Shown: positions 1 through 64,000 of the stretch, one piece after another
How the letters are laid out: each line of letters begins with the position of its first letter
How positions within the stretch are numbered: the stretch's first letter is position 1
Assembly (NCBI GenBank): GCA_002869565.1
Contig: PKUJ01000023.1
Location: 62,001 to 126,000 of the forward strand
Source of the DNA: Arcobacter sp.
GTDB taxonomy: Bacteria; Campylobacterota; Campylobacteria; Campylobacterales; Arcobacteraceae
Reading direction: 5' to 3'
Length of the DNA stretch: 64,000 nucleotides
Notes under the pieces: generated by a model
What the model was told of the DNA's origin: nothing
Database searches by the model: none
Seen by the model: only the letters and a program-made list of their open reading frames with translations
Made by a program: the position numbers and the translations under genes

Positions 1-337
1 TTTCGGTTCTAGTAGTTTCATATCTTTCGATAGGAAGTTTCCTGTTCGCAATCTCTTTCATCTTTTTTTCGATAGTAGGTAAATCTTCATCTGAGATTTT
101 TGAATCTACTTTAAAATCGTAATAAAATCCCTCTTTTACAGTGGGACCTACGAAAAATTTTGCTTCAGGATATAACTCTTTGATAGCTTGTGCCATCATG
201 TGAGCACAGGAGTGTCTAAGTATATCTAGAGACTCTGCAGAATTATCAGCTTTAATCACATCTCCTTGGATGTTTAAAGCTTCAGCAGTCTGAAGGTCAT
301 AGATTTGACCTTCGTTTAATACACCAATTGGTTCCAA
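1..337 (-). CDS. thrS: Threonine--tRNA ligase, N-terminal part (cut by window edge)
   Basis: About 112 N-terminal residues of threonyl-tRNA synthetase, which charges tRNA-Thr in the cytoplasm. The reading frame shows a TGS-like start followed by LRHSCAHMMAQAIKELYPEA, the usual ThrRS editing-domain motif with its HxxxH-type histidines, then FVGPTVKEGFYYD. I place the start at a TTG (335-337) preceded on the minus strand by AAGGAAATTA, since no ATG fits. The catalytic and anticodon-binding domains lie outside the window. The identification is firm; the start codon is an inference. Confidence 0.92.
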   Translation of the reverse strand, partial: MEPIGVLNEGQIYDLQTAEALNIQGDVIKADNSAESLDILRHSCAHMMAQAIKELYPEAKFFVGPTVKEGFYYDFKVDSKISDEDLPTIEKKMKEIANRKLPIERYETTRTE

Positions 338-449
338 TAATTTCCTTTATATATTTTAGTATTTTTTAAAAATTCATATATTTTATCGGAAATGCACTTA
401 AAAGTAATCTTAAGTAGTTTTTTTTAATATAATTTAGTTAGAATGTGTA

Positions 450-962
450 ATGATTTTAAACTTATCTAAAATAAAAACTGAAGCATTATTATTGTTTTGT
501 AAAGATTTGATTTCTTCTTATAAAGATAAAGAAGAAAATATTTTTGATATAGATAAAGATATAGATAAGTATATAACTAAAATATCAACTGACATGTATA
601 AACAAATGCAAAACTGTACTTTCCCAAATGATTATTATATGAAGAATAGTAAACATTATCGAGTTAAAGCTGTTTTGGAAAGCTACAATTTTATAAACAG
701 AGAGTTGACTTCCGAACTACAAAATGGAAAAGTTTTTAATCCCGCAATGCTTTATTTTTCTTTATTAGCTGTTTGGTTTAAAGAACTTGACAAAGAGAGT
801 AGGTCAAAAGAGTATATATATTTTACAATTTATCCTTATGCAAATGTATATGATAAATTGCTTATAAATGTAAAAAATGAGAAATTTAAAGCTTTAAATA
901 TATCAATGATTGAACTTGCTGAAAAAGTAATTTATAAATTAGATAGATATTCATTTAAATAA
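450..962 (+). CDS. Hypothetical protein, 170 aa
   Basis: A soluble-looking, charged protein with no signal peptide or membrane segment and no motif I recognise. It is rich in Lys, Asp, Ile and Tyr, with the N-terminal third mainly helical (KDKEENIFDIDKDIDKYI). It stands alone, divergent from thrS and convergent with the porin gene, and shares a bidirectional terminator with the latter. There is no strong ribosome binding site before the ATG. Codon use matches its neighbours, so it is probably a real gene. Function unknown. Confidence 0.6.
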   Translation: MILNLSKIKTEALLLFCKDLISSYKDKEENIFDIDKDIDKYITKISTDMYKQMQNCTFPNDYYMKNSKHYRVKAVLESYNFINRELTSELQNGKVFNPAMLYFSLLAVWFKELDKESRSKEYIYFTIYPYANVYDKLLINVKNEKFKALNISMIELAEKVIYKLDRYSFK

Positions 963-982
963 AAAGAGCCTAGGCTCTTTTT
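961..982. terminator. Bidirectional intrinsic terminator
   Basis: A perfect hairpin with 10-bp arms (AAAAAGAGCC and GGCTCTTTTT) and a 2-nt spacer, followed by a T-rich run. It begins inside the stop codon of the 170-aa gene and lies just beyond the 3' end of the convergent porin gene, so it can serve both strands. Confidence 0.85.
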
Positions 983-1005
983 ATTATTATTATTATTCAT
1001 AAGAT

Positions 1006-2631
1006 TTAGAAGCTATATCTTACGTATGCTTTTATATCTCTTGCAGATTCTACAGGATCTTGTCCCATTAATTTTGCTTGATCAATTGTCATAGGTGTAC
1101 CTTCCGCTCCAAAAAATGAATTACTTCCAGTGTAATCATATTTTACATAAGTAGCATTAATACCGAAGCTTAAAGCTTTTGTAAGTTGTTGAGTTCTATA
1201 TATTTCCCACGCAGTACCACGTGCTGCTATTTTAGAACCAGTCATAGTATCTTCACCATATGTCATAGATCTCCAGTATTTACTACCTTTATTCCATTCT
1301 ATACCAATTCTTGAATTTTCAGGATCAATTGGACAAGGTGCATTTACCCCAAGCCAAACAGAATTACCAGTTTCTTTGTCTATTGAGCCTAACATTCCTA
1401 AAGTTGTACCGAATGCATTTGATGCGTTTGGTCTTGTTCTAGACATTGCATAAGAAGCAAAAACAGTAGTATTATCTAAATAGTCAGAAATTTCATCACC
1501 TATCCCATCTACTTTGAACATAATTGTTGCTAAATCCATATCTCAAACATCATTAAATTGTAATAAAGATTGTGCATTCATCATATCAGAAGCAGTAGCA
1601 GCTGTCATCATTGCCCCTTGGTAAGCTCCAAGTTGATTATTTGTAAATCCTATTAAGTTCCAAGCTCTTGCATAATTCATATGTACAGAGTATTGACCAT
1701 CATCATATGGAACAAAAATAAATCCTGCCATATCTATATCTGAATGTAGCGTTTCATCTTTTGCGTAATCTGTGCCATCAAACTGAAATCTTTGTTTTGC
1801 ATTTGTTAGCCCACGACCTGCACAAAATTTAAACCACATACCTTCAACACCAGTGATTTTATCTAAATTAAATCTTGCACTTGCTCCATCAAACTCTACA
1901 TTAACTGTATGGGATAAAGGAGATTTTCTTTTTTGGTTAGCTCTTAGATTTATTCCAAGTCCATCAGTAGATGGTCTTCTACCAACAGAAGCTGTCCATG
2001 CTACATCTTTATTTCCTAAGAAAGAGTCATTTCTATATAACCAATAAGCTTCTTTTACTTTTAAATCATTACCCGTGGCATTCTCATTTGTTAACCAATC
2101 AAAGTCTGCATAACCAGGACGAGTATTTGATTGTGAGTGGTTTGCTGTATCTCCAAAGGCTTTCATATATGATAATGTACCGTAGAAAATTGAATTTTCG
2201 TCAGCAGCATATTTCATACCAAGATTTAATCTATTTGTCATAAGAGCATTATTTTTAGATTTTTTCCCTGAAGCATGTTTATATTGGATATTATCAACTT
2301 GTGTTCTAAAATCAACATTCCATTTTAAATTATCTCCTGCACTTTGTGCTTTTGCAAGATTTGCTTTTTTACCAATACCATCAACTTTTTTTTCTAGTTT
2401 TTTGAATCTGGCATCACTAATTGAGCTTGGGTCACCTTTCATCATATTTTCTAATGATACTTTATTTTCTTTAGTAGTTGTTGCTGTTTGTCCAACTTGT
2501 TTTTCTAATGCAGAGAGTTGAGCTTTTAATGCTTCAATTTGTTGCATCATTTGGGAGTTAGTTAATTCTGCTGCGAATGCAGATGTACTTAAAGCAGCAA
2601 TTGCAGAAAGTGCAATTATTGATTTTTTCAT
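1006..2631 (-). pseudogene. Outer-membrane porin (DUF3373-like) interrupted by in-frame TGA
   Basis: Two open stretches (2631-1543 and 1539-1006) lie in exactly the same frame, separated only by a TGA at 1543-1545 and one GAT codon. Joined, they give about 541 residues: signal peptide (MKKSIIALSAIAALSTSAFA), a coiled-coil stalk (residues about 25-60, LTNSQMMQQIEALKAQLSAL), a beta-barrel-like body rich in aromatic and Gly residues, and a C-terminal KAYVRYSF ending in the Phe typical of BAM-recognised barrels. The family call (DUF3373/OmpS-type porin of Arcobacter relatives) is from memory of such proteins. A single G-to-T (GGA to TGA) or TGG-to-TGA change would explain the stop. The truncated 362-aa product would lack the terminal strands needed for barrel assembly. 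Recent pseudogene, sequencing error or readthrough are all possible. Confidence 0.8.
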
Positions 2632-2816
2632 TTTTTTTCCTTTTGTGTTTTTTCTATTCTTTAAAATAAGATAAACTAATTATACGCTGATTAAAATTAA
2701 GCCAATCTTAAGGATGAATAACTGTTCATTATCATTGTTATATGGTATGCTTATAATTAATATAATTAAATTTTGTTATAAGTTAAATTTATTATACTAA
2801 TCTTTATAAGTAAAAT

Positions 2817-2853
2817 AAAAAAGGGTCGAAGTAAAATACTCCAACCCTTTTTT
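2817..2853. terminator. Intrinsic terminator of the small periplasmic protein gene
   Basis: Arms AAAAAAGGGT and ACCCTTTTTT (10 bp) extended inward by AGTA/TACT with mismatches between, placed 24 bp past the stop of the minus-strand gene at 2877-3200. Runs of A and T on either side make it work in both directions. Confidence 0.8.
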
Positions 2854-2876
2854 ATTTTTATATCTTTGTAATTAGA

Positions 2877-3200
2877 TTAACAAGAAGGAACGTTTCCTGA
2901 ATCATTTGCATATTCGTAAGAGAAATCATAAATATGTGGAATCCATTTATCTTTAATATCACTTTCTTTTACATCTGGACAAATTTTTATAAATTCTTCT
3001 TTAAATTTTGCAGGGTCTTTAACTGCTGCCCATTCATCCTGTGTATGTTTAGCCGCGAATTTTGCACCATTGAATCCACAAGCTGACTTAAATTTTTTAA
3101 TAAAAATTTTTTGACCTTTAACTGGGTCTGCCGAAGCAGTTGTTGATGCAACACCAAGAATTAATGCACCCGCCATCGCTATTTTTAATAATTTTGTCAT
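2877..3200 (-). CDS. Periplasmic cytochrome c-like protein without haem motif
   Basis: 107 aa with a clear Sec signal peptide (cleavage near ASTTASA-DPVKG). The mature part begins GQKIFIKKFKSACGF and continues AAKHTQDEWAA, a layout like a small c-type cytochrome, but the CxxCH site is absent: only single cysteines at about 42, 74 and 107 remain. The C-terminus DSGNVPSC puts a cysteine last. Similar small proteins annotated as cytochrome c occur in Campylobacterota, as far as I recall. The start is supported by AGGAG seven bases before the ATG. It is monocistronic with its own terminator. A disulfide-bonded periplasmic role is likely; haem binding is doubtful. Confidence 0.7.
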   Translation of the reverse strand: MTKLLKIAMAGALILGVASTTASADPVKGQKIFIKKFKSACGFNGAKFAAKHTQDEWAAVKDPAKFKEEFIKICPDVKESDIKDKWIPHIYDFSYEYANDSGNVPSC

Positions 3201-3290
3201 TATTAATCTCCTAATTTAAATTCTGCTACAATTATATCTATATATAAATAAAATAACTCTTATAGTTTAATAAGAAAAAGTGAATTAATC

Positions 3291-4619
3291 GTGAAATACT
3301 ATTTGTTAAAAGAGGTTGTGTCATACCTTCAAGAAAATGCCCATAATATCAAGCTTGTAAAGAGAATTGATAACAATATAATTATAATTGAATTTAATAA
3401 TAAAAATAAATTATATTTTGATATGTCAAAAGGTAAAAGTATTGTATACAAGCGGAAAAATACAATAAAAGCGAAAAAAGATTTTATTGCACCCTTTGAT
3501 GTTGTCTTACAAAAAAGATTTTATAATTCAAAAATTGAAAATGTAGAATTATACAATGATGATAAGATTATTAATATTAGTGTTAACTCCTCTTCTTCTT
3601 ATAAGAAGCAAAAAACTATTTTGCAACTGGAGTTTACAGGAAAACATACAAATATTATTATATTAGATGAAAACCGTTTTATTCTTGAAGCTTTAAGACA
3701 TATAGATGAGTTCTCTTCTAGTAGAGTTGTAAAGGTTGGTATTAAACTTGATGAGATACCAAAACAAGATTTTGTTCCTAAAATTGAGCCTGTAGATAAT
3801 ATTGAAGAATACTTATACAAAGTATATGAAGATATAGAAGAAAAAAATATTGAGAACTATAAAAAGCAAAAAATTACACAAGTAACAAAGAAGCTAAAAA
3901 AACTTGAAAAAACACTCTTGTCTCTTCCAAAAAAAGAGGAATTAGAGATTGAATCAAATAAATTATATGAAAAAGCAAATCTCATTATAAGCAATCTACA
4001 TAATTTGAAGCCTTATCAAAAAAGCTTTATCACCAAAAATTATCAAGGTGAAGAAGTTGAAATTGAATTAGAAATGAAAATGTCTGCATCGACATATTCA
4101 AATGAGTTATTTAAGAAAGCTAAAAAAGCTAAACACAAAGCTCTAAATATAAAAATAGAAAAAGATAATTTAGAAGAAAAAGTAGAATTTTTAAAAAGAA
4201 TGATTACTAATCTAGAAAATTCAAACTCAATTGATGATATGGAATTTTTATTTCCTAAGAAACAAAAAAATCAAACAAAAACAAAAAAATCACAGATGTA
4301 TGAAAGCTTTTTTTTCGAAGGCTATAAAATTATGTTGGGTACTAGTGAAAGAGAAAATATATATCTTCTTCAAAATAGTAAAGCAAGTGATTTTTGGTTT
4401 CATTTAAAAGATAGACCATCTTCTCACGTAATAGTTCAAAATAGTAAAAAAACAATACCTGAAAGCGTTATAGAAAAAGCAGCCGTAATATGTGCTCAGT
4501 TTTCAAGCGATTTTGGAGGAAATTATAGTGTTGATTTTACACAAAGAAGAAATGTAAAAATTCAAAGTGGTGCAAATGTTTTATATAATCCTTACACAAC
4601 AATAAATATTAAAATCTAG
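3291..4619 (+). CDS. rqcH: RqcH/NFACT-family ribosome quality control protein
   Basis: 442 aa. The N-terminal NFACT-N region (about 1-175) includes LEFTGKHTNIIILDENR and the following LRHID...SSRVVKVG. A long coiled coil follows (about 180-310), then the NFACT-R (DUF814) domain with DFWFHLKDRPSSHVIVQN and a C-terminal FTQRRNVKIQSGA. Members of this family bind obstructed 50S subunits and recruit tRNA-Ala to add C-terminal alanine tails. The start is GTG. The position that aligns by eye with the Asp-Arg pair needed for tailing in Bacillus reads D91-K92. At 442 aa it is shorter than Firmicute homologues but usual for this phylum. Stands alone, with the lipoprotein gene downstream. Confidence 0.85.
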   Translation: MKYYLLKEVVSYLQENAHNIKLVKRIDNNIIIIEFNNKNKLYFDMSKGKSIVYKRKNTIKAKKDFIAPFDVVLQKRFYNSKIENVELYNDDKIINISVNSSSSYKKQKTILQLEFTGKHTNIIILDENRFILEALRHIDEFSSSRVVKVGIKLDEIPKQDFVPKIEPVDNIEEYLYKVYEDIEEKNIENYKKQKITQVTKKLKKLEKTLLSLPKKEELEIESNKLYEKANLIISNLHNLKPYQKSFITKNYQGEEVEIELEMKMSASTYSNELFKKAKKAKHKALNIKIEKDNLEEKVEFLKRMITNLENSNSIDDMEFLFPKKQKNQTKTKKSQMYESFFFEGYKIMLGTSERENIYLLQNSKASDFWFHLKDRPSSHVIVQNSKKTIPESVIEKAAVICAQFSSDFGGNYSVDFTQRRNVKIQSGANVLYNPYTTINIKI

Positions 4620-4698
4620 TATTAGAATATAAAAAAAGAGACAATTGAGAGACAATTTTATTGTAAAATATTGAATAATAAGTAAGAAGGAAAAGAAT

Positions 4699-5655
4699 AT
4701 GAGAAAAACTATTTTAAATGTGATACTAACAGGTGTAATGTTAGTATTTGTTGGTTGTGGCGGTGCTATGGTAAATAATATTGATAATAGTGGATATTTA
4801 TCAGGTAACAAACTTAGCATGCAAAAAGTAGAAAAAGCGATTAAAAAAGGTGCAATGAGAAAAGGTTGGATGACTAAAAGAATTGGCTCTGGAAAATTAG
4901 AATCTCGAATTAATGTAAGAGGAAAACATTTAGTAGTTGTTGATATTGCTTATAATACAAGAGGATACAAAATTAATTATAAAGATAGTCAAAATATGAA
5001 ATATGATGCAGGTGCAAATACTATTCATGGTAACTATAATAAGTGGATTGCAGCATTAGAAAAAAATATTAATTATGAGTTATCTCAAATTGGTGTAATA
5101 TCTGACACCTCTTCTCGAAAAGTTGTTCAAAACATACAACCAAAAAGTAGTTCTTCTTCTGCCCTAAATAAAAAATATGCGAAAGCTAATAGTTCAGCAA
5201 TTCAAGGCAAAACAATTTATATAAAAAATATTATCCCTTATGCAAATGGAAATAGAATCGCAGATAATATAAAAGCAGAGTGTACAATAAATCAGCAATT
5301 GGCAGAATTTATTAAACAATATGCAAATGAAAAAGGTTTAAAAGTAGAATTTAAAAATAAACCTAAATACAATGATTTAAAATTAATTGTTGAAATTACT
5401 GATGCTATGAGTAGTGGAGGAGCTTTTAGAGGCCATAACAAATATGTTACAATTTCTGGAAAATTAGTAAAAGGTAAAAAAAGTTATGGTTCATTTGATG
5501 CAGCAAGAATTTCTGGTGGAGGTTTTTGGGGAGCATATAAAGGCTCTTGTGCAGTATTAGGAAGAACTGTTAAAGCTTTAGGACAAGACGTGTCATCTTG
5601 GCTTTATAGTCCAATGGACGGAGCAAAACTTGGGGATACTCAGTTAATTAGATAA
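4699..5655 (+). CDS. Putative lipoprotein, 318 aa
   Basis: An N-terminal basic-hydrophobic signal ending FVGCGG suggests lipid attachment at Cys20 (the -3 residue Phe is atypical). Two alpha/beta-like segments are separated by a Ser-rich linker (KSSSSSALNKK, about 150-158). The N-terminal part has RKGWMTKRIGSGKLESRI and VDIAYNTRGYKINY; the C-terminal part ends SGGGFWGAYKGSCAVLGRTVKALG. The first part resembles small lipoproteins in which a similar unit is found alone, so this may be a two-domain fusion. Ribosome binding site GAAGGA before the ATG. Function unknown, probably outer-membrane periplasmic face. Confidence 0.65.
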   Translation: MRKTILNVILTGVMLVFVGCGGAMVNNIDNSGYLSGNKLSMQKVEKAIKKGAMRKGWMTKRIGSGKLESRINVRGKHLVVVDIAYNTRGYKINYKDSQNMKYDAGANTIHGNYNKWIAALEKNINYELSQIGVISDTSSRKVVQNIQPKSSSSSALNKKYAKANSSAIQGKTIYIKNIIPYANGNRIADNIKAECTINQQLAEFIKQYANEKGLKVEFKNKPKYNDLKLIVEITDAMSSGGAFRGHNKYVTISGKLVKGKKSYGSFDAARISGGGFWGAYKGSCAVLGRTVKALGQDVSSWLYSPMDGAKLGDTQLIR

Positions 5656-5667
5656 AAAAATAAATAG

Positions 5668-5705
5668 AAATACAAAGTATAATAACTTTATTATACTTTG
5701 TATTT
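5668..5705. terminator. Long AT-rich hairpin after lipoprotein gene
   Basis: Perfect 16-bp arms (5668-5683 and 5690-5705) with a 6-nt loop AACTTT. There is no good T-run afterwards, so it may act as a weak terminator or as an mRNA-stabilising hairpin between the lipoprotein gene and the pigment locus. Confidence 0.55.
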
Positions 5706-5779
5706 AAACTCAATAGAGAATTTTTTATTAAATAATAGTACGTTATAATATAATATAATATTATGTAATAGGTTTAATT

Positions 5780-6739
5780 TTGAGTATAAAAAAAGTTTTA
5801 GTAGTATCATATTCCCAAACTGGACAATTAACAAATCTAACAGATTCAGTTTTATTTCCATTATATGAAAAAAAAGATATAGAGGTAGTAATTAAATCTA
5901 TACGTCCTAAAAAAGCTTATCCTTTTCCATGGGATTTTATGACTTTTATGGACCATTTTCCTGAATCAATTTACTTGGATCCTCCTGAGATTGAAGAAAT
6001 TGAAGATGATGAAAATGACTATGATTTAGTTATCCTTCCTTATCAAGTTTGGTTTTTATCTCCATCTTTACCAATTACAGCTTTTTTAAAAAGTGAATAT
6101 GCTAAAAAGAAATTAAAAGATAAACCAATAATAACCCTAATTGGTTGTAGAAATATGTGGGTTATGGCTCAAGAAAAAATGAAAATATTGCTTAAAGAAT
6201 TGGATGCTAAGCTTATTGATAATATAGTTTTAATTGATCAAGGAAGTTCTTTCTCAACTTTTTTCACAACTACAAGATGGATGATGACTGGTAAAAAAGA
6301 TAGATGGCTGGGTATTTTCCCATATGCTGGTATAAGTGAAAAAGATATTAAAAATGCATCTCGTTTTGGATGGGCAATTAAAGAAGCTTTGGAATTAGAT
6401 AAAGAAAAAAATGATAGTCCTCTTTGTTCAGGATTAAAAGCGGTAAATGTGGATGAAAAATTAATTAAAAGTGAACAAATAGCAACAAAAAGCTTTTCAA
6501 TATGGGGAAAACTTATAAGAAAAGTAGGACCTTTAGGCGATGCAAAAAGAAAACCAATTGTGATGATATATGTAATTTTTTTATTTTTAATTATAGCTAC
6601 AATTGTTCCTTTAAATATGTTAATACAAACAATAATGAGAAAAGTAAATAAAGAAAAAGTTTTAAAACAAAAAGAGTTTTATGCAGCGCCATCTGGAAAT
6701 ACAGATGAAAGAATGAAGGATTTTCTAAATAATGAATAA
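5780..6739 (+). CDS. darA: DarA-like dialkylresorcinol biosynthesis flavodoxin-fold protein
   Basis: 319 aa. A flavodoxin-like FMN loop is seen at residues 10-17 (SYSQTGQL) and a Rossmann-like core continues through LIGCRNMWVMAQEK. One C-terminal membrane helix (about 257-280, VMIYVIFLFLIIATIVPLNM) anchors it to the inner membrane. Proteins of this layout beside a KASIII-like enzyme are annotated DarA; with DarB they form and aromatise 2,5-dialkylresorcinols, the lipid half of flexirubin-type pigments. TTG start with AGG upstream. It overlaps the next gene by 8 bases and begins the plus-strand block 5.8-9.25 kb. Recognition is by family resemblance and neighbourhood, not alignment. Confidence 0.75.
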   Translation: MSIKKVLVVSYSQTGQLTNLTDSVLFPLYEKKDIEVVIKSIRPKKAYPFPWDFMTFMDHFPESIYLDPPEIEEIEDDENDYDLVILPYQVWFLSPSLPITAFLKSEYAKKKLKDKPIITLIGCRNMWVMAQEKMKILLKELDAKLIDNIVLIDQGSSFSTFFTTTRWMMTGKKDRWLGIFPYAGISEKDIKNASRFGWAIKEALELDKEKNDSPLCSGLKAVNVDEKLIKSEQIATKSFSIWGKLIRKVGPLGDAKRKPIVMIYVIFLFLIIATIVPLNMLIQTIMRKVNKEKVLKQKEFYAAPSGNTDERMKDFLNNE

Positions 6740-7868
6740 TGTATACATAAATAATATACAAAAATTTTTACCAAATGAAGCTGTCTCAAATGAAGATATT
6801 GAAGAGTATCTTGGATATATAGGTGGAAAAAAATCTAAAGCTAAAAAGATTGTGCTTCGAAGTAATGGAATAAAAAGTAGATATTATGTTTTAGAAAAAG
6901 GAACACAAAAAGCACTTTTTTCTAATGCACAGATAACTTCAAATGCAATAAAAAAATTAGAAAATGATAAGTTCTTAATATCAGATATTGAATGTTTATC
7001 TTGTGGAACAACTACCCCTGATCAAATTATGCCAAATCACACTTTGATGGTACAAGGAGAATTAGGAATATCCGAAATAGAAACATTAAGTGCATCAGGT
7101 ATTTGTCTAAGTGGAATTAATGCTCTTAAATATGCTTATTATGGAATAAAATGTGGAGAATTAAACAATGCAATCTCTACAGGTTCAGAAATAGCTTCAA
7201 CTGTATTAAGTGCAAAAAATTTTGAAGCTGAATCTGATTATAAAGCAGTTGAGCAAAATCCTGGAATTGCTTTTGAAAAAGATTTTTTAAGATGGATGTT
7301 ATCAGATGGCGCAGGAGCAATGCTTTTACAAAATAGGGCAAATGAAAATGGAATCTCTTTAAAAATAGATTGGATTGAAATATTATCATATGCAGGAGAA
7401 ATGCCCACTTGTATGTATAGTGGTTGTGAAGTTAGTGAAGGTGAAGTAAAAGGTTGGAGAACTTTTAATCAAGATGAGATTATGAAAAAATCTATTTTAT
7501 CTGTATCCCAAGATGTGAAATTATTAAATGAAAATATTATTGAGTATACAGTTACAAAACCAATCGCTACAATACTAAAAAAACGAAATATTAAAGAGAG
7601 TGAAGTGGATTATTTCCTTCCTCACTATTCATCAACTTTTTTTAGAGAGAAGGTATATGAAGGTATGAAAAAAGGTGGTTTAGAAATTCCTTTTGAAAAA
7701 TGGTTTACAAATTTAACAAAATATGGAAATACAGGTTCTGCTTCTATTTATATAATGTTAGAAGAGTTATTTAATTCAGGAACTTTAAAAAAAGGTGAGA
7801 AACTACTTTGTTATATCCCAGAAAGTGGACGTTTTTCAACTTCATTTATGATGCTAGAAGTAGTATAA
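6732..7868 (+). CDS. darB: DarB-like ketosynthase (KASIII family)
   Basis: 378 aa thiolase-fold condensing enzyme. The nucleophile is Cys125 (SASGICLSG); the His and Asn of the FabH-type triad are in LPHYSS (near 295) and KYGNTGSASIY (near 333). The protein is longer than FabH, as expected for DarB, which joins two acyl thioesters to a cyclohexanedione that DarA aromatises. Translationally coupled on both sides (8-base overlap with darA, TAATG overlap with the next gene). Its own substrates are inferred from the context of the aryl-polyene genes. Confidence 0.8.
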   Translation: MNNVYINNIQKFLPNEAVSNEDIEEYLGYIGGKKSKAKKIVLRSNGIKSRYYVLEKGTQKALFSNAQITSNAIKKLENDKFLISDIECLSCGTTTPDQIMPNHTLMVQGELGISEIETLSASGICLSGINALKYAYYGIKCGELNNAISTGSEIASTVLSAKNFEAESDYKAVEQNPGIAFEKDFLRWMLSDGAGAMLLQNRANENGISLKIDWIEILSYAGEMPTCMYSGCEVSEGEVKGWRTFNQDEIMKKSILSVSQDVKLLNENIIEYTVTKPIATILKKRNIKESEVDYFLPHYSSTFFREKVYEGMKKGGLEIPFEKWFTNLTKYGNTGSASIYIMLEELFNSGTLKKGEKLLCYIPESGRFSTSFMMLEVV

Positions 7869-8263
7869 TGGAAAAAATAGAGATTCCACAAGAAGAGAAT
7901 AAAACCTTAGATGGTAGTAGAAAAGTAATGTATGCCAAAGAAGAAGGTGGTCAATTTCAAAGAGTAAATTACGGAAGTTCAGTAGAAGAGTTTGCAACAC
8001 AAGTAGCCGTTGAAGAGTATGAAGTTTTAAAAAAAGAGAGCCTAGAAAGTATAGAAAAAGGTATCTCTTCGCCAATTGAATATTTTATGTATGAAAATAG
8101 AATGGATTTACCAACACTAAGCAGTGTTGTAGGAATGATGCAATTTAGGGTAAAAAGACATTTAAAAATGAATAACTTTAAAAAGTTAAATGATAAATTA
8201 CTTAATAAATATGCAGAAGCATTTAATATAAAAATTGAAGAATTAAAGGATTTTAAAGTATGA
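7868..8263 (+). CDS. Small conserved unknown in dialkylresorcinol block, 131 aa
   Basis: I choose the ATG at 7868, which overlaps the darB stop as TAATG; a longer frame opens upstream but lies inside darB. The product is acidic at the N-terminus and basic, helical at the C-terminus (MMQFRVKRHLKMNNFKKLNDKLLNKYAEAFNI), with no signal peptide or membrane helix. The last part reads like a small helical binding domain with a helix-turn-helix flavour (LPTLSSVVGMMQFRVKRHLK). It overlaps the BtrH-like gene by 4 bases (ATGA). The tight coupling implies a role with DarA/DarB, perhaps as a scaffold or regulator. Function unknown. Confidence 0.7.
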   Translation: MEKIEIPQEENKTLDGSRKVMYAKEEGGQFQRVNYGSSVEEFATQVAVEEYEVLKKESLESIEKGISSPIEYFMYENRMDLPTLSSVVGMMQFRVKRHLKMNNFKKLNDKLLNKYAEAFNIKIEELKDFKV

Positions 8264-9252
8264 ATGAAGAGTTCAAGCATTCACAATTTGCCCACTGTGA
8301 AAGTGGAGTTATGTCTACTTTATTATCCCACTATGGACTGAAAATTAGTGAACCTATGGCTTTTGGTATTACTAGCTCTTTATCTTTTGTATATATTCCA
8401 ATTGTAAAATTAAATAATATGCCTTTAATTGCATATAGAGATTTACCTAAAAATATTATAAATAAGATTTCAAAAGTTTTAGATATAGATATGGTAAAAA
8501 AAAGCTACAAAAATCAAAATGATGCAAATGTTGAGTTAACTAAGTTTATTGAAAATAAGCAGCTTGTTGGTCTTCAAACTTCAGTATTTTATCTTCCTTA
8601 TTTTCCAAAAGATATGAGGTTTCATTTTAATGCACATAATCTGTTAGTTTATGGAAAAGAAGGAAGTGATTATAAAATCTCTGATCCTGTATTTGAAGAA
8701 GCTGTATTATGTAATGAAGATGAATTAACAAGAGCCAGATTTGCAAAGGGAGTTTTTGCTCCTAAAGGGTTTTTGTATTATCCAAAGAATATTCCAAAAG
8801 ATATTGATTTTTCTAAAGTAGTGAAAAAAGCGATTATAAAAAATGCAAAATCAATGTTAACTCCTTTCCCTTTTGTTGGGGTAAAAGGCATGAGAACACT
8901 TGCTAAGAAAATATCTAAATTTGATGCAAATACTGATAATAGATATTTAAAAAATTATTTAACTCATATTGTAAGAATGCAAGAAGAAATAGGAACAGGT
9001 GGCGGAGGTTTTAGATTTTTGTATGCAGCATTTTTAGAAGAGTCTAAAAAATATGATATAGATAATCAAATTTTAGATGAAGCTGCTACTTTATTTGTAA
9101 AATCGGGTAATACCTTACGTGAATTTGCTTTGTATTGTGTAGAGTCTAGTAAAAATATTTTAAAGTTTGATGCTAATAAAATTTCTTCAAAGTTAATAGA
9201 AGCTTCCGAATATGAAGAAAAAGCCTATAAGATATTAAAAAAATTAAAATAG
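8260..9252 (+). CDS. BtrH-like cysteine acyltransferase
   Basis: 330 aa with an N-terminal BtrH_N-like papain-fold domain: Cys13 in AHCESGVMSTLLSHYGL, the histidine in NAHNLLVYGKEG (near 130) and Asp in YKISDPVF. BtrH moves an acyl group from an acyl carrier protein to an amine; relatives in pigment clusters are candidates for joining a polyene acyl chain to a resorcinol hydroxyl. The C-terminal half is helical, with a Gly-rich GTGGGGFRF. Last gene of the dar block; its stop lies in a palindrome shared with the convergent gene. Family call is good, reaction is inference. Confidence 0.72.
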   Translation: MNEEFKHSQFAHCESGVMSTLLSHYGLKISEPMAFGITSSLSFVYIPIVKLNNMPLIAYRDLPKNIINKISKVLDIDMVKKSYKNQNDANVELTKFIENKQLVGLQTSVFYLPYFPKDMRFHFNAHNLLVYGKEGSDYKISDPVFEEAVLCNEDELTRARFAKGVFAPKGFLYYPKNIPKDIDFSKVVKKAIIKNAKSMLTPFPFVGVKGMRTLAKKISKFDANTDNRYLKNYLTHIVRMQEEIGTGGGGFRFLYAAFLEESKKYDIDNQILDEAATLFVKSGNTLREFALYCVESSKNILKFDANKISSKLIEASEYEEKAYKILKKLK

Positions 9253-9282
9253 AAATTAATAAACATCAATTTCTATTTTAAT
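9243..9282. terminator. Bidirectional hairpin overlapping both convergent stop codons
   Basis: Perfect 15-bp arms (9243-9257, ATTAAAATAGAAATT, and 9268-9282) with a 10-nt loop. The left arm contains the TAG stop of the BtrH-like gene and the start of the TAA stop of the minus-strand ketosynthase-like gene; the right arm encodes its last residues. It separates the dar block from the convergent 14-gene operon with only 3 bp between genes. Confidence 0.7.
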
Positions 9283-10089
9283 GTAGTTATTATGTGGGTC
9301 TTTTGCAATATGAAGATTAGTCCCTTTATATTGCATTAGTTCAAATAATTTTAAAGCTCCTTCTGAACCATAAAATTCATTAGTATTTAAAATATTATCT
9401 TCATTAGCAAAAGATAAAATTTCCTCATCTTTTGATGCAAATTGATTGAGAGTTACTTTTGAATAGCTTTCTTTTAATGATAATTTTAAATCTTCAATAC
9501 TGTTAAACTCTTCTATTTTAGTGATTTTTGCAAGGGCATTTTCTTTTTTATTATTTGCATAGAACCAACAGCTTCCATCTTTTGATTCTAAATTTTGAGC
9601 ATGTTGAAGATAGTTATTGTAGTTCTCTATACGCTCTAATGATTCATCAACTCCACCAATTAAGACATCATCAACTTCATCTATTTCTAAATCAAAATGG
9701 GCTAGGGTTAATGCTTTTTCAAATGAAAAATATCTTGAGGTTAAAACCATATTTTTACCCTTTGCTTCAAGTGCTTGTGAAACATAAAAGCTGACGTTAT
9801 TGCTATTGATATTTAAAAAATCAAAAGGCATAACTATATGATTATCTTCACTTACTGTATTTAATACATTTTTTACATCACTAATTGGACCGTATTCGCT
9901 ACTTACATATATTCCTATATTTGAGCTAAGTTCTAAGTCTTTTACACAGTTAATAGCTCCAATTACGGCTAATATATTAAATTTACTTGAACGTCTTAGG
10001 TTTATTTTTGAAATTTGTTTTAATTGATTTCTATACTCTTTTGTTTCTTTATTATCATTAATTAATTTATATGTCTTATGGATATACAT
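9256..10089 (-). CDS. Degenerate beta-ketoacyl synthase partner (chain-length-factor-like)
   Basis: 277 aa, alignable by eye to the N-terminal half of a KASII enzyme: GIYVSSEYGPISDV, then NVSFYVSQALEAKG, and DVLIGGVDES. The active-site Cys region is replaced by VLTSRYFSFE, and the two catalytic His blocks are absent. It is the last gene of the minus operon, 1 bp after the complete ketosynthase, so the two probably form a KS/chain-length-factor heterodimer as in aryl-polyene systems (ApeC-type). Role inferred. Confidence 0.7.
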   Translation of the reverse strand: MYIHKTYKLINDNKETKEYRNQLKQISKINLRRSSKFNILAVIGAINCVKDLELSSNIGIYVSSEYGPISDVKNVLNTVSEDNHIVMPFDFLNINSNNVSFYVSQALEAKGKNMVLTSRYFSFEKALTLAHFDLEIDEVDDVLIGGVDESLERIENYNNYLQHAQNLESKDGSCWFYANNKKENALAKITKIEEFNSIEDLKLSLKESYSKVTLNQFASKDEEILSFANEDNILNTNEFYGSEGALKLFELMQYKGTNLHIAKDPHNNYIKIEIDVY

Positions 10090-10090
10090 T

Positions 10091-11239
10091 TTAAGCCCTA
10101 TTACTTAAGATAATAGAACTATTATTCCCACCAAATGCAACATAATTAAATAAAATAGTTTGTTTATTTATTATACTTGTATTCTCTTCAATTGGAACAA
10201 ATTCTACATCGGAAGCTGGTTCTTTATATCCAAAGGTTGCAGGTAAAAAATTGTTTTTAATAGCATATAGCATTAGAACAATTTCATTTGTTCCACAAGC
10301 TCCCAAGGTATGACCTATAATTGATTTCACTGAAGTCACTTTTGTATTAGTATTATATGTTTGAAATAGTTGTTTAATTGCTTTTGCTTCTGAAGAGTTA
10401 TTATTTTCACTTCCTGTTGCATGAGCTTTTATACAGTCTATATCATTTAAATTCAAAGAAGCATTGTCTAAGGCACTTTTCATGGTATTAAAAATTGGAA
10501 TTCCGTTAGGATCACTAGTTGTTTCAGAATAATTATCACAAACATTTGCAAAGCCCAAGTACTTAAAGTCTTCTTCATGATTTTTTTTAGAGTCAAGAAC
10601 AATAGCAGAACAGGCTTCTCCTAAAATTATTCCATCACTTCGTTTATCAAAAGGTCTATATATTTTATTTTGAGAAAGTAGCATTAATGAAGAAAATCCT
10701 CCATATGTGGATTTATTAAATAATTCATGACCTAAAATAATGGCTCTTTTAATTTTCTTTGCATTTATCATTTTTGAGGCATAAGCAAGAGCATTTACGC
10801 TTGAAGTACAAGCTGTTGTAAACAGAATTGATTTGTGCTTTGAGTTTATGAGAGATTCTATGTATTCTCCAATTGAGCCATTCCCAATATCTTTAAATTC
10901 TAAGTTTGATTTTCCCTTTTCATATTGCATTTTATACTCTTCATTTGCTCCCATTTCCATGGAAGTTGAACCTATAAAAATATGTAAATCTTCTTGCTCT
11001 TCTTTTGTTAATTTGGCATCTTTTATTGCATCAAAAACTACTTTTTGTATAATCTTTTTGTATCTTTCTTCTTGTGATAATTCATAGTTGTTAATTTTAT
11101 AGAAAGTTTTATCTTTTAGAATATCTTTTATATTATTCTCATAACTTTTTTGAGTCATATTTTTAAGATTAGTACTGATATCTAAATAATTATCTCCAAT
11201 ATTACAAATTAAAGAGCTACCTGTGATGTATGAATTCAA
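10091..11239 (-). CDS. Beta-ketoacyl-ACP synthase, KASII type (aryl polyene)
   Basis: 382 aa with the full Cys-His-His triad: Cys144 (TTACTSSVNA), His273 (KAHATGSENN) and His310 (SIIGHTLGACG). It would elongate the polyene with malonyl-ACP. Followed 1 bp later by the degenerate partner and preceded 2 bp by an ACP gene, the usual type II polyketide grouping. Corresponds to ApeO/ApeR-type synthases; I cannot tell which from sequence alone. Confidence 0.88.
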   Translation of the reverse strand: MNSYITGSSLICNIGDNYLDISTNLKNMTQKSYENNIKDILKDKTFYKINNYELSQEERYKKIIQKVVFDAIKDAKLTKEEQEDLHIFIGSTSMEMGANEEYKMQYEKGKSNLEFKDIGNGSIGEYIESLINSKHKSILFTTACTSSVNALAYASKMINAKKIKRAIILGHELFNKSTYGGFSSLMLLSQNKIYRPFDKRSDGIILGEACSAIVLDSKKNHEEDFKYLGFANVCDNYSETTSDPNGIPIFNTMKSALDNASLNLNDIDCIKAHATGSENNNSSEAKAIKQLFQTYNTNTKVTSVKSIIGHTLGACGTNEIVLMLYAIKNNFLPATFGYKEPASDVEFVPIEENTSIINKQTILFNYVAFGGNNSSIILSNRA

Positions 11240-11241
11240 AT

Positions 11242-11508
11242 CTACTCCGGTTGGATATAATCAGCTAAAGTATTGATTGATGCCATAATCTTACGCAACT
11301 TTTTACTATCATTTGCATCTACACCATATTTTTTATGTAAGGCCATAGAGATTTGAAGAGCATCCATTGAGTCTAATTCTAAACTAGTATCTGAACCAAA
11401 CAGTATTTCATCATCACTTATCTCTTCTACTTCAATATCTTTATCACACTCTTCAATAATTAATTTTTTTAATTCTAATTTTAAATTTTCGTCTTTTGAT
11501 CCTATCAA
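11242..11508 (-). CDS. Acyl carrier protein
   Basis: 88 aa acidic four-helix protein with the phosphopantetheine serine at residue 47 in LELDSMDALQ. Lies 2 bp from the permease gene upstream and 2 bp from the ketosynthase downstream. One of two ACPs in the locus (the other at 23394-23648); presumably one carries the growing polyene and the other the aryl starter or the finished chain. Confidence 0.88.
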   Translation of the reverse strand: MIGSKDENLKLELKKLIIEECDKDIEVEEISDDEILFGSDTSLELDSMDALQISMALHKKYGVDANDSKKLRKIMASINTLADYIQPE

Positions 11509-11509
11509 T

Positions 11510-12670
11510 CTAACTCCTCTTTTTTAATAAAATATAGGCTATAAGTAAACAAATTATAGCAAAAATAAGTAATTTATAAACATAAGAAGATATATCGGTA
11601 AATTGACCACCTCTTACAAATATTTCAAGAAAACTCTCTAATCCCCATGACATAGGTGAATATTCAGTTATATCTTGCATGAATTTAGGCATTACAAATT
11701 TTGGAACCATTATTCCACCAAGGGCTGCAAGTATTATATTAGATACTCCACCAATAGTTGTGGCTTCTTCTGTTGTTTTAGCGATATTTGCTATTACTAG
11801 AGCAAAAGATATAGATGCTAAACTAACTGCTGAGGAGATTATAAAAATAAGCCCTATATTTCCCATTATCTCAAGCCTATCTCCACCCAATAATGGCACA
11901 ATATAGATTCCTACTAAAATCATAAAAATCACTTGTATCTTGTTTATAATATAATATGGAATTATTTTGCTAATTAAAATTGGAAAGAGTGAAACATTTA
12001 TACTTCTTATTCTATCAATTGTTCCAAATGCTTTTTCATTTATAAAGGTATTTGATATTGGAATAAGTATAAAAAACATAGAAAAAACTAACCAAGCAGG
12101 TACACTTTGTTGTACTGAAGTAGGTTTTACTTTAAAATTCTCTTTTTTATAAATATACTGATTTTCAATTTTTGCTTCAAAATCTAAGACTTTATCTATT
12201 TTTATTTTTTGTTGAATAAGTAAATCTTCTAAGATTAGTTTTGTACTTGCCCCTGAAATTAGCTTTTTGAGAAATTCTATTTTTTGAATAGATGTATCAG
12301 GTTTTGAATAAATTGTAACTTTAAAATTTTTTTCATTTAATTTAATTCTCTCTATATAATTACTTTGTACAGTAATAATAAAGTCATAATTATCCGAATA
12401 AAGTACTTTTTTATCATCTTTTACTTGAAGATAGCTTGCTTTATAAAAATTGCTTTTATTAATTGTTTCTATCATAGCTTTTATTGATTTATTATGTTTT
12501 TGGCTATTTATGGCAACTCTTAGTGGAACATCTACACTATTTGAATAACTATTTTTAAGAGCTAAAGACATTATTAAAATAAAAAGCACAGGCATAATAA
12601 AAAGTACCATTAAAGCATGCAAATCTCTTGATATAAGTTTGAACTCTTTTTTTAGTAAATATTTAAACAT
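11510..12670 (-). CDS. ABC-2 type transporter permease
   Basis: 386 aa. An N-terminal membrane helix (about 20-40, LMVLFIMPVLFILIMSLAL), a large extracytoplasmic domain (about 45-190), then five helices to the C-terminus, the ABC-2 layout of YhhJ/NodJ-like half-exporters. Shares its start base with the stop of the ATPase gene (12670), so the pair is translated together. Likely moves the aryl-polyene lipid or an intermediate across the inner membrane. Confidence 0.85.
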   Translation of the reverse strand: MFKYLLKKEFKLISRDLHALMVLFIMPVLFILIMSLALKNSYSNSVDVPLRVAINSQKHNKSIKAMIETINKSNFYKASYLQVKDDKKVLYSDNYDFIITVQSNYIERIKLNEKNFKVTIYSKPDTSIQKIEFLKKLISGASTKLILEDLLIQQKIKIDKVLDFEAKIENQYIYKKENFKVKPTSVQQSVPAWLVFSMFFILIPISNTFINEKAFGTIDRIRSINVSLFPILISKIIPYYIINKIQVIFMILVGIYIVPLLGGDRLEIMGNIGLIFIISSAVSLASISFALVIANIAKTTEEATTIGGVSNIILAALGGIMVPKFVMPKFMQDITEYSPMSWGLESFLEIFVRGGQFTDISSYVYKLLIFAIICLLIAYILLKKRS

Positions 12671-13533
12671 TAGTCTCTCAAATCTTGTTTTGTTAAGGAT
12701 AAAAACATATCTTCAAGGTTTTTATGTCCAAAATCCATATGTTTGATTTCTAAATTTTTTAATTTTATTTCATTAATAAAATCTGTTAATTCATCGTAAT
12801 TTTCGATTATATTGATTTCTTTTTTTTCTCCAGAAGCTAATTCTATAGTGATTAATGAATTTTTCTGAATTAAAATATCTTTTTTCTCTTGTAAAACTAT
12901 TTTTTTATTATCTAAAATAACTATTTCATCACAAAGATATTCTACTTCTTCCATGTAATGTGAAGTATAGATAATAGTTGTTTTTTCATTTTCATTTATT
13001 TTTTTTATAACATTTAAAATATATTTTCTAGATTGAGGATCAATACCAACTGTTGGTTCATCCAAATAAAGAATTTTTGGTTTATTAAGTAATCCAATAG
13101 CAATATTCAATCTTCTTTTTAATCCACCTGAATAGGTGTGAGCTTGTCTATTTTCATACTTTTTTAAAGAGGTAGCTTCGATACAGTATTTTATTCTATT
13201 TTTAAGCTCAGCTGACTTAAGTCCATATAAAGCACCAAAGAATTCTAAGTTTTCATAAGAAGTTAGTTTTGGATAAAAAGCATAAGTTTGTGGAACATAA
13301 CTACATATTGATTTTATAGAATCTATTTCTTTATCAAAATCTTTGCCATAAATTTCTATAGACCCCGAATCTTTAGGAATTAAGAAATTTAAAATAGAGA
13401 CTAGTGTTGTTTTTCCAGCTCCATTTGGTCCTAAAAGTCCAAAGATAGAACCCTCTTGTATTTCTAAGTTTAGTTCATCTAATACTTTAAAATCTCCATA
13501 GGATTTACTAAGTTTTTTTATCTTTATGGCCAT
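12670..13533 (-). CDS. ABC transporter ATP-binding protein
   Basis: 287 aa with Walker A GPNGAGKTT (residues 35-43), signature YSGGLKRRLNIA, Walker B KILYLDEPTVGIDP and the H-loop in IYTSHYMEEVEYLCD. A 60-residue C-terminal extension is typical of ABC-2 ATPases. Partner of the permease at 11510-12670. There is a 40-bp gap to the AMP-ligase gene upstream. Confidence 0.9.
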   Translation of the reverse strand: MAIKIKKLSKSYGDFKVLDELNLEIQEGSIFGLLGPNGAGKTTLVSILNFLIPKDSGSIEIYGKDFDKEIDSIKSICSYVPQTYAFYPKLTSYENLEFFGALYGLKSAELKNRIKYCIEATSLKKYENRQAHTYSGGLKRRLNIAIGLLNKPKILYLDEPTVGIDPQSRKYILNVIKKINENEKTTIIYTSHYMEEVEYLCDEIVILDNKKIVLQEKKDILIQKNSLITIELASGEKKEINIIENYDELTDFINEIKLKNLEIKHMDFGHKNLEDMFLSLTKQDLRD

Positions 13534-13573
13534 TAAATTTCTTTTTCTATTATTTTTTATAGTATATCAAAAA

Positions 13574-14788
13574 CTAGTTTATCTTTAATTTTTTACCAAC
13601 ACTTGAAGTTGGGATCTTATCAACAATCTTTAGATTTATAGAGAACTTTAGATTTGATAGATTAGCTTTTAAAATCTGTTTTATCTCTTTACTTGTGAAG
13701 GTTTTTTTACTCTCAATTGTAATATCTAAAAATTCTCCTCGTAAAGAGTCTTTATCCGAATTTACAAAAACCATTGCTTTTTCTATCCCTTCAAGATTTT
13801 CTAAAATCTCTTCTATTTGAATAGTAGAATATCTTTTACCTGCAATTTTTAAGATTTGGGAGCTTCTTCCCACTAGTCTAAATTTATCATTTTCCCATTC
13901 TATATAATCAAAAGTTTGTAACTCTCCATTTATACTTTTTAATTCATCAGCATAAAGAATATCTGAGACAATTGGTGATTTGACTTTTAACTCTTGGGCC
14001 TCATTAACTGTAATTTCTGCTGTTTCAAAAGGAGTCCAAAGTGTTTCATCATCATATTTATAAGCAATACCACCTGTTTCTGTTGAACCAAAAAGTTGGA
14101 TTACATTTGTATTAAATTTTTTATTGAACAGTTTTATATTTTCTAAATCTAAAGGTGCAGTTGAACTTATAAAAATAGATGTTTTTAAATCTTTTTCCAT
14201 TTGTAGTTTATTTAAAGCTTTTATGTATAGAGGTGTTGTTATTATCAAAGTATTATCGTCAATTAAATCAAGTAAATCATTTGGTAAAAAATGCTCTTTT
14301 AACACAATATCTATATCATTAAGAAGTGAAAATAAAAGACCAACAGCTGTTCCATAATAATGGATAAAAGGTACCGTCAAAATCACTTTTTTTATATTAT
14401 ACGATTTTAATATATTTGTTATTTCATAAACTTCTGCTTCTAAGTTAGCTTTTGTTTTTAATGCCCCAACTGAGACACCAGTACTTCCACTTGTAAAAAA
14501 CATTAGTGAGAAATCCTCTTTATCAAAAATATTATGATTTGTTTCTTTGTGTCCAAAAGCTTTGATATTTAAGTCATCAAGTTTTTTTGAAATAATTTTA
14601 TTTGTTTCATCAAATAAAATTGCTTTTGCATCACTATAATATGCCTCAATAATATTAAGGGCACTATTTTCTTTTGATTGTGAACTTATATATCCAATAT
14701 GATTTTTTAAATTAGGATTTGTAAAAGACTTTTTATTTATATTATGTTTTGTAACTGTTCCATTATCATTATGAATTTCTATGTTCAT
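13574..14788 (-). CDS. AMP-dependent acyl/aryl-ACP ligase
   Basis: 404 aa ANL-superfamily enzyme. P-loop FFTSGSTGVSVGALK, core motif QLFGSTETGG, hinge region KFRLVGRSSQILKIAGKR and C-terminal catalytic lysine near TSSVGKKLKI. Shorter than most family members, as in aryl-polyene clusters where this ligase loads the aryl acid starter on an ACP. With the ammonia lyase upstream in the operon, a 4-coumarate-type starter is a reasonable inference. Overlaps the MMPL gene by 20 bases. Confidence 0.82.
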   Translation of the reverse strand: MNIEIHNDNGTVTKHNINKKSFTNPNLKNHIGYISSQSKENSALNIIEAYYSDAKAILFDETNKIISKKLDDLNIKAFGHKETNHNIFDKEDFSLMFFTSGSTGVSVGALKTKANLEAEVYEITNILKSYNIKKVILTVPFIHYYGTAVGLLFSLLNDIDIVLKEHFLPNDLLDLIDDNTLIITTPLYIKALNKLQMEKDLKTSIFISSTAPLDLENIKLFNKKFNTNVIQLFGSTETGGIAYKYDDETLWTPFETAEITVNEAQELKVKSPIVSDILYADELKSINGELQTFDYIEWENDKFRLVGRSSQILKIAGKRYSTIQIEEILENLEGIEKAMVFVNSDKDSLRGEFLDITIESKKTFTSKEIKQILKANLSNLKFSINLKIVDKIPTSSVGKKLKIN

Positions 14789-16910
14789 TATTTGACCTTC
14801 TTAAAAAGATTAGTAAAAATGCAATAGATATAACACCTATTGTCGCAATTGCTCCTATAGAATAGAGTGAATTAATATTGCTAAATATCAAAACACCAAA
14901 ACCTGCAAAGGTACTAAGAAGAGAATAAAGTATAGCTTTTTTTGTATTTAAATCTAGACTTTTTGAGCTATAAATAGCATAATCTATGCTTATAGCTAAG
15001 ATAATAAACATCATGAAAATATGCAAAATATTAAAGGCTACAAAGTATGAATATGTAAGTATCAAGCTTAGTGGAAAAACAATAAAAGATAGTGAAAATA
15101 GAAATCTCTTTTTTGTGATAAATAAAACCATTAAAATAATAAAACAAAGAGCTACTAATCCAAATGTTACTATTTGGTTTTTTACATCTTTTAATGAACT
15201 CTCAAAAAGAAGTTTTGTACTTAAAGGTTTAACAAATTTAAAATGAACAATTTTTTTATAATCATTTTTATTAATTGAAAAATGAGCTAAATAAATATCT
15301 TCATATTTAAAAATATTGATTCCATAGTTTTGTAATTTTTCTAAAGTATATTTAGGAAGAGCTTTTTTTTCATATGAGTTTTTAAAAAACTCTTTTTTAA
15401 ATCCTATTGTTGTAGCTTCTTTTTCTATACTCTTTTTTATCTCTTTAAAATTTGAACTATCTAGTAATTTATTTACTTTTTCATATTGTTTATTTGAAAT
15501 GAGATTATTTAAAGAAGTTTGTATTAAAGGTATTTCTTTTTTTATTTTTTGAAAGTTTACAATCACATTTTCTATTGAATCAGCTTTAATTAATAAGTTT
15601 AGTTTATCATTTTGATTTAAGTGCTTTTTGAAAAATAGGTCTAAATTATCAAGCTTTTTATTTTTATAATCTAAATTTCTTAGGTTAAAATCAAAAGTAA
15701 TAAATGTAGTTGATAATAAAATAACTGTTATAGAAAATAGTAAAATATATGAAGTATTTATTTTAAAAATATTTAAAGAGATTGATTTTGTATTTTTTAA
15801 TTCAAACTCAATTTTTGGATATAAAAATGTAAAATGTAAATATGAAATTGTTAAAGAAATAGTTGTAAATAAAGCAATTTGTTTTATCAAAGTAAAGGAG
15901 ATAAAACTAATAGCAATAAAGGCAATTATAGTTGTCAAAAAGCCAAAAAAGACCTCTTTGTTAAAAGTTTTTTTATTCTTATAATAATCATGTATATAGT
16001 GATGAAACATATAATCAATAGCAACAGTACTAATGGATAAACCAAATACAAGAACGAAGATGGAAACTTCATCAAAAAGGCTTGTTATGATTAGTGTAGC
16101 GATAATTGATGAGGTTCCTAATGTGGTAATTGTATTTAGCAGTAGTTTTATATTTCTTAAAATAATAAGATATAGAATTAATAAAATAGAAAGTGCTAAT
16201 ATGATGATTTTATTTACATCACTTTTTATTGCTTGTGAATTTTCCACAAAATAAAAAATAATACCAAAAGCTTTAATCTCTTCATTTTTATCAGTTATTT
16301 GATGAATCTCATTGTAAACTCTTGTGTACTCTTTTAAAGAGTTTATCTTTTTATTGATTTTAAAAGAACTAAAATAACCATAATCTTTTAAAATAAGATG
16401 TTGGTCTTTTATTTTAAAAGTTTGTTTATTTTCTTTTTTGGGAAATAAATTCAAAGGATCATTTTTATTTATTATTGTTGGAAAGAAAGAATTAATCAAG
16501 TTGTTATATATGTTTTTTATCTCTTTATTTATTTCTAAATTTTTTATCTTTTTAGAATCTAATTGATTTAAATAGAGTTGATATTCCCTTTGATAATTTA
16601 CTAAATCAATATTAATTAACTTGTTATTAACTTCAAGTCCATCTATTGAGGATATCTTTTCTTCAATGCTTTTTAGTTTTTCAAAAGCTTTTTTATCTTC
16701 CCCTTTTATAGCAAGCAGTATTGACTTTGAATTAGTATATTTTTCATAGGCTTGAAGAATCTCTTTATTTTCACTTTGTGGTAAAATTGAGAGTATATTG
16801 TTTGTAACATTTGAATAATTATTACTTAAAAAAAGTAATAATAATGCAAGTGAAAAAATAAAAAAATTAGATAATTTAATCAATCTGCTCAATAGTAATC
16901 CTATCTCCAT
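14769..16910 (-). CDS. MMPL/RND-family exporter
   Basis: 713 aa with the two-fold RND layout: one helix near the N-terminus, a periplasmic loop (about 35-225), five helices (225-365), a second helix near 385-405, a second periplasmic loop (about 410-570) and five more helices. Helix text such as IFVLVFGLSISTVAIDYMFHHY and MMFIILAISIDYAIYSSKS carries the Asp-Tyr motif of MMPL transporters. It probably extracts the aryl-polyene product toward the LolA-like carrier encoded immediately before it (35-base overlap). Confidence 0.85.
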   Translation of the reverse strand: MEIGLLLSRLIKLSNFFIFSLALLLLFLSNNYSNVTNNILSILPQSENKEILQAYEKYTNSKSILLAIKGEDKKAFEKLKSIEEKISSIDGLEVNNKLINIDLVNYQREYQLYLNQLDSKKIKNLEINKEIKNIYNNLINSFFPTIINKNDPLNLFPKKENKQTFKIKDQHLILKDYGYFSSFKINKKINSLKEYTRVYNEIHQITDKNEEIKAFGIIFYFVENSQAIKSDVNKIIILALSILLILYLIILRNIKLLLNTITTLGTSSIIATLIITSLFDEVSIFVLVFGLSISTVAIDYMFHHYIHDYYKNKKTFNKEVFFGFLTTIIAFIAISFISFTLIKQIALFTTISLTISYLHFTFLYPKIEFELKNTKSISLNIFKINTSYILLFSITVILLSTTFITFDFNLRNLDYKNKKLDNLDLFFKKHLNQNDKLNLLIKADSIENVIVNFQKIKKEIPLIQTSLNNLISNKQYEKVNKLLDSSNFKEIKKSIEKEATTIGFKKEFFKNSYEKKALPKYTLEKLQNYGINIFKYEDIYLAHFSINKNDYKKIVHFKFVKPLSTKLLFESSLKDVKNQIVTFGLVALCFIILMVLFITKKRFLFSLSFIVFPLSLILTYSYFVAFNILHIFMMFIILAISIDYAIYSSKSLDLNTKKAILYSLLSTFAGFGVLIFSNINSLYSIGAIATIGVISIAFLLIFLRRSNNEHRNS

Positions 16911-17349
16911 TTAGCATATTTATATGCAAATATTCTAGTTTTTTTTCTTTTTTGTATTTAATATTTTTTAGGTAGCTCGCAACAATCTCTTTAGGCTTTA
17001 ATAAAATCTCATTATTCTCTTTTTTTATTTCAAAATATAACTCTAAATTTGAAAGGTCATTTGTATTAATTGCTTCAAGCAGAGTGAAGTAGATTTTTTT
17101 TCCTATGTCTCTATTTAAATCAATTTCACTGCTTTTTTCTTTATCTTTTATATAAAGAGTATCTTCTCTAAATATTAGGATTTCACCACTATTTTTATAA
17201 GAAGTTTCAATAGAATCTTTTTTATATGTGATATATCCAGTTTTTGAAATACTTTGATCTAAAGCTTCGATATATTTTGACTCTTTAAAATTAATAGTTT
17301 TTGAAAATAAGTTTATACAAAGTAGTAAAATAAGAACTGTTTTAAGCAT
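16876..17349 (-). CDS. LolA-like periplasmic lipid carrier
   Basis: 157 aa with a short signal peptide (MLKTVLILLLCINLFSK). The pattern of beta-strands (GYITYKKDSIETSYKNSGEILIFRED, LYIKDKEKSSEIDL, EILLKPKE) fits the LolA fold found in aryl-polyene and xanthomonadin clusters, where it is thought to ferry product to the outer membrane. Overlaps the upstream COG4648-like gene by 8 bases and the exporter gene by 35 bases. Sequence similarity is weak, context strong. Confidence 0.68.
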   Translation of the reverse strand: MLKTVLILLLCINLFSKTINFKESKYIEALDQSISKTGYITYKKDSIETSYKNSGEILIFREDTLYIKDKEKSSEIDLNRDIGKKIYFTLLEAINTNDLSNLELYFEIKKENNEILLKPKEIVASYLKNIKYKKEKKLEYLHINMLNGDRITIEQID

Positions 17350-17881
17350 TTAAATCCTTTGAAAAAATAAATCGTTTATGCAGATATTGCAATAATCCTG
17401 CAAAAATAAAAATAAAATACCAACCAATAGAACTATAATAAATCCAATAATTCATATTTGAATCTAAATATATATAAAGATGAATTATAACATTTATTGA
17501 AGAAACAAAAAACCAGAAAAGTGTACTTTTATGAATATATTCTTCCTCTTTTAAAGATATCTCTTTTTTTGAAAACTTTTTGGCGAAGTATAAAATCAAT
17601 GATTGTTTATTTATATATGAAATTAGTATAAAAATAGTGATAAAACTTGAAACCAATAAAGGAATAGTTTTAAGAAGTAAAAAATCTTTTAGAAAAAAAG
17701 TAAATAGAGAAATTACAATATATAAAGAAGGATACAAAAGCTCTTTATACCCTTTTTTAAAAACTAAGATAAACCAAATAGTACTTAAGATAAATATGCA
17801 AATAGCTACATTTGTAATATCAAAGTATCTTAAAGATAAAAAAACTAAAGGGGCATAGAGTAAAGAAATTATTAGATTCAT
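17342..17881 (-). CDS. COG4648-like membrane protein of aryl-polyene clusters
   Basis: 179 aa with five to six hydrophobic helices (LIISLLYAPLVFLSLRYF, VAICIFILSTIWFILVF, YIVISLFTFFLKDFLL, LLVSSFITIFILISYI, STLFWFFVSSINVIIHLYIYL, YYSSIGWYFIFIFAGLLQYL). Small membrane proteins of this kind are constant members of such loci; their role is not known. It lies 6 bp after the ketoreductase gene. Confidence 0.65.
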   Translation of the reverse strand: MNLIISLLYAPLVFLSLRYFDITNVAICIFILSTIWFILVFKKGYKELLYPSLYIVISLFTFFLKDFLLLKTIPLLVSSFITIFILISYINKQSLILYFAKKFSKKEISLKEEEYIHKSTLFWFFVSSINVIIHLYIYLDSNMNYWIYYSSIGWYFIFIFAGLLQYLHKRFIFSKDLNA

Positions 17882-17887
17882 AAAAAT

Positions 17888-18589
17888 CTATCTAACCATT
17901 GCCCCACTGATATTTAATACTTCACCACTCACGTAAGTTGCATCATTTCCAATAAAATAAGCACATTTTGCAACTTCTTCTGCTCTTCCAAATCTTTTTA
18001 ATGGAATAGCTTTTTTTAACTCTTTTGAATTTGGAATATTTTCAGTCATTTCAGATTCAATGATTCCTGGTGCTAAAGCATTAACTCTAATATTATAACG
18101 ACCAAGTTCTATTGATAGAGTTTTAGTAAAAGCAATTACTCCACCTTTTGAGGCTGAATAGTTTGCTTGTCCAGCATTTCCCCCAATACCAGATATAGAA
18201 GCTACATTTACGATACTTCCTTTTTTGTTCATCATCATATTTCTTGATATGGTTTTTGTAACGTGGTACATTCCATTCAAATTTGTATTAATTACATCTT
18301 CCCATTCATCATCACTCATAAAAAAGAAAAGATTGTCTTTTATAATTCCAGCGTTGTTAACTAGAACCTCTACACTTATATTTTCTAAAGTTGATTTTAT
18401 AGATTCTTTATTTTGCATATCAAATGTAATAAGTTCTCCATGCTCAATTGAGTCTAATATAGTTTGAGCTTTTTCTTTGTTTTTATTATAGTGAACATAA
18501 ACAAAGTAGCCATTTTTTGCATACTCTTTAACTATAGCTTCTCCAATTGAACCAGTTGCTCCTGTTACTAATACTTTTTTTAATTCCAT
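17888..18589 (-). CDS. 3-ketoacyl-ACP reductase (FabG-like)
   Basis: 233 aa short-chain dehydrogenase. NADPH loop TGATGSIG (residues 9-16), NNAG (78-81), and catalytic Ser133, Tyr144 and Lys148 in SISGIGGNAGQANYSASKGG. The C-terminus SGEVLNISGAMVR is typical FabG. Reduces the beta-keto group in each polyene extension cycle (ApeQ-type). In the operon it lies 10 bp after the ammonia lyase gene. Confidence 0.88.
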   Translation of the reverse strand: MELKKVLVTGATGSIGEAIVKEYAKNGYFVYVHYNKNKEKAQTILDSIEHGELITFDMQNKESIKSTLENISVEVLVNNAGIIKDNLFFFMSDDEWEDVINTNLNGMYHVTKTISRNMMMNKKGSIVNVASISGIGGNAGQANYSASKGGVIAFTKTLSIELGRYNIRVNALAPGIIESEMTENIPNSKELKKAIPLKRFGRAEEVAKCAYFIGNDATYVSGEVLNISGAMVR

Positions 18590-18599
18590 AATAAACTCT

Positions 18600-20120
18600 T
18601 TATATAAATTTTCCGTCTTTGATTAAAACTTTGATATTTTTAATATCGCCATCCATTCTTCTATCTTCTAAAAGTGGTTTAACTATTTTTCTTGTTTCAT
18701 CATGAATATTTCTTAAGTGAGGAGATACTTGATCTTTCCCTCTTATATCAACAGCTTGTGCCATACCAATAAAAGCGATTGATAACATATTATGTAAATC
18801 AGGAATCATTTTTGCAAAATCATTTGCAGCAGTTGTTCCCATAGATACTTTATCTTGATTAAGTGATTCTGTTGGTCTTGAGTGAATTGAAGCAGCTGTT
18901 GTATTTTTTATAACATCAGCACTAAGAGAACTTAAACTTATTTGCATAGCTTTAAATCCATGGAAAAAAGGCTCTTTTGAAAGTTTTAAATTTTCACCTA
19001 ATCCACGATTAAATTTATGGTCAACTAAAAGTGCAAACTCTTTATCTAATAAATCAGCTAAATTGGCAGCACAAATTTTAAGAGTATCCATCGCATGGGC
19101 AACGTATCCACCATAAAAGTTACCAGAAGTATAAATTTTTTGATTTTCACCATCGATTAATGGATTGTCATTTACAGAGTTTATCTCTGTCTCAACCCAG
19201 TTTTTTGATATTACAAGGTTATCTCTAATCACTCCAAGAACTTGTGGTGCACATCTCATTGAATATGTATCTTGAATATTTAAATGATTATCTGCAAAAA
19301 ATTTATCATATCTATCATCTCTACCGTGAGTTAATTTAGAACCAGAAATTTTATTTTTAATATTTTTAGCAGCTGCAATTTGACCAGAAAAAGGTTTTGA
19401 ATCATGTACAAAATCTGCAACAGGAGTATCATCTCCTAAAAGAACTTCAAACATTCCTGCAACGTATGATTCCATTGAGTCTAAAATAACTTCAAACTCC
19501 TCTATCGCTTTTAATGCAATGGCACTCATAATGGTTGTACCATTCATAATTGCTAAGGCTTCTTTTGGTTCAAAAACATAAGGGGTGATATTTAGTTCAT
19601 TGTAAACTTCCATTACATCTTTTATTTCGCCTTTATAATATACTTCTCTTTCCCCTGCAATAACAGCAGCAATATATGATAAAGGTGTTAAATCTCCACT
19701 AGCTCCAACAGAGCCTTGAGATGGAATTACTGGGATAATATCTTTTTCAATTAACATTTCTAACCTATGTAAAAGGTTCATAGATACACCAGAACGTGCT
19801 TTACTTAATGAAATTGTTCTACAAATAACTGCATATCTACATACTTCATATGAAAGATTAACTCCAATTCCACATCCATGGAATCTAAATAAGTTAGTTT
19901 GTAATTTTGCAGCATCTTCATAATCTACATAATTTTTACCACTATCTCCATAACCTGTAGTAATACCGTAAATAGGCTTACCTTGTTTGATTGTATTCAT
20001 CATAAAATCATGAGTATGATTTATAAATGTGATAAATTCTTCATCTTTAGATATTTTTATATTTGATGTTTTTGTAATCTCTTCAAGTGTTATATACTTT
20101 TTGTCTATTGTTAATTTCAT
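18600..20120 (-). CDS. Aromatic amino acid ammonia lyase (HAL/PAL/TAL family)
   Basis: 506 aa with the MIO-forming triad A140-S141-G142 (SVGASGDLTPL), catalytic Tyr57 (ITTGYGDSG) and NDNPLID. The substrate-selecting pair after NLFR is F80-H81; by eye this is neither the Ser-His of histidine lyases nor the His-Leu of Rhodobacter TAL. Supplies the aryl acid (probably 4-coumarate) as polyene starter, as in flexirubin and many APE loci. A TTG 12 bases upstream is also in frame, but GGGAG sits right before the ATG at 20120, which overlaps the acyltransferase stop as ATGA. Tyr versus Phe or His as substrate is not settled by sequence. Confidence 0.88.
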   Translation of the reverse strand: MKLTIDKKYITLEEITKTSNIKISKDEEFITFINHTHDFMMNTIKQGKPIYGITTGYGDSGKNYVDYEDAAKLQTNLFRFHGCGIGVNLSYEVCRYAVICRTISLSKARSGVSMNLLHRLEMLIEKDIIPVIPSQGSVGASGDLTPLSYIAAVIAGEREVYYKGEIKDVMEVYNELNITPYVFEPKEALAIMNGTTIMSAIALKAIEEFEVILDSMESYVAGMFEVLLGDDTPVADFVHDSKPFSGQIAAAKNIKNKISGSKLTHGRDDRYDKFFADNHLNIQDTYSMRCAPQVLGVIRDNLVISKNWVETEINSVNDNPLIDGENQKIYTSGNFYGGYVAHAMDTLKICAANLADLLDKEFALLVDHKFNRGLGENLKLSKEPFFHGFKAMQISLSSLSADVIKNTTAASIHSRPTESLNQDKVSMGTTAANDFAKMIPDLHNMLSIAFIGMAQAVDIRGKDQVSPHLRNIHDETRKIVKPLLEDRRMDGDIKNIKVLIKDGKFI

Positions 20121-20983
20121 TTTTTCTCCCAAAAATTATAAAAATTGAACCATTGTAAAGGGTGTTGTATTAAAGTATTTGATAATATTAGTACATATTT
20201 ATTAATTGCTTGATTAAGTGCTTCTTCTTGACTTAATTCATAATCAATCTCTATTTTTTCAAATTTCATTTCGTAGTTTCTAATTTTATTAAAAACAACA
20301 AAAATTGCAATTATTGGTTTTTTTGTTTTATATGCTATTAAAAATGGATTTTTATTAAAATATGCTTCTTCTCCAAAAAACTTTACAGGGTAAATATATT
20401 TATCGTTTAAAGCTCTATCTCCCATAAATGCTACTGATTCATTTTCTAATAGGGCATTTCCAATAGATATTGAAGTACTAATATTCCCTTTTGATAAATC
20501 AATTATATTTACGCAATCTTCATTTTTTTTGTCTATAAGTTGTTCAAAATCACTTGCATTTTTTATCATAGCTTCATTCATGACAACATTTATTTTTGTA
20601 TTAGAATCTAAAAAATAATTGCTTGCAGTTGCCCAACCACCAAAGTGATTTAGTAGAAGTATTGAGCCATTTTTAATCTCTTCTAAAAGAGGAGCTCTAT
20701 TTTTATTTTCAAAAGTATAGATTTCTGGATTTGCTTTTGATATAAATCTATCAGATGTTGCAAGGGCATAAATAAAAAGATGTCTAAAATATTTTTTATT
20801 AGTAAATTCAAAACCAATCCTTTTATAATAATCTTTTAGTGCAACTCTTACATTTTTAGCAAATAAGAAATAATAAAGTACAACAAAATATAAAGAAAAG
20901 TGTACTGATTTATATCCAAATAGTTTATAAAATTTATATAGAGTTCTTACAACAGGACCACCCACTCTTTGCTTTGCCCCCAT
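20117..20983 (-). CDS. LpxL/HtrB-like acyltransferase
   Basis: 288 aa. One N-terminal hydrophobic segment (SLYFVVLYYFLFA), then LLLNHFGGWATASNYF, the His-containing catalytic block of lysophospholipid/lipid A acyltransferases, and a later FMGDRALNDKYIYPVKFFGE that matches their second block. Ends HPLQWFNFYNFW, also typical. In aryl-polyene loci such enzymes are proposed to attach the polyene to a lipid or sugar anchor. Overlaps the ammonia lyase by 4 bases. Confidence 0.82.
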   Translation of the reverse strand: MGAKQRVGGPVVRTLYKFYKLFGYKSVHFSLYFVVLYYFLFAKNVRVALKDYYKRIGFEFTNKKYFRHLFIYALATSDRFISKANPEIYTFENKNRAPLLEEIKNGSILLLNHFGGWATASNYFLDSNTKINVVMNEAMIKNASDFEQLIDKKNEDCVNIIDLSKGNISTSISIGNALLENESVAFMGDRALNDKYIYPVKFFGEEAYFNKNPFLIAYKTKKPIIAIFVVFNKIRNYEMKFEKIEIDYELSQEEALNQAINKYVLILSNTLIQHPLQWFNFYNFWEKK

Positions 20984-20985
20984 GT

Positions 20986-21732
20986 TTAAAAAAAACCTTT
21001 TAGTAAAAAAACTCTTTGAAAAAAAAGTTTTAAATGCAGTAGAGTTATTGCAATGGTGTCATTGTAGTTATCAAAGTGACTTACTCTCTCTTCAGGACTA
21101 GGATAATAACACTCAATGATAGTATCAGTGATATTTTTATATTTCCAATAATGTTTTACTAAGACTTCTACTTCAAAATTGAATCTTCTACTTTTTATAT
21201 TTAAATCTAAAATAGAAACAGGGTATAACCTAAATCCAGTAAGTGAATCATGTATATCATATCCCGAATTTAATTTTATCCAAAAGTTATGAAATGCTCT
21301 ACCTACTTTTGATTTTTTGGGAACATTCTCTATATCAAAATTTCTTGAACCAATAACAATTTGATTTTCTGAATTTATACATTGTTGTAATTTATTTAGT
21401 TCCGAAGCCAAGTGCTGGCCATCCCCATCCATACTAACAAAATAGTGAAATCCAAGCTCTTTGGCTTTTTTTGCACCTGTTAATATAGCTTCTCCTTTTC
21501 CCATATTATAATCATGTCTTAATATAATAATATTTTCATTTTCATCAATTAAAGATGAAACTTTAGTGTCAGAGCCATCATCAACAATGATTAATTTATA
21601 ATTGTGATTTAAAATATCTTTTGAAACATTTAAAATAGTTTTAGGATTATTGTATGTGGGTACAACAACAATGAGTTCATTATTTAGAGACAAAAGAGAA
21701 CTCACTATATTTTTTGCCGTCTTTTTTTGCAA
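20986..21732 (-). CDS. Family 2 glycosyltransferase
   Basis: About 248 aa. Nucleotide-sugar domain with VVPTYNNPKTIL, IIVDDGSD and the DxD-like FVSMDGDGQH, then IGSRNFD; DPM1-like. The C-terminal part lacks the membrane helices of bactoprenol enzymes. The annotated start is a TTG inside the preceding dehydratase gene (53-base overlap); a GTG at 21705 is an alternative, so the first ten residues are uncertain. Probably glycosylates an anchor or lipid intermediate of the pigment. Confidence 0.82.
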   Translation of the reverse strand: MQKKTAKNIVSSLLSLNNELIVVVPTYNNPKTILNVSKDILNHNYKLIIVDDGSDTKVSSLIDENENIIILRHDYNMGKGEAILTGAKKAKELGFHYFVSMDGDGQHLASELNKLQQCINSENQIVIGSRNFDIENVPKKSKVGRAFHNFWIKLNSGYDIHDSLTGFRLYPVSILDLNIKSRRFNFEVEVLVKHYWKYKNITDTIIECYYPSPEERVSHFDNYNDTIAITLLHLKLFFQRVFLLKGFF

Positions 21733-22000
21733 TTACTTTAGTTGTCTTTTCTTTATCTTGGGTATAAAATATTATTATGTCATTTGGTAAGATAGGCTGA
21801 AGAAACTTTGCTTTTTTTATGGAAACTATTTTTTTAGATAGAATTTGACTAATTATATCAATTTGTAAAAAACCAGGTAACAACTGATTTGTTGGGAAAT
21901 GTGCTTGAAAAATTTCATGTTCTTTATTTGCAAAAACTATTTCTATTTCAGAAGAATTTTCTTCTTTTTTTAGAAACCTTGATTGATATAAGTTATCCAA
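21680..22000 (-). CDS. Hotdog-fold 3-hydroxyacyl-ACP dehydratase (ApeI-like)
   Basis: 106 aa. EIFQAHFPTNQLLPGFLQID is the FabZ/FabA active-site block (His of HFP, then PG), followed by the central helix and KAKFLQPILPNDII. Much shorter than FabZ but similar to ApeI-type dehydratases. First gene of the 14-gene minus operon; the start is a TTG at 22000. Works with the second hotdog protein (25384-25734) to make the polyene double bonds. Confidence 0.75.
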   Translation of the reverse strand: MDNLYQSRFLKKEENSSEIEIVFANKEHEIFQAHFPTNQLLPGFLQIDIISQILSKKIVSIKKAKFLQPILPNDIIIFYTQDKEKTTKVIAKKDGKKYSEFSFVSK

Positions 22001-22091
22001 TTATTTTTTATTCCTATTCTATGATTGAGTTCAAATTGTAACAAAAGTTAACTAAGTATATAATAACAAAATTTTTATTTAGGAGAAGTAA
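22001..22091. promoter_or_regulatory. Divergent promoter region between the two aryl-polyene operons
   Basis: The 91-bp gap must hold promoters for both large operons. On the plus strand a TATAAT lies at 22059-22064, about 28 bases before the ATG at 22092, with AGGAG as ribosome binding site at 22081-22085. No convincing -35 box or operator palindrome is visible. A shared regulatory site would co-regulate the whole pigment locus. Confidence 0.45.
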
Positions 22092-23303
22092 ATGGAAGAT
22101 TGTGATGTATTAGTCATTGGAGGAGGACCTAGTGGTTCAGTTGCTGCTTGTAAGCTGGTAAAAGAAGGTTATAAAGTAATAGTTTTAGAAAAATTAGAAT
22201 TTCCAAGATTTGTTATTGGTGAATCACTACTTCCAAGATGTAATGAAATCCTAGATAAAAATGGTTTGATTGATATAATAAAAGAACAAAATTATATGAT
22301 GAAACCTGGTGCAATTTTTATAAATGAAGATAAAAAAGAAGAGTTAATTGATTTTAGAAATAATTTAGGTCAAAAATGGGGCACAAGTTTTCAAGTAAAA
22401 AGAGAAGAGTTTGATAATGTATTATTAGAAACTGCAAAAAAACTTGGTGCAGATGTTAGACATGGTTATGAAGTAACAGATTATAACAATGATGAAAATA
22501 TTGTTACGGCAAATGACAAAAATGGAGAAAGAAAAATATTTAATGCAAAATTTGTTTTAGATGCTTCTGGATATGGAAGAGTTTTACCAAAACTTTTAGA
22601 TTTAGATATTCCTTCAGATTTAAAATTAAGAAATGCAATTTTCACAAGAGTAAAAGGTGAAATAAGAAGACCTGGAGATAAAGAAGGTTTTATTGATATT
22701 GTTATCCATGATGATAACCAAGCTTGGTTATGGGTAATTCCTTTTAGTGATGGTACTACTTCTGTTGGAATAGTGTGTGAAGAATCATATTTTGAAAAAA
22801 CAGGTTTATCAAAAGAGGATTTTTTTGATAAAGTTTTAGATGATCATAAATATTTAAAAGAGAAATTTAAAAATGCTGAAAAAATAGTTCCAGTTGGTAT
22901 TATAAATGGTTACTCAGCTGCAATAAAAACAATGCACGGAAAAGGTTTTGCTTTAAGTGGAAATGCAACAGAATTTTTAGATCCAGTTTTTTCTTCAGGA
23001 GTTACATTAGCCTTGGAATCATCGGATAAAGTAGCTGATTTAATTATCAAAGAATTAAAAGGTGAAAAAGTTGATTGGCAAGTAGAATATGAAGATTATA
23101 TGATGGTTGGAATAAATGTATTTAGAGAGTTTGTTTATGCTTGGTATGAAGGAAAATTAAGAAAGATTTTTTATTCTGTACAAAAGCCAGATCAAATTAA
23201 AAGATCAATAAGTTCAATTTTATCAGGTTATGTATGGGATGAAAATAATTATTTTGTAGATAATTCTAAGAATAAAATAAATGCTTTAGTTTCGATTATT
23301 TAA
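22092..23303 (+). CDS. FAD-dependent oxidoreductase, tryptophan-halogenase-like
   Basis: 403 aa. Dinucleotide-binding GGGPSG (9-14), FVIGESLLPRCNEIL, and AWLWVIPFSDGTTSVG, which contains the WxWxIP motif of flavin-dependent halogenases. GFALSGNATEFLDPVFSSGV is the second FAD motif. Members of this family in flexirubin and xanthomonadin loci are proposed to halogenate or hydroxylate the aryl head. Whether the catalytic lysine of true halogenases is present I could not confirm. First gene of the plus operon. Confidence 0.8.
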   Translation: MEDCDVLVIGGGPSGSVAACKLVKEGYKVIVLEKLEFPRFVIGESLLPRCNEILDKNGLIDIIKEQNYMMKPGAIFINEDKKEELIDFRNNLGQKWGTSFQVKREEFDNVLLETAKKLGADVRHGYEVTDYNNDENIVTANDKNGERKIFNAKFVLDASGYGRVLPKLLDLDIPSDLKLRNAIFTRVKGEIRRPGDKEGFIDIVIHDDNQAWLWVIPFSDGTTSVGIVCEESYFEKTGLSKEDFFDKVLDDHKYLKEKFKNAEKIVPVGIINGYSAAIKTMHGKGFALSGNATEFLDPVFSSGVTLALESSDKVADLIIKELKGEKVDWQVEYEDYMMVGINVFREFVYAWYEGKLRKIFYSVQKPDQIKRSISSILSGYVWDENNYFVDNSKNKINALVSII

Positions 23304-23393
23304 AGCTAGAGATAAACTTTACATAAGATGCATAAAAGCACGAAGATAATATAATATTCGATAATAAATGATTTAAAATGAAGGAAGAATTAA

Positions 23394-23648
23394 ATGGCTA
23401 TTTCTAGTAGTGAATTTAAACAAGTTTTAATTGATGGTTTAAAACTTGAAGATATAGAAATTGATGAGATAGATGATAAAGATACACTTTTTGGAGAAGA
23501 AGGATTAGGTCTTGACTCTGTTGATTCTATTGAATTAGTTTTAATTATAGAAAAAGAATATGGCGTGAAAATACAAAATCCAGAACAATATAATGAAATT
23601 TTTGCATCAGTAGAAAATTTATTAAAATATATAAATGACAATAAATAA
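23394..23648 (+). CDS. Acyl carrier protein
   Basis: 84 aa acidic protein with the phosphopantetheine Ser42 in GLGLDSVDSIEL. Preceded by GAAGGAAG and overlapping the ketosynthase gene by 14 bases. The second ACP of the locus and paired with the second ketosynthase set, mirroring the ACP-KS-KS-like order of the minus operon. Confidence 0.88.
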   Translation: MAISSSEFKQVLIDGLKLEDIEIDEIDDKDTLFGEEGLGLDSVDSIELVLIIEKEYGVKIQNPEQYNEIFASVENLLKYINDNK

Positions 23649-24759
23649 AAAAGCGTACATTAATTCATATGATGCAATAAGTTGTGCAGGATTAGATTCC
23701 GAACAACTTTTTGCTTCAATCTGCGAAAAAAAAGATTGTATTACAATCAGTAAAGATTATGTTCCTGAGAGGGAAGTAGCAATAGGAAAAATTGATTCTT
23801 CTTTTACTTTTAATGAACTTCTTTTGCAATCATGTAAAAAAATTCTAGAAACTTCAAATTTAGATGATTATTCAAATACTTTATTAGTTGTTGGCTCTTC
23901 TGTTGGTGGGATGAGTGAAACAGAACGCATATTTTTTAGTGAAAAATCTTACAAAAATATTGATTATAAAAAACATCCAATAGATGCTATTGCTCATCAT
24001 TTAAAACAAGAGTTTACTTTTTATGATGATATATCTTTTTCAACTGCTTGTACGTCTAGTGCAAATGCTATTGGATATGCAAAAGAGGTGATTTCTAAAT
24101 GTATTTATAAAAATGTATTAGTGGTGGGAGTTGATTCTCTTTCTTTTACAACAGTGTGTGGATTCTCTGCTTTAAGTGTTTTATCTTCAAAACCTTGTAC
24201 TCCTTTTGAAAAACAAAGAGATGGTATGAATGTTGCAGAAGCAATTGCTATATTATTAATTCAAGATGAAAAAGAAAAGAACTCTGTTGAAATTTGCGGC
24301 GTAGGATATAGCTCAGATGCCCACCATATGACTCAACCACATCCCGATGGAAGTGGAGCAGCAAAAGCAATTGAAACTGCAATATCTAGTGCGAATGTGG
24401 ATAAAAACAGAATAAAATATATAAATGCACATGGAACAGGAACGATGGCAAATGATTCTTCTGAGTTAAACGCAATCGCTACAGTTTTTGCTCAATCAAA
24501 ATCACCATATGTAAGTTCAACAAAACCTTTTACTGGACATACTTTAGGAGCAGCAGGTGCTATTGAAGCTGTTATTTCAGTAATGGTTTTACAAAAGCAG
24601 ATTATTCCTCCTAGTAAAAATATTCTTGACCCTGAAAGAGATGATATAGCTTTTACAAATGAAGCACTTAAGGACGATATTAATTATGTATTGAGTAACT
24701 CCTTTGCTTTTGGTGGAAATAACACTAGTTTATTATTTGGATTGCCAAATGAAGATTAA
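23635..24759 (+). CDS. Beta-ketoacyl-ACP synthase, KASII type (aryl polyene)
   Basis: 374 aa with Cys139 (FSTACTSSANAIG), His266 (INAHGTGTMAND) and His302 (KPFTGHTLGAAGA). A complete condensing enzyme forming a pair with the next, truncated KS-like gene, with which it overlaps by 11 bases. Likely one of the two KS complexes that elongate the polyene (ApeR/ApeO-type). Confidence 0.88.
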   Translation: MTINKKAYINSYDAISCAGLDSEQLFASICEKKDCITISKDYVPEREVAIGKIDSSFTFNELLLQSCKKILETSNLDDYSNTLLVVGSSVGGMSETERIFFSEKSYKNIDYKKHPIDAIAHHLKQEFTFYDDISFSTACTSSANAIGYAKEVISKCIYKNVLVVGVDSLSFTTVCGFSALSVLSSKPCTPFEKQRDGMNVAEAIAILLIQDEKEKNSVEICGVGYSSDAHHMTQPHPDGSGAAKAIETAISSANVDKNRIKYINAHGTGTMANDSSELNAIATVFAQSKSPYVSSTKPFTGHTLGAAGAIEAVISVMVLQKQIIPPSKNILDPERDDIAFTNEALKDDINYVLSNSFAFGGNNTSLLFGLPNED

Positions 24760-25387
24760 TTTAGAAATTATTAGTAGTGCACACTTAAAAGCACCTATTG
24801 CAGTTGAGGGTTTAAATACCAAAACACTAGTTCCTAAAATGGTATTTAGAAGAAGGCTAACAAGAGCTTCAAAATTAGCAATTGAGTTATTAAATCTTGT
24901 AGGTTTTGGTAAAGGTAGAATTATTTATGGGAGCGCCTATGGAGAACTTCCTGCAACTGCAAGTATATTAAATTCAATTTTAAATAAATCAGGAATTTCT
25001 CCAACAGATTTTCAAAACTCTGTTTACAATACACCTGTTTCTTATGCTTCGATTTTAGAAAAAAATGAGAGTGAAATGTTAACAATTTCTTCGGGGGATG
25101 AAACCTCTGACAAGTTGTTAAAAATAGGAGCTATTAAAGCTTTAGATGGAGATGAAATACTTCTAATAGCTAGTGAAACTATGAATATTGAAAATATTGA
25201 TGAGGTTAATTCTTGTATTAAATATTTAGAATCGGCAGTGGCTTTAAGAGTAAAAGTAACAGACGAAGAGTCAACTTTACATATTAAAGATATTGACGAT
25301 TCTTTACCAAAATCTTTGGCAAAATTAGTAGCTATTTCTGAATCTTGTAAAGAAAATCAAAAAAATATTATTGAGATTCAAATATGA
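24749..25387 (+). CDS. Degenerate beta-ketoacyl synthase partner (ApeC-like)
   Basis: 212 aa from the ATG at 24749; the frame stays open further upstream inside the ketosynthase but the coupled ATG is better. Sequence follows the N-terminal half of a KAS: KGRIIYGSAYGELPATASIL, FQNSVYNTPVSYASI, LTISSGDETSDK and ILLIASETMN. The nucleophilic Cys is absent and both His blocks are missing. Such ApeC-type proteins form heterodimers with the complete KS. Overlaps the dehydratase gene by 4 bases. Confidence 0.72.
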   Translation: MKINLEIISSAHLKAPIAVEGLNTKTLVPKMVFRRRLTRASKLAIELLNLVGFGKGRIIYGSAYGELPATASILNSILNKSGISPTDFQNSVYNTPVSYASILEKNESEMLTISSGDETSDKLLKIGAIKALDGDEILLIASETMNIENIDEVNSCIKYLESAVALRVKVTDEESTLHIKDIDDSLPKSLAKLVAISESCKENQKNIIEIQI

Positions 25388-25734
25388 ATATTCCACATCA
25401 AAAACCAATAAAATTTGCAGAAGAAATAATTAGTGTTGAAGGGAAAATTGCAAAAGTAAAATCTGTTTTTCCTTCAAAACCTACTTTATCTATGTACTTT
25501 GAAGCTGCGGCACAAAGTTCAGCTGCCTTTTCTAAAGGTGAATCCAAAGTCGGATTTATTGTTTCAGTAAAAGATATTGAATTATTAGAAGAAAATGATG
25601 CCTTAGAAGTTTTAGTCAAGGTTGAAAGAAAAGTTGAATTTGGAGCTATTTGTGAATTCTCTTTTACTATTTTATCTCTTGATGAAACAAAAAGTTTCGC
25701 AAAAGGTACTTTTACAATTATGCTTCAAGAGTAA
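25384..25734 (+). CDS. Hotdog-fold dehydratase (ApeP-like)
   Basis: 116 aa. Begins MNIPHQKPIKFAEEIIS, the ApeP/FabA-like lead (PHxxP), followed by FPSKPTLSMYFEAAAQSSAAFS for the central hotdog helix and FTILSLDETKSFAKGTFTIML at the end. Predicted 3-hydroxyacyl-ACP dehydratase or its heterodimer partner with the ApeI-like protein. Its stop base is shared with the start of the hydrolase gene. Confidence 0.72.
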   Translation: MNIPHQKPIKFAEEIISVEGKIAKVKSVFPSKPTLSMYFEAAAQSSAAFSKGESKVGFIVSVKDIELLEENDALEVLVKVERKVEFGAICEFSFTILSLDETKSFAKGTFTIMLQE

Positions 25735-27032
25735 TGAAAAAACTTTTTTTTCTTTTTCTTTTTACAAGTTTTGTATATTCTCAATATATAAAAGAGCCAA
25801 TTTTTAAAGAAGCTAGTTATGTAGAGACTTTTGGTAATCCAGAAAATGAAGCAATAGTTTTTGTACATGGTTTAGGGCAAGAGGCTTCTACTATTTGGAA
25901 ACAGAGCGTAGAGGTTTTAAAAAAAGACTATTATATTATGATTTTTGATTTACCAGGATTTGGAAAATCTGATAAATCTAATCAATTATATTCTCCAACA
26001 AAATATGCAAAATTTATAAATACTTTAGTTGATAATTTTATTGATAAACCTTTTCATCTTATAGGACACTCTATGGGAGCAAGTATTGCATTAAAATATA
26101 GTTCTATGTATGAAGAAAGAGTAAAAAGTTTAGTTTTAATTGATGCCGCTGCTATTTTGAATAAAATTTCATACTCCGAATTTTTGCTTAAATATAAAGT
26201 TCAAGATATGGTAAAAAATAATAGTATATCCACTCTTGCATCTAAAATACCTCAAGTCTTGGAAGATGCATTACCTTTAGATTTGGACTTGATCTTAAGT
26301 ACAAAAATATCAAGAAAAATTCTTCTTAGGTCAAACCCAAATACCATTGCAGCTATGGCTTTAGTAGAAGAGGATTTTTCACAAATACCTAGAAAATTAC
26401 AAGTTCAAACTCTAATAATATGGGGAGAAAAGGATACTATAGCTCCACTTCGAACTGGATATGTTTTAAATAAATTGATTCCAAATTCAAAGCTTGAAAT
26501 AATTCCTGATGCTAAACATGTCCCTATAATTGACTCTTCAATGGAGTATCTAGCTTTATTAAAAAAGCATTTAGAAAAAAGAGATTATGAAAAAAAGAAG
26601 AAAAAATACCCTTCATTTTCAAAAACTACTAAAATAGAAAATGGGAAAAATAGAGTCTTACGTGGATATTTTAAAAACTTAGAAATATTAAATAGTAAAA
26701 ATATAAAAATAAAAAACGCAAAAATTGAAAATCTTAAGATAATCAATTCTGAAGTAAAAATTATAAATTCAGATTTAAATTTAAAAAAATTAAGCAGTAT
26801 AAAAAATTCTACTTTAACAATAAGTGCAAGTGATTTAAAAGTTTTAAATAGTATTGATTTATTTGATTCAAAGCTTGATTTAGCAGGAGTTGATATTCGT
26901 AGTAAGGTTCCAATTTTTAGAAATCTAAATAAAGATGATACTCAAAATATTGTATTTTCTTTGTGTACTATAAATGGTAAAAACAAACATGGAATAAAAA
27001 TTCTAGCTGTAGAACAAGTACTTAATCAATAA
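25734..27032 (+). CDS. Exported alpha/beta hydrolase with C-terminal beta-solenoid
   Basis: 432 aa. Signal peptide MKKLFFLFLFTSFVYSQ, then an alpha/beta-hydrolase domain (about 25-285): VFVHGLGQEASTIWK (oxyanion), GHSMGASIA (nucleophile Ser), WGEKDTIAP (Asp) and PDAKHVPI (His). From about 305 on, short I/L/N/K-rich repeats (LEILNSKNIKIKNAKIENLK, then IINSEVKIINSDLNLKKL) read as a right-handed beta-helix. I know no standard partner of this kind in aryl-polyene loci. It may act on the exported pigment ester or its anchor in the periplasm or at the surface. Confidence 0.8.
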   Translation: MKKLFFLFLFTSFVYSQYIKEPIFKEASYVETFGNPENEAIVFVHGLGQEASTIWKQSVEVLKKDYYIMIFDLPGFGKSDKSNQLYSPTKYAKFINTLVDNFIDKPFHLIGHSMGASIALKYSSMYEERVKSLVLIDAAAILNKISYSEFLLKYKVQDMVKNNSISTLASKIPQVLEDALPLDLDLILSTKISRKILLRSNPNTIAAMALVEEDFSQIPRKLQVQTLIIWGEKDTIAPLRTGYVLNKLIPNSKLEIIPDAKHVPIIDSSMEYLALLKKHLEKRDYEKKKKKYPSFSKTTKIENGKNRVLRGYFKNLEILNSKNIKIKNAKIENLKIINSEVKIINSDLNLKKLSSIKNSTLTISASDLKVLNSIDLFDSKLDLAGVDIRSKVPIFRNLNKDDTQNIVFSLCTINGKNKHGIKILAVEQVLNQ

Positions 27033-27060
27033 TCTATAAAAATAATAGGAATATTTAACA

Positions 27061-28122
27061 ATGAATAATTTTTTTAAAAATAAAGATAATATAAGTGCAA
27101 TAGAAGCTCAATACGAAGCACAAAAAATTGCCTTTGCTCCAATAATTTTTCAAGTAGTTAGAACTATGAGAGATTTAAATGTATTAAAATATTTAGCCGA
27201 CAATAAAAAGAATGTAAGTATAGATAAAATATCTGAAGCTTTAGATATTAGTAAATATGGCATCCAAGTTTTATTAGAAACTGCATTGAGTGCTAATGTA
27301 GTAAAAGTAGAAAATGGTTTTTGGGAACTTACAAAAATTGGCTATTTCTTACATAGTGACGAAATGACAAATATTAATATGGATTACAATCATCATGTTA
27401 ATTATCTTGGCTTATTTAATTTAGAAGAATCAATAAAAAATGAAAAAGCTGAAGGTCTAAAAGTATTTGGAGAATGGGATACTATTTATCCTGCCTTATC
27501 AATTTTACCTGAAGAAGCTAAAAGAAGTTGGTTTTCCTTTGACCACTATTATTCTGACACAGCATTTTTAAAAGCAATAGAATATTTAAAAAGTTTAAAT
27601 CCAAAATCGATACTAGATATTGGAGGAAATACCGGAAAATTTGCTTTGCTTCTTGAAAGTATTTCAAAAGATATTGATATCACGATAATGGATTTAGCAC
27701 AACAAATAAAAATTGCAAGACAAAATATTTATGAGAATAATTCAGAAAAGATTACAACTATAGAAGCGAATATTTTATTGAAAGAGACCAAAATTCCTCA
27801 AGGCTTTGATATTATTTGGATGAGCCAATTTTTAGATTGTTTTAAAGAAAAACAGATTGTAGATATTTTAAAAAAGATTAAAACGTCTATGGGAGAAAAT
27901 AGTCAAATATGTATTATGGAACCTTTTTGGGATAGACAAAATAATGAAACTGCAGCTTTTTGTGTTATAAATACATCTCCTTATTTTACTGCAATGGCAA
28001 ATGGTTATAGTAAGATGTTTAAATATACAGATTTTATAAAACTCTTAGAAGAAGCAGGATTAGAAGTGATTGAGACTATTGATAATATTGGAGTATGTCA
28101 AACAATTATTCGTTGTAAATAG
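27061..28122 (+). CDS. SAM-dependent O-methyltransferase
   Basis: 353 aa. An N-terminal winged-helix dimerisation domain (MRDLNVLKYLADNKKNVSIDKISEALDIS, about 38-68), then a class I Rossmann core with ILDIGGNTGKFALLLE (SAM loop) and IIWMSQFLDCF, the layout of hydroxyneurosporene/acetylserotonin O-methyltransferases. Probably methylates the aryl-head hydroxyl of the polyene, as seen in methoxy-type APE and flexirubin-like pigments. Last gene of the plus operon. Confidence 0.82.
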   Translation: MNNFFKNKDNISAIEAQYEAQKIAFAPIIFQVVRTMRDLNVLKYLADNKKNVSIDKISEALDISKYGIQVLLETALSANVVKVENGFWELTKIGYFLHSDEMTNINMDYNHHVNYLGLFNLEESIKNEKAEGLKVFGEWDTIYPALSILPEEAKRSWFSFDHYYSDTAFLKAIEYLKSLNPKSILDIGGNTGKFALLLESISKDIDITIMDLAQQIKIARQNIYENNSEKITTIEANILLKETKIPQGFDIIWMSQFLDCFKEKQIVDILKKIKTSMGENSQICIMEPFWDRQNNETAAFCVINTSPYFTAMANGYSKMFKYTDFIKLLEEAGLEVIETIDNIGVCQTIIRCK

Positions 28123-28186
28123 CATTTACTTTTACAAAAGTCTTAAAATGATAAAATATATGACTTAAACATAACTAGGATTCTAA

Positions 28187-28951
28187 ATGGCATTTTCAGA
28201 AATCATATCTTCAAGTTCTACTCGAATTAAAACAGGTCTTGCTTTGATAGGAGCAGTTTTATTTATAGGTTACATTGATTCATTTTTTTTAATGTGGCTT
28301 TTATTTGGTGGATTGTTAGTTGTTGCAATTAGTGAATCTCAAAGATTGTATAAAACCCAAATTGACTCTATTTATTTATACACGGGAATTCTTTGGTTTA
28401 TTTCATATTTTTACCCAACACCAGAAGACTTAATATTTGTTGTTGCACTTGTTTATGCTTCAATTTTAGCTTATACAAAAAATTTAGATAAAAAAATATT
28501 TTTACCTCTTTTATATCCTACAGCTTCATTTTTATTTTTATTAACTTTATATATTGAATATGGTGTCATGTCTCTTCTTTGGCTTCTTGTAATTGTTGCG
28601 GGAGCTGATATTGGTGCTTATTTTGTGGGACGAGGTATGGGAAAAACAAAGTTTTGTGAGACAAGTCCAAATAAAACTTTAGAAGGTGTTGCTGGTGGTT
28701 TAATCGTTGCAACTATCTTTGGTGTGATATTTGCAATTGATAATATCTCTGTATTTGGAGCCATAGTAATTTCACTTATTGTTGCCTTAGCTTCAGTCTT
28801 TGGAGATCTTTTTGAATCCTATCTAAAAAGGGAAGCTGGTGTTAAAGATAGTGGAGATATTCTTCCTGGTCACGGTGGTATTTTAGATAGAACCGATGGC
28901 TACCTTTTTGGTGGAATTATTATGTTAGTTCTTTTACGAGCAATAATTTGA
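28187..28951 (+). CDS. cdsA: Phosphatidate cytidylyltransferase
   Basis: 254 aa integral membrane enzyme with about seven helices and the CDP-alcohol signature near the C-terminus: FGDLFESYLKREAGVKDSGD, then LPGHGGILDRTDGYLFG. Makes CDP-diacylglycerol for phospholipid synthesis. Its TGA overlaps the TTG start of dxr (28948-28951), the arrangement usual in Campylobacterota. It marks the right edge of the pigment locus. Confidence 0.93.
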   Translation: MAFSEIISSSSTRIKTGLALIGAVLFIGYIDSFFLMWLLFGGLLVVAISESQRLYKTQIDSIYLYTGILWFISYFYPTPEDLIFVVALVYASILAYTKNLDKKIFLPLLYPTASFLFLLTLYIEYGVMSLLWLLVIVAGADIGAYFVGRGMGKTKFCETSPNKTLEGVAGGLIVATIFGVIFAIDNISVFGAIVISLIVALASVFGDLFESYLKREAGVKDSGDILPGHGGILDRTDGYLFGGIIMLVLLRAII

Positions 28952-30015
28952 TTTTATTAGGAAGCACAGGCTCAATTGGGGTTAATACTCTAAATATAGC
29001 AAGAAAATTTGCTCTAAATGTTGAAGTTTTAGTTGCTGGTCGTAATATAAAACTTCTAAATGAACAAATAAAAGAGTTCAATCCTAAAAAAGTAGTAATC
29101 GCAAATAAAGAAGATATTCCAAAAGTAAATCATTCTAATGTTACTTTTGGTGAAGATGAAATTTTAAAAGCAATTGAAGAATCAGATGCCCAAACAGTTG
29201 TAAATTCTTTGGTGGGATTTTTAGGTTTAAGACCAACTCTAAAAGCTATAGAGTGTGGCAAAAAAATTGCTCTTGCTAATAAAGAATCTTTAGTTGTTGC
29301 TGGAAAATTTATTGACCAAAGAAAATTAAGTCCTATAGATAGTGAACATTTTGGACTTTGGTATTTACTTCAAGATAAAAAAATAAACTCTATGACAATC
29401 ACTGCTAGTGGAGGTTCTTTTAGGGATTATCCCTTGGAAGATCTTAAAAATGTATCTATAAAAGAAGCTTTAAACCATCCAAATTGGTCAATGGGAAATA
29501 AAATCACAATAGATAGTGCGACAATGACAAACAAAATGTTTGAGCTTATGGAAGCTGCTTGGCTTTTTGATACAAGAAAACTTGATGCGATTATTGAAAC
29601 AAAATCACTTATTCATGCACTTGTAAATTTTGAAGATGGAAGTTCTACTGCACATATTGCAAATGCTTCTATGCAGCTTCCAATTGCTTATGCAATCTTA
29701 GGGAAGTGTGATGAAGAGATTTTAAAACCAGTTGATTTGGTAGAAGTTGGTAGTCTAGAATTTAAAAAAATAGAGTCAGAGAGATACCCTATTTGGGATA
29801 TTAGAAATGATATTTTAAATAATCTTGATTTGGGTGTTGTTTTAAATGCTGCAAATGAAGTTGCCGTTGCAAAATTTTTAAATAGTGAAATTGGATTTTT
29901 AGATATTTCAAAAATTTCTATGAAGGCAATAAATAAATTTCATAATGTAAGTGCAAAAACAATTGATGATATATTTGATATTGATAAAGAAGTGAGAGCT
30001 TATTGTGAGTCTTGA
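28948..30015 (+). CDS. dxr: 1-deoxy-D-xylulose 5-phosphate reductoisomerase
   Basis: 355 aa. NADPH loop LGSTGSIGVNTL (near the N-terminus), ANKESLVVAG, PIDSEHFGLW (metal ligands Asp and Glu), ASGGSFRD, and HPNWSMGNKITIDSATMTNK. Second step of the MEP isoprenoid pathway. TTG start overlapping cdsA, and the next gene starts at a GTG inside its 3' end. Confidence 0.95.
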   Translation: MILLGSTGSIGVNTLNIARKFALNVEVLVAGRNIKLLNEQIKEFNPKKVVIANKEDIPKVNHSNVTFGEDEILKAIEESDAQTVVNSLVGFLGLRPTLKAIECGKKIALANKESLVVAGKFIDQRKLSPIDSEHFGLWYLLQDKKINSMTITASGGSFRDYPLEDLKNVSIKEALNHPNWSMGNKITIDSATMTNKMFELMEAAWLFDTRKLDAIIETKSLIHALVNFEDGSSTAHIANASMQLPIAYAILGKCDEEILKPVDLVEVGSLEFKKIESERYPIWDIRNDILNNLDLGVVLNAANEVAVAKFLNSEIGFLDISKISMKAINKFHNVSAKTIDDIFDIDKEVRAYCES

Positions 30016-30289
30016 TTTACTTATTCCTTTTGGCATACTTATTGTTTTAGTAGTCTATTTAATATATTCAAGAAGTAGATTTGAAAATGATATTGTAAGT
30101 TTATATGATAAGAAATTTGATGAATGGAAAGATGCAACTTTAATTACAAATAATAATGAAGAAAAAAAAGTTTGTAAAGAATTAGTTGGTTTAGTTTTTA
30201 AAGAAGAGTATAATATAACTATAGAATTATTGGATGATAGCGTAAGTTCACCCTTACAACGAGGTAAGTTTTCCATAAAGGATAAATGA
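30005..30289 (+). CDS. Small membrane-anchored protein, 94 aa
   Basis: GTG start inside the dxr 3' end. One N-terminal helix (LLIPFGILIVLVVYLIYS), then a charged cytoplasmic part with mixed strands (EKKVCKELVGLVFKEEYNITIELLDD). No recognised motif. Its stop overlaps the start of the DUF1566-like gene by 4 bases, so it is part of a cdsA-dxr-tsaD transcription unit. Confidence 0.65.
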   Translation: MSLDLLIPFGILIVLVVYLIYSRSRFENDIVSLYDKKFDEWKDATLITNNNEEKKVCKELVGLVFKEEYNITIELLDDSVSSPLQRGKFSIKDK

Positions 30290-30720
30290 TGAAATATTTA
30301 TTCCTAATGATTTTAATCGTTAGTTTTTCTTTTTCAAACAATTTTCAAAGAAGTTCTTCTACTAAAATAGTTACAGATTCTACTGCAAAAGTAATGTGGA
30401 TGGATGATATTTCAGTTATAAAAATAAAAAAAACTCATGAAGATGCAATTTCATATTGTGAAAAATTAAATTTTGCAGGATATTCTGATTGGAGAATCCC
30501 AAAATTAGAAGAGTTTAAAACTATTGTTGATAAGAAAAATGAAAGAAATTATATAAATAAAGCTTTTAAGTTTAATGTTCCAGATGGTTATTGGGCTTTA
30601 AAAGCACATTGGCGAACATTTTGGTTTTATGCAGACTATATGCATTTTGTAAGTGGTACTGCATATTTTGATAGTAGACATAAAACTAAATACGTAAGAT
30701 GTATTAGAGATATAAAATAA
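30286..30720 (+). CDS. Exported Lcl/DUF1566-domain protein
   Basis: 144 aa with a signal peptide (MMKYLFLMILIVSFSFS). The mature part has VMWMDD, DAISYCEKLNFAGYSDWRIPKLEEF and ends KTKYVRCIRDI, matching the DUF1566/Lcl pattern (D-W-R-I/L-P, V-R-C-V-R). Such domains are found in surface or periplasmic proteins; function is not known. Two Cys residues (about 64 and 139) can pair. Confidence 0.75.
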   Translation: MMKYLFLMILIVSFSFSNNFQRSSSTKIVTDSTAKVMWMDDISVIKIKKTHEDAISYCEKLNFAGYSDWRIPKLEEFKTIVDKKNERNYINKAFKFNVPDGYWALKAHWRTFWFYADYMHFVSGTAYFDSRHKTKYVRCIRDIK

Positions 30721-30729
30721 GAGAGATAG

Positions 30730-31299
30730 ATGAACAAAAGAGTTTTAATATTACATGGTTTAGGTGGAAGTGATTTTCCCCATTGGCAAGCGCAATTGGC
30801 AAGAGATTTGATTAAACAGAATACTACTGTATCTTTTCCTGCTCTTCCTTCAAGAGAGAATCCAAGTTTAGAAGAGTGGAAAGAGTTTGTAAAGAAAGAG
30901 ATTGAACATTTTAAACCTACTGTTATTGTTTGTCACTCTTTAGCAAATATTCTTTGGTTTCATATTTGTGAAGAGTTAGATATAAATCTTGATAAATTAA
31001 TGCTAGTGGCTCCTGTGCGAATAAATTGTGATATAGAAGAAATAAAAGAGTTTTTCCCTTATCCAATTCCTAGTGATTTAAAAAGTAAAGAAGTTATTAT
31101 GGCAGCATCTACAAATGATCCATATATGAATGTAGAAGAAGCAATAAGATTACAAAGCAAACTAAAAGTTGGAATGAAACTATTAGAAGAAGCAGGACAT
31201 ATCAATGCAGATTCTGGATATGGAAGACTTGATTGTGCTTTAGATTGGATAAACAGAGAAATAGAGTGTAGAGAGAATAGTGGAGATTTGAATAAATGA
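30730..31299 (+). CDS. RBBP9/YdeN-family serine hydrolase
   Basis: 189 aa cytoplasmic alpha/beta hydrolase: [13 protein letters not shown] near the N-terminus, nucleophile in [11 protein letters not shown], Asp in SSTNDPYM-like [10 protein letters not shown] and His in [13 protein letters not shown]. Substrate unknown. Overlaps tsaD by 4 bases. Confidence 0.82.
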
Positions 31300-32291
31300 T
31301 TTTAAGTATTGAATCAAGCTGTGATGACAGTTCAATTGCAATTACAGATATTGAAACTTTAGAATTAGTTTATCACAAAAAAATATCTCAAGAACTACAA
31401 CATAGTGTATATGGAGGAGTTGTTCCAGAACTTGCAGCAAGACTTCATGTGGAAGCTTTGCCAAAGATTTTAGAAGAGTGTAAAGAGTATTTCCCAAAAC
31501 TAAAAGCAATAGCTGTTACAAATGCCCCAGGTTTATCTGTAACCCTTATGGAAGGTGTAACAATGGCAAAGGCTTTAAGTATCAGTTTGAATCTTCCACT
31601 TATAGCAGTAAATCATCTAAAAGGTCATATCTATTCACTTTTTATTGAAAAAAAAGAGGTCTTCCCTACAACTATACTATTAGTTTCAGGGGGACATACT
31701 CAAATAATAGAAGCGAACTCTTTAAATGATATGAAAATAATAGCTTCAACTATGGATGATAGTTTTGGAGAGAGTTTTGATAAAGTTTCTAAAATGATGG
31801 GCTTAGGATATCCAGGTGGTCCAATTGTTCAAGAGAAGGCCTTAAAAGGTGATGAAGATAGATTTGATTTTCCAATTCCTTTAAGACAAAGTCCTAATAT
31901 AGAATTTTCATATTCAGGATTAAAAAATGCAGTAAGACTTCAAATTGAAAAGCTTGGGGATAAAGATATAAAAGAACAAGATATTTGTGATGTGTGTGCC
32001 TCTTTTGAAAAAACTGCAGTTGCTCATATTATGCAAAAACTAAAAAAACTTTTTAAACAAAGAATCCCTTCAAATTTTGCAATTGTTGGTGGAGCTAGTG
32101 CAAATATTAGACTAAGAACTGCGATTGAAGAGTTATGTAAAAAACATAATACAAAACTTTTTTTAAGTGAACTGAAATATTGTAGTGATAATGCTGCCAT
32201 GATAGGTAGAGTTGCGGTTGAACAATATAAACAGAATGATTTTATATCTATTAATGAAATAGATGTGCAAACTAGAATGAAGACATTTTAA
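31296..32291 (+). CDS. tsaD: tRNA N6-adenosine threonylcarbamoyltransferase
   Basis: 331 aa ASKHA-fold enzyme. Starts [16 protein letters not shown]; metal-binding histidines in [11 protein letters not shown]; phosphate loop [25 protein letters not shown] and NAAMIGRVA near the C-terminus. Installs t6A37 on tRNAs that read ANN codons. Near-usual length for the family. Overlaps the upstream hydrolase gene. Confidence 0.95.
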
Positions 32292-32320
32292 TCTTTAGGA
32301 TTTTGTAAAAAGGAAATTAC

Positions 32321-32656
32321 ATGATATTTGAAATGGGTGCAAAAATTGATGGAGATGATTTTGAAACTTCAAAAAATGATAAAAAAGTAGCAAAGAAAAA
32401 AACTTCTAATGAAAAAATACCAAAGAATCAACATCAATTAGTATTTACTTACGAAAAAAGAAAAGGTAAACCAGTTACTTTAGTGGGTATATTTCAAATC
32501 GATGAAAAAGAAAAAAAAGAAGTACTTAAACTTCTAAAGAAAAAGCTAGCTTGTGGTGGCGCAATCAAAGATGAATGGATTGAATTACAAGGTGATGTAA
32601 AAGAAAAAATCATAACAGTTTTAGAAAATGAGGGTTGGAAATTTAGAAATAAATAA
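32321..32656 (+). CDS. SUI1/YciH-family translation factor
   Basis: 111 aa. A disordered lysine-rich lead (to about 45) precedes a SUI1 domain: HQLVFTYEKRKGKPVTLVGI, KEVLKLLKKKLACGGAIKDEW, IELQGDVKEKIITVLENEGW. Bacterial YciH proteins resemble eukaryotic eIF1; the role in bacteria is modest or unclear. Preceded by AAGGAAAT. Confidence 0.88.
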   Translation: MIFEMGAKIDGDDFETSKNDKKVAKKKTSNEKIPKNQHQLVFTYEKRKGKPVTLVGIFQIDEKEKKEVLKLLKKKLACGGAIKDEWIELQGDVKEKIITVLENEGWKFRNK

Positions 32657-32680
32657 CCCTCTAGTTACTTTAAAACTTAT

Positions 32681-32703
32681 ATTTATAAGGAAATCTTATA
32701 AAT
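32681..32703. terminator. Hairpin between SUI1 and NifX-like genes
   Basis: Perfect 9-bp arms ATTTATAAG and CTTATAAAT with a 5-nt loop, 25 bp after the SUI1 stop. No T-run follows, so termination is only a suggestion. The 166-bp gap around it otherwise looks like an AT-rich promoter region for the next gene. Confidence 0.4.
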
Positions 32704-32822
32704 AATATAAACTAATCATAATAATAAAATTGTTACAATACTCTCACAAAATCGTATTATAAGACTTTTAAAGTCAAATAACTTGGGAAAATATAATTAT
32801 AACTTATAATAAAGGAAAACAA

Positions 32823-33185
32823 ATGAGAGTAGTATTCCCTACTGATCAAAATATTGGATATCTTAGTAAAAGAGGTGCGCACTTTGGTAAAGCAAAATTC
32901 TATACTGTAATTACACTTGAAAAAGAAAAAATTGCAGATGTAGAAGTTTTTGAAAACCCTGGGCACGAAGGTTCTTGTGGTGGTGCAATCACAAATATAA
33001 TGAATCTAAAACCTGATGCATTAATAGTAAGTGGAATTGGTTCAAGTCCGGCAAAAGGATTTTTCAACGAAGGCTTAGATATATATTTTGATAAAAAAAG
33101 TCCTAAAGTTGAAGATTCTATTAAAATGCTTATTTCTGGACAACTTGAAAAACTAGGAAATGAAGGAACATGTTCTAGCCATTAG
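32823..33185 (+). CDS. NifX/NifB-type dinitrogenase iron-molybdenum cofactor-like protein
   Basis: 120 aa of the NifX/NafY/NifB C-terminal fold: MRVVFPTDQNIGYLSKRGAHFGKAKFYT, NPGHEGSCGGAI, LIVSGIGSSPAKGFFNEGLDIYF, and a Cys near the C-terminus. Such stand-alone proteins occur widely in anaerobes and microaerophiles, often with no nitrogenase. Here the neighbours are two permease halves, suggesting a link to metal-cluster or metal handling. No nif genes lie in the window. Confidence 0.82.
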   Translation: MRVVFPTDQNIGYLSKRGAHFGKAKFYTVITLEKEKIADVEVFENPGHEGSCGGAITNIMNLKPDALIVSGIGSSPAKGFFNEGLDIYFDKKSPKVEDSIKMLISGQLEKLGNEGTCSSH

Positions 33186-33198
33186 AACATAGAATATT

Positions 33199-33633
33199 TT
33201 GAAAGAAGAGAATAAGATAAAGGAAGCATTTAAAAAATCTTTAAAAGGTTTTTTATCAATGCTTCCTCTTCTTTTTGCAATAATCTTATTACTTGGAATA
33301 TTTGATATCTATATTACAAAAGAAATGCTTGCTTCATTTTTTATATCAAATATTTTTGTTGACACTATAACCGGAACTTTATTGGGTGGAGTATTAACAG
33401 GTAATCCAATGATTAGTTATATTTTAGGTGGAGAATTAACTGATGCAGGGATTTCTTTATATGCAGTAACTGCTTTTATATTATCTTGGGTTACTATAGG
33501 TGTTGTTCAACTTCCTGCTGAAGTTGAAATCTTTGGCTTCAGATTTACTTTTTATAGAACACTTTTTACTTTTATTACTACCATTTTAGTCTCTTTATCA
33601 ACTGTATTAACCATGAATTGGCTTTTGTCATGA
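33199..33633 (+). CDS. Membrane permease half, YraQ/COG0701-like
   Basis: 144 aa with four helices: LLFAIILLLGIFDIYI, ITGTLLGGVLTGNPMISYIL, AVTAFILSWVTIGVVQLPAEV, LFTFITTILVSLSTVLTM. The GGVLTGNPMISYILGGELTD stretch resembles permeases of the COG0701 group. TTG start 13 bp after the NifX-like gene. Followed, with 4-base overlap, by a similar second half, so the two probably assemble as a pair. Confidence 0.68.
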   Translation: MKEENKIKEAFKKSLKGFLSMLPLLFAIILLLGIFDIYITKEMLASFFISNIFVDTITGTLLGGVLTGNPMISYILGGELTDAGISLYAVTAFILSWVTIGVVQLPAEVEIFGFRFTFYRTLFTFITTILVSLSTVLTMNWLLS

Positions 33634-34136
33634 ATATAAAAAAATTAGAGTTTAAAGGTATTAAATTTCTTTTTTTTGTTATAATAATTCATATATTAAT
33701 ATTTTTGTTTGATGGTGAAAATAGTATTTTTGCCTTAACAAAAAGTTTTGAAGTATTATTAAAGCTTCTACCTATTTTTGTTATGATTATTTTTATTATG
33801 ACTTTGATCAACTATTTATTAAAACCAAAATCAATTATGAAGCATTTTGGAAAAGATAGTGGAATCAAAGCTTGGATTTATGCAATTTTAGGTGGTATTG
33901 TAAGTCATGGACCTATGTATGCGTGGTATCCAATGATTAGTGAATTACGACAAAATGGATTAAGAGATGGATTGTTGGCCACTTTTATGTATACAAGGTC
34001 TATCAAAATTCCCTTTATACCAATAATGATTGATTATTTTGGTGTTGTGTTTACGATAATTTTATTTATCTATATTTTATTAGGTGGGATATTACAAGGA
34101 ATATTTATAGAGGCTTTAAGTAAAAAAATAGATTAG
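33630..34136 (+). CDS. Membrane permease half, YraQ/COG0701-like
   Basis: 168 aa from the ATG at 33630 (overlapping the preceding stop as ATGA); the frame is open four codons further up but that start would sit inside the previous gene without a binding site. About five helices, with GGIVSHGPMYAWYPMISELR matching the conserved Gly-Pro region of such permeases. Substrate unknown; pairing with 33199-33633 is inferred from overlap. Confidence 0.68.
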   Translation: MNIKKLEFKGIKFLFFVIIIHILIFLFDGENSIFALTKSFEVLLKLLPIFVMIIFIMTLINYLLKPKSIMKHFGKDSGIKAWIYAILGGIVSHGPMYAWYPMISELRQNGLRDGLLATFMYTRSIKIPFIPIMIDYFGVVFTIILFIYILLGGILQGIFIEALSKKID

Positions 34137-34144
34137 GATTTTTA

Positions 34145-35530
34145 ATGCAAAAACTATTTTATGAAGTAGCTTCTTTAGATAAGAGGTGTTATGAGCAATT
34201 TGCTCTAAGTGAAGATTTATTGATGGAACATGCAAGTGCTTCTATGTATGAATATATTGAAAATAATTTCGATAATTCAAAATCAATTATCATAGTCTGT
34301 GGAGTTGGAAACAATGGAGCAGATGGTATTGCTCTAGCTAGACTACTTTACTCTAAATATAATATAAAACTTTTTCTTCCCTTTGGTGTTAAATCAAATA
34401 TGGCAAAACTTCAGTTAAAAAGAGTAGAACTTTTAGGGATTGATATTGTAGAAAATATAGAAAATTGTGATGTAATTGTAGATTGTTTATTTGGTAGTGG
34501 ATTAAATAAAGATTTAAATGAAAAATCACAAGAGATTATTAACAAACTTAATTCTTACGATGTTTTTAAAATAGCTTGTGATATTCCTAGCGGGATTAAT
34601 AATTTAGGACAAGTTACCACAATAGCTTTCGAAGCAAATATTACTATTACAATGGGAGCTTTAAAGGTCTCACTTTTTACAGATGTTGCGAAAGATTATG
34701 TAGGAAAAATCGAAGTTGCAAATTTAGGTGTGCAAAGGGAAGTTTATGAAACTTCATCTAATATTTTTTTATTGGATGAAAAGGATATGAATCTTCCTTT
34801 TAGAGAAAAGAAAAATTCCCATAAAGGTAGCTTTGGACACTTAAATGTAGTTGCAGGTTGTAAAAAAGGTGCAGGTGCAATTGCAGCAAAAGCAGCATTT
34901 GGTTTTGGTGTGGGATTAGTCTCTGTTGTTTGTCATGAAGATATTGATTTACCATATCATATTATGCAAACACATTTTATATCTCCTAATTGTACAGCAA
35001 TTGCAATAGGAATGGGACTTGGGAAATATGAAGTTGATGAAATAGAAAAAATTTTATCAAAAGATATTCCAATTATAATTGATGCTGATTTATTGCATGA
35101 AGAGGTGGTTTTACAAGCCTTGGAAAAAGAAATAGTATTAACTCCTCATCCAAAAGAGTTTTGTTCTTTATTAAAACTTTGTGGAATTGATAATATTGAT
35201 GTTGAAACTTTACAAAATAATAGATTTGCTTATGTGGAACTATTTCGTAAAAAGTACCCAAAAGTAGTATTACTTTTAAAAGGGGCAAATGTTCTGATTT
35301 CACAAAATGACAAAATATATATAAATAGTTTTGGTACAGCTGTTTTAGCAAAAGGTGGAAGTGGAGACGTGTTAAGTGGATTGATTGGTTCTTTATTAGC
35401 ACAAGGTTATTCTGCCTTAGATGCAGCAATTACTGCAAGTCTAGCCCATGCAAAAGCAGCAAGTAATTATAAAAAGAATAATTACTCTTTAATTCCAGCA
35501 GATTTAGTAGAAGAGGTAAAAAAATTATGA
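34145..35530 (+). CDS. nnrD: Bifunctional NAD(P)H-hydrate epimerase/dehydratase
   Basis: 461 aa fusion. The N-terminal YjeF_N epimerase (about 1-205) has VCGVGNNGADGIALAR and VDCLFGSGLNKDL, DIPSGIN. The C-terminal ribokinase-like dehydratase (about 220-461) has KGSFGHLNVVAG, LTPHPKEFCSLL, LLKGANVLIS and AKGGSGDVLSGLIGSLLAQG. Repairs hydrated NADH/NADPH. The fused form is the usual one (E. coli YjeF). Overlaps cutA by 4 bases. Confidence 0.94.
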   Translation: MQKLFYEVASLDKRCYEQFALSEDLLMEHASASMYEYIENNFDNSKSIIIVCGVGNNGADGIALARLLYSKYNIKLFLPFGVKSNMAKLQLKRVELLGIDIVENIENCDVIVDCLFGSGLNKDLNEKSQEIINKLNSYDVFKIACDIPSGINNLGQVTTIAFEANITITMGALKVSLFTDVAKDYVGKIEVANLGVQREVYETSSNIFLLDEKDMNLPFREKKNSHKGSFGHLNVVAGCKKGAGAIAAKAAFGFGVGLVSVVCHEDIDLPYHIMQTHFISPNCTAIAIGMGLGKYEVDEIEKILSKDIPIIIDADLLHEEVVLQALEKEIVLTPHPKEFCSLLKLCGIDNIDVETLQNNRFAYVELFRKKYPKVVLLLKGANVLISQNDKIYINSFGTAVLAKGGSGDVLSGLIGSLLAQGYSALDAAITASLAHAKAASNYKKNNYSLIPADLVEEVKKL

Positions 35531-35835
35531 GTTTAGCTATTGTCCAAACTACTTGTGCAAATAAAAGTGAAGCTAGAAATATTGCAAAAATTTTGATAGA
35601 AGAAGGTCTTGCCGCTTGTGTGCAAATGAGTGAAATCGAATCTATTTATAAGTGGGAAAATGAATTTTGTAACGATACAGAAATTTTATTAAGTATAAAA
35701 ACAAAAAAAGAAAATTTCAAAAAAATACAAAGCAAAATTAAAGAATTACATAGCTATGATGTGCCTGAAATTATCAGTATTGATATAAAAAATGTAAGTA
35801 AAGATTACAAAAAATTTATAGATAAGAGTTGTTAG
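35527..35835 (+). CDS. cutA: CutA-family divalent cation tolerance protein
   Basis: 102 aa, typical CutA1: VQTTCANKSEARNIAKILIEEGLAACVQM, SIYKWENEF, EILLSIKTKKENF, HSYDVPEIISIDI. Trimeric ferredoxin-like protein linked to copper tolerance in E. coli; its exact role is unsettled. Translationally coupled to nnrD. Confidence 0.92.
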   Translation: MSLAIVQTTCANKSEARNIAKILIEEGLAACVQMSEIESIYKWENEFCNDTEILLSIKTKKENFKKIQSKIKELHSYDVPEIISIDIKNVSKDYKKFIDKSC

Positions 35836-35902
35836 AAAATTGAACTATTACAGTCTCTTAAACTAGATATTATATATAAAACATAATTGGAGGAAAAAGA
35901 GA

Positions 35903-36682
35903 ATGAGTGACATTCTAAAAGTAGGTAAATATGAATTTAATAGTAGACTAATTGTTGGTTCTGGTAAATATGCAGACTTCCAAACTACAAAGGAAGCAAC
36001 CTTAGCATCAGGTTCTGAGTTAATTACAGTTGCAATTAGAAGAGTAAATATTACAAATCCAAATGAAGAGAATTTATTAGATTATTTTAAAGATACAAAT
36101 GTAAAACTTCTTCCAAATAGTGCAGGTTGTTTTACAGCAGAAGAAGCAATCACAACATTTAGACTTATGAGAGAAGCTACTGGATTGGATTTGATTAAGC
36201 TTGAAGTAATTGGTGATGCACATAAAACTTTATATCCAGATGTAATAGAGACAATCAAGGCTTGTGAAGTTCTTAAAAAAGATGGTTTTACAATTATGGC
36301 TTATACAAGTGACGATCCAATTATTGCAAAAAGATTAGAAGAGGCAGGAGCGGATGCAATTATGCCTTTAGCAGCTCCTATTGGTTCAGGACTTGGTATT
36401 CAAAATCCATATAATATTGCATTTATTAAAGATGCAGTAAAAGTTCCAGTACTTGTTGATGCAGGATTAGGTTGTGCAAGCGATGCTGCAAGTGCAATGG
36501 AATTAGGTGCTGAAGGTATCTTAGCAAACACTGCAATAGCCCAAGCGCAAAATCCAATGGCAATGGCAGAAGCATTTAAATATGCAACAATCGCAGGAAG
36601 ATTAAGTTATCTAGCGGGAAGAATACCTAAAAAACCTTATGCAACTGCGAGTTCTCCTATTGATGGACTAATTCAGTTCTAA
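35903..36682 (+). CDS. thiG: Thiazole synthase
   Basis: 259 aa TIM barrel. Schiff-base Lys in [15 protein letters not shown]-like [11 protein letters not shown], and [22 protein letters not shown]. Condenses DXP with the ThiS thiocarboxylate and dehydroglycine or glycine-derived imine to the thiamin thiazole. Ribosome binding site GGAGG. No other thi genes nearby and no room for a TPP riboswitch in the 67 bp upstream. Confidence 0.95.
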
Positions 36683-36685
36683 TCA

Positions 36686-36718
36686 AAAAGTAGAAATTTC
36701 ATAAAAATTTCTACTTTT
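36686..36718 (+). terminator. Terminator of thiG
   Basis: Perfect 14-bp arms (AAAAGTAGAAATTT at 36686-36699 and its complement at 36705-36718) and a 5-nt loop, ending in TTTT just after the thiG stop and before the tRNA promoter. Confidence 0.8.
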
Positions 36719-36730
36719 GTTGAAAAGCTC

Positions 36731-36759
36731 TTGACATTTGTTTATAAACATAGTATAAT
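36731..36759 (+). promoter_or_regulatory. Consensus sigma70 promoter of the tRNA cluster
   Basis: TTGACA at 36731-36736 and TATAAT at 36754-36759 with a 17-bp spacer, a perfect match to the E. coli-type consensus. A start about 36766 would give a 25-nt leader before tRNA-Pro. Perfect -35 boxes are unusual in Campylobacterota, which fits a strong stable-RNA promoter. Confidence 0.88.
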
Positions 36760-36790
36760 TCCGTCCACTTTTTGAATGAATAGTGGTTGT

Positions 36791-36867
36791 CGGAGTGTAG
36801 CGCAGCCTGGTAGCGCACCTGGTTTGGGACCAGGGGGTCGGAGGTTCGAACCCTCTCACTCCGACCA
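36791..36867 (+). tRNA. tRNA-Pro (TGG)
   Basis: 77 nt with acceptor CGGAGTG/CACTCCG, anticodon loop TTTGGGA (anticodon TGG), T-loop GGTTCGAACC and encoded ACCA end. First gene of the cluster. Confidence 0.96.
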
Positions 36868-36876
36868 TTTTTAAAT

Positions 36877-36954
36877 GGTAGGTATAGCTCAGTTGGTTAG
36901 AGCATCTGGTTGTGGTTCAGAGGGTCGTGGGTTCGAACCCCATTACTTACCCCA
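36877..36954 (+). tRNA. tRNA-His (GTG)
   Basis: Acceptor GTAGGTA/TACTTAC (one G-T pair), anticodon loop TTGTGGT (anticodon GTG), T-arm GGTTCGAACC, encoded CCA. The extra 5' G at 36877 opposite discriminator C is the G-1 that HisRS needs. Confidence 0.95.
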
Positions 36955-36967
36955 TTTTTTAACAATT

Positions 36968-37044
<77 letters not shown>

Positions 37045-37052
37045 TTTAATTT

Positions 37053-37093
37053 AAGATTTATGTTGAATTTTCGTCAACTAAATCTTTTTTTTT
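37053..37093 (+). terminator. Terminator between tRNA-Arg and tRNA-Leu
   Basis: Arms AAGATTTA (37053-37060) plus GTTGA (37062-37066), separated by one bulged T, pair with TCAAC (37074-37078) and TAAATCTT (37079-37086); a long T-run follows. It should end most transcription from the tRNA-Pro promoter, so tRNA-Leu and the initiator tRNAs need readthrough or their own promoter. Confidence 0.75.
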
Positions 37094-37122
37094 GTCTTTG
37101 TAATAAGACTCTTTTTAATGTT

Positions 37123-37207
37123 GCGGATGTTGTGAAATTGGTATACACGCTAGACTTAGGATCTAGTGCTTTACGGCGTGAAGGTTCAAGTCCTTTCATC
37201 CGCACCA
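37123..37207 (+). tRNA. tRNA-Leu (TAG)
   Basis: 85-nt class II tRNA with acceptor GCGGATG/CATCCGC, anticodon loop CTTAGGA (anticodon TAG), a long variable arm (TGCTTTACGGCGT) and encoded ACCA. Begins about 30 bp after the terminator T-run. Confidence 0.95.
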
Positions 37208-37313
37208 TCTTATAATATAAATCTTTACGATTATCGGTAAAACAAACTTTATCAGTATTTTGAGTTTTATTTAAAATTTAATTAGTCAGTTATTAATTGT
37301 ACTAATGTCAAAC

Positions 37314-37390
<77 letters not shown>

Positions 37391-37439
37391 ATTTGGATGA
37401 TTTATCTAATATATATCATTTACTACATACATTTCAAAC

Positions 37440-37516
<77 letters not shown>

Positions 37517-37583
37517 AAACACTAACGTAAGAATTTATCCTCTCTAAATGATTATTTTATGTAAAAAAATATAAAGGATAACT

Positions 37584-37733
37584 ATGTCAATAATTGATGT
37601 AAACCAAACTGAAAAAGAAGAAGTATTTATAAGACTAATTCAAAGTAATGAAAACGTATATGACGCTTGTAGTAAAGCTGGAATAAGTATTTCATCTAAA
37701 ATATTATCAGTAATCAAAAACTTAAACAACTAG
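37584..37733 (+). CDS. Small helix-turn-helix-like protein, 49 aa
   Basis: ATG preceded by AAAGGA at good distance. The product has a helix (TEKEEVFIRLIQSNENVYDA) followed by CSKAGISISSKILSVIKN, which reads like a short helix-turn-helix. It is followed by a strong terminator. Coding signs (binding site, terminator, codon use) are good, but it may be a leftover of a larger mobile gene because the next kilobases hold transposase debris. Function unknown. Confidence 0.55.
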   Translation: MSIIDVNQTEKEEVFIRLIQSNENVYDACSKAGISISSKILSVIKNLNN

Positions 37734-37743
37734 ATATTGTTTT

Positions 37744-37778
37744 ACAAAGCCTATTCAAGGCTTTGTTTAAACTTTTTT
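37744..37778 (+). terminator. Intrinsic terminator
   Basis: Arms ACAAAGCC (37744-37751) and GGCTTTGT (37759-37766) with a 7-nt loop, followed by TTAAACTTTTTT. Placed 10 bp after the 49-aa gene. Confidence 0.8.
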
Positions 37779-37841
37779 AAACCTCATACTGCTAATCTAA
37801 ACCTGCTTATAATTATAGTACTTAATTAACTATTTAGTATC

Positions 37842-37853
37842 ATGTCCCCAGAA
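37842..37853 (+). repeat. 12-bp direct repeat ATGTCCCCAGAA, left copy
   Basis: Same orientation copy at 40271-40282. The two copies bracket the transposase remnant, the Sel1 gene and the IS element. TGTCCCC tracts are common next to REP-type transposase genes, so this may be recombination or insertion residue rather than a true target duplication. Confidence 0.5.
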
Positions 37854-37987
37854 TTTTTAATAAAGAACAAAGAAATAAAAATATAATTGAAGCATATAAA
37901 CAAGGATATGCACAGTATATAATTGCTAATATTATAGGAATATCACAACCGGCAATAAATAAGATTATAAAAAGAGTTAGTTTATAG
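37842..37987 (+). pseudogene. Transposase C-terminal remnant (helix-turn-helix end)
   Basis: An open frame without a start codon: RNKNIIEAYKQGYAQYI, then IANIIGISQPAINKIIKR, ending in TAG at 37985. This is a typical helix-turn-helix tail as found at the C-terminus of IS200-like/REP-associated tyrosine transposases. A TAG sits just upstream in the same frame and no catalytic part is present, so only the tail survives. The DNA at its 5' edge, ATGTCCCCAGAA, recurs at 40271. Confidence 0.6.
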
Positions 37988-38063
37988 GGTTATCGTTATT
38001 ACTTGAGCCCTAATTTTCCTAATTTTCTAATTTAAATAAAAATCATGATTGAAGGTAAAAGTT

Positions 38064-38579
38064 ATGTTTAAAAGTAAAAGTTACTTAAAAAAAATGTTAA
38101 AAATATTTTTTATAGGATTTATTATATATATAGTAAGTAATATAGAAATAAGAGTACCAAAAGAAAAATTAAATTCATTGGACATTAATTTAAAAACAGA
38201 AAAGATTTATAAAAAAAAATGTGAAAAAGGAGATTTTTCATATTGTTATGAACTTGGTTCAATGTATTATTTTGCTAAAAAAACTTCTATAAACCAAGAA
38301 AAAGCAAAAAAATATTTAGAACTATCGTGTAATAATAAAATAGCAAATGGATGTTATATTTTAGGAATTATGTATCAAAATATAAACTTAAATAGAAGTA
38401 AAAAATATCTAGAAAAATCTTGTTTAAATGGCTATGGATTTGCTTGTTACCAATTAGGTAATAATTCTAGTAAAGAAGGAATATTTTCTGATAAAGAGTA
38501 TGCTAAAAATATGTTTAAAAAAGGATGTTTAAATGGTTTTTATTTAGGATGCTATAAATATTTACTACAATTATTTTAA
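38064..38579 (+). CDS. Sel1-repeat, cysteine-rich (Hcp-like) membrane-anchored protein
   Basis: 171 aa from the ATG at 38064, which has GAAGG at the right distance; an upstream TTG (38049) is in frame but lacks a site. N-terminal helix (MLKIFFIGFIIYIVSNI), then three or four Sel1-like helical repeats, each with paired cysteines (CEKGDFSYCYELGSMYY, CNNKIANGCYILGIMY, CLNGYGFACYQLG, CLNGFYLGCYKY). This matches Helicobacter cysteine-rich proteins, which are secreted or periplasmic. Sits between mobile remnants, so it may be cargo. Confidence 0.8.
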   Translation: MFKSKSYLKKMLKIFFIGFIIYIVSNIEIRVPKEKLNSLDINLKTEKIYKKKCEKGDFSYCYELGSMYYFAKKTSINQEKAKKYLELSCNNKIANGCYILGIMYQNINLNRSKKYLEKSCLNGYGFACYQLGNNSSKEGIFSDKEYAKNMFKKGCLNGFYLGCYKYLLQLF

Positions 38580-38612
38580 TATCATTTTATTTATTTTAAC
38601 ATTGGGGTCAGA

Positions 38613-38635
38613 CCCAATGGCGTTAAGTTAAGCAA
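38613..38635. repeat. Left terminal inverted repeat of the IS element
   Basis: 23 bp, beginning CCCAATGGCGTTAAGTTAAG and ending CAA; complement matches 40172-40194 exactly. It lies 32 bp from the 3' end of the transposase gene. The adjoining ATTGGGGTCAGA makes an additional small palindrome with the outer CCCAAT. Confidence 0.85.
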
Positions 38636-38667
38636 TAAATCCCCTAAAACATGGTGTTCTTAAACAC

Positions 38668-40005
38668 CTAAAAAACACTTTTTTTCTTCCTCTTCTGATG
38701 ATTTGCACTTTTAATACCTTTAGTATTTTTAGCCTCTTTATTGGAGGGTCTTTCATATTTTCTATTTGGTCTTATTGATATAGTATTTGTTAAAAATAGT
38801 TTACTCATCTCTTCAAATATTATCTCAATATCTTTATTACTATAAAATAGCTCAAAGCAGTAGTTTTTAACTATATTAAATGAAATAGATTTATTAACCT
38901 TTTGTTTAAACTTATTATCTATTTTACTAGATAGCTTTTTATTTGTACCAAGCGTAACTAAGGTCTCTAAATTACTTATAAATATTGTTGCATAAAAATC
39001 TTGTTTTATTGCAAGAGCTGATAAGCCTGTAAAGTTCTCTAATGATAATCTATTTTTTATAATCTCATAAAAACTCTCTATACCCCATCTTTTAAAGTAT
39101 AACTCTTTAAAATCATCTGTTTTTAATACCTTACTATCTAATACAGAAGTTCCTAGTACTTCAACCTCTCCATCATCTAAGATAACTTGTACAAATCTAA
39201 CTTCGATCTCTAATGGTAAGTTTTGCTCTATTATCTTATTATTTAGTTTTTTAGTAGTTGGTTTTAATGTTACGATAGTATCTTTAACTGAACTATTTCT
39301 ATCAAATAAAAATTGAATATCTTTATACCAACTTTTCTTCATTCTAATTAAAAAATCTGAATCATACTTAGATGTTATTGTTGTAAACAATTCATAAGAT
39401 GGGTAACCTCTATCCATAATTACTAAATCATTTTTTTGAAGTTTTTTAAAATTATTATCTTTTGCAATACTAATTTCACCTATTTTAGAATCTGTAATAA
39501 CAGAATCAACAGATATATTATTTAAAACATCATATAAAACAGAAACTCTAGCTTGTACTATTGTCTTAGATTTATCTTTATATTGATTAACAACATTAAT
39601 AGTATTAAACTCTTTTTGTATATCCTCATTAAAAGGCAAAGTTACCATACTTCCATCGATTGCTAATAACCTAAATCCTTTATATGTTTTATAATCATAA
39701 TCTCTATAAATAATATCACTAACATCATTTGCTAGTTCTTCAAAAGCTGTATAATTTAATTTATCCCTAGCTTGTGAATAAGCACTTTTAGAAATAGTCT
39801 CCAAATCTTCATCTAATAAAACACTTAAATGCTTTTGAGTTTCATTTAAGATATTTTGTATAGACTTAACACTTTTTCTAACAACTATTAATAATACTTT
39901 TGAAAATGGTAATTTTCTATCTCTTGTAAAATCTTTTTTATTCATTCTATTTTCACTTTTAAAACTATCAGATAGTATTTTATCTTTAAAAAACTCTAAA
40001 TTCAA
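38668..40005 (-). CDS. IS4-family DDE transposase
   Basis: 445 aa. Catalytic Asp in LLAIDGSMVTLP, second Asp in VIMDRGYPS, Glu in the YREK signature Y-x2-R-x3-E-x6-K (YFKRWGIESFYEIIKNRL). An N-terminal helical domain and a Lys/Arg-rich tail (KRKKKSVF) are as expected. The frame is unbroken, so the element may be active. The gene almost fills the element between its inverted repeats. Confidence 0.92.
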   Translation of the reverse strand: MNLEFFKDKILSDSFKSENRMNKKDFTRDRKLPFSKVLLIVVRKSVKSIQNILNETQKHLSVLLDEDLETISKSAYSQARDKLNYTAFEELANDVSDIIYRDYDYKTYKGFRLLAIDGSMVTLPFNEDIQKEFNTINVVNQYKDKSKTIVQARVSVLYDVLNNISVDSVITDSKIGEISIAKDNNFKKLQKNDLVIMDRGYPSYELFTTITSKYDSDFLIRMKKSWYKDIQFLFDRNSSVKDTIVTLKPTTKKLNNKIIEQNLPLEIEVRFVQVILDDGEVEVLGTSVLDSKVLKTDDFKELYFKRWGIESFYEIIKNRLSLENFTGLSALAIKQDFYATIFISNLETLVTLGTNKKLSSKIDNKFKQKVNKSISFNIVKNYCFELFYSNKDIEIIFEEMSKLFLTNTISIRPNRKYERPSNKEAKNTKGIKSANHQKRKKKSVF

Positions 40006-40171
40006 TATTGTTTTTTTTTAGGTTAGTTGACATATTTTACCTTTAAATAATCTATTTAATTATATTATAAAAGTGCTTAAAATGTCCATATTATAGGGCT
40101 TTTGTGAGAATAAATTTTAATTTAAAGATTTTTAAATAGTGAGTTGTTTATAATGGCTTTTTTTGAGTGTT

Positions 40172-40194
40172 TTGCTTAACTTAACGCCATTGGG
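40172..40194. repeat. Right terminal inverted repeat of the IS element
   Basis: Exact reverse complement of the left repeat. It lies about 166 bp upstream of the transposase start, leaving room for the promoter of the transposase gene inside the element. Confidence 0.85.
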
Positions 40195-40372
40195 GGACAG
40201 TCACAATGCTGTTAAGTTAAGAAAATTCATTAAATAAAACAGCTATAATTTCTTTTCAATCCATTCTACTATGTCCCCAGAACTAGAATTTTCTATACTT
40301 CAAAAATAAAAACTCTTTTACCACCCTTTAACAATATATTTAGTACCATCACAAAAATGACAAAGGAAAAAA
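40195..40372. other. Intergenic segment with repeat debris before the MFS gene
   Basis: No gene. The first 30 bp hold GGGGACAG-type sequence and a near copy of the IS end core (40205-40221). The direct repeat ATGTCCCCAGAA is at 40271-40282. The remaining 90 bp are AT-rich with AAAGGAAA before the MFS start codon and presumably carry its promoter. Confidence 0.5.
40271..40282 (+). repeat. 12-bp direct repeat ATGTCCCCAGAA, right copy
   Basis: Matches 37842-37853 exactly and in the same orientation, marking the right border of the mobile patch. Confidence 0.5.
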
Positions 40373-41635
40373 ATGCATGCAAATAAATCTGTCTTTTTAG
40401 CCATATCTTCATTGTTCATTTCTATTGGTTTTTTGGCCATTGGATATGGTATGATTATGACTTTTATTGGTGTTTTTCTTAAAGAAAATGGAACATCTGA
40501 TATTATAATAGGACTTATTAATGCTGCGTTTTTTTTAGGTGCAATGGCATCTTCTATTTTTAGTCAAAAGATTATTTCTACTGTTGGACATATCCGAAGT
40601 TTTGTTACTTTTGCATCATTGATGGTTATTACTTTTTTACTTCATTCTTTGTTTTTAAATGAGTTTTTCTGGGCTCTACTTCGGCTTATCTCAGGTTTTG
40701 CATATTATGGCTTGTTGATTATTTTGGAGAGTTGGCTAAATGAAAAAAGTTCAAATGAACAAAGAGGACAGATATTAGCTATTTATACTACGGTCTTTTA
40801 TCTTGCTACAGCACTTGGACAATTATTGTTAAATATTGATGAAGATTTTAAACATATGATTTTTTCAATTGGTGCTATTTTGGTACTTTTTTCTGTTGTT
40901 TTTATAGCTATGACTAAAATAAAAGAGCCAATTTTAAAACCTTTTGAGAGATATAGTTTTCCAAAACTTTTTAATGTTGTGCCTCTAGCTGTAACAGGAA
41001 GTTTTATTAGTGGATTTTTAATTGGTGGATTTTTTACTATGATTCCTTTATATATTTTAAAAGTTTTTGATTCTAAAGAAGTATTGTCTTTTTTTATGAC
41101 ATTTACTCTTCTTGGAGGTTTACTTTGTCAATGGCCAATTGGTAAGCTTTCAGATATCTATGGGAGAAGGAAACTTATATCTTTTACTGGGTTCTTGACA
41201 GCTATTTTTTCTTTATTATTTATTCTATTACCTCCAAGTGAAACCATGATATATATTTTGGGTTTTTTATTAGGAGTTAGTATTTTTTGTATTTATCCTT
41301 TAAGCTTATCCCGAGCCAATGATGTTATTGATGAAAATAAAGATATTGTAGAAATATCTAGAGCTTTACTATTTGCATATGGTACAGGTTCATTTTTTGC
41401 CCCAATTACAATAGGGCTTGGCTTTAATTATATGAATCATCAAGTGGTATTTATTATCTTTACTATTTTTGGAATTTATTTAGCTTTTTATTCTTTATCT
41501 AAAAAGCGTGTAGCTGATGATGACATGAGTGTCTTCGTTAATGTTCCTCTTGCTTCTAGTAGTGTTATGCCTGAAATTGATCCAAGACAAGATCAAGAAT
41601 GGGTTGATGAACAGCAACATAATCATGAAGAATAG
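40373..41635 (+). CDS. MFS transporter (YcaD-like)
   Basis: 420 aa with 12 hydrophobic helices and MFS loop motifs between helices 2 and 3 (FSQKIISTVGHIRSF) and 8 and 9 (IGKLSDIYGRRKLIS). The cytoplasmic tail is acidic and His-rich (DQEWVDEQQHNHEE). Resembles the YcaD/YfkF group of unknown substrate. Preceded by AAAGGAAA. Independent of the mobile patch by codon use. Confidence 0.88.
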   Translation: MHANKSVFLAISSLFISIGFLAIGYGMIMTFIGVFLKENGTSDIIIGLINAAFFLGAMASSIFSQKIISTVGHIRSFVTFASLMVITFLLHSLFLNEFFWALLRLISGFAYYGLLIILESWLNEKSSNEQRGQILAIYTTVFYLATALGQLLLNIDEDFKHMIFSIGAILVLFSVVFIAMTKIKEPILKPFERYSFPKLFNVVPLAVTGSFISGFLIGGFFTMIPLYILKVFDSKEVLSFFMTFTLLGGLLCQWPIGKLSDIYGRRKLISFTGFLTAIFSLLFILLPPSETMIYILGFLLGVSIFCIYPLSLSRANDVIDENKDIVEISRALLFAYGTGSFFAPITIGLGFNYMNHQVVFIIFTIFGIYLAFYSLSKKRVADDDMSVFVNVPLASSSVMPEIDPRQDQEWVDEQQHNHEE

Positions 41636-41710
41636 TTTTGATGATAATCTTTATAAATACGATTTAAACAATCTATTTTTTGCAAGTAGAAAAGAAGTTG
41701 CAATATGTTT

Positions 41711-42097
41711 TTACAACTTCATTATATACTTAGAGAGAGTTTGAACTAATTCATGATTTAACTGATCTAAATTTATATCACTTTTATATGATTCATATTC
41801 ATTTAATATAAAAGCATAGTTAAGAAGATTTATTTTAAGATTTTTATCTTCAGTTAAAAGTATAATTTTTGATGATAATTCTTTTATTGTTTTTTGTTTT
41901 TCAAAAATATTATTGCAGTTTATAGTCAAGATATTTTCTGAAAGCTGATAAAATAGATTTAGTTTTTTGTCTCTTATCCACTTTTTCTTTTCTTGTTTTT
42001 GTGTTAATTTTGTCGTTACAATTGCATCAAATACTTTTGTAGTAATTGAACCTACAAGTATATTTGTAGCAGAATTTACTAAAGATAGTGATAACAT
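41711..42097 (-). CDS. Hypothetical protein, about 128 aa
   Basis: I choose the ATG at 42097, which has AAAGGA upstream; an in-frame ATG ten codons earlier lacks one. The product starts with a hydrophobic Ser/Thr/Val-rich helix (LSLSLVNSATNILVGSITT) and continues as charged helices (KLTQKQEKKKWIRDKKLNLFYQL). No family recognised. It is divergent from the iron cluster and its start lies about 65 bp from a Fur-box-like palindrome, so it may be iron-controlled as well. Confidence 0.6.
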   Translation of the reverse strand: MLSLSLVNSATNILVGSITTKVFDAIVTTKLTQKQEKKKWIRDKKLNLFYQLSENILTINCNNIFEKQKTIKELSSKIILLTEDKNLKINLLNYAFILNEYESYKSDINLDQLNHELVQTLSKYIMKL

Positions 42098-42161
42098 TGA
42101 GAATCCTTTTTTGATATTTATTATCATATACTATCTTTTTTTTCTTATACTATTATTAAAA

Positions 42162-42176
42162 CGATAACTATTATCA
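42162..42176. promoter_or_regulatory. Fur-box-like palindrome
   Basis: CGATAACTATTATCA, two mismatches from the 7-1-7 Fur consensus TGATAATnATTATCA. Located in the divergent region between the 128-aa minus-strand gene and the iron cluster. Confidence 0.65.
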
Positions 42177-42211
42177 TTAATATTATGTTAAGTTTTATAA
42201 TAGTATTATTT

Positions 42212-42226
42212 TGATACTTATTATCA
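42212..42226. promoter_or_regulatory. Fur-box-like palindrome
   Basis: TGATACTTATTATCA, one mismatch from the 7-1-7 Fur consensus, ending 10 bp before the start codon of the 47-aa gene. With the site at 42162 it gives two boxes 50 bp apart, well placed to repress the cluster when iron is plentiful. Confidence 0.72.
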
Positions 42227-42236
42227 AGGTATAAGC

Positions 42237-42380
42237 ATGAAAAAAGATATAAAAAATAATGGTTTTGAAAATTCACTTTTATATAAACATAATATTAAGA
42301 TACATAATAATTTATTGAAAGTATATATTCTTACTTTACTTATAAGTTCAATAATTCTTTTTATTAAGGGGTTTAATTAA
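42237..42380 (+). CDS. Small single-helix membrane protein, 47 aa
   Basis: A short reading frame beginning MKKDIKNNGFENSLLYKHNI and ending in a hydrophobic helix (VYILTLLISSIILFIKGFN). An AAGGTA lies just before the ATG. Directly downstream of two Fur boxes, so likely the first gene of the iron-regulated unit. It resembles nothing I can name; small membrane peptides are known from ferrosome clusters but no similarity is claimed. Confidence 0.5.
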   Translation: MKKDIKNNGFENSLLYKHNIKIHNNLLKVYILTLLISSIILFIKGFN

Positions 42381-42676
42381 TAGGAATTAATTAAAAAATT
42401 CAAAGTTTTTTAGAATTTTTTAAAATGAGTATTTCAAAAAGATTAGATATTAAAATTATTCTATTTCTCTGAATATTATTGAATCTTTAGATATTAGAGA
42501 TGGAATAAAACGATATGAATTAAATATATAAATTTACCATAATCATTTGATATGCACCTGATGTAATAAAATTATTGAAGAGTAGTAAATACTAGTTGTA
42601 AGAAAAAATAATCAGTCTTATTTTATAATAAGTTTTAGTTAAGATTTTGTAGGTAATTATACTCAAAAGGGATATT
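42381..42676. other. 296-bp gap with possible frameshifted remnant
   Basis: Two short open pieces in different frames, MSISKRLDIKIILFL from 42424 and then SLNIIESLDIRDGIKRYELN, could be one small gene broken by a frameshift. The rest is AT-rich without palindromes. AAAGGGA at its end serves the TTG start of the next gene. A promoter for the main operon may lie here. Confidence 0.35.
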
Positions 42677-42991
42677 TTGATTAGCACAGAAGAGATAATA
42701 AAAGTAGCAAGCTATTTTTCTATTATAGCACATGCTCCAGGGCGTCTTAGGGTTAGAGTAAATCCAAAGATAAAAAATGAATCTGGAACTATTAGTATAG
42801 ATGACATAGAAGATTTACCAAATAAAATTAATGGAATAAAAAGTATTAAGGTAAAGAAAATTATTGCTTCAGTAACTATACTTTATTCTCCTGATATCTT
42901 TCCTCCTGAACTTTGGGAAGATTTAGTACAAAATAGAAATCTAGAAGAATTAACACAATTAATAAATAGTTTAGCAAAGAAGGTCTCCTAG
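42677..42991 (+). CDS. HMA-like protein with Arg motif (ferrosome-cluster type)
   Basis: 104 aa, TTG start with AAAGGGA upstream. A basic motif AHAPGRLRVRVNPKIK (about 16-31) is followed by a ferredoxin-like beta-alpha-beta pattern (DDIEDLPNKINGIKSIKVKKIIASVTILYSP). No CxxC, so it is not a classic copper-type HMA domain. HMA_2-like proteins of this form occur beside P1B-type ATPases in iron-storage clusters. It ends one base before the ferritin-like gene starts. Confidence 0.7.
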   Translation: MISTEEIIKVASYFSIIAHAPGRLRVRVNPKIKNESGTISIDDIEDLPNKINGIKSIKVKKIIASVTILYSPDIFPPELWEDLVQNRNLEELTQLINSLAKKVS

Positions 42992-43666
42992 GTGGAAGTA
43001 AATGACAACGAAGAAATTCTTTTAGCAAAAAGAATTAATGTGTATAACGATGAAGCAATATATTCTCAAGCTTTAAGAATTGCTGTTTATGATGAATTTA
43101 AGGCATATGAGGTTTACACGAAGGTTTTAGAAAAGTTTGGCTTTTTACAACCATTTGTAAATATAAGAGAAGCAGAATCAAGACATTATAGTTCTTTGAT
43201 TCCTCTTTTAGAAAAATATGAAGTAGAAGTGCCAATTAATAATTGGGCTGAAAAAATAGAGATACCAAACACTTTTATTGAGTGTTGTGAGCTAGGAGTT
43301 GCAAGTGAGATTGAAAATATAGCAATGTATGATAATCTTCTTTCTCATGTTGTTGAAGAAGATATTAGAGATATTTTATTTAGACTTCAAGCCTCTTCTT
43401 ATAATAATCATTTGCCAGCATTTAGAAATTGTGTGATTAATTACTATTCAGTTTCTAATAATCAAAGTTTTAATCAAGAAGATTTAATGGAAAAATTGGG
43501 TGAGTATCAGGGTTTACTAGATGATCTAATGACAGGAGATTTAGATCAAAGTAAATTAACACAGATTTTGTCAAAGTTAAATATTTCAATGATTAGTGGT
43601 GTAGCATTTGGAGGAGCATCTCTTGCTTTGATAAATAGTTATATGAACAGTAATAACAAGGAGTAA
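42992..43666 (+). CDS. Ferritin-like di-iron protein
   Basis: 224 aa, GTG start directly after the previous stop, with AAGG upstream. A four-helix pattern with AVYDEFKAYEVYTKVL (Glu ligands), NIREAESRHYSSLIPLL (ExxH), and later ELGVASEIENIAMYDNLL followed by RLQASSYNNHLPAFRNC (Glu and NHxxAF). This is the ligand set of erythrin-vacuolar-iron-transport or rubrerythrin-like ferritins. The C-terminal 40 residues include a hydrophobic, Gly-rich stretch (SMISGVAFGGASLALINSY) that could insert in a membrane. Probably oxidises or stores Fe. Confidence 0.82.
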   Translation: MEVNDNEEILLAKRINVYNDEAIYSQALRIAVYDEFKAYEVYTKVLEKFGFLQPFVNIREAESRHYSSLIPLLEKYEVEVPINNWAEKIEIPNTFIECCELGVASEIENIAMYDNLLSHVVEEDIRDILFRLQASSYNNHLPAFRNCVINYYSVSNNQSFNQEDLMEKLGEYQGLLDDLMTGDLDQSKLTQILSKLNISMISGVAFGGASLALINSYMNSNNKE

Positions 43667-43669
43667 ATT

Positions 43670-43969
43670 ATGGCGTTACCATTTGTATTAGGATTAGCTT
43701 TAGGTGCAGGGGCAGTTATTGCTTTTAATAAATCTGATAAGATTAAAAATAAAGCATGTAATTTATTTGATAAATCAAAAGAAGTTGCAAATAGTTCTTT
43801 GGAAAAAGGTAAAGAAACTGTTGAAGATGTAAAACAAACAATTAATGCAACAGCAGAGTGTATAAAAGAGAAAAAAATACAATCAGAATTAGAAAAAGAA
43901 GAAACATTAGATACTGTTAAAAAAGTACCTACAAAAAGAGGAAGAAAACCAAAGGCTAAGGAAGAATAA
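43670..43969 (+). CDS. Small YtxH-like membrane protein with AT-hook-like tail
   Basis: 99 aa. N-terminal Gly-rich helix (LPFVLGLALGAGAVIAF), then a long charged helix (KNKACNLFDKSKEVANSSLE and on to about 80), and a basic end KVPTKRGRKPKAKEE. RGRKP resembles an AT-hook, as in histone-like proteins. This would suit a scaffold linking an iron-filled vesicle to nucleoid or mineral, but that is speculation. Overlaps the next start by one base. Confidence 0.7.
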   Translation: MALPFVLGLALGAGAVIAFNKSDKIKNKACNLFDKSKEVANSSLEKGKETVEDVKQTINATAECIKEKKIQSELEKEETLDTVKKVPTKRGRKPKAKEE

Positions 43970-44334
43970 TGAACGATGTATTAATAAATACTGGAGAACC
44001 AAGAAATATATTAGGACATATTGTAAGTGGAGCTGTGGCTTCAGCAATAATCTCTGGAACAATTAATTATAAGAAATTAAAAGATGAAAAAATATCTTCA
44101 AATGATGCAATTAAAGACACAGTTAAAAGAACATCACAAGGTGCTATTGCAACAGGTGCAGCAATTGCTACTGCAAATTATATTGGACAAAAAGGTGGTT
44201 TTTTTAAAGCTTTAAGTACAGCATCAATAGGAATGGCAGGAATATATGCTTTAGAAGTTATTGATGAGAAATTAGAAGAAAATTATAAGTCAATTTCTTG
44301 TGATGAAATAGACTCAATTAGTGAGGGTGAATAA
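43969..44334 (+). CDS. Glycine-zipper membrane protein
   Basis: 121 aa with two small-residue-rich helices: GHIVSGAVASAIISGTINY and SQGAIATGAAIATANYIG, a third near FKALSTASIGMAGIYALEV, and an acidic tail. Gly/Ala zippers like this pack tightly in a bilayer; small hydrophobic proteins are standard in ferrosome and magnetosome loci. Coupled at both ends (one-base overlaps). Confidence 0.7.
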   Translation: MNDVLINTGEPRNILGHIVSGAVASAIISGTINYKKLKDEKISSNDAIKDTVKRTSQGAIATGAAIATANYIGQKGGFFKALSTASIGMAGIYALEVIDEKLEENYKSISCDEIDSISEGE

Positions 44335-44657
44335 TGGAAAATAATTACGATATTAATATTGAAAATAGTAGGCGAGGACAAAATCAAAATATGAATATTA
44401 ATCACAATCCTTATATTAATCAATCATCAAATACAAATGTCTCAAACTCTCAAAATCAAAGTGGATTTAATAATGCAGACTTTATAAAAGGTGCTCTAAT
44501 AGGTGCAACTGTGACATTCCTTTTGACAAATAAAGGTGCACAAAAATCTCTAATGAAAGCTGCATCGAAAGGAACAGAACTATTTCAAGCTGGAATGGAA
44601 GAGTTAAAAGAGAGATATGAAGATGCTAGAGCTCAAATGGAAGCTAATCAAGAATAG
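44334..44657 (+). CDS. Asn/Gln-rich membrane protein of iron cluster
   Basis: 107 aa. The first 45 residues are Asn/Gln/Ser-rich and probably disordered (RRGQNQNMNINHNPYINQSS). One helix follows (DFIKGALIGATVTFLLTN), then an amphipathic helix (SLMKAASKGTELFQAGMEEL). YtxH-type proteins look similar in the second half. Located 5 bp before the ATPase gene. Confidence 0.7.
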   Translation: MENNYDINIENSRRGQNQNMNINHNPYINQSSNTNVSNSQNQSGFNNADFIKGALIGATVTFLLTNKGAQKSLMKAASKGTELFQAGMEELKERYEDARAQMEANQE

Positions 44658-44662
44658 AGACT

Positions 44663-46768
44663 ATGAGTAGACTATTTAAAAAAGTTCATAGTACAAAAAC
44701 TAGAGCAAGGTATAAATATTCTTTATTAAAAAATAGTTATCTTGATCCAAATATTTTAAAAGAAAATTTGGAAAAAATAGTTGGTATTCTTAATGTAAGG
44801 GTGAACAAAAAAGCTTCAAGTATTATATTTGATTTTGATAATGATTCAGTTTGTAATGATATTGAATTAAAATTAACAAATCTAAAAATCGATAATTTAC
44901 TAAATTTCAATAAAAAATTATTAGTTTGTAATTCTTGTATTAGTGATGATGAACCAAGTGTTAAAGGTATTGCAAGAGCCATAAGTGCTTTAGCTGTAGA
45001 AAGAGTTGTTAAAAATAATAATCTTAAAGCAAGTATTACTACAGCCGCTGCTATACCTATGTTGATAGATGGAACTAAAGAATTATTTTCTGAAGGTCTA
45101 ACTTCAAAAGTATTGGAAAGTGCTGCTGTTGGTATTTCTATTTATAGAAAAGATTATTTAGCTGCAAATTCAACTAATGTTATGTTAGAACTAGGTGAGT
45201 ATATTGAAGAAACAACAGTACATAAAAGTGATGATTTATTAAAAGAACTTTCAAAACCAAATGTTGAAGAAGCTTGGGTAGAAAAGAAAATTAATGGAAA
45301 AACAACTGAAATTTTAGTAAAAAGTGTTGATATTAAAATCGGTGATATTGTTATTGTTGGTATTGGCAATACTGTACCTGTAGATGGTCACATTATTGAA
45401 GGTAGTGGAAGCGTAAATGAAGTCTCTATGACTGGTGAAGCAGAACCTGTAGTTAAAAGTAGAGGGGATAGAGTTATTTCTGGAACCATAATTGAAGATG
45501 GAAGACTTAGAATATGGGCTGAACATGTAGGGGCAGATACTGCAACACAAAGAATAAAACAATATATTGAAAATTCAATAAATGAAAAATCATCAGTTCA
45601 AATAAAAGCAACGAAACTTGCAGATAAACTTGTTCCAATTACATTAGGTTTAGCAGGAGTTTCTTATCTTTTTACAAAAGATTTTGAAAGAACAGCCTCT
45701 ATTTTACAAGCAGATTATTCTTGTGCTTTAAAATTAGCTACACCTGTGGCCTTTAAGTCAACTATTTCAAAAGCAGGACATAATGGTATTATGATAAAAG
45801 GTGCAAAAGCTATTGAATCTTTACATAGTGCAGATACTTTTGTATTTGATAAAACAGTAACGCTAACAGAAGGTGAATTAGAAGTTATTTCAGTAGAGTC
45901 TTATGATGAATCTTGGACAAGTGAGCAACTATTAAACCTTACTGCTTCAACAGAAGAACACTATTTTCATCCTGTTGCTGAAGCAGTTGTTAAAGCTGCA
46001 AAAGAGAATGGTTTTGTACATATGCATCATGAAGAAGTTGAATTTATTGTAGCCCACGGCGTTAAAACAGAAGTTGATGGAAAACAAGTGATTATTGGAA
46101 GTAGGCATTTTTTAGAAGATGATGAAAAAATTGATTTCTCAATTTATAAAGAAAAAATAGATAAATCACTTAGTCTAGGTCAAACACTTTTATATATTGG
46201 CTTTGATGGAAAACTTTTAGGAACAATTGTCCTTGCTGATAATTTAAGAGCAAATGCCAAAGAATCAATATCAAAGTTAAGAGAATTGGGCGTAAAAAAT
46301 ATTGTTATGTTAACAGGAGATACCAAGAAAAAGGCCGAAATGATTGCTAATGAACTTGGTATTGATGAAATAAAAGCAGAACTTCTTCCCACAGATAAAT
46401 CAAGAATCATAAAAGAGCTTATGGCAGAAGGCAAAAAAGTAGCCTTTATTGGTGATGGAATAAATGATGCTCCAGCTTTGATTTCTGCACATATTGGGAT
46501 TTCTATGAGTAAAGGGGCAGATATTGCGAAAGCTACAGCAGATGTTTCTTTATTAAAAGATGATATAGCAGCAGTAGTTGAAGCAAAAGAGTTAGCAGAT
46601 AAGACTATGCAGTTGATAAACAATAACTTTAATACTACAGTAGGAATAAATTCTGCAATTTTAGCAAGTGCAACTTTTGGCCTATTTTCTCCTATTGTAA
46701 CTGCAGTTTTACATAATGGAACCACAATAGGGATGTTAGCAAATTCCATAAAAGGTGTAAAGGTATAG
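44663..46768 (+). CDS. fezB: P1B-type metal ATPase, FezB-like (ferrosome)
   Basis: 701 aa. The N-terminus has an Arg motif HSTKTRARYKY (9-19) and a degenerate HMA-like fold without CxxC. Then actuator TGE at 258-260, membrane ion site DYSCALKLATP (351-361), phosphorylation site DKTVTLT (396-402, Val instead of the usual Gly), HP (436-437) and GDGIND (597-602). The Arg motif together with the SCA-type ion site fits the P1B-6 group typified by FezB of ferrosomes, which loads iron into intracellular vesicles. The surrounding ferritin-like, HMA-like and small membrane genes and the Fur boxes support that. Last gene of the main operon. Confidence 0.82.
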   Translation: MSRLFKKVHSTKTRARYKYSLLKNSYLDPNILKENLEKIVGILNVRVNKKASSIIFDFDNDSVCNDIELKLTNLKIDNLLNFNKKLLVCNSCISDDEPSVKGIARAISALAVERVVKNNNLKASITTAAAIPMLIDGTKELFSEGLTSKVLESAAVGISIYRKDYLAANSTNVMLELGEYIEETTVHKSDDLLKELSKPNVEEAWVEKKINGKTTEILVKSVDIKIGDIVIVGIGNTVPVDGHIIEGSGSVNEVSMTGEAEPVVKSRGDRVISGTIIEDGRLRIWAEHVGADTATQRIKQYIENSINEKSSVQIKATKLADKLVPITLGLAGVSYLFTKDFERTASILQADYSCALKLATPVAFKSTISKAGHNGIMIKGAKAIESLHSADTFVFDKTVTLTEGELEVISVESYDESWTSEQLLNLTASTEEHYFHPVAEAVVKAAKENGFVHMHHEEVEFIVAHGVKTEVDGKQVIIGSRHFLEDDEKIDFSIYKEKIDKSLSLGQTLLYIGFDGKLLGTIVLADNLRANAKESISKLRELGVKNIVMLTGDTKKKAEMIANELGIDEIKAELLPTDKSRIIKELMAEGKKVAFIGDGINDAPALISAHIGISMSKGADIAKATADVSLLKDDIAAVVEAKELADKTMQLINNNFNTTVGINSAILASATFGLFSPIVTAVLHNGTTIGMLANSIKGVKV

Positions 46769-46780
46769 AAAATACATAAA

Positions 46781-46795
46781 TGATAATAGTTATCA
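46781..46795. promoter_or_regulatory. Fur-box-like palindrome
   Basis: TGATAATAGTTATCA, one mismatch from the 7-1-7 Fur consensus, 13 bp after the ATPase stop codon. Upstream of the two small membrane genes. Confidence 0.72.
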
Positions 46796-46826
46796 GTTAA
46801 CTTTAATTTTATTTCGATAGAATTAA

Positions 46827-46841
46827 TGATAATTATTATCA
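46827..46841. promoter_or_regulatory. Perfect Fur box
   Basis: TGATAATTATTATCA is an exact match to the 7-1-7 Fur consensus TGATAATnATTATCA, with the ribosome binding site AGGAGAT directly following at 46844. Implies a second iron-repressed transcript for the small genes 46854-47181. Confidence 0.8.
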
Positions 46842-46853
46842 ATAGGAGATTTT

Positions 46854-46973
46854 ATGCTATTTTTATTACCACTTGCAACAGTTTTAACAGCAGCACTTAC
46901 AATAAAAACAATAGATGGAACTGCAAAAACTATAAAAAGAAGAAAAAAAAGGAAAGAGAAATATGTCAATTGA
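46854..46973 (+). CDS. Small membrane protein with basic tail, 39 aa
   Basis: Short gene with AGGAGAT before the ATG. A hydrophobic helix (MLFLLPLATVLTAALTI) is followed by a strongly basic tail (KTIKRRKKRKEKYVN). Overlaps the 72-aa gene by 11 bases. Sits right behind a perfect Fur box, which supports its being real. Function unknown. Confidence 0.65.
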   Translation: MLFLLPLATVLTAALTIKTIDGTAKTIKRRKKRKEKYVN

Positions 46974-47181
46974 TTTAGAAGTACAAAAAGAAGCTGCAAA
47001 AATTGGAATGACAGCGACCTTAGGTGCGACAGTTGTAACTTCAATGTTTATGAAAAATAAAATTGCAAAAAAAGTACATATTGGCGCAGGAGTTGCATTT
47101 TGTGGATTTGCTTTATGGCATCATATGCTTTATCAACCCTCTAAAAAAAATAAGAAAAAACCTATTACTAAAACAGTATGA
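46963..47181 (+). CDS. Small two-helix membrane protein, 72 aa
   Basis: Two helices (AKIGMTATLGATVVTSMFM and KVHIGAGVAFCGFALWHHML) with histidines at the membrane edge (VHIG and WHHMLY) and a lysine-rich tail. The HIGAG...WHH spacing recalls small DUF4405-like haem or metal membrane proteins, but the likeness is weak. Preceded by AAAGGAAAGAG inside the 39-aa gene. Last gene under the downstream Fur boxes. Confidence 0.7.
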   Translation: MSIDLEVQKEAAKIGMTATLGATVVTSMFMKNKIAKKVHIGAGVAFCGFALWHHMLYQPSKKNKKKPITKTV

Positions 47182-47226
47182 TTAGAAAAAATATTTGCCG
47201 GACTAGAATTCTGATATAAATACTAG

Positions 47227-48339
47227 TTATACAACTATATCAATAGAGTTTACAACTCCTGCTCCTGAACCATCTTCTTTTACAAAGATACTATTGCTTT
47301 TTTGCACTGCATCGGTTTGATTGATGGCACTTTGGTATTTAAAACCACTTTGAACATCACCTAAGTAAATTGCCCCAACATTTCGATCAAGGAGCGAAAC
47401 TAAAGAGTTATTTCCTTTATCATCAATACTCCATATTTTTAGTTTGTCAAAAATAGCATCTTTTTCATCTATCCAGTTGTTTTTGTCTTCGTCATATTGA
47501 GCAAGTTCTGCAAAACCATTGTTTGTACTTGGTCCAAATAGTTCACTGCCATTGTCAATTTTTCCATTTTCATTTTTATCTAAAGCTAAATAACCAGCTC
47601 CTTTTATTAGCTGTGGAATCATCTCCGTAGTTCCGTTATTGTCTAAGTCAAACATAAAACGTAACTTACCAATATTTTCAAAAGGATTAACATCTTCATC
47701 ATAGTTAATTATTAATGGGTCAAGAAATCTTTCATCATCAGTTATTAGTTGAGTACTTCGTGATTCATAAAGTTCTTGAGAAAAAGAGATATCTATATTC
47801 ATTTGAAATGTATTATTTGGTGTTTTAATTGTAATAGAAGCAGAAAAATCTACAGTCTGTTTTTGATAGTATTCTTCTTGTGTTTGAATTACTGTAAGTT
47901 CATTATTATTTGCTTGTTTATTTGTATAAGGGTTTAATGAGTCGAAAAAAGAGTTTTGGGTGATTGTATTAGATTTTTTATTTGGATACATCGGAGTATC
48001 TATTTTATGTCCAAGTTTTTCAAGTAGTTTTTCAATTATAATTTTCTTGATACGGTCTTCTAAACTTAGATTATCTTCATAATCATACACAGCACGATTA
48101 TGTTGAATCATGATAGACTGAGACTCTTTTAGCTTAAAAACAATTTCAACATTTTTTTCATCTGAACTACGTTTCCCTCCATAATGATTTTCTGATGTTA
48201 TTTCAGAATGTTCAAAAGTAGATTTAGTCTGGTATCTGCTTAAATTTGAGTTTTCTACTGACCTGCTACTTGAATGTTTAGTGGTAAATTGAGTTTGAGA
48301 GTAGAGTGAAACTTGTGAATTAGCTATAATCATAATCAA
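47227..48339 (-). CDS. EF-hand-like calcium-binding protein, about 370 aa
   Basis: No signal peptide. The N-terminal half is Ser/Gln/Lys-rich and polar. The C-terminal part (about 230-365) has DxDxNG-type loops: FDLDNNGTTEM, LDKNENGKIDNGSELFG, YDEDKNNWIDEKDAIFDKLKIW. Proteins with this pattern are common in Proteobacteria and uncharacterised. A second ATG two codons in (48333) is an equally good start. Convergent with the iron cluster and apparently unrelated. Confidence 0.75.
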   Translation of the reverse strand: MIMIIANSQVSLYSQTQFTTKHSSSRSVENSNLSRYQTKSTFEHSEITSENHYGGKRSSDEKNVEIVFKLKESQSIMIQHNRAVYDYEDNLSLEDRIKKIIIEKLLEKLGHKIDTPMYPNKKSNTITQNSFFDSLNPYTNKQANNNELTVIQTQEEYYQKQTVDFSASITIKTPNNTFQMNIDISFSQELYESRSTQLITDDERFLDPLIINYDEDVNPFENIGKLRFMFDLDNNGTTEMIPQLIKGAGYLALDKNENGKIDNGSELFGPSTNNGFAELAQYDEDKNNWIDEKDAIFDKLKIWSIDDKGNNSLVSLLDRNVGAIYLGDVQSGFKYQSAINQTDAVQKSNSIFVKEDGSGAGVVNSIDIVV

Positions 48340-48510
48340 TCCTTTTTAATCTAATACTAAGAATTGTACTGCAAAAATATATAATTGTCAATGTGATTTA
48401 AAAATTCAATATTAGGGTATAATTTTTAAGATATAAAATATACTTTTTATACCTTTTTATTAATTCTCTTTTTTATGTTAAAATAAAATTTAAAAGGATT
48501 TACTATTAAT

Positions 48511-49107
48511 ATGTTTAAACTAGAAGAGAATGTCATATGTGAATGTTCTAAAGCACTTTTATTGGCATTAGGACAAAAAGATGAATATACACAATTACAT
48601 TCTGAACGGGTAGTAGAGCTTTCAAGTGAAGTAGGAATTGCTTTAAAATTTGATGTAGAGCAAATAAAAATTCTACGTATTAGTGCGGCATTTCATGATA
48701 TAGGAAAGATTGGTATTCCAGATAAAGTTTTATTAAAATCTAGCTCTTTTAATGATAAAGAATGGGAAATAATGAAAAATCATTCTATAAATAGCGAAAG
48801 ACTAGTAAATAGTTTACATTTTGAAAATAGTAATATTATTGCAAATGCTGTACGACATCATCATGAATACTATGATGGTAATGGCTATCCTGATAAACTT
48901 AAAGGTGAAGATATTTCCATTTATTCACGAATAATTTCTATTGCTGATAGTTACGATGCAATGTCCTCTCCACGACCTTATCATAATAAAAAATCACATT
49001 CAGAGATAATGAAAATTTTAGAAGAAGAAAATGGAATGAAATATGATCCTATAATATTCGAAGTTTTTAGAAAAATTATTCAAATAAGTCATTATAAAGT
49101 GGAATAA
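48511..49107 (+). CDS. HD-GYP domain phosphodiesterase
   Basis: 198 aa, essentially a lone HD-GYP domain. HSERVVELSSEVG, AAFHDIGKIGIPDKVLLK (HD and metal ligands), HHHEYYDGNGYPDKLKGEDI (HHE and GYP loop) and IADSYDAM. Degrades cyclic di-GMP (or cyclic GMP-AMP). No attached receiver or sensor domain. Preceded by AAAAGGA. Ends with its own terminator. Confidence 0.9.
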   Translation: MFKLEENVICECSKALLLALGQKDEYTQLHSERVVELSSEVGIALKFDVEQIKILRISAAFHDIGKIGIPDKVLLKSSSFNDKEWEIMKNHSINSERLVNSLHFENSNIIANAVRHHHEYYDGNGYPDKLKGEDISIYSRIISIADSYDAMSSPRPYHNKKSHSEIMKILEEENGMKYDPIIFEVFRKIIQISHYKVE

Positions 49108-49130
49108 CTAAGATAACTTATTAAGCAATG

Positions 49131-49152
49131 GAGTAGTTATAGAAAACTACTC
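49131..49152. terminator. Terminator between HD-GYP and ArsC-like genes
   Basis: Perfect 8-bp arms GAGTAGTT (49131-49138) and AACTACTC (49145-49152) with a 6-nt loop, between convergent genes. T-rich sequence follows further along. Confidence 0.65.
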
Positions 49153-49170
49153 TCAATTCTACAAACTTTT

Positions 49171-49524
49171 TTAACTCAAAAATGTACTACAATACTCTTC
49201 TTCTTTAAATCCAATAGTAAATTTATTTTCACCATTTAATCCATGTTCAATAACAGGTCTTTTGATTAAAGAATTTTCTTTTGAAAGTAAATCTATAGCT
49301 TTTTTATCTGTAAGTTTTTTATTTTTTAAGTCTAAATCTCTATATGCTTTACTTCTAGGGTTTAACATAGAAGTAGCAGGAGTAAATTCTTGCCATTTTT
49401 CAAGTTTATCTTTTCCTACTGGCTCTTTATCTAAATCAATAAAGTCATAAGCGATACTATTTTTATCAAAAAAAGCTTTTGCTTTTTTAACACTTGCGCA
49501 AGTTTTTATTCCATACATTTTCAT
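49171..49524 (-). CDS. ArsC/Spx-family thioredoxin-fold protein
   Basis: 117 aa from the ATG at 49524, which has AAAGGA upstream; the longer frame back to 49605 has none. MKMYGIKTCASVKKAKAFFDKN is the ArsC/YffB N-terminus with a single Cys, then FIDLDKEPVGKDKLEKW, and RPVIEHG near the C-terminus. YffB-like members are glutathione-linked reductases of unclear substrate; the second Cys of Spx (CxxC) is missing. Confidence 0.85.
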   Translation of the reverse strand: MKMYGIKTCASVKKAKAFFDKNSIAYDFIDLDKEPVGKDKLEKWQEFTPATSMLNPRSKAYRDLDLKNKKLTDKKAIDLLSKENSLIKRPVIEHGLNGENKFTIGFKEEEYCSTFLS

Positions 49525-49626
49525 AATTTGTCCTTTAAATTGGATTCCCAATTTAAAGGGAACCATTTCATATGAACTTCTTTTATCAATGGAAATGAAT
49601 TCCATTTAAAGAAGAAAACTCTAAAG

Positions 49627-49644
49627 AGAACAACGAGTTGTTCT
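49627..49644 (-). terminator. Hairpin after the GH57 glucanotransferase gene
   Basis: Arms AGAACAAC (49627-49634) and GTTGTTCT (49637-49644) with a 2-nt loop, about 11 bp past the stop of the minus-strand GH57 gene. T-rich on the minus-strand side. Probably its terminator. Confidence 0.4.
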
Positions 49645-49654
49645 TAGGCTTAAT

Positions 49655-51664
49655 CTATTCGATTGTAATACTATATTTTAAATCAAGTTGAGTGCTATAT
49701 TCCTTAGCAAAACCTAAAGCTATTCCTTGAGTCGTATAATCAACTCCCGCCTCACTTTGACTTACGCTTTTTACAGGGTATATATACATATCAACGCATT
49801 GGTCAAAATGAAAGTTAATAGTCTTATTTAGTGAAGGGTCTAAAATAGTAAGCTGCGAATTCTCAAAATATAGTGTGTCTTCAATATTATGTCCATTTAC
49901 AGTTAATACTTTATAATCTTCAAAATGAAAATTCCATTCTAAAAGATATTTTAGTGTTGCACTCTCTTCACTTTTAAGACTAATTTGTGATTCTATTTTA
50001 TTATTTTTAAATGTGAATTGTTTTGATAGTGTTGTATCTTTTTTATCATTTTTATAAATTCCACCATCTCGTTTTAAACTTATACTATCTTTAGTATTAT
50101 TTATAACTTGAAATTGTTGATTAGCAAAATCACCATACTCTTTAAAAGTACAAGATTTAAAACTCTCTTTGTCTAAATCAGAAGAACAAATATGGTCAAT
50201 TGCAGATTTTTTTAGATACCAATCTTGGAAAAGTTCTATGTCTTCATTTGTTGAAAGTAGATTATCATGAATAGTAGCTATTTCATCTTTGTCCTCTACT
50301 TTAATTATTTTTACTGTTTCATCAACTTTTTCAACTTTTTGGATTTTATCGTGGTAAGTTTCATGGTATCTTGTAAGAGTATTTTGAAGATTAAAACATT
50401 TATCTCTTAAATCTAGTTCTACAATTTGACCGCCTAATTTAGGGTCTATAATAGTGATTAAATTTGGTGTATAGATTTTATATTCTTCATGGGAATCCAT
50501 ATCTATATCGTATATCTTACATTGAGCTTCCATAGATAAAAGATTTTCACAATTTATGATATATCTATAGGCATTGTCTCTTAGGTTTGGAAGATATATT
50601 CCTCCAAAAACTCCATGCCAAAGTACATCATTACATTGGGTTCTAAAAAGAGAATCTTTAAAAGCTTCACTTTGATTTTGTGTTCTTGATAGCTCTAAAC
50701 TTCTTTTATGAATCCAGTTACTTTCATTGTATTTTATAAAAAAGTTTTTCCAGATACCACCTCTGATTAAATGCTCTTTATCCATATTATTGTGAATTAA
50801 TTCTAAATAATCATTTGCAATACTTGGTAAGGTTGACCATTCTCCCATCTCATGGTATGAAACTGTTGGAAGATATGATAGAGAAATTGCATTGTTTTTA
50901 TCATAGAAATCTGTAAATGTACTTACATTAATATTTTCATCTGCTAAACAAGATTCAAAAAAGTTTTTCAACCACTCTTGTTCATAAACTTTTTCATAAG
51001 TTTTTGGCCAAACACCAAATTTCTCTCCATCATCAAAGATAATTGCTGCATTTTCACCTTCATAACTTGCATAAGAGTTTAAGGTTTTCATTGTATTTTC
51101 AATTGAAGCAAAAGGAATAATATATCTTAAATCTTTATTTATTGGAAATAGTGAAATTTGGTTATTACTATTTTCAGTTATAAAGTATCCTTTTAATTTA
51201 TCTTTGTTGAAACCTGAGGAAATTAAGTGATAATCATCAACAATAACATAGTCAACATCACACTCTTTTAAATCATCAATAATGGAATCATCCCAGATTC
51301 TTTCTGTAAGCCAAAGACCTCTTGGTTTTTGATTGAAATGTTCTTTAATAAAATCAGAAAGCATATTAATTTGTTTGACTCTATCCACACTAGCAATTGA
51401 AGCCAAAATTGGTTCGTAATAACCACCTGTGAAAAATTCAATTTGAGGGGATAACTCTTTAATCAAGTTAAATAGTTTTGGATCATTTTTTAAAATAAAT
51501 TCAAAAAGCCAGCCACTAAAGTGTACTGAACATTTAAAATCAGGGTAAAGTTTTAAAATCTCAAAAAAAGGTCTATACGATTTTTCAATGATTTCATAGA
51601 TAACTCTATCAAAGTTATCAACAGGTTGATGGCAGTGTATACCAAATAGAAGATTGGTTTTCAT
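49655..51664 (-). CDS. GH57 4-alpha-glucanotransferase
   Basis: 669 aa. N-terminal GH57 catalytic domain: HCHQPVDNF (region 1), GGYYEPIL, WLTERIW with nucleophile Glu121, and IIFDDGEKFGVWP with acid/base Asp212. These positions match Thermococcus litoralis 4-alpha-glucanotransferase (Glu123, Asp214) well. The C-terminal half has the DUF1925/1926 beta-sandwich pattern. Rearranges maltodextrins and glycogen branches. Divergent from the GAPDH-led glucan operon, which it probably serves. Confidence 0.88.
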   Translation of the reverse strand: MKTNLLFGIHCHQPVDNFDRVIYEIIEKSYRPFFEILKLYPDFKCSVHFSGWLFEFILKNDPKLFNLIKELSPQIEFFTGGYYEPILASIASVDRVKQINMLSDFIKEHFNQKPRGLWLTERIWDDSIIDDLKECDVDYVIVDDYHLISSGFNKDKLKGYFITENSNNQISLFPINKDLRYIIPFASIENTMKTLNSYASYEGENAAIIFDDGEKFGVWPKTYEKVYEQEWLKNFFESCLADENINVSTFTDFYDKNNAISLSYLPTVSYHEMGEWSTLPSIANDYLELIHNNMDKEHLIRGGIWKNFFIKYNESNWIHKRSLELSRTQNQSEAFKDSLFRTQCNDVLWHGVFGGIYLPNLRDNAYRYIINCENLLSMEAQCKIYDIDMDSHEEYKIYTPNLITIIDPKLGGQIVELDLRDKCFNLQNTLTRYHETYHDKIQKVEKVDETVKIIKVEDKDEIATIHDNLLSTNEDIELFQDWYLKKSAIDHICSSDLDKESFKSCTFKEYGDFANQQFQVINNTKDSISLKRDGGIYKNDKKDTTLSKQFTFKNNKIESQISLKSEESATLKYLLEWNFHFEDYKVLTVNGHNIEDTLYFENSQLTILDPSLNKTINFHFDQCVDMYIYPVKSVSQSEAGVDYTTQGIALGFAKEYSTQLDLKYSITIE

Positions 51665-51802
51665 AGATTTCCTTCAATTTAATGAAATTTGCACATTGGT
51701 TTATGTTTCTTTTTCATTTTACTTAAATATAATAGTATCAGATATTTACAAATTGGTTACATTTTAATCTTTTGAAATTATAATGTAATTGTTTTTGTGT
51801 AT

Positions 51803-51808
51803 TATAAT
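51803..51808 (+). promoter_or_regulatory. -10 element of the GAPDH-glucan operon
   Basis: TATAAT preceded by TGTGTAT, about 25 bases before the GAPDH start. No clear -35 hexamer, as usual in Campylobacterota. The 168-bp divergent gap must also serve the minus-strand GH57 gene. Confidence 0.5.
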
Positions 51809-51832
51809 ATTAAATTATTAAAGGAAGACACT

Positions 51833-52828
51833 ATGGCATTAAAAGTAGCAATAAATGGGACAGGAAGAATAGGTTTAATAGCAGCGAAGATAGTTGCGCA
51901 AAGAAGTGATTTAGAATTAGTAGCATTAAACTCAACTTGTGATTTAGAGATGTTAATTTATTTATTAAAATATGATTCAGTGCATATGGGTGTGGCAGCA
52001 GAGATAATTGATGATGAAAACATTAGTATCAATGGTTGTAAAGTAAGAGTATTCTCTGATAGAGATCCAAATAATATTGATTTTGGTGGATGTGGAGCAA
52101 AAGTAGTTATAGAATGTACGGGTGCATTTTTAACAACTGAGAAATGTCAATCATATTTAAAAAATGGTGTTGAAAAAGTAGTTATGTCTGCACCTGCAAA
52201 AGATGATACACCAACTTATGTATTAAATATTAATACTGATGAATATAAAGGTGAAGCAATTATTTCAAATGCTTCTTGTACAACTAACTGTTTAGCACCA
52301 ATTTGTAAAGTATTAGATGATAACTTTGGAATTGAAAATGGTCTAATGACTACTATTCACTCATATACAAATGATCAAAATATTTTAGATGGTAAACATG
52401 CAAAAGATACAAGAAGAGCGAGAGCTGCAGCTGTTAATATGATTCCTACAACAACTGGTGCTGCAAAAGCTATTGCTTTAGTTATGCCTCAATTAAAAGG
52501 TAAATTAAACGGTTATGCAATGAGAGTTCCTACTGTAGATGTTTCTGTTGTAGATTTAACAGTTAATTTAACTAAAGAAGTTACAAAAGAAGATGTAAAT
52601 AAAGCTATGGAATTAGCAAGTACTTCTGCTTTTGATGGTTTAATTGAAATTGATACAGATAAAAGAGTTTCAAGTGATTTTATAGGAAGTTCTTACTCTT
52701 CAACATTTGTTCCTGATATGACTTGCGTAATTGAAGGTAAAACTGTAAAAGTTTTAGCTTGGTATGATAATGAGTGGGGATATACAAGTAGATTAGTTGA
52801 TATGACACTATTTGTTGGACAATATTAA
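51833..52828 (+). CDS. gap: Glyceraldehyde-3-phosphate dehydrogenase
   Basis: 331 aa from the ATG at 51833 with AAAGGAAG upstream; a longer frame back to 51797 is not needed. NAD loop INGTGRIG, SAPAKDD, catalytic Cys in NASCTTNCLAP, and TRRARAAAVNMIPTTTGAAKA. In this cluster it stands before phosphofructokinase and the glucan genes, so it may act with glycogen breakdown. Whether the genome has another gap copy cannot be seen here. Confidence 0.95.
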   Translation: MALKVAINGTGRIGLIAAKIVAQRSDLELVALNSTCDLEMLIYLLKYDSVHMGVAAEIIDDENISINGCKVRVFSDRDPNNIDFGGCGAKVVIECTGAFLTTEKCQSYLKNGVEKVVMSAPAKDDTPTYVLNINTDEYKGEAIISNASCTTNCLAPICKVLDDNFGIENGLMTTIHSYTNDQNILDGKHAKDTRRARAAAVNMIPTTTGAAKAIALVMPQLKGKLNGYAMRVPTVDVSVVDLTVNLTKEVTKEDVNKAMELASTSAFDGLIEIDTDKRVSSDFIGSSYSSTFVPDMTCVIEGKTVKVLAWYDNEWGYTSRLVDMTLFVGQY

Positions 52829-52853
52829 AATTAATTACAAAGGGTAACTTCTT

Positions 52854-53831
52854 ATGGCAATAGCTATTATGACTTCAGGTGGAGATTGTGCAGGTATGAA
52901 TCCTGCAATCAAGCAGTTTGTTGATTATTGTTTTAACAAAAAAATTAGACCTTATCTAATCTATGATGGATTAGAAGGTTTAATTGATGGAGATATAAAA
53001 GAAGCAACTCATGATGATGTAACTGGAATCATGCATGAAGGTGGAACAAAAATTAGATCTTCAAGATCTAAACGATTTTTTGAATATGAATATAGAAAAA
53101 TTGCATATGAAAATCTTCAAAGTCATGGAATCGACAAAATTGTTATACTTGGTGGTGATGGTTCTTTTAGAGCTTTAAATCAATTTCATCAAGATTTTGG
53201 AGTTAAGTTTGTAGGAGTACCTGCCACTATTGATAATGATATTTTTGGGACGGAATATTGTTTGGGTGTAGATACTGCTTTAAATGTTATAAGACAAGCA
53301 ACTGATGCAGTAAGAGATACTTCTTCCTCATTTAGAAGAGCTTGTGTTATTGAAACTATGGGACGAGATTGTGGATATTTAGCATTAGTTTCTGCTATTA
53401 CTTGTGGTGCAGAAGTTTGTATTGTTCCTGAACTTGAATATGATTTGGATGTTATTGGAAAAAGACTTAAATCAGAACTTGCAGATGGCAGAAAATATAT
53501 AGTTTGTATTGTTGCAGAAGGTTGTGCAGAAGATAAGTGTACAAGCACTAATCAACTAGTTCAATGGCTTGAAAAAGATATTGGAATTGAAACACGAGCA
53601 ACAATTTTAGGACATGTTCAAAGAGGTGGAAACCCTACTGTTTATGATAGACTAATGGCAGCAGAATTTGTAACACACGCTGTAGACAAACTTTTAAAAA
53701 ATGAAAAAACCACAGATGTAGTTGTTTATAACAAAAGTGAATTTCAATTTGTATCAATAGAGTATGTAAATTCACAAAAATATAAGATAAGAGAAGATTT
53801 GTTGGAGTTAGCAAGAAGATTAGTTAACTAA
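52854..53831 (+). CDS. pfkA: ATP-dependent 6-phosphofructokinase
   Basis: 325 aa. MAIAIMTSGGDCAGMNPAI, EGGTKIRSSRS, GGDGS (100-104, with Gly103 as in ATP-type enzymes rather than the Asp of PPi-types), PATIDNDIFGTEYCLGVDTA and RGGNPTVYDRLMAAEF. A Lys would be expected at the position after PATIDND in PPi-enzymes and is absent. Phosphofructokinase is generally missing in Campylobacterota, so a complete one here is notable. Follows gap by 25 bp. Confidence 0.92.
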   Translation: MAIAIMTSGGDCAGMNPAIKQFVDYCFNKKIRPYLIYDGLEGLIDGDIKEATHDDVTGIMHEGGTKIRSSRSKRFFEYEYRKIAYENLQSHGIDKIVILGGDGSFRALNQFHQDFGVKFVGVPATIDNDIFGTEYCLGVDTALNVIRQATDAVRDTSSSFRRACVIETMGRDCGYLALVSAITCGAEVCIVPELEYDLDVIGKRLKSELADGRKYIVCIVAEGCAEDKCTSTNQLVQWLEKDIGIETRATILGHVQRGGNPTVYDRLMAAEFVTHAVDKLLKNEKTTDVVVYNKSEFQFVSIEYVNSQKYKIREDLLELARRLVN

Positions 53832-53877
53832 GATACTATATACTAAAAGAATATATTTAATTACGAAAGGTTACGAG

Positions 53878-56361
53878 ATGAAAGCAATTGTACTAGCTGG
53901 AGGATTTGGAACAAGAATTCAACCATTGACGAATTCGGTTCCTAAACCTATGCTTCCAATATTAAATAGACCAATGATGGAACACATTATTTTAAAACTT
54001 AGAGATGAACTAGGTATCACAGATATTGGTATTTTGTTATATTTTAAGCCAGAAATTATCAAAGAACATTTTAAAGATGGTTCAGATTTAGGTATAAATA
54101 TTACATATTTTCAACCAGATGATGATTATGGTACAGCTGGAGCTGTTGCTTTTGCAAGAGAGTTTTTAGATGAAACTTTTATTATAGTAAGTGGAGATTT
54201 AGTTACAAATTTTGATTTTAAAAAGATTAAAAAATTCCATGAAAAGAAAAAATCGCAATTGACAATTACTTTAACCCCTGTTGAAGACCCATTACAATTT
54301 GGTGTAGTTATTGCAAATAAAGAAGATAGAATTGAAAGATTCTTAGAAAAACCAAGTTGGGGAGAAGTATTTAGTGATACTATTAATACAGGAATCTATG
54401 TAATAGAGCCACAAATATTAGATCATATTCCTTTTAAAGAAAATTTTGATTTTGCAAAAGATTTATTTCCTGCCTTAATGAAACAAGATATAGCTTTATG
54501 GGGATGTCCTATTGAAGGATATTGGAGAGACGTAGGTAATCCTGAAAGTTATCGAGATGTGTACAAAGACATATTTAACGGTGAAATAGTTCTTCCTTAC
54601 AAGGGTGAGAAAAAAGAAGTTGATAATGGTGTTATTTATTATGAAGCTGGAGTAGAAATAGATGATAAAATTAGAGTTGAAGGTACAGTACTTTTAGGAA
54701 AAAATGTAACAATCTCTGAAGGTGTGACTTTAAAAGATTGTGTAATTGGAGATAATTCAAAAGTTAAAAAACATGCAGAGATACTTAATACTGTACTTTG
54801 GGAAAATGTTTCAGTTGGAACAAAAACAAAATTAAACAATTCTGTAATTTGTAATGATAATGTTATTAAAGATGAAGTAAAAGCACCATTTGGTGTAATC
54901 ATGGCTGAAAAATGTTTAGTAAATAAAAAAGTATCTTTTGAAAAAGATATTATTATGTGGCCTGATAAAGTTGTAGAAGCATCTTCTGTTGTAAGTACAA
55001 ATATCATTTGGGGTAACAAATATAAATCATCTATTTTTGAAGATGGTGCAGTAATTGGTAGAACAAATATTGAGTTATCTTGTCAAATGGCAACGAAACT
55101 TGCAGAAGCATTTGGTTCAATTTTACCAGAGGGATCTTATATTTATATTTCAAGAGATTATCACAATACAACGTTTATGTTAAAAAGAGCATTTGTAAGT
55201 GGGATTTTATCAACGGGTGTAAATGTTGTTGATCCATACAATGTACCTTCAAATGTTATGAGACATGCTTTAAGTAAAAAAGATGAAATGGCTGCTGGTG
55301 TACACTTTAGACAGTCAGTATTTGATCCATCAGAAACAGAGATTATTTTTTATACTAGTGAAGGCTTAGTTGTAGATACTAAAGTTTCTCAATCTATTGA
55401 AAGAATTTTCTTTAGGGAAAACTTTAGAAGAGTTCAATATACAGAAATTGGAACAATTAGTGAAGATAAAGACTTAAGTGATGAATATATTAAACAAATT
55501 CAAAATTCATTTGATAAAAAATTATTTGAAGGTTCTGAGTTAAAAGTTGCAACAGATATTATGAATGGTTCAACATCTGATATTTATCCTACGATTATAA
55601 ATGAACTAGGAATAGAAAATATAATTTTAAATGCCCATAAAAGTAATAAAATTAAATCAAATGATGTTGTGAAAAATCAACAAAATATGAAAAATATTGT
55701 AAGGGCTATGAATCTTGATTGTGGTTTTTTAATTTATCCAAATGGTCATAAACTTCAAGTTGTAGATGATGAAGGTGAATTAATCTATGATTATAAACTT
55801 CTTTTAGTTGTTTTATATTTACTTGATAGATTAACAGATAAAAAACTAAAAGTACTTCTTCCTGCTTGGGGACCTGATTTTATTACTTATGAAAATATTG
55901 ATATTACAAGAGCAAAATTATCTAATTTTAAAGCAAAAGAGTTAGAAGAATATGATTTGATTGCAGATAGTGATGGTCATTTCTCTTTTAATGAATTTGG
56001 ATTAAATAGAGATTCGATTTTTACAAGTTTTAAATTATTAGAACTTTTAGAAAAATCAGGAAAGAAATTATCTAAAATAATTAGAAGTATTCCAAATTTT
56101 TGTTACAGTGGTGAGAATATTCCTTGTCCTAGTTCTTTAAAAGGAAAAATGATGAGAAAATTTCTTGAAGATGGTAAAGATAAAAAAACATCTTCTATTG
56201 ATGGTGTGAAAATTTGGATAAATGAAGAAGAATGGGTATTAATGGTACCTGATCAATATACTGAATTTTTAAATCTTTATGTTCAAGCAGGAGATGAAAA
56301 AAGTGCAGGAAAGATTTTTTATCAATATCAAGACAAAATAGAAAAGTGGATCAGTGAATAA
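53878..56361 (+). CDS. Sugar-phosphate nucleotidyltransferase fused to degenerate phosphohexomutase
   Basis: 827 aa. N-terminal nucleotidyltransferase (1-235): LAGGFGTRIQPLTNSVPKPMLPI, FIIVSGDLVTNF, and EGYWRDVGNPESY. Left-handed beta-helix hexapeptide repeats follow (about 240-380, KIRVEGTVLLGKNVTISEGV). The C-terminal phosphohexomutase region (about 390-827) lacks the catalytic TxSHNP: the equivalent reads AGVHFRQSVFDPSETEIIFY. The metal-loop region reads LIADSDGHF. Fused proteins of this layout exist in cyanobacteria and others. Likely makes an NDP-sugar (glucose or mannose) for the glucan pathway. TTACGAAAGG precedes the start. Confidence 0.85.
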   Translation: MKAIVLAGGFGTRIQPLTNSVPKPMLPILNRPMMEHIILKLRDELGITDIGILLYFKPEIIKEHFKDGSDLGINITYFQPDDDYGTAGAVAFAREFLDETFIIVSGDLVTNFDFKKIKKFHEKKKSQLTITLTPVEDPLQFGVVIANKEDRIERFLEKPSWGEVFSDTINTGIYVIEPQILDHIPFKENFDFAKDLFPALMKQDIALWGCPIEGYWRDVGNPESYRDVYKDIFNGEIVLPYKGEKKEVDNGVIYYEAGVEIDDKIRVEGTVLLGKNVTISEGVTLKDCVIGDNSKVKKHAEILNTVLWENVSVGTKTKLNNSVICNDNVIKDEVKAPFGVIMAEKCLVNKKVSFEKDIIMWPDKVVEASSVVSTNIIWGNKYKSSIFEDGAVIGRTNIELSCQMATKLAEAFGSILPEGSYIYISRDYHNTTFMLKRAFVSGILSTGVNVVDPYNVPSNVMRHALSKKDEMAAGVHFRQSVFDPSETEIIFYTSEGLVVDTKVSQSIERIFFRENFRRVQYTEIGTISEDKDLSDEYIKQIQNSFDKKLFEGSELKVATDIMNGSTSDIYPTIINELGIENIILNAHKSNKIKSNDVVKNQQNMKNIVRAMNLDCGFLIYPNGHKLQVVDDEGELIYDYKLLLVVLYLLDRLTDKKLKVLLPAWGPDFITYENIDITRAKLSNFKAKELEEYDLIADSDGHFSFNEFGLNRDSIFTSFKLLELLEKSGKKLSKIIRSIPNFCYSGENIPCPSSLKGKMMRKFLEDGKDKKTSSIDGVKIWINEEEWVLMVPDQYTEFLNLYVQAGDEKSAGKIFYQYQDKIEKWISE

Positions 56362-58432
56362 AAAACTATATCTGTCATTTTTATGGCATATGCACCAACC
56401 TTACTATAAGGATGATTGTACAAATACGACATTAATGCCTTGGGTATTTTTGCATGCAATTAAAGATTATTATGACATTCCTTGGTATTTGGAGAAATTT
56501 CCAAATATCAAGGCTACTTTTAATTTAGTTCCTTCTTTGCTTGTTCAACTTCAAGATTATATTGAAGATAATGCAAATGACAAATTTATGAAAATTCTAA
56601 AAAAAGATGTTTATAGTTTAACAAATAAAGAAGAACTTTTTTTAAGTGAATATCTTTTTTTAGCTAATGAACAACATATGGTAAAACCATTAGAAAGATA
56701 TCATGAGTTATTATTAAAATATAAATCTCAAAATCAATCTTTTGAGATATTCTCAAAAGAGGAACTTATTGAATTAGAAGTTTTATTCTTGTTAAGTTGG
56801 TGTGGTAATTATTTAAGACAGAATAATGAATTAGTCATTTTATTACTTAATCAAGGCAGAACTTTTTCTCAAGAACAAAAGAATGAGTTAATTGAGGAAT
56901 TATTTTTATTTTTAAATGAACTTATTCCATACTATAAAAAATTGCAAGATTCACAACAAATTGATATTTCAACAACTCCTTTTTATCATCCAATTTTACC
57001 ACTTTTAATTGATAGACAAAGTGCAAAAGATGCAAAAAATGATGTTGTTTTACCAAAATCAAGTGCACAGTATAAAGATTTTGCAGCTTTACAAGTAAAA
57101 ACAGCAGTAGATTTTTTTGAAAAAACATTTGAAAAAAAACCAAAAGGTTTTTGGCCAAGTGAAGGAAGTGTAAGTCCTAAAACTATCTCTTTATTGGCTT
57201 CAAATAATGTTAAATGGGCTTGTAGTGATGAAGAGATACTTTTCAAAACATTAAAAAATTCAAATAAAGAGCTTTTATATAAACCATATACACTTAAAAC
57301 AGAAAATGGAAATGTAAATTTATTTTTTAGAGATAAATATTTAAGTGATTTGATCGGTTTTGCATATAGTAAAAAAAGTGCAAAAGAAGCAGCTTCTGAT
57401 TTTGTATCACATTTGAAAAATATCTATTTGAATGCGCCAACTTCTCCAGTTGTACCTGTTATTCTTGATGGAGAAAATGCTTGGGAATTTTATCCAGATA
57501 ATGCACAACCATTCTTTGAAGAGTTATATAAACTTCTTGATAAACAAGATTGGTGTGAGACAGTTTTATTTGATGATGTGCCTAATATTGAAGATTTAGA
57601 GTTTACTGAACTTAATACTTTAGCTAGTGGAAGTTGGATAAATGGTAACTTTGACATTTGGATTGGATGTGATGAAAAAAATAGAGCTTGGGAACTTTTA
57701 GATTTAACAAAAAATCGTTTTGATAAAGTACAAAATTCTCTTAGTGAAGAGACTTTAGAAAAAGTCAAAAAAGAGTTTATGATTGCCCTTGGAAGCGATT
57801 GGTTTTGGTGGTATGGAGATGATCATTATACTGAACTTAATCATCAGTTTGATGAGCAGTTTAGAGCACATCTTAAAAATGTATTTGAGTTAATGAACGA
57901 AGAAGTACCTACAGAAATTTTTGTACCCATAGTTAAAAAAGAGAAAATAAATCAAATCAATATTTTGCAAAAAGATTTTATATCACCTGTAGTTGATGGG
58001 AATATGAGTAATTTTTTTGAGTGGCTAAATTGTGGAAGAATGGATATAAAAAAAGAGTTTAGTACTATGGACTCCTCAGCTTCAATTGTTGAGTATCTTT
58101 ATTATGGTGTTGATAAGCAAAACAATTTATATTTATATTTAAAGGGTAACAAAGTACCAAATAAAGAGATTTTGGAACTTAGAATAACTCTTAATGATAA
58201 AATATTTATATTTGATATAAAAAAAGGAATAGGTACTGTTGAACAAAATGGTACTTATTTTGATTTAGCTTTTGGAAATGGAATTGAAATAAAGATTTAT
58301 GATTTTAAATTAAAAAAAGTAAATTTTTCTTTTGAACTTTATGAAGATAAAAAGAAAATACAACGGTATCCACTTTATGATGAGACAGTTTTAGATTTTG
58401 AAAATCTATTTCTTAAAAGTTGGTATATATGA
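56354..58432 (+). CDS. GH57 alpha-amylase/amylopullulanase-type hydrolase
   Basis: 692 aa, GTG start overlapping the previous gene by 8 bases. LSFLWHMHQPYYKD (region 1), FWPSEGSVSPKTI with nucleophile Glu270, and VILDGENAWEFYPD with acid/base Asp372, then WGNFDIWIG-like WINGNFDIWIG. This is the COG1449 amylopullulanase-like branch, distinct from the glucanotransferase at 49655. Probably debranches or cuts the stored glucan in the cytoplasm (no signal peptide). Confidence 0.85.
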   Translation: MNKKLYLSFLWHMHQPYYKDDCTNTTLMPWVFLHAIKDYYDIPWYLEKFPNIKATFNLVPSLLVQLQDYIEDNANDKFMKILKKDVYSLTNKEELFLSEYLFLANEQHMVKPLERYHELLLKYKSQNQSFEIFSKEELIELEVLFLLSWCGNYLRQNNELVILLLNQGRTFSQEQKNELIEELFLFLNELIPYYKKLQDSQQIDISTTPFYHPILPLLIDRQSAKDAKNDVVLPKSSAQYKDFAALQVKTAVDFFEKTFEKKPKGFWPSEGSVSPKTISLLASNNVKWACSDEEILFKTLKNSNKELLYKPYTLKTENGNVNLFFRDKYLSDLIGFAYSKKSAKEAASDFVSHLKNIYLNAPTSPVVPVILDGENAWEFYPDNAQPFFEELYKLLDKQDWCETVLFDDVPNIEDLEFTELNTLASGSWINGNFDIWIGCDEKNRAWELLDLTKNRFDKVQNSLSEETLEKVKKEFMIALGSDWFWWYGDDHYTELNHQFDEQFRAHLKNVFELMNEEVPTEIFVPIVKKEKINQINILQKDFISPVVDGNMSNFFEWLNCGRMDIKKEFSTMDSSASIVEYLYYGVDKQNNLYLYLKGNKVPNKEILELRITLNDKIFIFDIKKGIGTVEQNGTYFDLAFGNGIEIKIYDFKLKKVNFSFELYEDKKKIQRYPLYDETVLDFENLFLKSWYI

Positions 58433-58444
58433 TTAGGAGAAATT

Positions 58445-59443
58445 TTGTCAGAATTTAGATACTGTAAATTAGAAAAAGAGTGGAGAATTTTTGCCCCTGA
58501 AAGGCTAAAAAGACCCAATGATTTACATAACAAAAAAGAGATACATCCTGGGGAATTGATTCATGATAAATGCCCATTTGATATGGGAAAAGAAGAATTT
58601 ACTCCTAATGAGATTACAAGAATTTCACAAGATGGAGAATGGCAATGTAGAGTAGTTCCCAACCTATACAATGCACTTTCAATAAATGTACAACCTAAAT
58701 CACAAAGAGATGGTTTTTTTGAAAAGTTTACTGGTTTTGGTGCCCATGAAGTTGTAATTGAGACACCATTTCATGATAAACAAATTTGGGATTATGATTA
58801 TAATGATTTATTGAACTATTTTACAATTATTCAACAAAGAGTTATAAGTTTAAAAAAAGATAATAGGTTTGCTTACCTATCAATTTTTAAAAATCAAGGT
58901 GAAAATGCAGGAGCTTCAATGTCTCATTCTCATTCTCAAATTATAGCTTTGCCTTTTTTACCTAAAAATATGAAAGAAGAGAATGCTTATAAAAAAGCTT
59001 ATTATGAAGAGCATAAAAGAGCGCTATTAGATGATTTAGTTTATGAAGAGTTAGAGCATGGAAAAAATATAATCTCACAAAATAGTGAGTTTGTATTGTA
59101 TTGTCCTTATGCTTCTGAATTTGCTTTTGAAGCTAAGATTGTTTCAAAGAAAAAACTTTCATCTTTAAGTGAATTTAGTAGAAGTGATTTAAGTTCTCTA
59201 AGTGATATTGTAAATGAATTCTTTACAGCATATTATAAAGCATTGGGTGAAGTGCCATTTAATATGATTATTAAAAATGCACCTTATGAAGAGTATACTG
59301 AATCAACTAAAAACTATTTTAGATTTAATATAGAGATTAAACCAAGAATTTATAAACAAGCAGGTTTTGAACTTGATAGTGAAATTCCTATAAATGTGAT
59401 GTTACCTGAAGAGGCTACAAAAATATATAAGGAGACTAAATGA
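58445..59443 (+). CDS. galT: GalT-family hexose-1-phosphate uridylyltransferase
   Basis: 332 aa, TTG start with AGGAGAA upstream. Metal site CPFD, NLYNALS, nucleophile motif SMSHSHSQIIALP (HxHxQ) and FNMIIKNAPYEE. Moves UMP between UDP-glucose and hexose-1-phosphate; in a glucan cluster it may act on Glc-1-P or as ADP-glucose phosphorylase. Only one zinc-type Cys is evident in the N-terminal site. Overlaps glgA by 4 bases. Confidence 0.85.
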   Translation: MSEFRYCKLEKEWRIFAPERLKRPNDLHNKKEIHPGELIHDKCPFDMGKEEFTPNEITRISQDGEWQCRVVPNLYNALSINVQPKSQRDGFFEKFTGFGAHEVVIETPFHDKQIWDYDYNDLLNYFTIIQQRVISLKKDNRFAYLSIFKNQGENAGASMSHSHSQIIALPFLPKNMKEENAYKKAYYEEHKRALLDDLVYEELEHGKNIISQNSEFVLYCPYASEFAFEAKIVSKKKLSSLSEFSRSDLSSLSDIVNEFFTAYYKALGEVPFNMIIKNAPYEEYTESTKNYFRFNIEIKPRIYKQAGFELDSEIPINVMLPEEATKIYKETK

Positions 59444-60867
59444 GTATTCTATTTGCAGCAAGTGAAATATATCCATACGCAAAAAGTGGTGGCTTAGCTG
59501 ATGTTGCTCAAGCACTGCCCGAAGCATTAAGAGATGAAGGTGAAACTGTTTATTCTATTATGCCACTTTATTCTGAAGTGGATAGAAAAAAATATAATAT
59601 AGAATTTTCTGGATTGAGTTTTGATTATTGGTTAGCTGGTGTAAGACATCAATTTGATATTTTTTATAGAGTTGATTGTCCTGATGATTTATTTGTTTAC
59701 AACCCAATATTATGTGATAGATTAGGACTTTACAATGATGTTTACGGAGATTTTGGAGATAATTCTTTAAGATTTGGACTTTTCTCATATGCAGTTTTAG
59801 AAGTTATGATTAGAAAAGAACTTGATATTGAAACTATCCATATAAATGATTGGCAAACTTCTTTAGTGGCACTACTTGCAAAAACAAGATATAACTTAAA
59901 ACAAAAAATTGTTTTAACAATTCATAATCTAGCTTATCAAGGTGTTTTTAGTAAAAAAGTTATGGATGAACTTGAAATTGATTGGAATACTTGTTTTAAA
60001 TTTAATGGTTTAGAGTATTTTGATAATGTAAATTATTTAAAAGCAGGAATCAATTTTTCTGATGCTATTACAACTGTAAGTAAAACATATGCACAAGAGA
60101 TACAAACAAGTGCTTTTGGAAATGGTTTAGATGAAACCCTTAGAATAAATGCACATAAACTTCAAGGTATTGTAAATGGTATTAGTACAGAAGTATTTAA
60201 TCCAAAAACAGATGAGTTTATAGAAAAAAATTTTACACTTAAAAAATATAAGGGTAAACAAAAAAATAAAGAAAAGCTATTAGAAGAAATAGGTTTAGAA
60301 GGTGAAGAAAAACCACTATTTATTTTTATTGGAAGATTTACATCTCAAAAAGGTGTTGATTTACTTATTGATTCTATAGATTTATTTAAAGATTATGAAG
60401 CAAATTTTGTAATCTTAGGAAGTGGAGAACCCTCTTATAATAAAATTTTTGCACAAATACAAAACAGATACAAAAATATTCATATTAAAATTGGTTACGA
60501 TGAAGCTTTTTCAAGAAAACTTTATGCAAGTGCAGACTTTTTGTTAATGCCATCAGTATTTGAGCCTTGTGGTTTAAATCAAATGATTTCAATGCAATAT
60601 GGTGTTTTACCTATTGTTGCAAAAACGGGTGGATTAAAAGATACTGTTGTAGATTTTACTGATATTGAAGATTTAGAAAATATGGAACTTGGAGTTGGAG
60701 TAACATTTGGAGAGTTGAATCTATTTTGGTTTAATCATGCAATTGCAAAAGCTTTATCTTTATACGGAAATAGACCTAAATTTATTGAAATTTCAAAACA
60801 TAATATGAGCGTTGATAATTCTTGGAAGAATTCAGCGCAAGAATATTTAAATTTATATAACTCTTAA
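59440..60867 (+). CDS. glgA: Glycogen synthase
   Basis: 475 aa GT5 enzyme. Substrate loop SEIYPYAKSGGLADVAQALP, HINDWQTSLVALL, FIGRFTSQKGVDLL, and FEPCGLNQMISMQYG. Adds glucose from ADP- or UDP-glucose to alpha-1,4-glucan. No glgC (ADP-glucose pyrophosphorylase) is in the window; the fused nucleotidyltransferase at 53878 may supply the donor. Overlaps galT by 4 bases. Confidence 0.94.
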   Translation: MSILFAASEIYPYAKSGGLADVAQALPEALRDEGETVYSIMPLYSEVDRKKYNIEFSGLSFDYWLAGVRHQFDIFYRVDCPDDLFVYNPILCDRLGLYNDVYGDFGDNSLRFGLFSYAVLEVMIRKELDIETIHINDWQTSLVALLAKTRYNLKQKIVLTIHNLAYQGVFSKKVMDELEIDWNTCFKFNGLEYFDNVNYLKAGINFSDAITTVSKTYAQEIQTSAFGNGLDETLRINAHKLQGIVNGISTEVFNPKTDEFIEKNFTLKKYKGKQKNKEKLLEEIGLEGEEKPLFIFIGRFTSQKGVDLLIDSIDLFKDYEANFVILGSGEPSYNKIFAQIQNRYKNIHIKIGYDEAFSRKLYASADFLLMPSVFEPCGLNQMISMQYGVLPIVAKTGGLKDTVVDFTDIEDLENMELGVGVTFGELNLFWFNHAIAKALSLYGNRPKFIEISKHNMSVDNSWKNSAQEYLNLYNS

Positions 60868-60880
60868 AAGGAACAAATAT

Positions 60881-62521
60881 ATGAGTCATTTACATTCATA
60901 CGAGATTGATAAAAAATATTCAAAAAGTGTTGCATACTTTTCTATGGAATTTGCAATACATCAAGCACTAAAAATTTATTCAGGAGGATTGGGTTTTTTA
61001 GCTGGTTCTCATATGAGAAGTGCTTATGATTTAAAACAAAATGTTGTTGGTATTGGAATGCTTTGGAGTTATGGATATTATGATCAAGGAAGAGATGAGG
61101 ACAGATATCTAAAAGCAGAATTTAGAAGAAAAAGATATTATTTTTTAGAAGATTTAAATGTATCTGTAAGTGTTGATATAAATGGGAAACCAGTAATAGT
61201 AAAAGCGTATTTAGTTCCAAGTGATTTATTTGGAGCAGCTCCTTTAATTTTATTATCAACTGATATTGAAGAAAATGATTATTTATCAAGAACGATTACT
61301 CATAAACTTTATGATGCAAATAATGAGACAAGAATTGCACAAGAGATTGTTTTAGGTATTGGTGGAGCTAAAATTTTAGAAGCCCTTAAATATGACCCTG
61401 ATATTTATCATATGAATGAAGGTCACTCTTTACCAATGGCTTTTGAACTTTTTAATAGACATAAAGATATTAGAGAAGTAAAAGAAAAATTAGTTTTCAC
61501 AACACATACTCCTGAAACAGCAGGGAATGAAGAGCATAATATTCATTTATTACAAAAAATGGGCTTCTTTGCAGGTTCTCAAGTACATGAAGTAAGAGGA
61601 ATAACAGGAATTGAAGGAGATAATTTTTCATTAACAGTTGGTGCTCTTAAAATGGCAAAAATCTCAAATGGAGTTTCTAAAATCCATGGAGAAGTTGCAA
61701 ATGATATGTGGAAAGATGTTGAAGGAAGATGTGAAATTATCTCTATAACCAATGCTCAAAATAAAAATTATTGGGCAGATAGAGGAATTTCTAAAGCCTT
61801 AGTTGATGGAAATGAAGCCCTTGAAGATAGAAAAAAACACCTTAAAAAGATGTTATTTGTAGAAGTTGCAAATCAAACAGGAAAAATGTTTGATCCAAAT
61901 ATTTTAACAATTGTTTGGGCTAGAAGATTTGCAGAGTATAAAAGACCAGGACTTTTAAAGTATGATTTAGAAAGATTTGAAAGAATGATTAAAAATCAAA
62001 AACATCCTATTCAAATAATTTGGGCTGGAAAACCATATCCTTTTGATACTCAAGCTATTAATATTTTTAATGACTTAAACTATATGGCAAGAGCATATAA
62101 AAATATAGCAATTATGGTCGGATACGAACTTGATTTATCAATGATGCTTAAAAAAGGAAGTGACATTTGGCTTAATACTCCAAGAGTTACAAGGGAAGCT
62201 AGTGGTACTTCAGGAATGAGTGCTGCGATGAATGGATCAGTGAATTTATCTATTGCAGATGGTTGGCACCCAGAATTTTGTAAAGAGGGAATAAATGCTT
62301 TTACGATTCCAACAGAGGGTCGAAATTTGCCTATTAATGAACAAGATAGTTTAGATAATAAAAATCTTATGGATACCCTTGAAAATAGAATAATTCCATT
62401 ATATTATGATAATAAAAAAGAGTGGTTAGAAATTGTGAAAAAATCTATTTCTGATGTAAGTCCAGAGTTTGATTCAGCAAGAATGGCAGATGAATATTAT
62501 ACTAAGATGTATAATATTTAA
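60881..62521 (+). CDS. glgP: Alpha-glucan phosphorylase homologue lacking the PLP lysine
   Basis: 546 aa, GT35-like short form. MSHLHSYEIDKKYSKSVAYF, then SMEFAIHQALKIYSGGLGFL, MNEGHSLPMAFELF, ARRFAEYKRPGLL, and EASGTSGMSAAMNGSVNLS. In phosphorylases the block reads GTSGMK or GTGNMK, and the Lys holds PLP; here residue 447 is Ser. Family identity is clear, phosphorolytic activity is therefore doubtful. It may be an enzyme that does not use PLP or an inactive or regulatory homologue. Preceded by AAAAGGAAC. Confidence 0.82.
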   Translation: MSHLHSYEIDKKYSKSVAYFSMEFAIHQALKIYSGGLGFLAGSHMRSAYDLKQNVVGIGMLWSYGYYDQGRDEDRYLKAEFRRKRYYFLEDLNVSVSVDINGKPVIVKAYLVPSDLFGAAPLILLSTDIEENDYLSRTITHKLYDANNETRIAQEIVLGIGGAKILEALKYDPDIYHMNEGHSLPMAFELFNRHKDIREVKEKLVFTTHTPETAGNEEHNIHLLQKMGFFAGSQVHEVRGITGIEGDNFSLTVGALKMAKISNGVSKIHGEVANDMWKDVEGRCEIISITNAQNKNYWADRGISKALVDGNEALEDRKKHLKKMLFVEVANQTGKMFDPNILTIVWARRFAEYKRPGLLKYDLERFERMIKNQKHPIQIIWAGKPYPFDTQAINIFNDLNYMARAYKNIAIMVGYELDLSMMLKKGSDIWLNTPRVTREASGTSGMSAAMNGSVNLSIADGWHPEFCKEGINAFTIPTEGRNLPINEQDSLDNKNLMDTLENRIIPLYYDNKKEWLEIVKKSISDVSPEFDSARMADEYYTKMYNI

Positions 62522-62552
62522 ATAGATTTTAATAATTAAAAAAAGGAAGAAT

Positions 62553-64000
62553 ATGAGTTTACATGAATACGCAGGAAAAAAAGCACCAAAATCAATTTTG
62601 GAAAATATACCACAACTGATTAGTGATTATTATACAAAAATACCTGATATTGAAAACCCAGCACATATGGTTTCTTTTGGAACATCTGGTCACCGAGGTT
62701 GTGCTTCAAAAAACAGTTTTAATGAAGATCACATTCTGGCAATGGCACAAGCTGTTGCAGAGTTTCATTTAGAAAAGAAACATAGTAAACTTTTCCTAGG
62801 AATGGATACCCATGCTTTATCAACTCCAGCACACAGAACAACTTTAGAAGTTTTAGCAGCAAATGGTGTAACAACATATTATGCAAAAGATTTTGGATAT
62901 ACACCAACGCCAGTTATCTCACATGCTATTTTAACTCATGAAGATTCTGATGGTATAGTTATTACTCCTTCACATAATCCACCAAGTGATGGTGGATTTA
63001 AATACAATTTTAGTGATGGAGGACCAGCGGATGAGTCTATTACAAAACTTATTGAGCAAAGAGCGAATGAAATTTTAGAAAATAATTTAGACGCTGTGCG
63101 TGTTTTAGATTTAGATGATGCCTTAGCAAGTGGTCACTTGGTTGCTTATGATTATATAACACCATATGTTGAAGACTTAGTAAATGTAATAGATATGGAA
63201 GCTATTAAAAAATCTGGTATTAAGATTGCTGCAGATGCAATGGGTGGTTCAGGATTAGACTATTACAAAGCTATAAAAGAAAAATATGACTTAAATATGG
63301 AAATATTTAATGATTCTCCAGATTTTACATTCTCTTTTATGCATTGTGATAAAGATGGAAAAATTAGAATGGATTGTTCTTCTCCATATGCAATGGCAGG
63401 ATTAATTGATTTAAAAGAGAATTTTGATATTGCATTTGGAAATGATACTGACTTTGATAGACATGGAATTGTAACTAAGAGTAAAGGACTTTTAAATCCA
63501 AATCATTATCTTTCTGTAGCTATTGATTATCTTGCAAAAAATAGAAATTTTGATGGTCTAGGTGTTGGAAAAACATTAGTAAGTTCTTCTATGATTGATA
63601 GAGTAGTAAAAGATAATGGCAAAGAGGTATTTGAAACTCCAGTTGGATTTAAATGGTTTGTAAAACCATTTATTGATAAGCAGATATATTTTGGAGGAGA
63701 AGAAAGTGCTGGGGCTTCATTTTTAAGAAAAAATGGTGAAGTTTGGAGTACAGATAAAGATGGAATAATTCTAAATTTATTATCAGCTGAAATTTTAGCA
63801 ACTACAAAAAATGATCCAGGTATATATTATGATTCTTTGATTGAAAAGTTTGGTGAACCAGTTTATGGAAGACTAGATGCTTCTGCGAATGTAGAGCAAA
63901 AAGCTGCACTTAAAAACTTAACACCTGAAGATATAAAACAAGATACATTAGCTGGTGAAAAAATAGAGAATATTATAACAAAAGCAGACAATGGAGCTTC
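62553..64000 (+). CDS. pgm: Phosphoglucomutase, alpha-D-glucose-specific (3' end beyond window)
   Basis: About 482 residues visible. VSFGTSGHRGCASKN, phosphoserine motif ITPSHNPPSDGGFKYNF, metal loop GNDTDFDRHGIV, sugar loop GGEESAGASFLR. Interconverts glucose-1-P and glucose-6-P, joining glycogen to glycolysis. AAAAGGAAGA precedes the ATG at 62553. Last gene seen of the glucan operon; the frame is open to the window end. Confidence 0.95.
   Translation, partial: MSLHEYAGKKAPKSILENIPQLISDYYTKIPDIENPAHMVSFGTSGHRGCASKNSFNEDHILAMAQAVAEFHLEKKHSKLFLGMDTHALSTPAHRTTLEVLAANGVTTYYAKDFGYTPTPVISHAILTHEDSDGIVITPSHNPPSDGGFKYNFSDGGPADESITKLIEQRANEILENNLDAVRVLDLDDALASGHLVAYDYITPYVEDLVNVIDMEAIKKSGIKIAADAMGGSGLDYYKAIKEKYDLNMEIFNDSPDFTFSFMHCDKDGKIRMDCSSPYAMAGLIDLKENFDIAFGNDTDFDRHGIVTKSKGLLNPNHYLSVAIDYLAKNRNFDGLGVGKTLVSSSMIDRVVKDNGKEVFETPVGFKWFVKPFIDKQIYFGGEESAGASFLRKNGEVWSTDKDGIILNLLSAEILATTKNDPGIYYDSLIEKFGEPVYGRLDASANVEQKAALKNLTPEDIKQDTLAGEKIENIITKADNGA

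Follow-up and report, generated by a model that had tools for sequence, protein, structure and literature searches.

Experimental evidence for ferrosomes comes from a handful of species. One of the described systems, fezABC, belongs to D. magneticus, a member of the Desulfovibrionaceae, and Shewanella putrefaciens is reported to carry a six-gene fez operon (Grant et al. 2022). The fez operon of Rhodopseudomonas palustris also has six genes, RPA2333-2338 (PMC12016538), and that of C. difficile is repressed by Fur (PMC12574912). Two further features are helpful for recognizing such operons: a conserved HN motif in TM6 of P1B-6 ATPases (PMC9374683), and FezC, a haem b protein related to DUF4405 (PMC11334425). 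Here, we describe a fez-like operon from an Arcobacter genome, in which a P1B-6-type ATPase is encoded together with a ferritin-like protein and a distant relative of the magnetosome protein MamC.

Gene content, ATPase phylogeny and distribution

The locus is in a genome of 3.49 Mb in 42 contigs, and we analysed it within a 64-kb stretch of DNA (the window, to which all unlabelled coordinates refer). The fez-like block covers positions 42677-47181, with all genes on the forward strand, and its first six genes (42677-46768) either overlap or are no more than a few bases apart. The first of these (42677-42991) has a TTG start and encodes a 104-aa HMA2-like protein with the motif APGRLRVRV; its match to PF19991 (E 2.7e-5) is below the cut-off, and a homologue is present in nearly every relative locus among the 60 Campylobacterota loci compared. 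Next are genes for the ferritin-like protein, for SM1 (43670-43969), an operon-conserved small membrane protein of 99 aa with one N-terminal helix by hydropathy, for the MamC-like protein, for SM2 (44334-44657), a YtxH/DUF6110-like membrane protein of 107 aa, and for the ATPase. The gene for SM3 (46854-46973), a membrane peptide of 39 aa, overlaps that for the FezC-like protein, and the two are a single ORF in the Arcobacter plasmid CP134847. Neither SM1 nor SM2 has a Pfam match to PF19605 (DUF6110), and the link of SM2 to this family is remote, running via profiles: a profile built from SM2 reaches, at 3e-8, the DUF6110 protein adjoining the Deinococcus ATPase, and that protein does belong to PF19605. 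An earlier note on this DNA had described a tightly packed set of HMA-like, ferritin-like and P1B ATPase genes with genes for small membrane proteins, and we find exactly such a set, with five small membrane proteins.

Genes of other kinds are found elsewhere in the window. A DUF3373 porin-like gene (1006-2631, reverse strand) is interrupted by an in-frame stop, which splits it into two pieces of 362 aa and 177 aa that share a frame. The region 5780-25387, with ketoacyl-synthase-like, aromatic-amino-acid-lyase (18600-20132) and glycosyltransferase-like genes, resembles an aryl-polyene-type cluster, an assignment made by eye with the lyase checked. Carbohydrate genes at 49655-62521 (glycogen synthase-like, phosphorylase-like, GAPDH, phosphofructokinase) resemble, again by eye, those of glycogen metabolism.

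The ATPase (44663-46768, forward strand; 701 aa) is a heavy-metal P1B pump by its Pfam and NCBIfam matches, of the P1B-6 type and FezB-like, with the Arg motif KTRARYKYS, DYSCALK in TM4 and LHNGTT in TM6. The N-terminal HMA_2 domain, which scores 31.9 bits with PF19991 (cut-off 30), carries this Arg motif and has no CxxC, as had been claimed from the letters of the sequence. The HN motif in TM6 is common to the Campylobacterota FezB-like ATPases listed, and the motif core is common to 58 aligned Campylobacterota homologues. In phylogenies, the ATPase falls in a clade (IQ-TREE support 100/99, FastTree 99) with pumps of Mailhella (Desulfovibrionaceae), Firmicutes, Deinococcus, Rhodobacter capsulatus, Rhodomicrobium, Vibrio and Azospirillum, fez-type references that are named proxies rather than proven FezB sequences. 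This clade is apart from the two other P1B pumps of the genome and from all other sampled P1B groups. The earlier note had called for a phylogeny and took a grouping with copper or zinc pumps as the outcome that would speak against it; the ATPase lies outside those pumps, and on the tree and the motifs we rejected a Cu or Zn pump. The closest named relatives are the copies on Arcobacter plasmids (72-76% identity), and the ATPase of a Sulfurospirillum contig groups near that of the window in the FastTree phylogeny.

In about 10 of the 60 Campylobacterota loci (L154:3642-5795, L161:8360-10540, L170:8226-10430 and about seven more), the gene for another P1B ATPase immediately precedes the fez-type operon. 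These second pumps have an N-terminal Arg motif but SCPC in TM4 and an IHIGHT-like motif in TM6, and they form a long-branched clade of their own.

The operon is far from a lone case. The ATPase is present at E <= 1e-95 in 135 of 397 sampled Campylobacterota genomes, from several families. At the more permissive E <= 1e-60, which lets in other P1B pumps as well, 74 of the 104 genomes of the window's own family have a match. Most of the 60 Campylobacterota loci share one recurring order, namely HMA2, ferritin-like, SM1, MamC-like, SM2 and ATPase, followed by SM3 and/or the FezC-like gene. Hence, the gene set is not due to chance. The ferritin-like gene is found in 54 of these loci, in one of them just as a fragment at a contig end. 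Outside Campylobacterota, the same layout with the ferritin-like gene is found in Pseudothauera and in one gammaproteobacterial MAG, and related operons without this gene are found in Azospirillum, Vibrio, Hahella, R. capsulatus and Cereibacter. Those of Azospirillum and Vibrio have six genes from the same families as in the window (HMA2, MamC-like, YtxH-like, ATPase), and this number agrees with the fez operon of R. palustris. In the Mailhella locus, the ATPase gene is accompanied by genes for a DUF6110 protein and for an HMA2 protein that ends in a FezC-like tail. Iron genes are found near some of the relatives' operons: FeoA and TonB receptors in Cereibacter, and TonB receptors in an Arcobacter plasmid.

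Two of the loci (L057 and L209) are on 133-kb Arcobacter plasmids from chicken meat, CP134847.1 and CP129951.1; CP134847 is the one with TonB receptors near the operon, and its ATPase gene is split into two ORFs. The version in the gammaproteobacterial MAG (L067:5460-10404) is Arcobacter-like and includes the ferritin-like gene, reflecting either transfer or mis-binning.

Ferritin-like, MamC-like and FezC-like proteins

The ferritin-like gene (42992-43666, forward strand) encodes a two-part protein. Residues from about 25 to 148 are predicted to form a ferritin-type four-helix bundle (pLDDT about 97) and match PF09968 at 22.9 bits, with a cut-off of 22, and profile searches class the protein as DUF2202/rubrerythrin-like; the best solved match, by both sequence and fold, is the DUF2202 protein MJ0754 (3q4n, Foldseek E 5e-6). 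Similarity to stand-alone DUF2202 proteins encoded on non-Arcobacter plasmids stops at residue 148. The remainder, from about residue 150 to 224, is a membrane module: the last 75 residues share homology with the C-terminal module found in Pro-rich membrane proteins of operons without a ferritin gene (Desulfarculaceae, Cereibacter, R. capsulatus and Vibrio), in a comparison whose E-values cover five sequences only. The most likely reading, in our view, is that a ferritin domain was joined to a pre-existing fez-type membrane protein. All five candidate metal ligands (E35, E62, H65, E106 and H140) are present in the window copy. Across 57 homologues, with the window included, the five are complete in 33 and incomplete in 24, and their loss is mainly in one group of lineages. 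Since the ligands are incomplete in some lineages, ferroxidase activity cannot be general. The earlier description of a ferritin-like di-iron protein is thus supported for the fold (PF09968, 3q4n), whereas a di-iron site cannot be assigned to every lineage.

The MamC-like membrane protein (43969-44334, forward strand; 121 aa) matches NF038051 with an E-value of 6e-7. The same profile matches 22 of 32 operon-associated homologues at E < 0.01, with a best value of 5.6e-15. Five reversed sequences gave no MamC match, and we rejected an artefact of Gly/Ala composition on this ground. Nonetheless, the window copy scores 29.6 bits, far below the curated cut-off of 100, and the relationship to MamC is therefore one of distant kinship, as judged from the profile, and not of membership. 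The protein belongs to the operon in several phyla. A literature search for MamC homologues, DUF2202 or ferrosomes in Arcobacter found nothing specific.

The last gene of the block (46963-47181, forward strand) encodes a two-helix membrane protein of 72 aa that is FezC-like. Two His residues spaced 14 apart, H39 and H53 in the window copy, are invariant in all 22 FezC-like homologues, and both are on the same helix of the predicted two-helix hairpin. DUF4405 matches 19 of the 22 homologues at E < 0.1 (best 2.9e-5); the match of the window copy (E 0.013) is below the Pfam cut-off. By hhalign (E 2.9e-8), the hairpin also shares homology with the C-terminal part of HMA2-FezC-type proteins, namely those of Mailhella, Duodenibacillus, Azospirillum and Hahella. 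We predict that this protein binds haem b. FezC-like hairpins fused to a SpoIIAA-like domain are encoded at three other loci (L154:10128-10805, L161:3244-3867 and L166:8056-8628).

Fur-like boxes, a Fur-family pseudogene and signs of decay

Scanning the 64-kb window for the 15-mer Fur-box-like pattern TGATAATNATTATCA gave only four matches with no more than one mismatch, at 42112, 42212, 46781 and 46827, and all four flank the fez-like block. On the upstream side, the scan found the palindrome TGATATTTATTATCA (42112-42126; one mismatch), whose counterpart in the relative L139 is TGATATTAATTATCA, and TGATACTTATTATCA (42212-42226; one mismatch), just 5ʹ of a 47-aa ORF. Between them is CGATAACTATTATCA (42162-42176), which has two mismatches and whose position is kept in L139. 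On the downstream side are TGATAATAGTTATCA (46781-46795; one mismatch) and the perfect TGATAATTATTATCA (46827-46841), both with offsets conserved in relatives; all five are given on the forward strand. The idea that Fur-box-like palindromes bracket the block therefore holds, with one more box if two mismatches are allowed. The downstream pair has a nearly constant offset 3ʹ of the ATPase gene in about ten relatives, as compared with 0.5% in shuffled sequence. Of the 60 loci, 26 have an upstream box scoring at least 12/14 (2.4% of shuffles) and 17 have a downstream one (0.5% of shuffles). By these comparisons of sequence, the Fur-like boxes are real and conserved. About 2.1 kb 5ʹ of the first box is a DDE transposase gene (38668-40005, reverse strand).

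The 47-aa ORF (42237-42380, forward strand) encodes a membrane peptide with a single hydrophobic helix and has homologues in nine further loci. We considered and rejected the possibility that it is the N-terminus of a broken Fur gene: relatives keep it as a separate ORF directly 5ʹ of an intact Fur-family gene. In the window, the regulator gene is a pseudogene (42381-42600, forward strand) with large deletions and stops. Aligned to the intact 148-aa Fur-family gene of L139, this segment yields fragments only, and its PF01475 match contains two stops (contig positions 104469-104579, window 42469-42579). The closest relatives have the gene in intact form. Of the 60 loci, 27 have a Fur-family gene at the head of the operon, 48-214 bases from the HMA2 gene in 18 of them and about 2.1-2.8 kb upstream in the other nine. 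Three other Fur-family genes remain in the genome.

It is striking that codon 399 of the ATPase gene (45857-45859, forward strand) is GTA, for Val, so that the phosphorylation motif reads DKTVT. Gly is found at this position in all homologues examined; DKTVT occurs in this genome alone, and the 55 other P-type ATPases checked all have DKTGT. The motif is invariant, and G399V would thus be expected to impair a P-type ATPase. If V399 is real, the pump is likely to be weak or dead in this strain; V399 could also be a sequencing or assembly error. The rate of amino-acid change points in the same direction. N/S for the operon, counted as codon changes that alter the amino acid over silent ones, is 117/194 on the window branch, as compared with 24/109 on the sister branch (p 4e-5) and with 26/92 in two control genes of the same genome, TsaD and Dxr (p 0.002; these two controls only). 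Another candidate control, 49655-51664, is absent from the closest relatives and was dropped. These ratios indicate relaxed constraint on the operon in the window lineage, and the system is probably impaired in this strain. All of the operon genes other than the Fur remnant keep full-length open frames, and the N/S of 0.6 is far below neutral. Hence, selection has acted on the operon through most of its history.

Interpretation and comparison with known systems

What would such an operon do? We consider it quite probable that this is a fez operon of the ferrosome type, that the variant is one typical of Campylobacterota and that it is losing function in this genome. Gene content, motifs, phylogeny, the domain fusion, the conserved boxes, the pseudogene and G399V are all read from the sequence, and from it we infer iron storage as the function of the operon. 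The operon is likely to be functional in relatives, and it is doubtful that it is functional in this strain. Motifs, gene content and phylogeny support the earlier proposal that this P1B-6 operon is of the ferrosome type and includes a ferritin-like protein. The operon is widespread in Campylobacterota, and in this strain it is probably impaired, in view of the Fur pseudogene, G399V and the accelerated amino-acid change. The FezC-like and MamC-like identities, the domain fusion, the Fur-family gene and its decay, and G399V all go beyond that earlier note.

An alternative explanation is that the operon encodes a P1B-6 efflux platform in the cytoplasmic membrane that works in the manner of PacL1-CtpC, exporting excess Fe(II) or another metal without any storage organelle, with the small membrane proteins as scaffold or chaperone of the pump. 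P1B pumps assemble into membrane platforms with DUF1490 small proteins, and genes for the related DUF6110 proteins accompany those for P1B-6 pumps (PMC9374683). SM2 has a relative among the DUF6110 proteins, and the sequence of a P1B pump would look the same if it exported metal from the cytosol. However, the HMA2, MamC-like and FezC-like proteins and the ferritin-like domain go beyond a pump and PacL pair, TM4 has no CPC of the kind in CtpC, and the Fur boxes suggest induction at low iron, which fits ferrosomes better than efflux; we regard efflux as unlikely. It is more improbable still that the pump handles another metal, such as Zn, Mn or Co, with the ferritin-like domain as a structural scaffold. 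The 24 homologues with incomplete ligands do suggest that iron oxidation is not essential to the operon, and a solved deletion mutant of MJ0754 holds Zn, but the clustering of the ATPase with fez-type pumps, the Fur boxes, and the FeoA and TonB receptors beside relatives in Cereibacter and an Arcobacter plasmid all argue for iron.

A further possibility concerns this strain only and is compatible with a ferrosome-type operon in relatives: the operon here may be a non-functional relic whose Fur-like boxes now act without their own regulator. The reduction of the Fur paralogue to fragments, the replacement of the catalytic Gly399 solely in this genome and the excess of amino-acid change on the window branch are in its favour. 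The full-length frames of all other genes, the three other Fur-family genes in the genome and a ratio so far below neutral weigh against it, and we place a complete relic slightly below an even chance.

For a ferrosome-type operon that is intact, as in relatives, we propose the following. Gene order and the conserved boxes suggest that a dedicated Fur-family repressor and the Fur boxes would turn the operon on at low iron. By homology to fez operons, the small membrane proteins, the MamC-like protein and the membrane-anchored ferritin-like protein may shape and fill a membrane compartment. From its class, the P1B-6 ATPase would pump Fe(II) into this compartment, and the HMA2 protein could pass on metal. 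The FezC-like bis-His protein, whose haem ligands are candidates, and the di-iron ferritin domain would control the Fe(II)/Fe(III) state. More tentatively, and with somewhat greater doubt than confidence, we suggest that iron storage in Campylobacterota is a hybrid of the protein type and the membrane type, united in one organelle by the addition of a ferritin-like di-iron domain to a membrane protein of the ferrosome, and that the MamC-like member reflects a membrane-protein ancestor shared by ferrosomes and magnetosomes.

We found no report of granules in Campylobacterota in a literature search that lay outside the primary ferrosome papers. An intact version across much of this phylum would make organelle iron storage common there. 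The ferritin-fused anchor would provide a genetic handle on iron oxidation in ferrosomes, the MamC-like member would provide a concrete link to magnetosomes, and the decaying copy described here would serve as a natural case of loss for comparison.

Among solved proteins, MJ0754 (3q4n/3q4o) shares its fold and core helices with the window protein, and only the latter is fused to a fez-type membrane module. With magnetosome MamC, the operon shares a profile match, and no magnetosome genes were seen near the window operon. The PacL1-CtpC zinc efflux platform likewise encodes a small membrane partner with an HN-motif P1B pump, but CtpC has CPC in TM4, and there is no FezC-like, ferritin or MamC-like partner. 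The FezC/DUF4405 cytochromes (PMC11334425) resemble the window protein in having two invariant His residues on one helix of a short membrane hairpin, whereas the window chain has no HMA2 domain. The fezABC operon of D. magneticus and the fezAB operon of C. difficile belong, judged by proxies, to the same larger ATPase clade; the proxies lie in the sister sub-clade, their loci have two or three genes, neither a ferritin-like nor a MamC-like gene was seen among them, and the Desulfovibrionaceae proxy, Mailhella, has a DUF6110-type small protein and an HMA2-FezC protein. The six-gene fez operons of R. palustris and S. putrefaciens, like the operon described here, combine a P1B-6 ATPase with several small membrane proteins. 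As compared with these by description rather than by alignment, the Campylobacterota operon adds a DUF2202 ferritin domain, encodes the FezC hairpin as a separate small gene and, in many relatives, has a Fur-family gene of its own.
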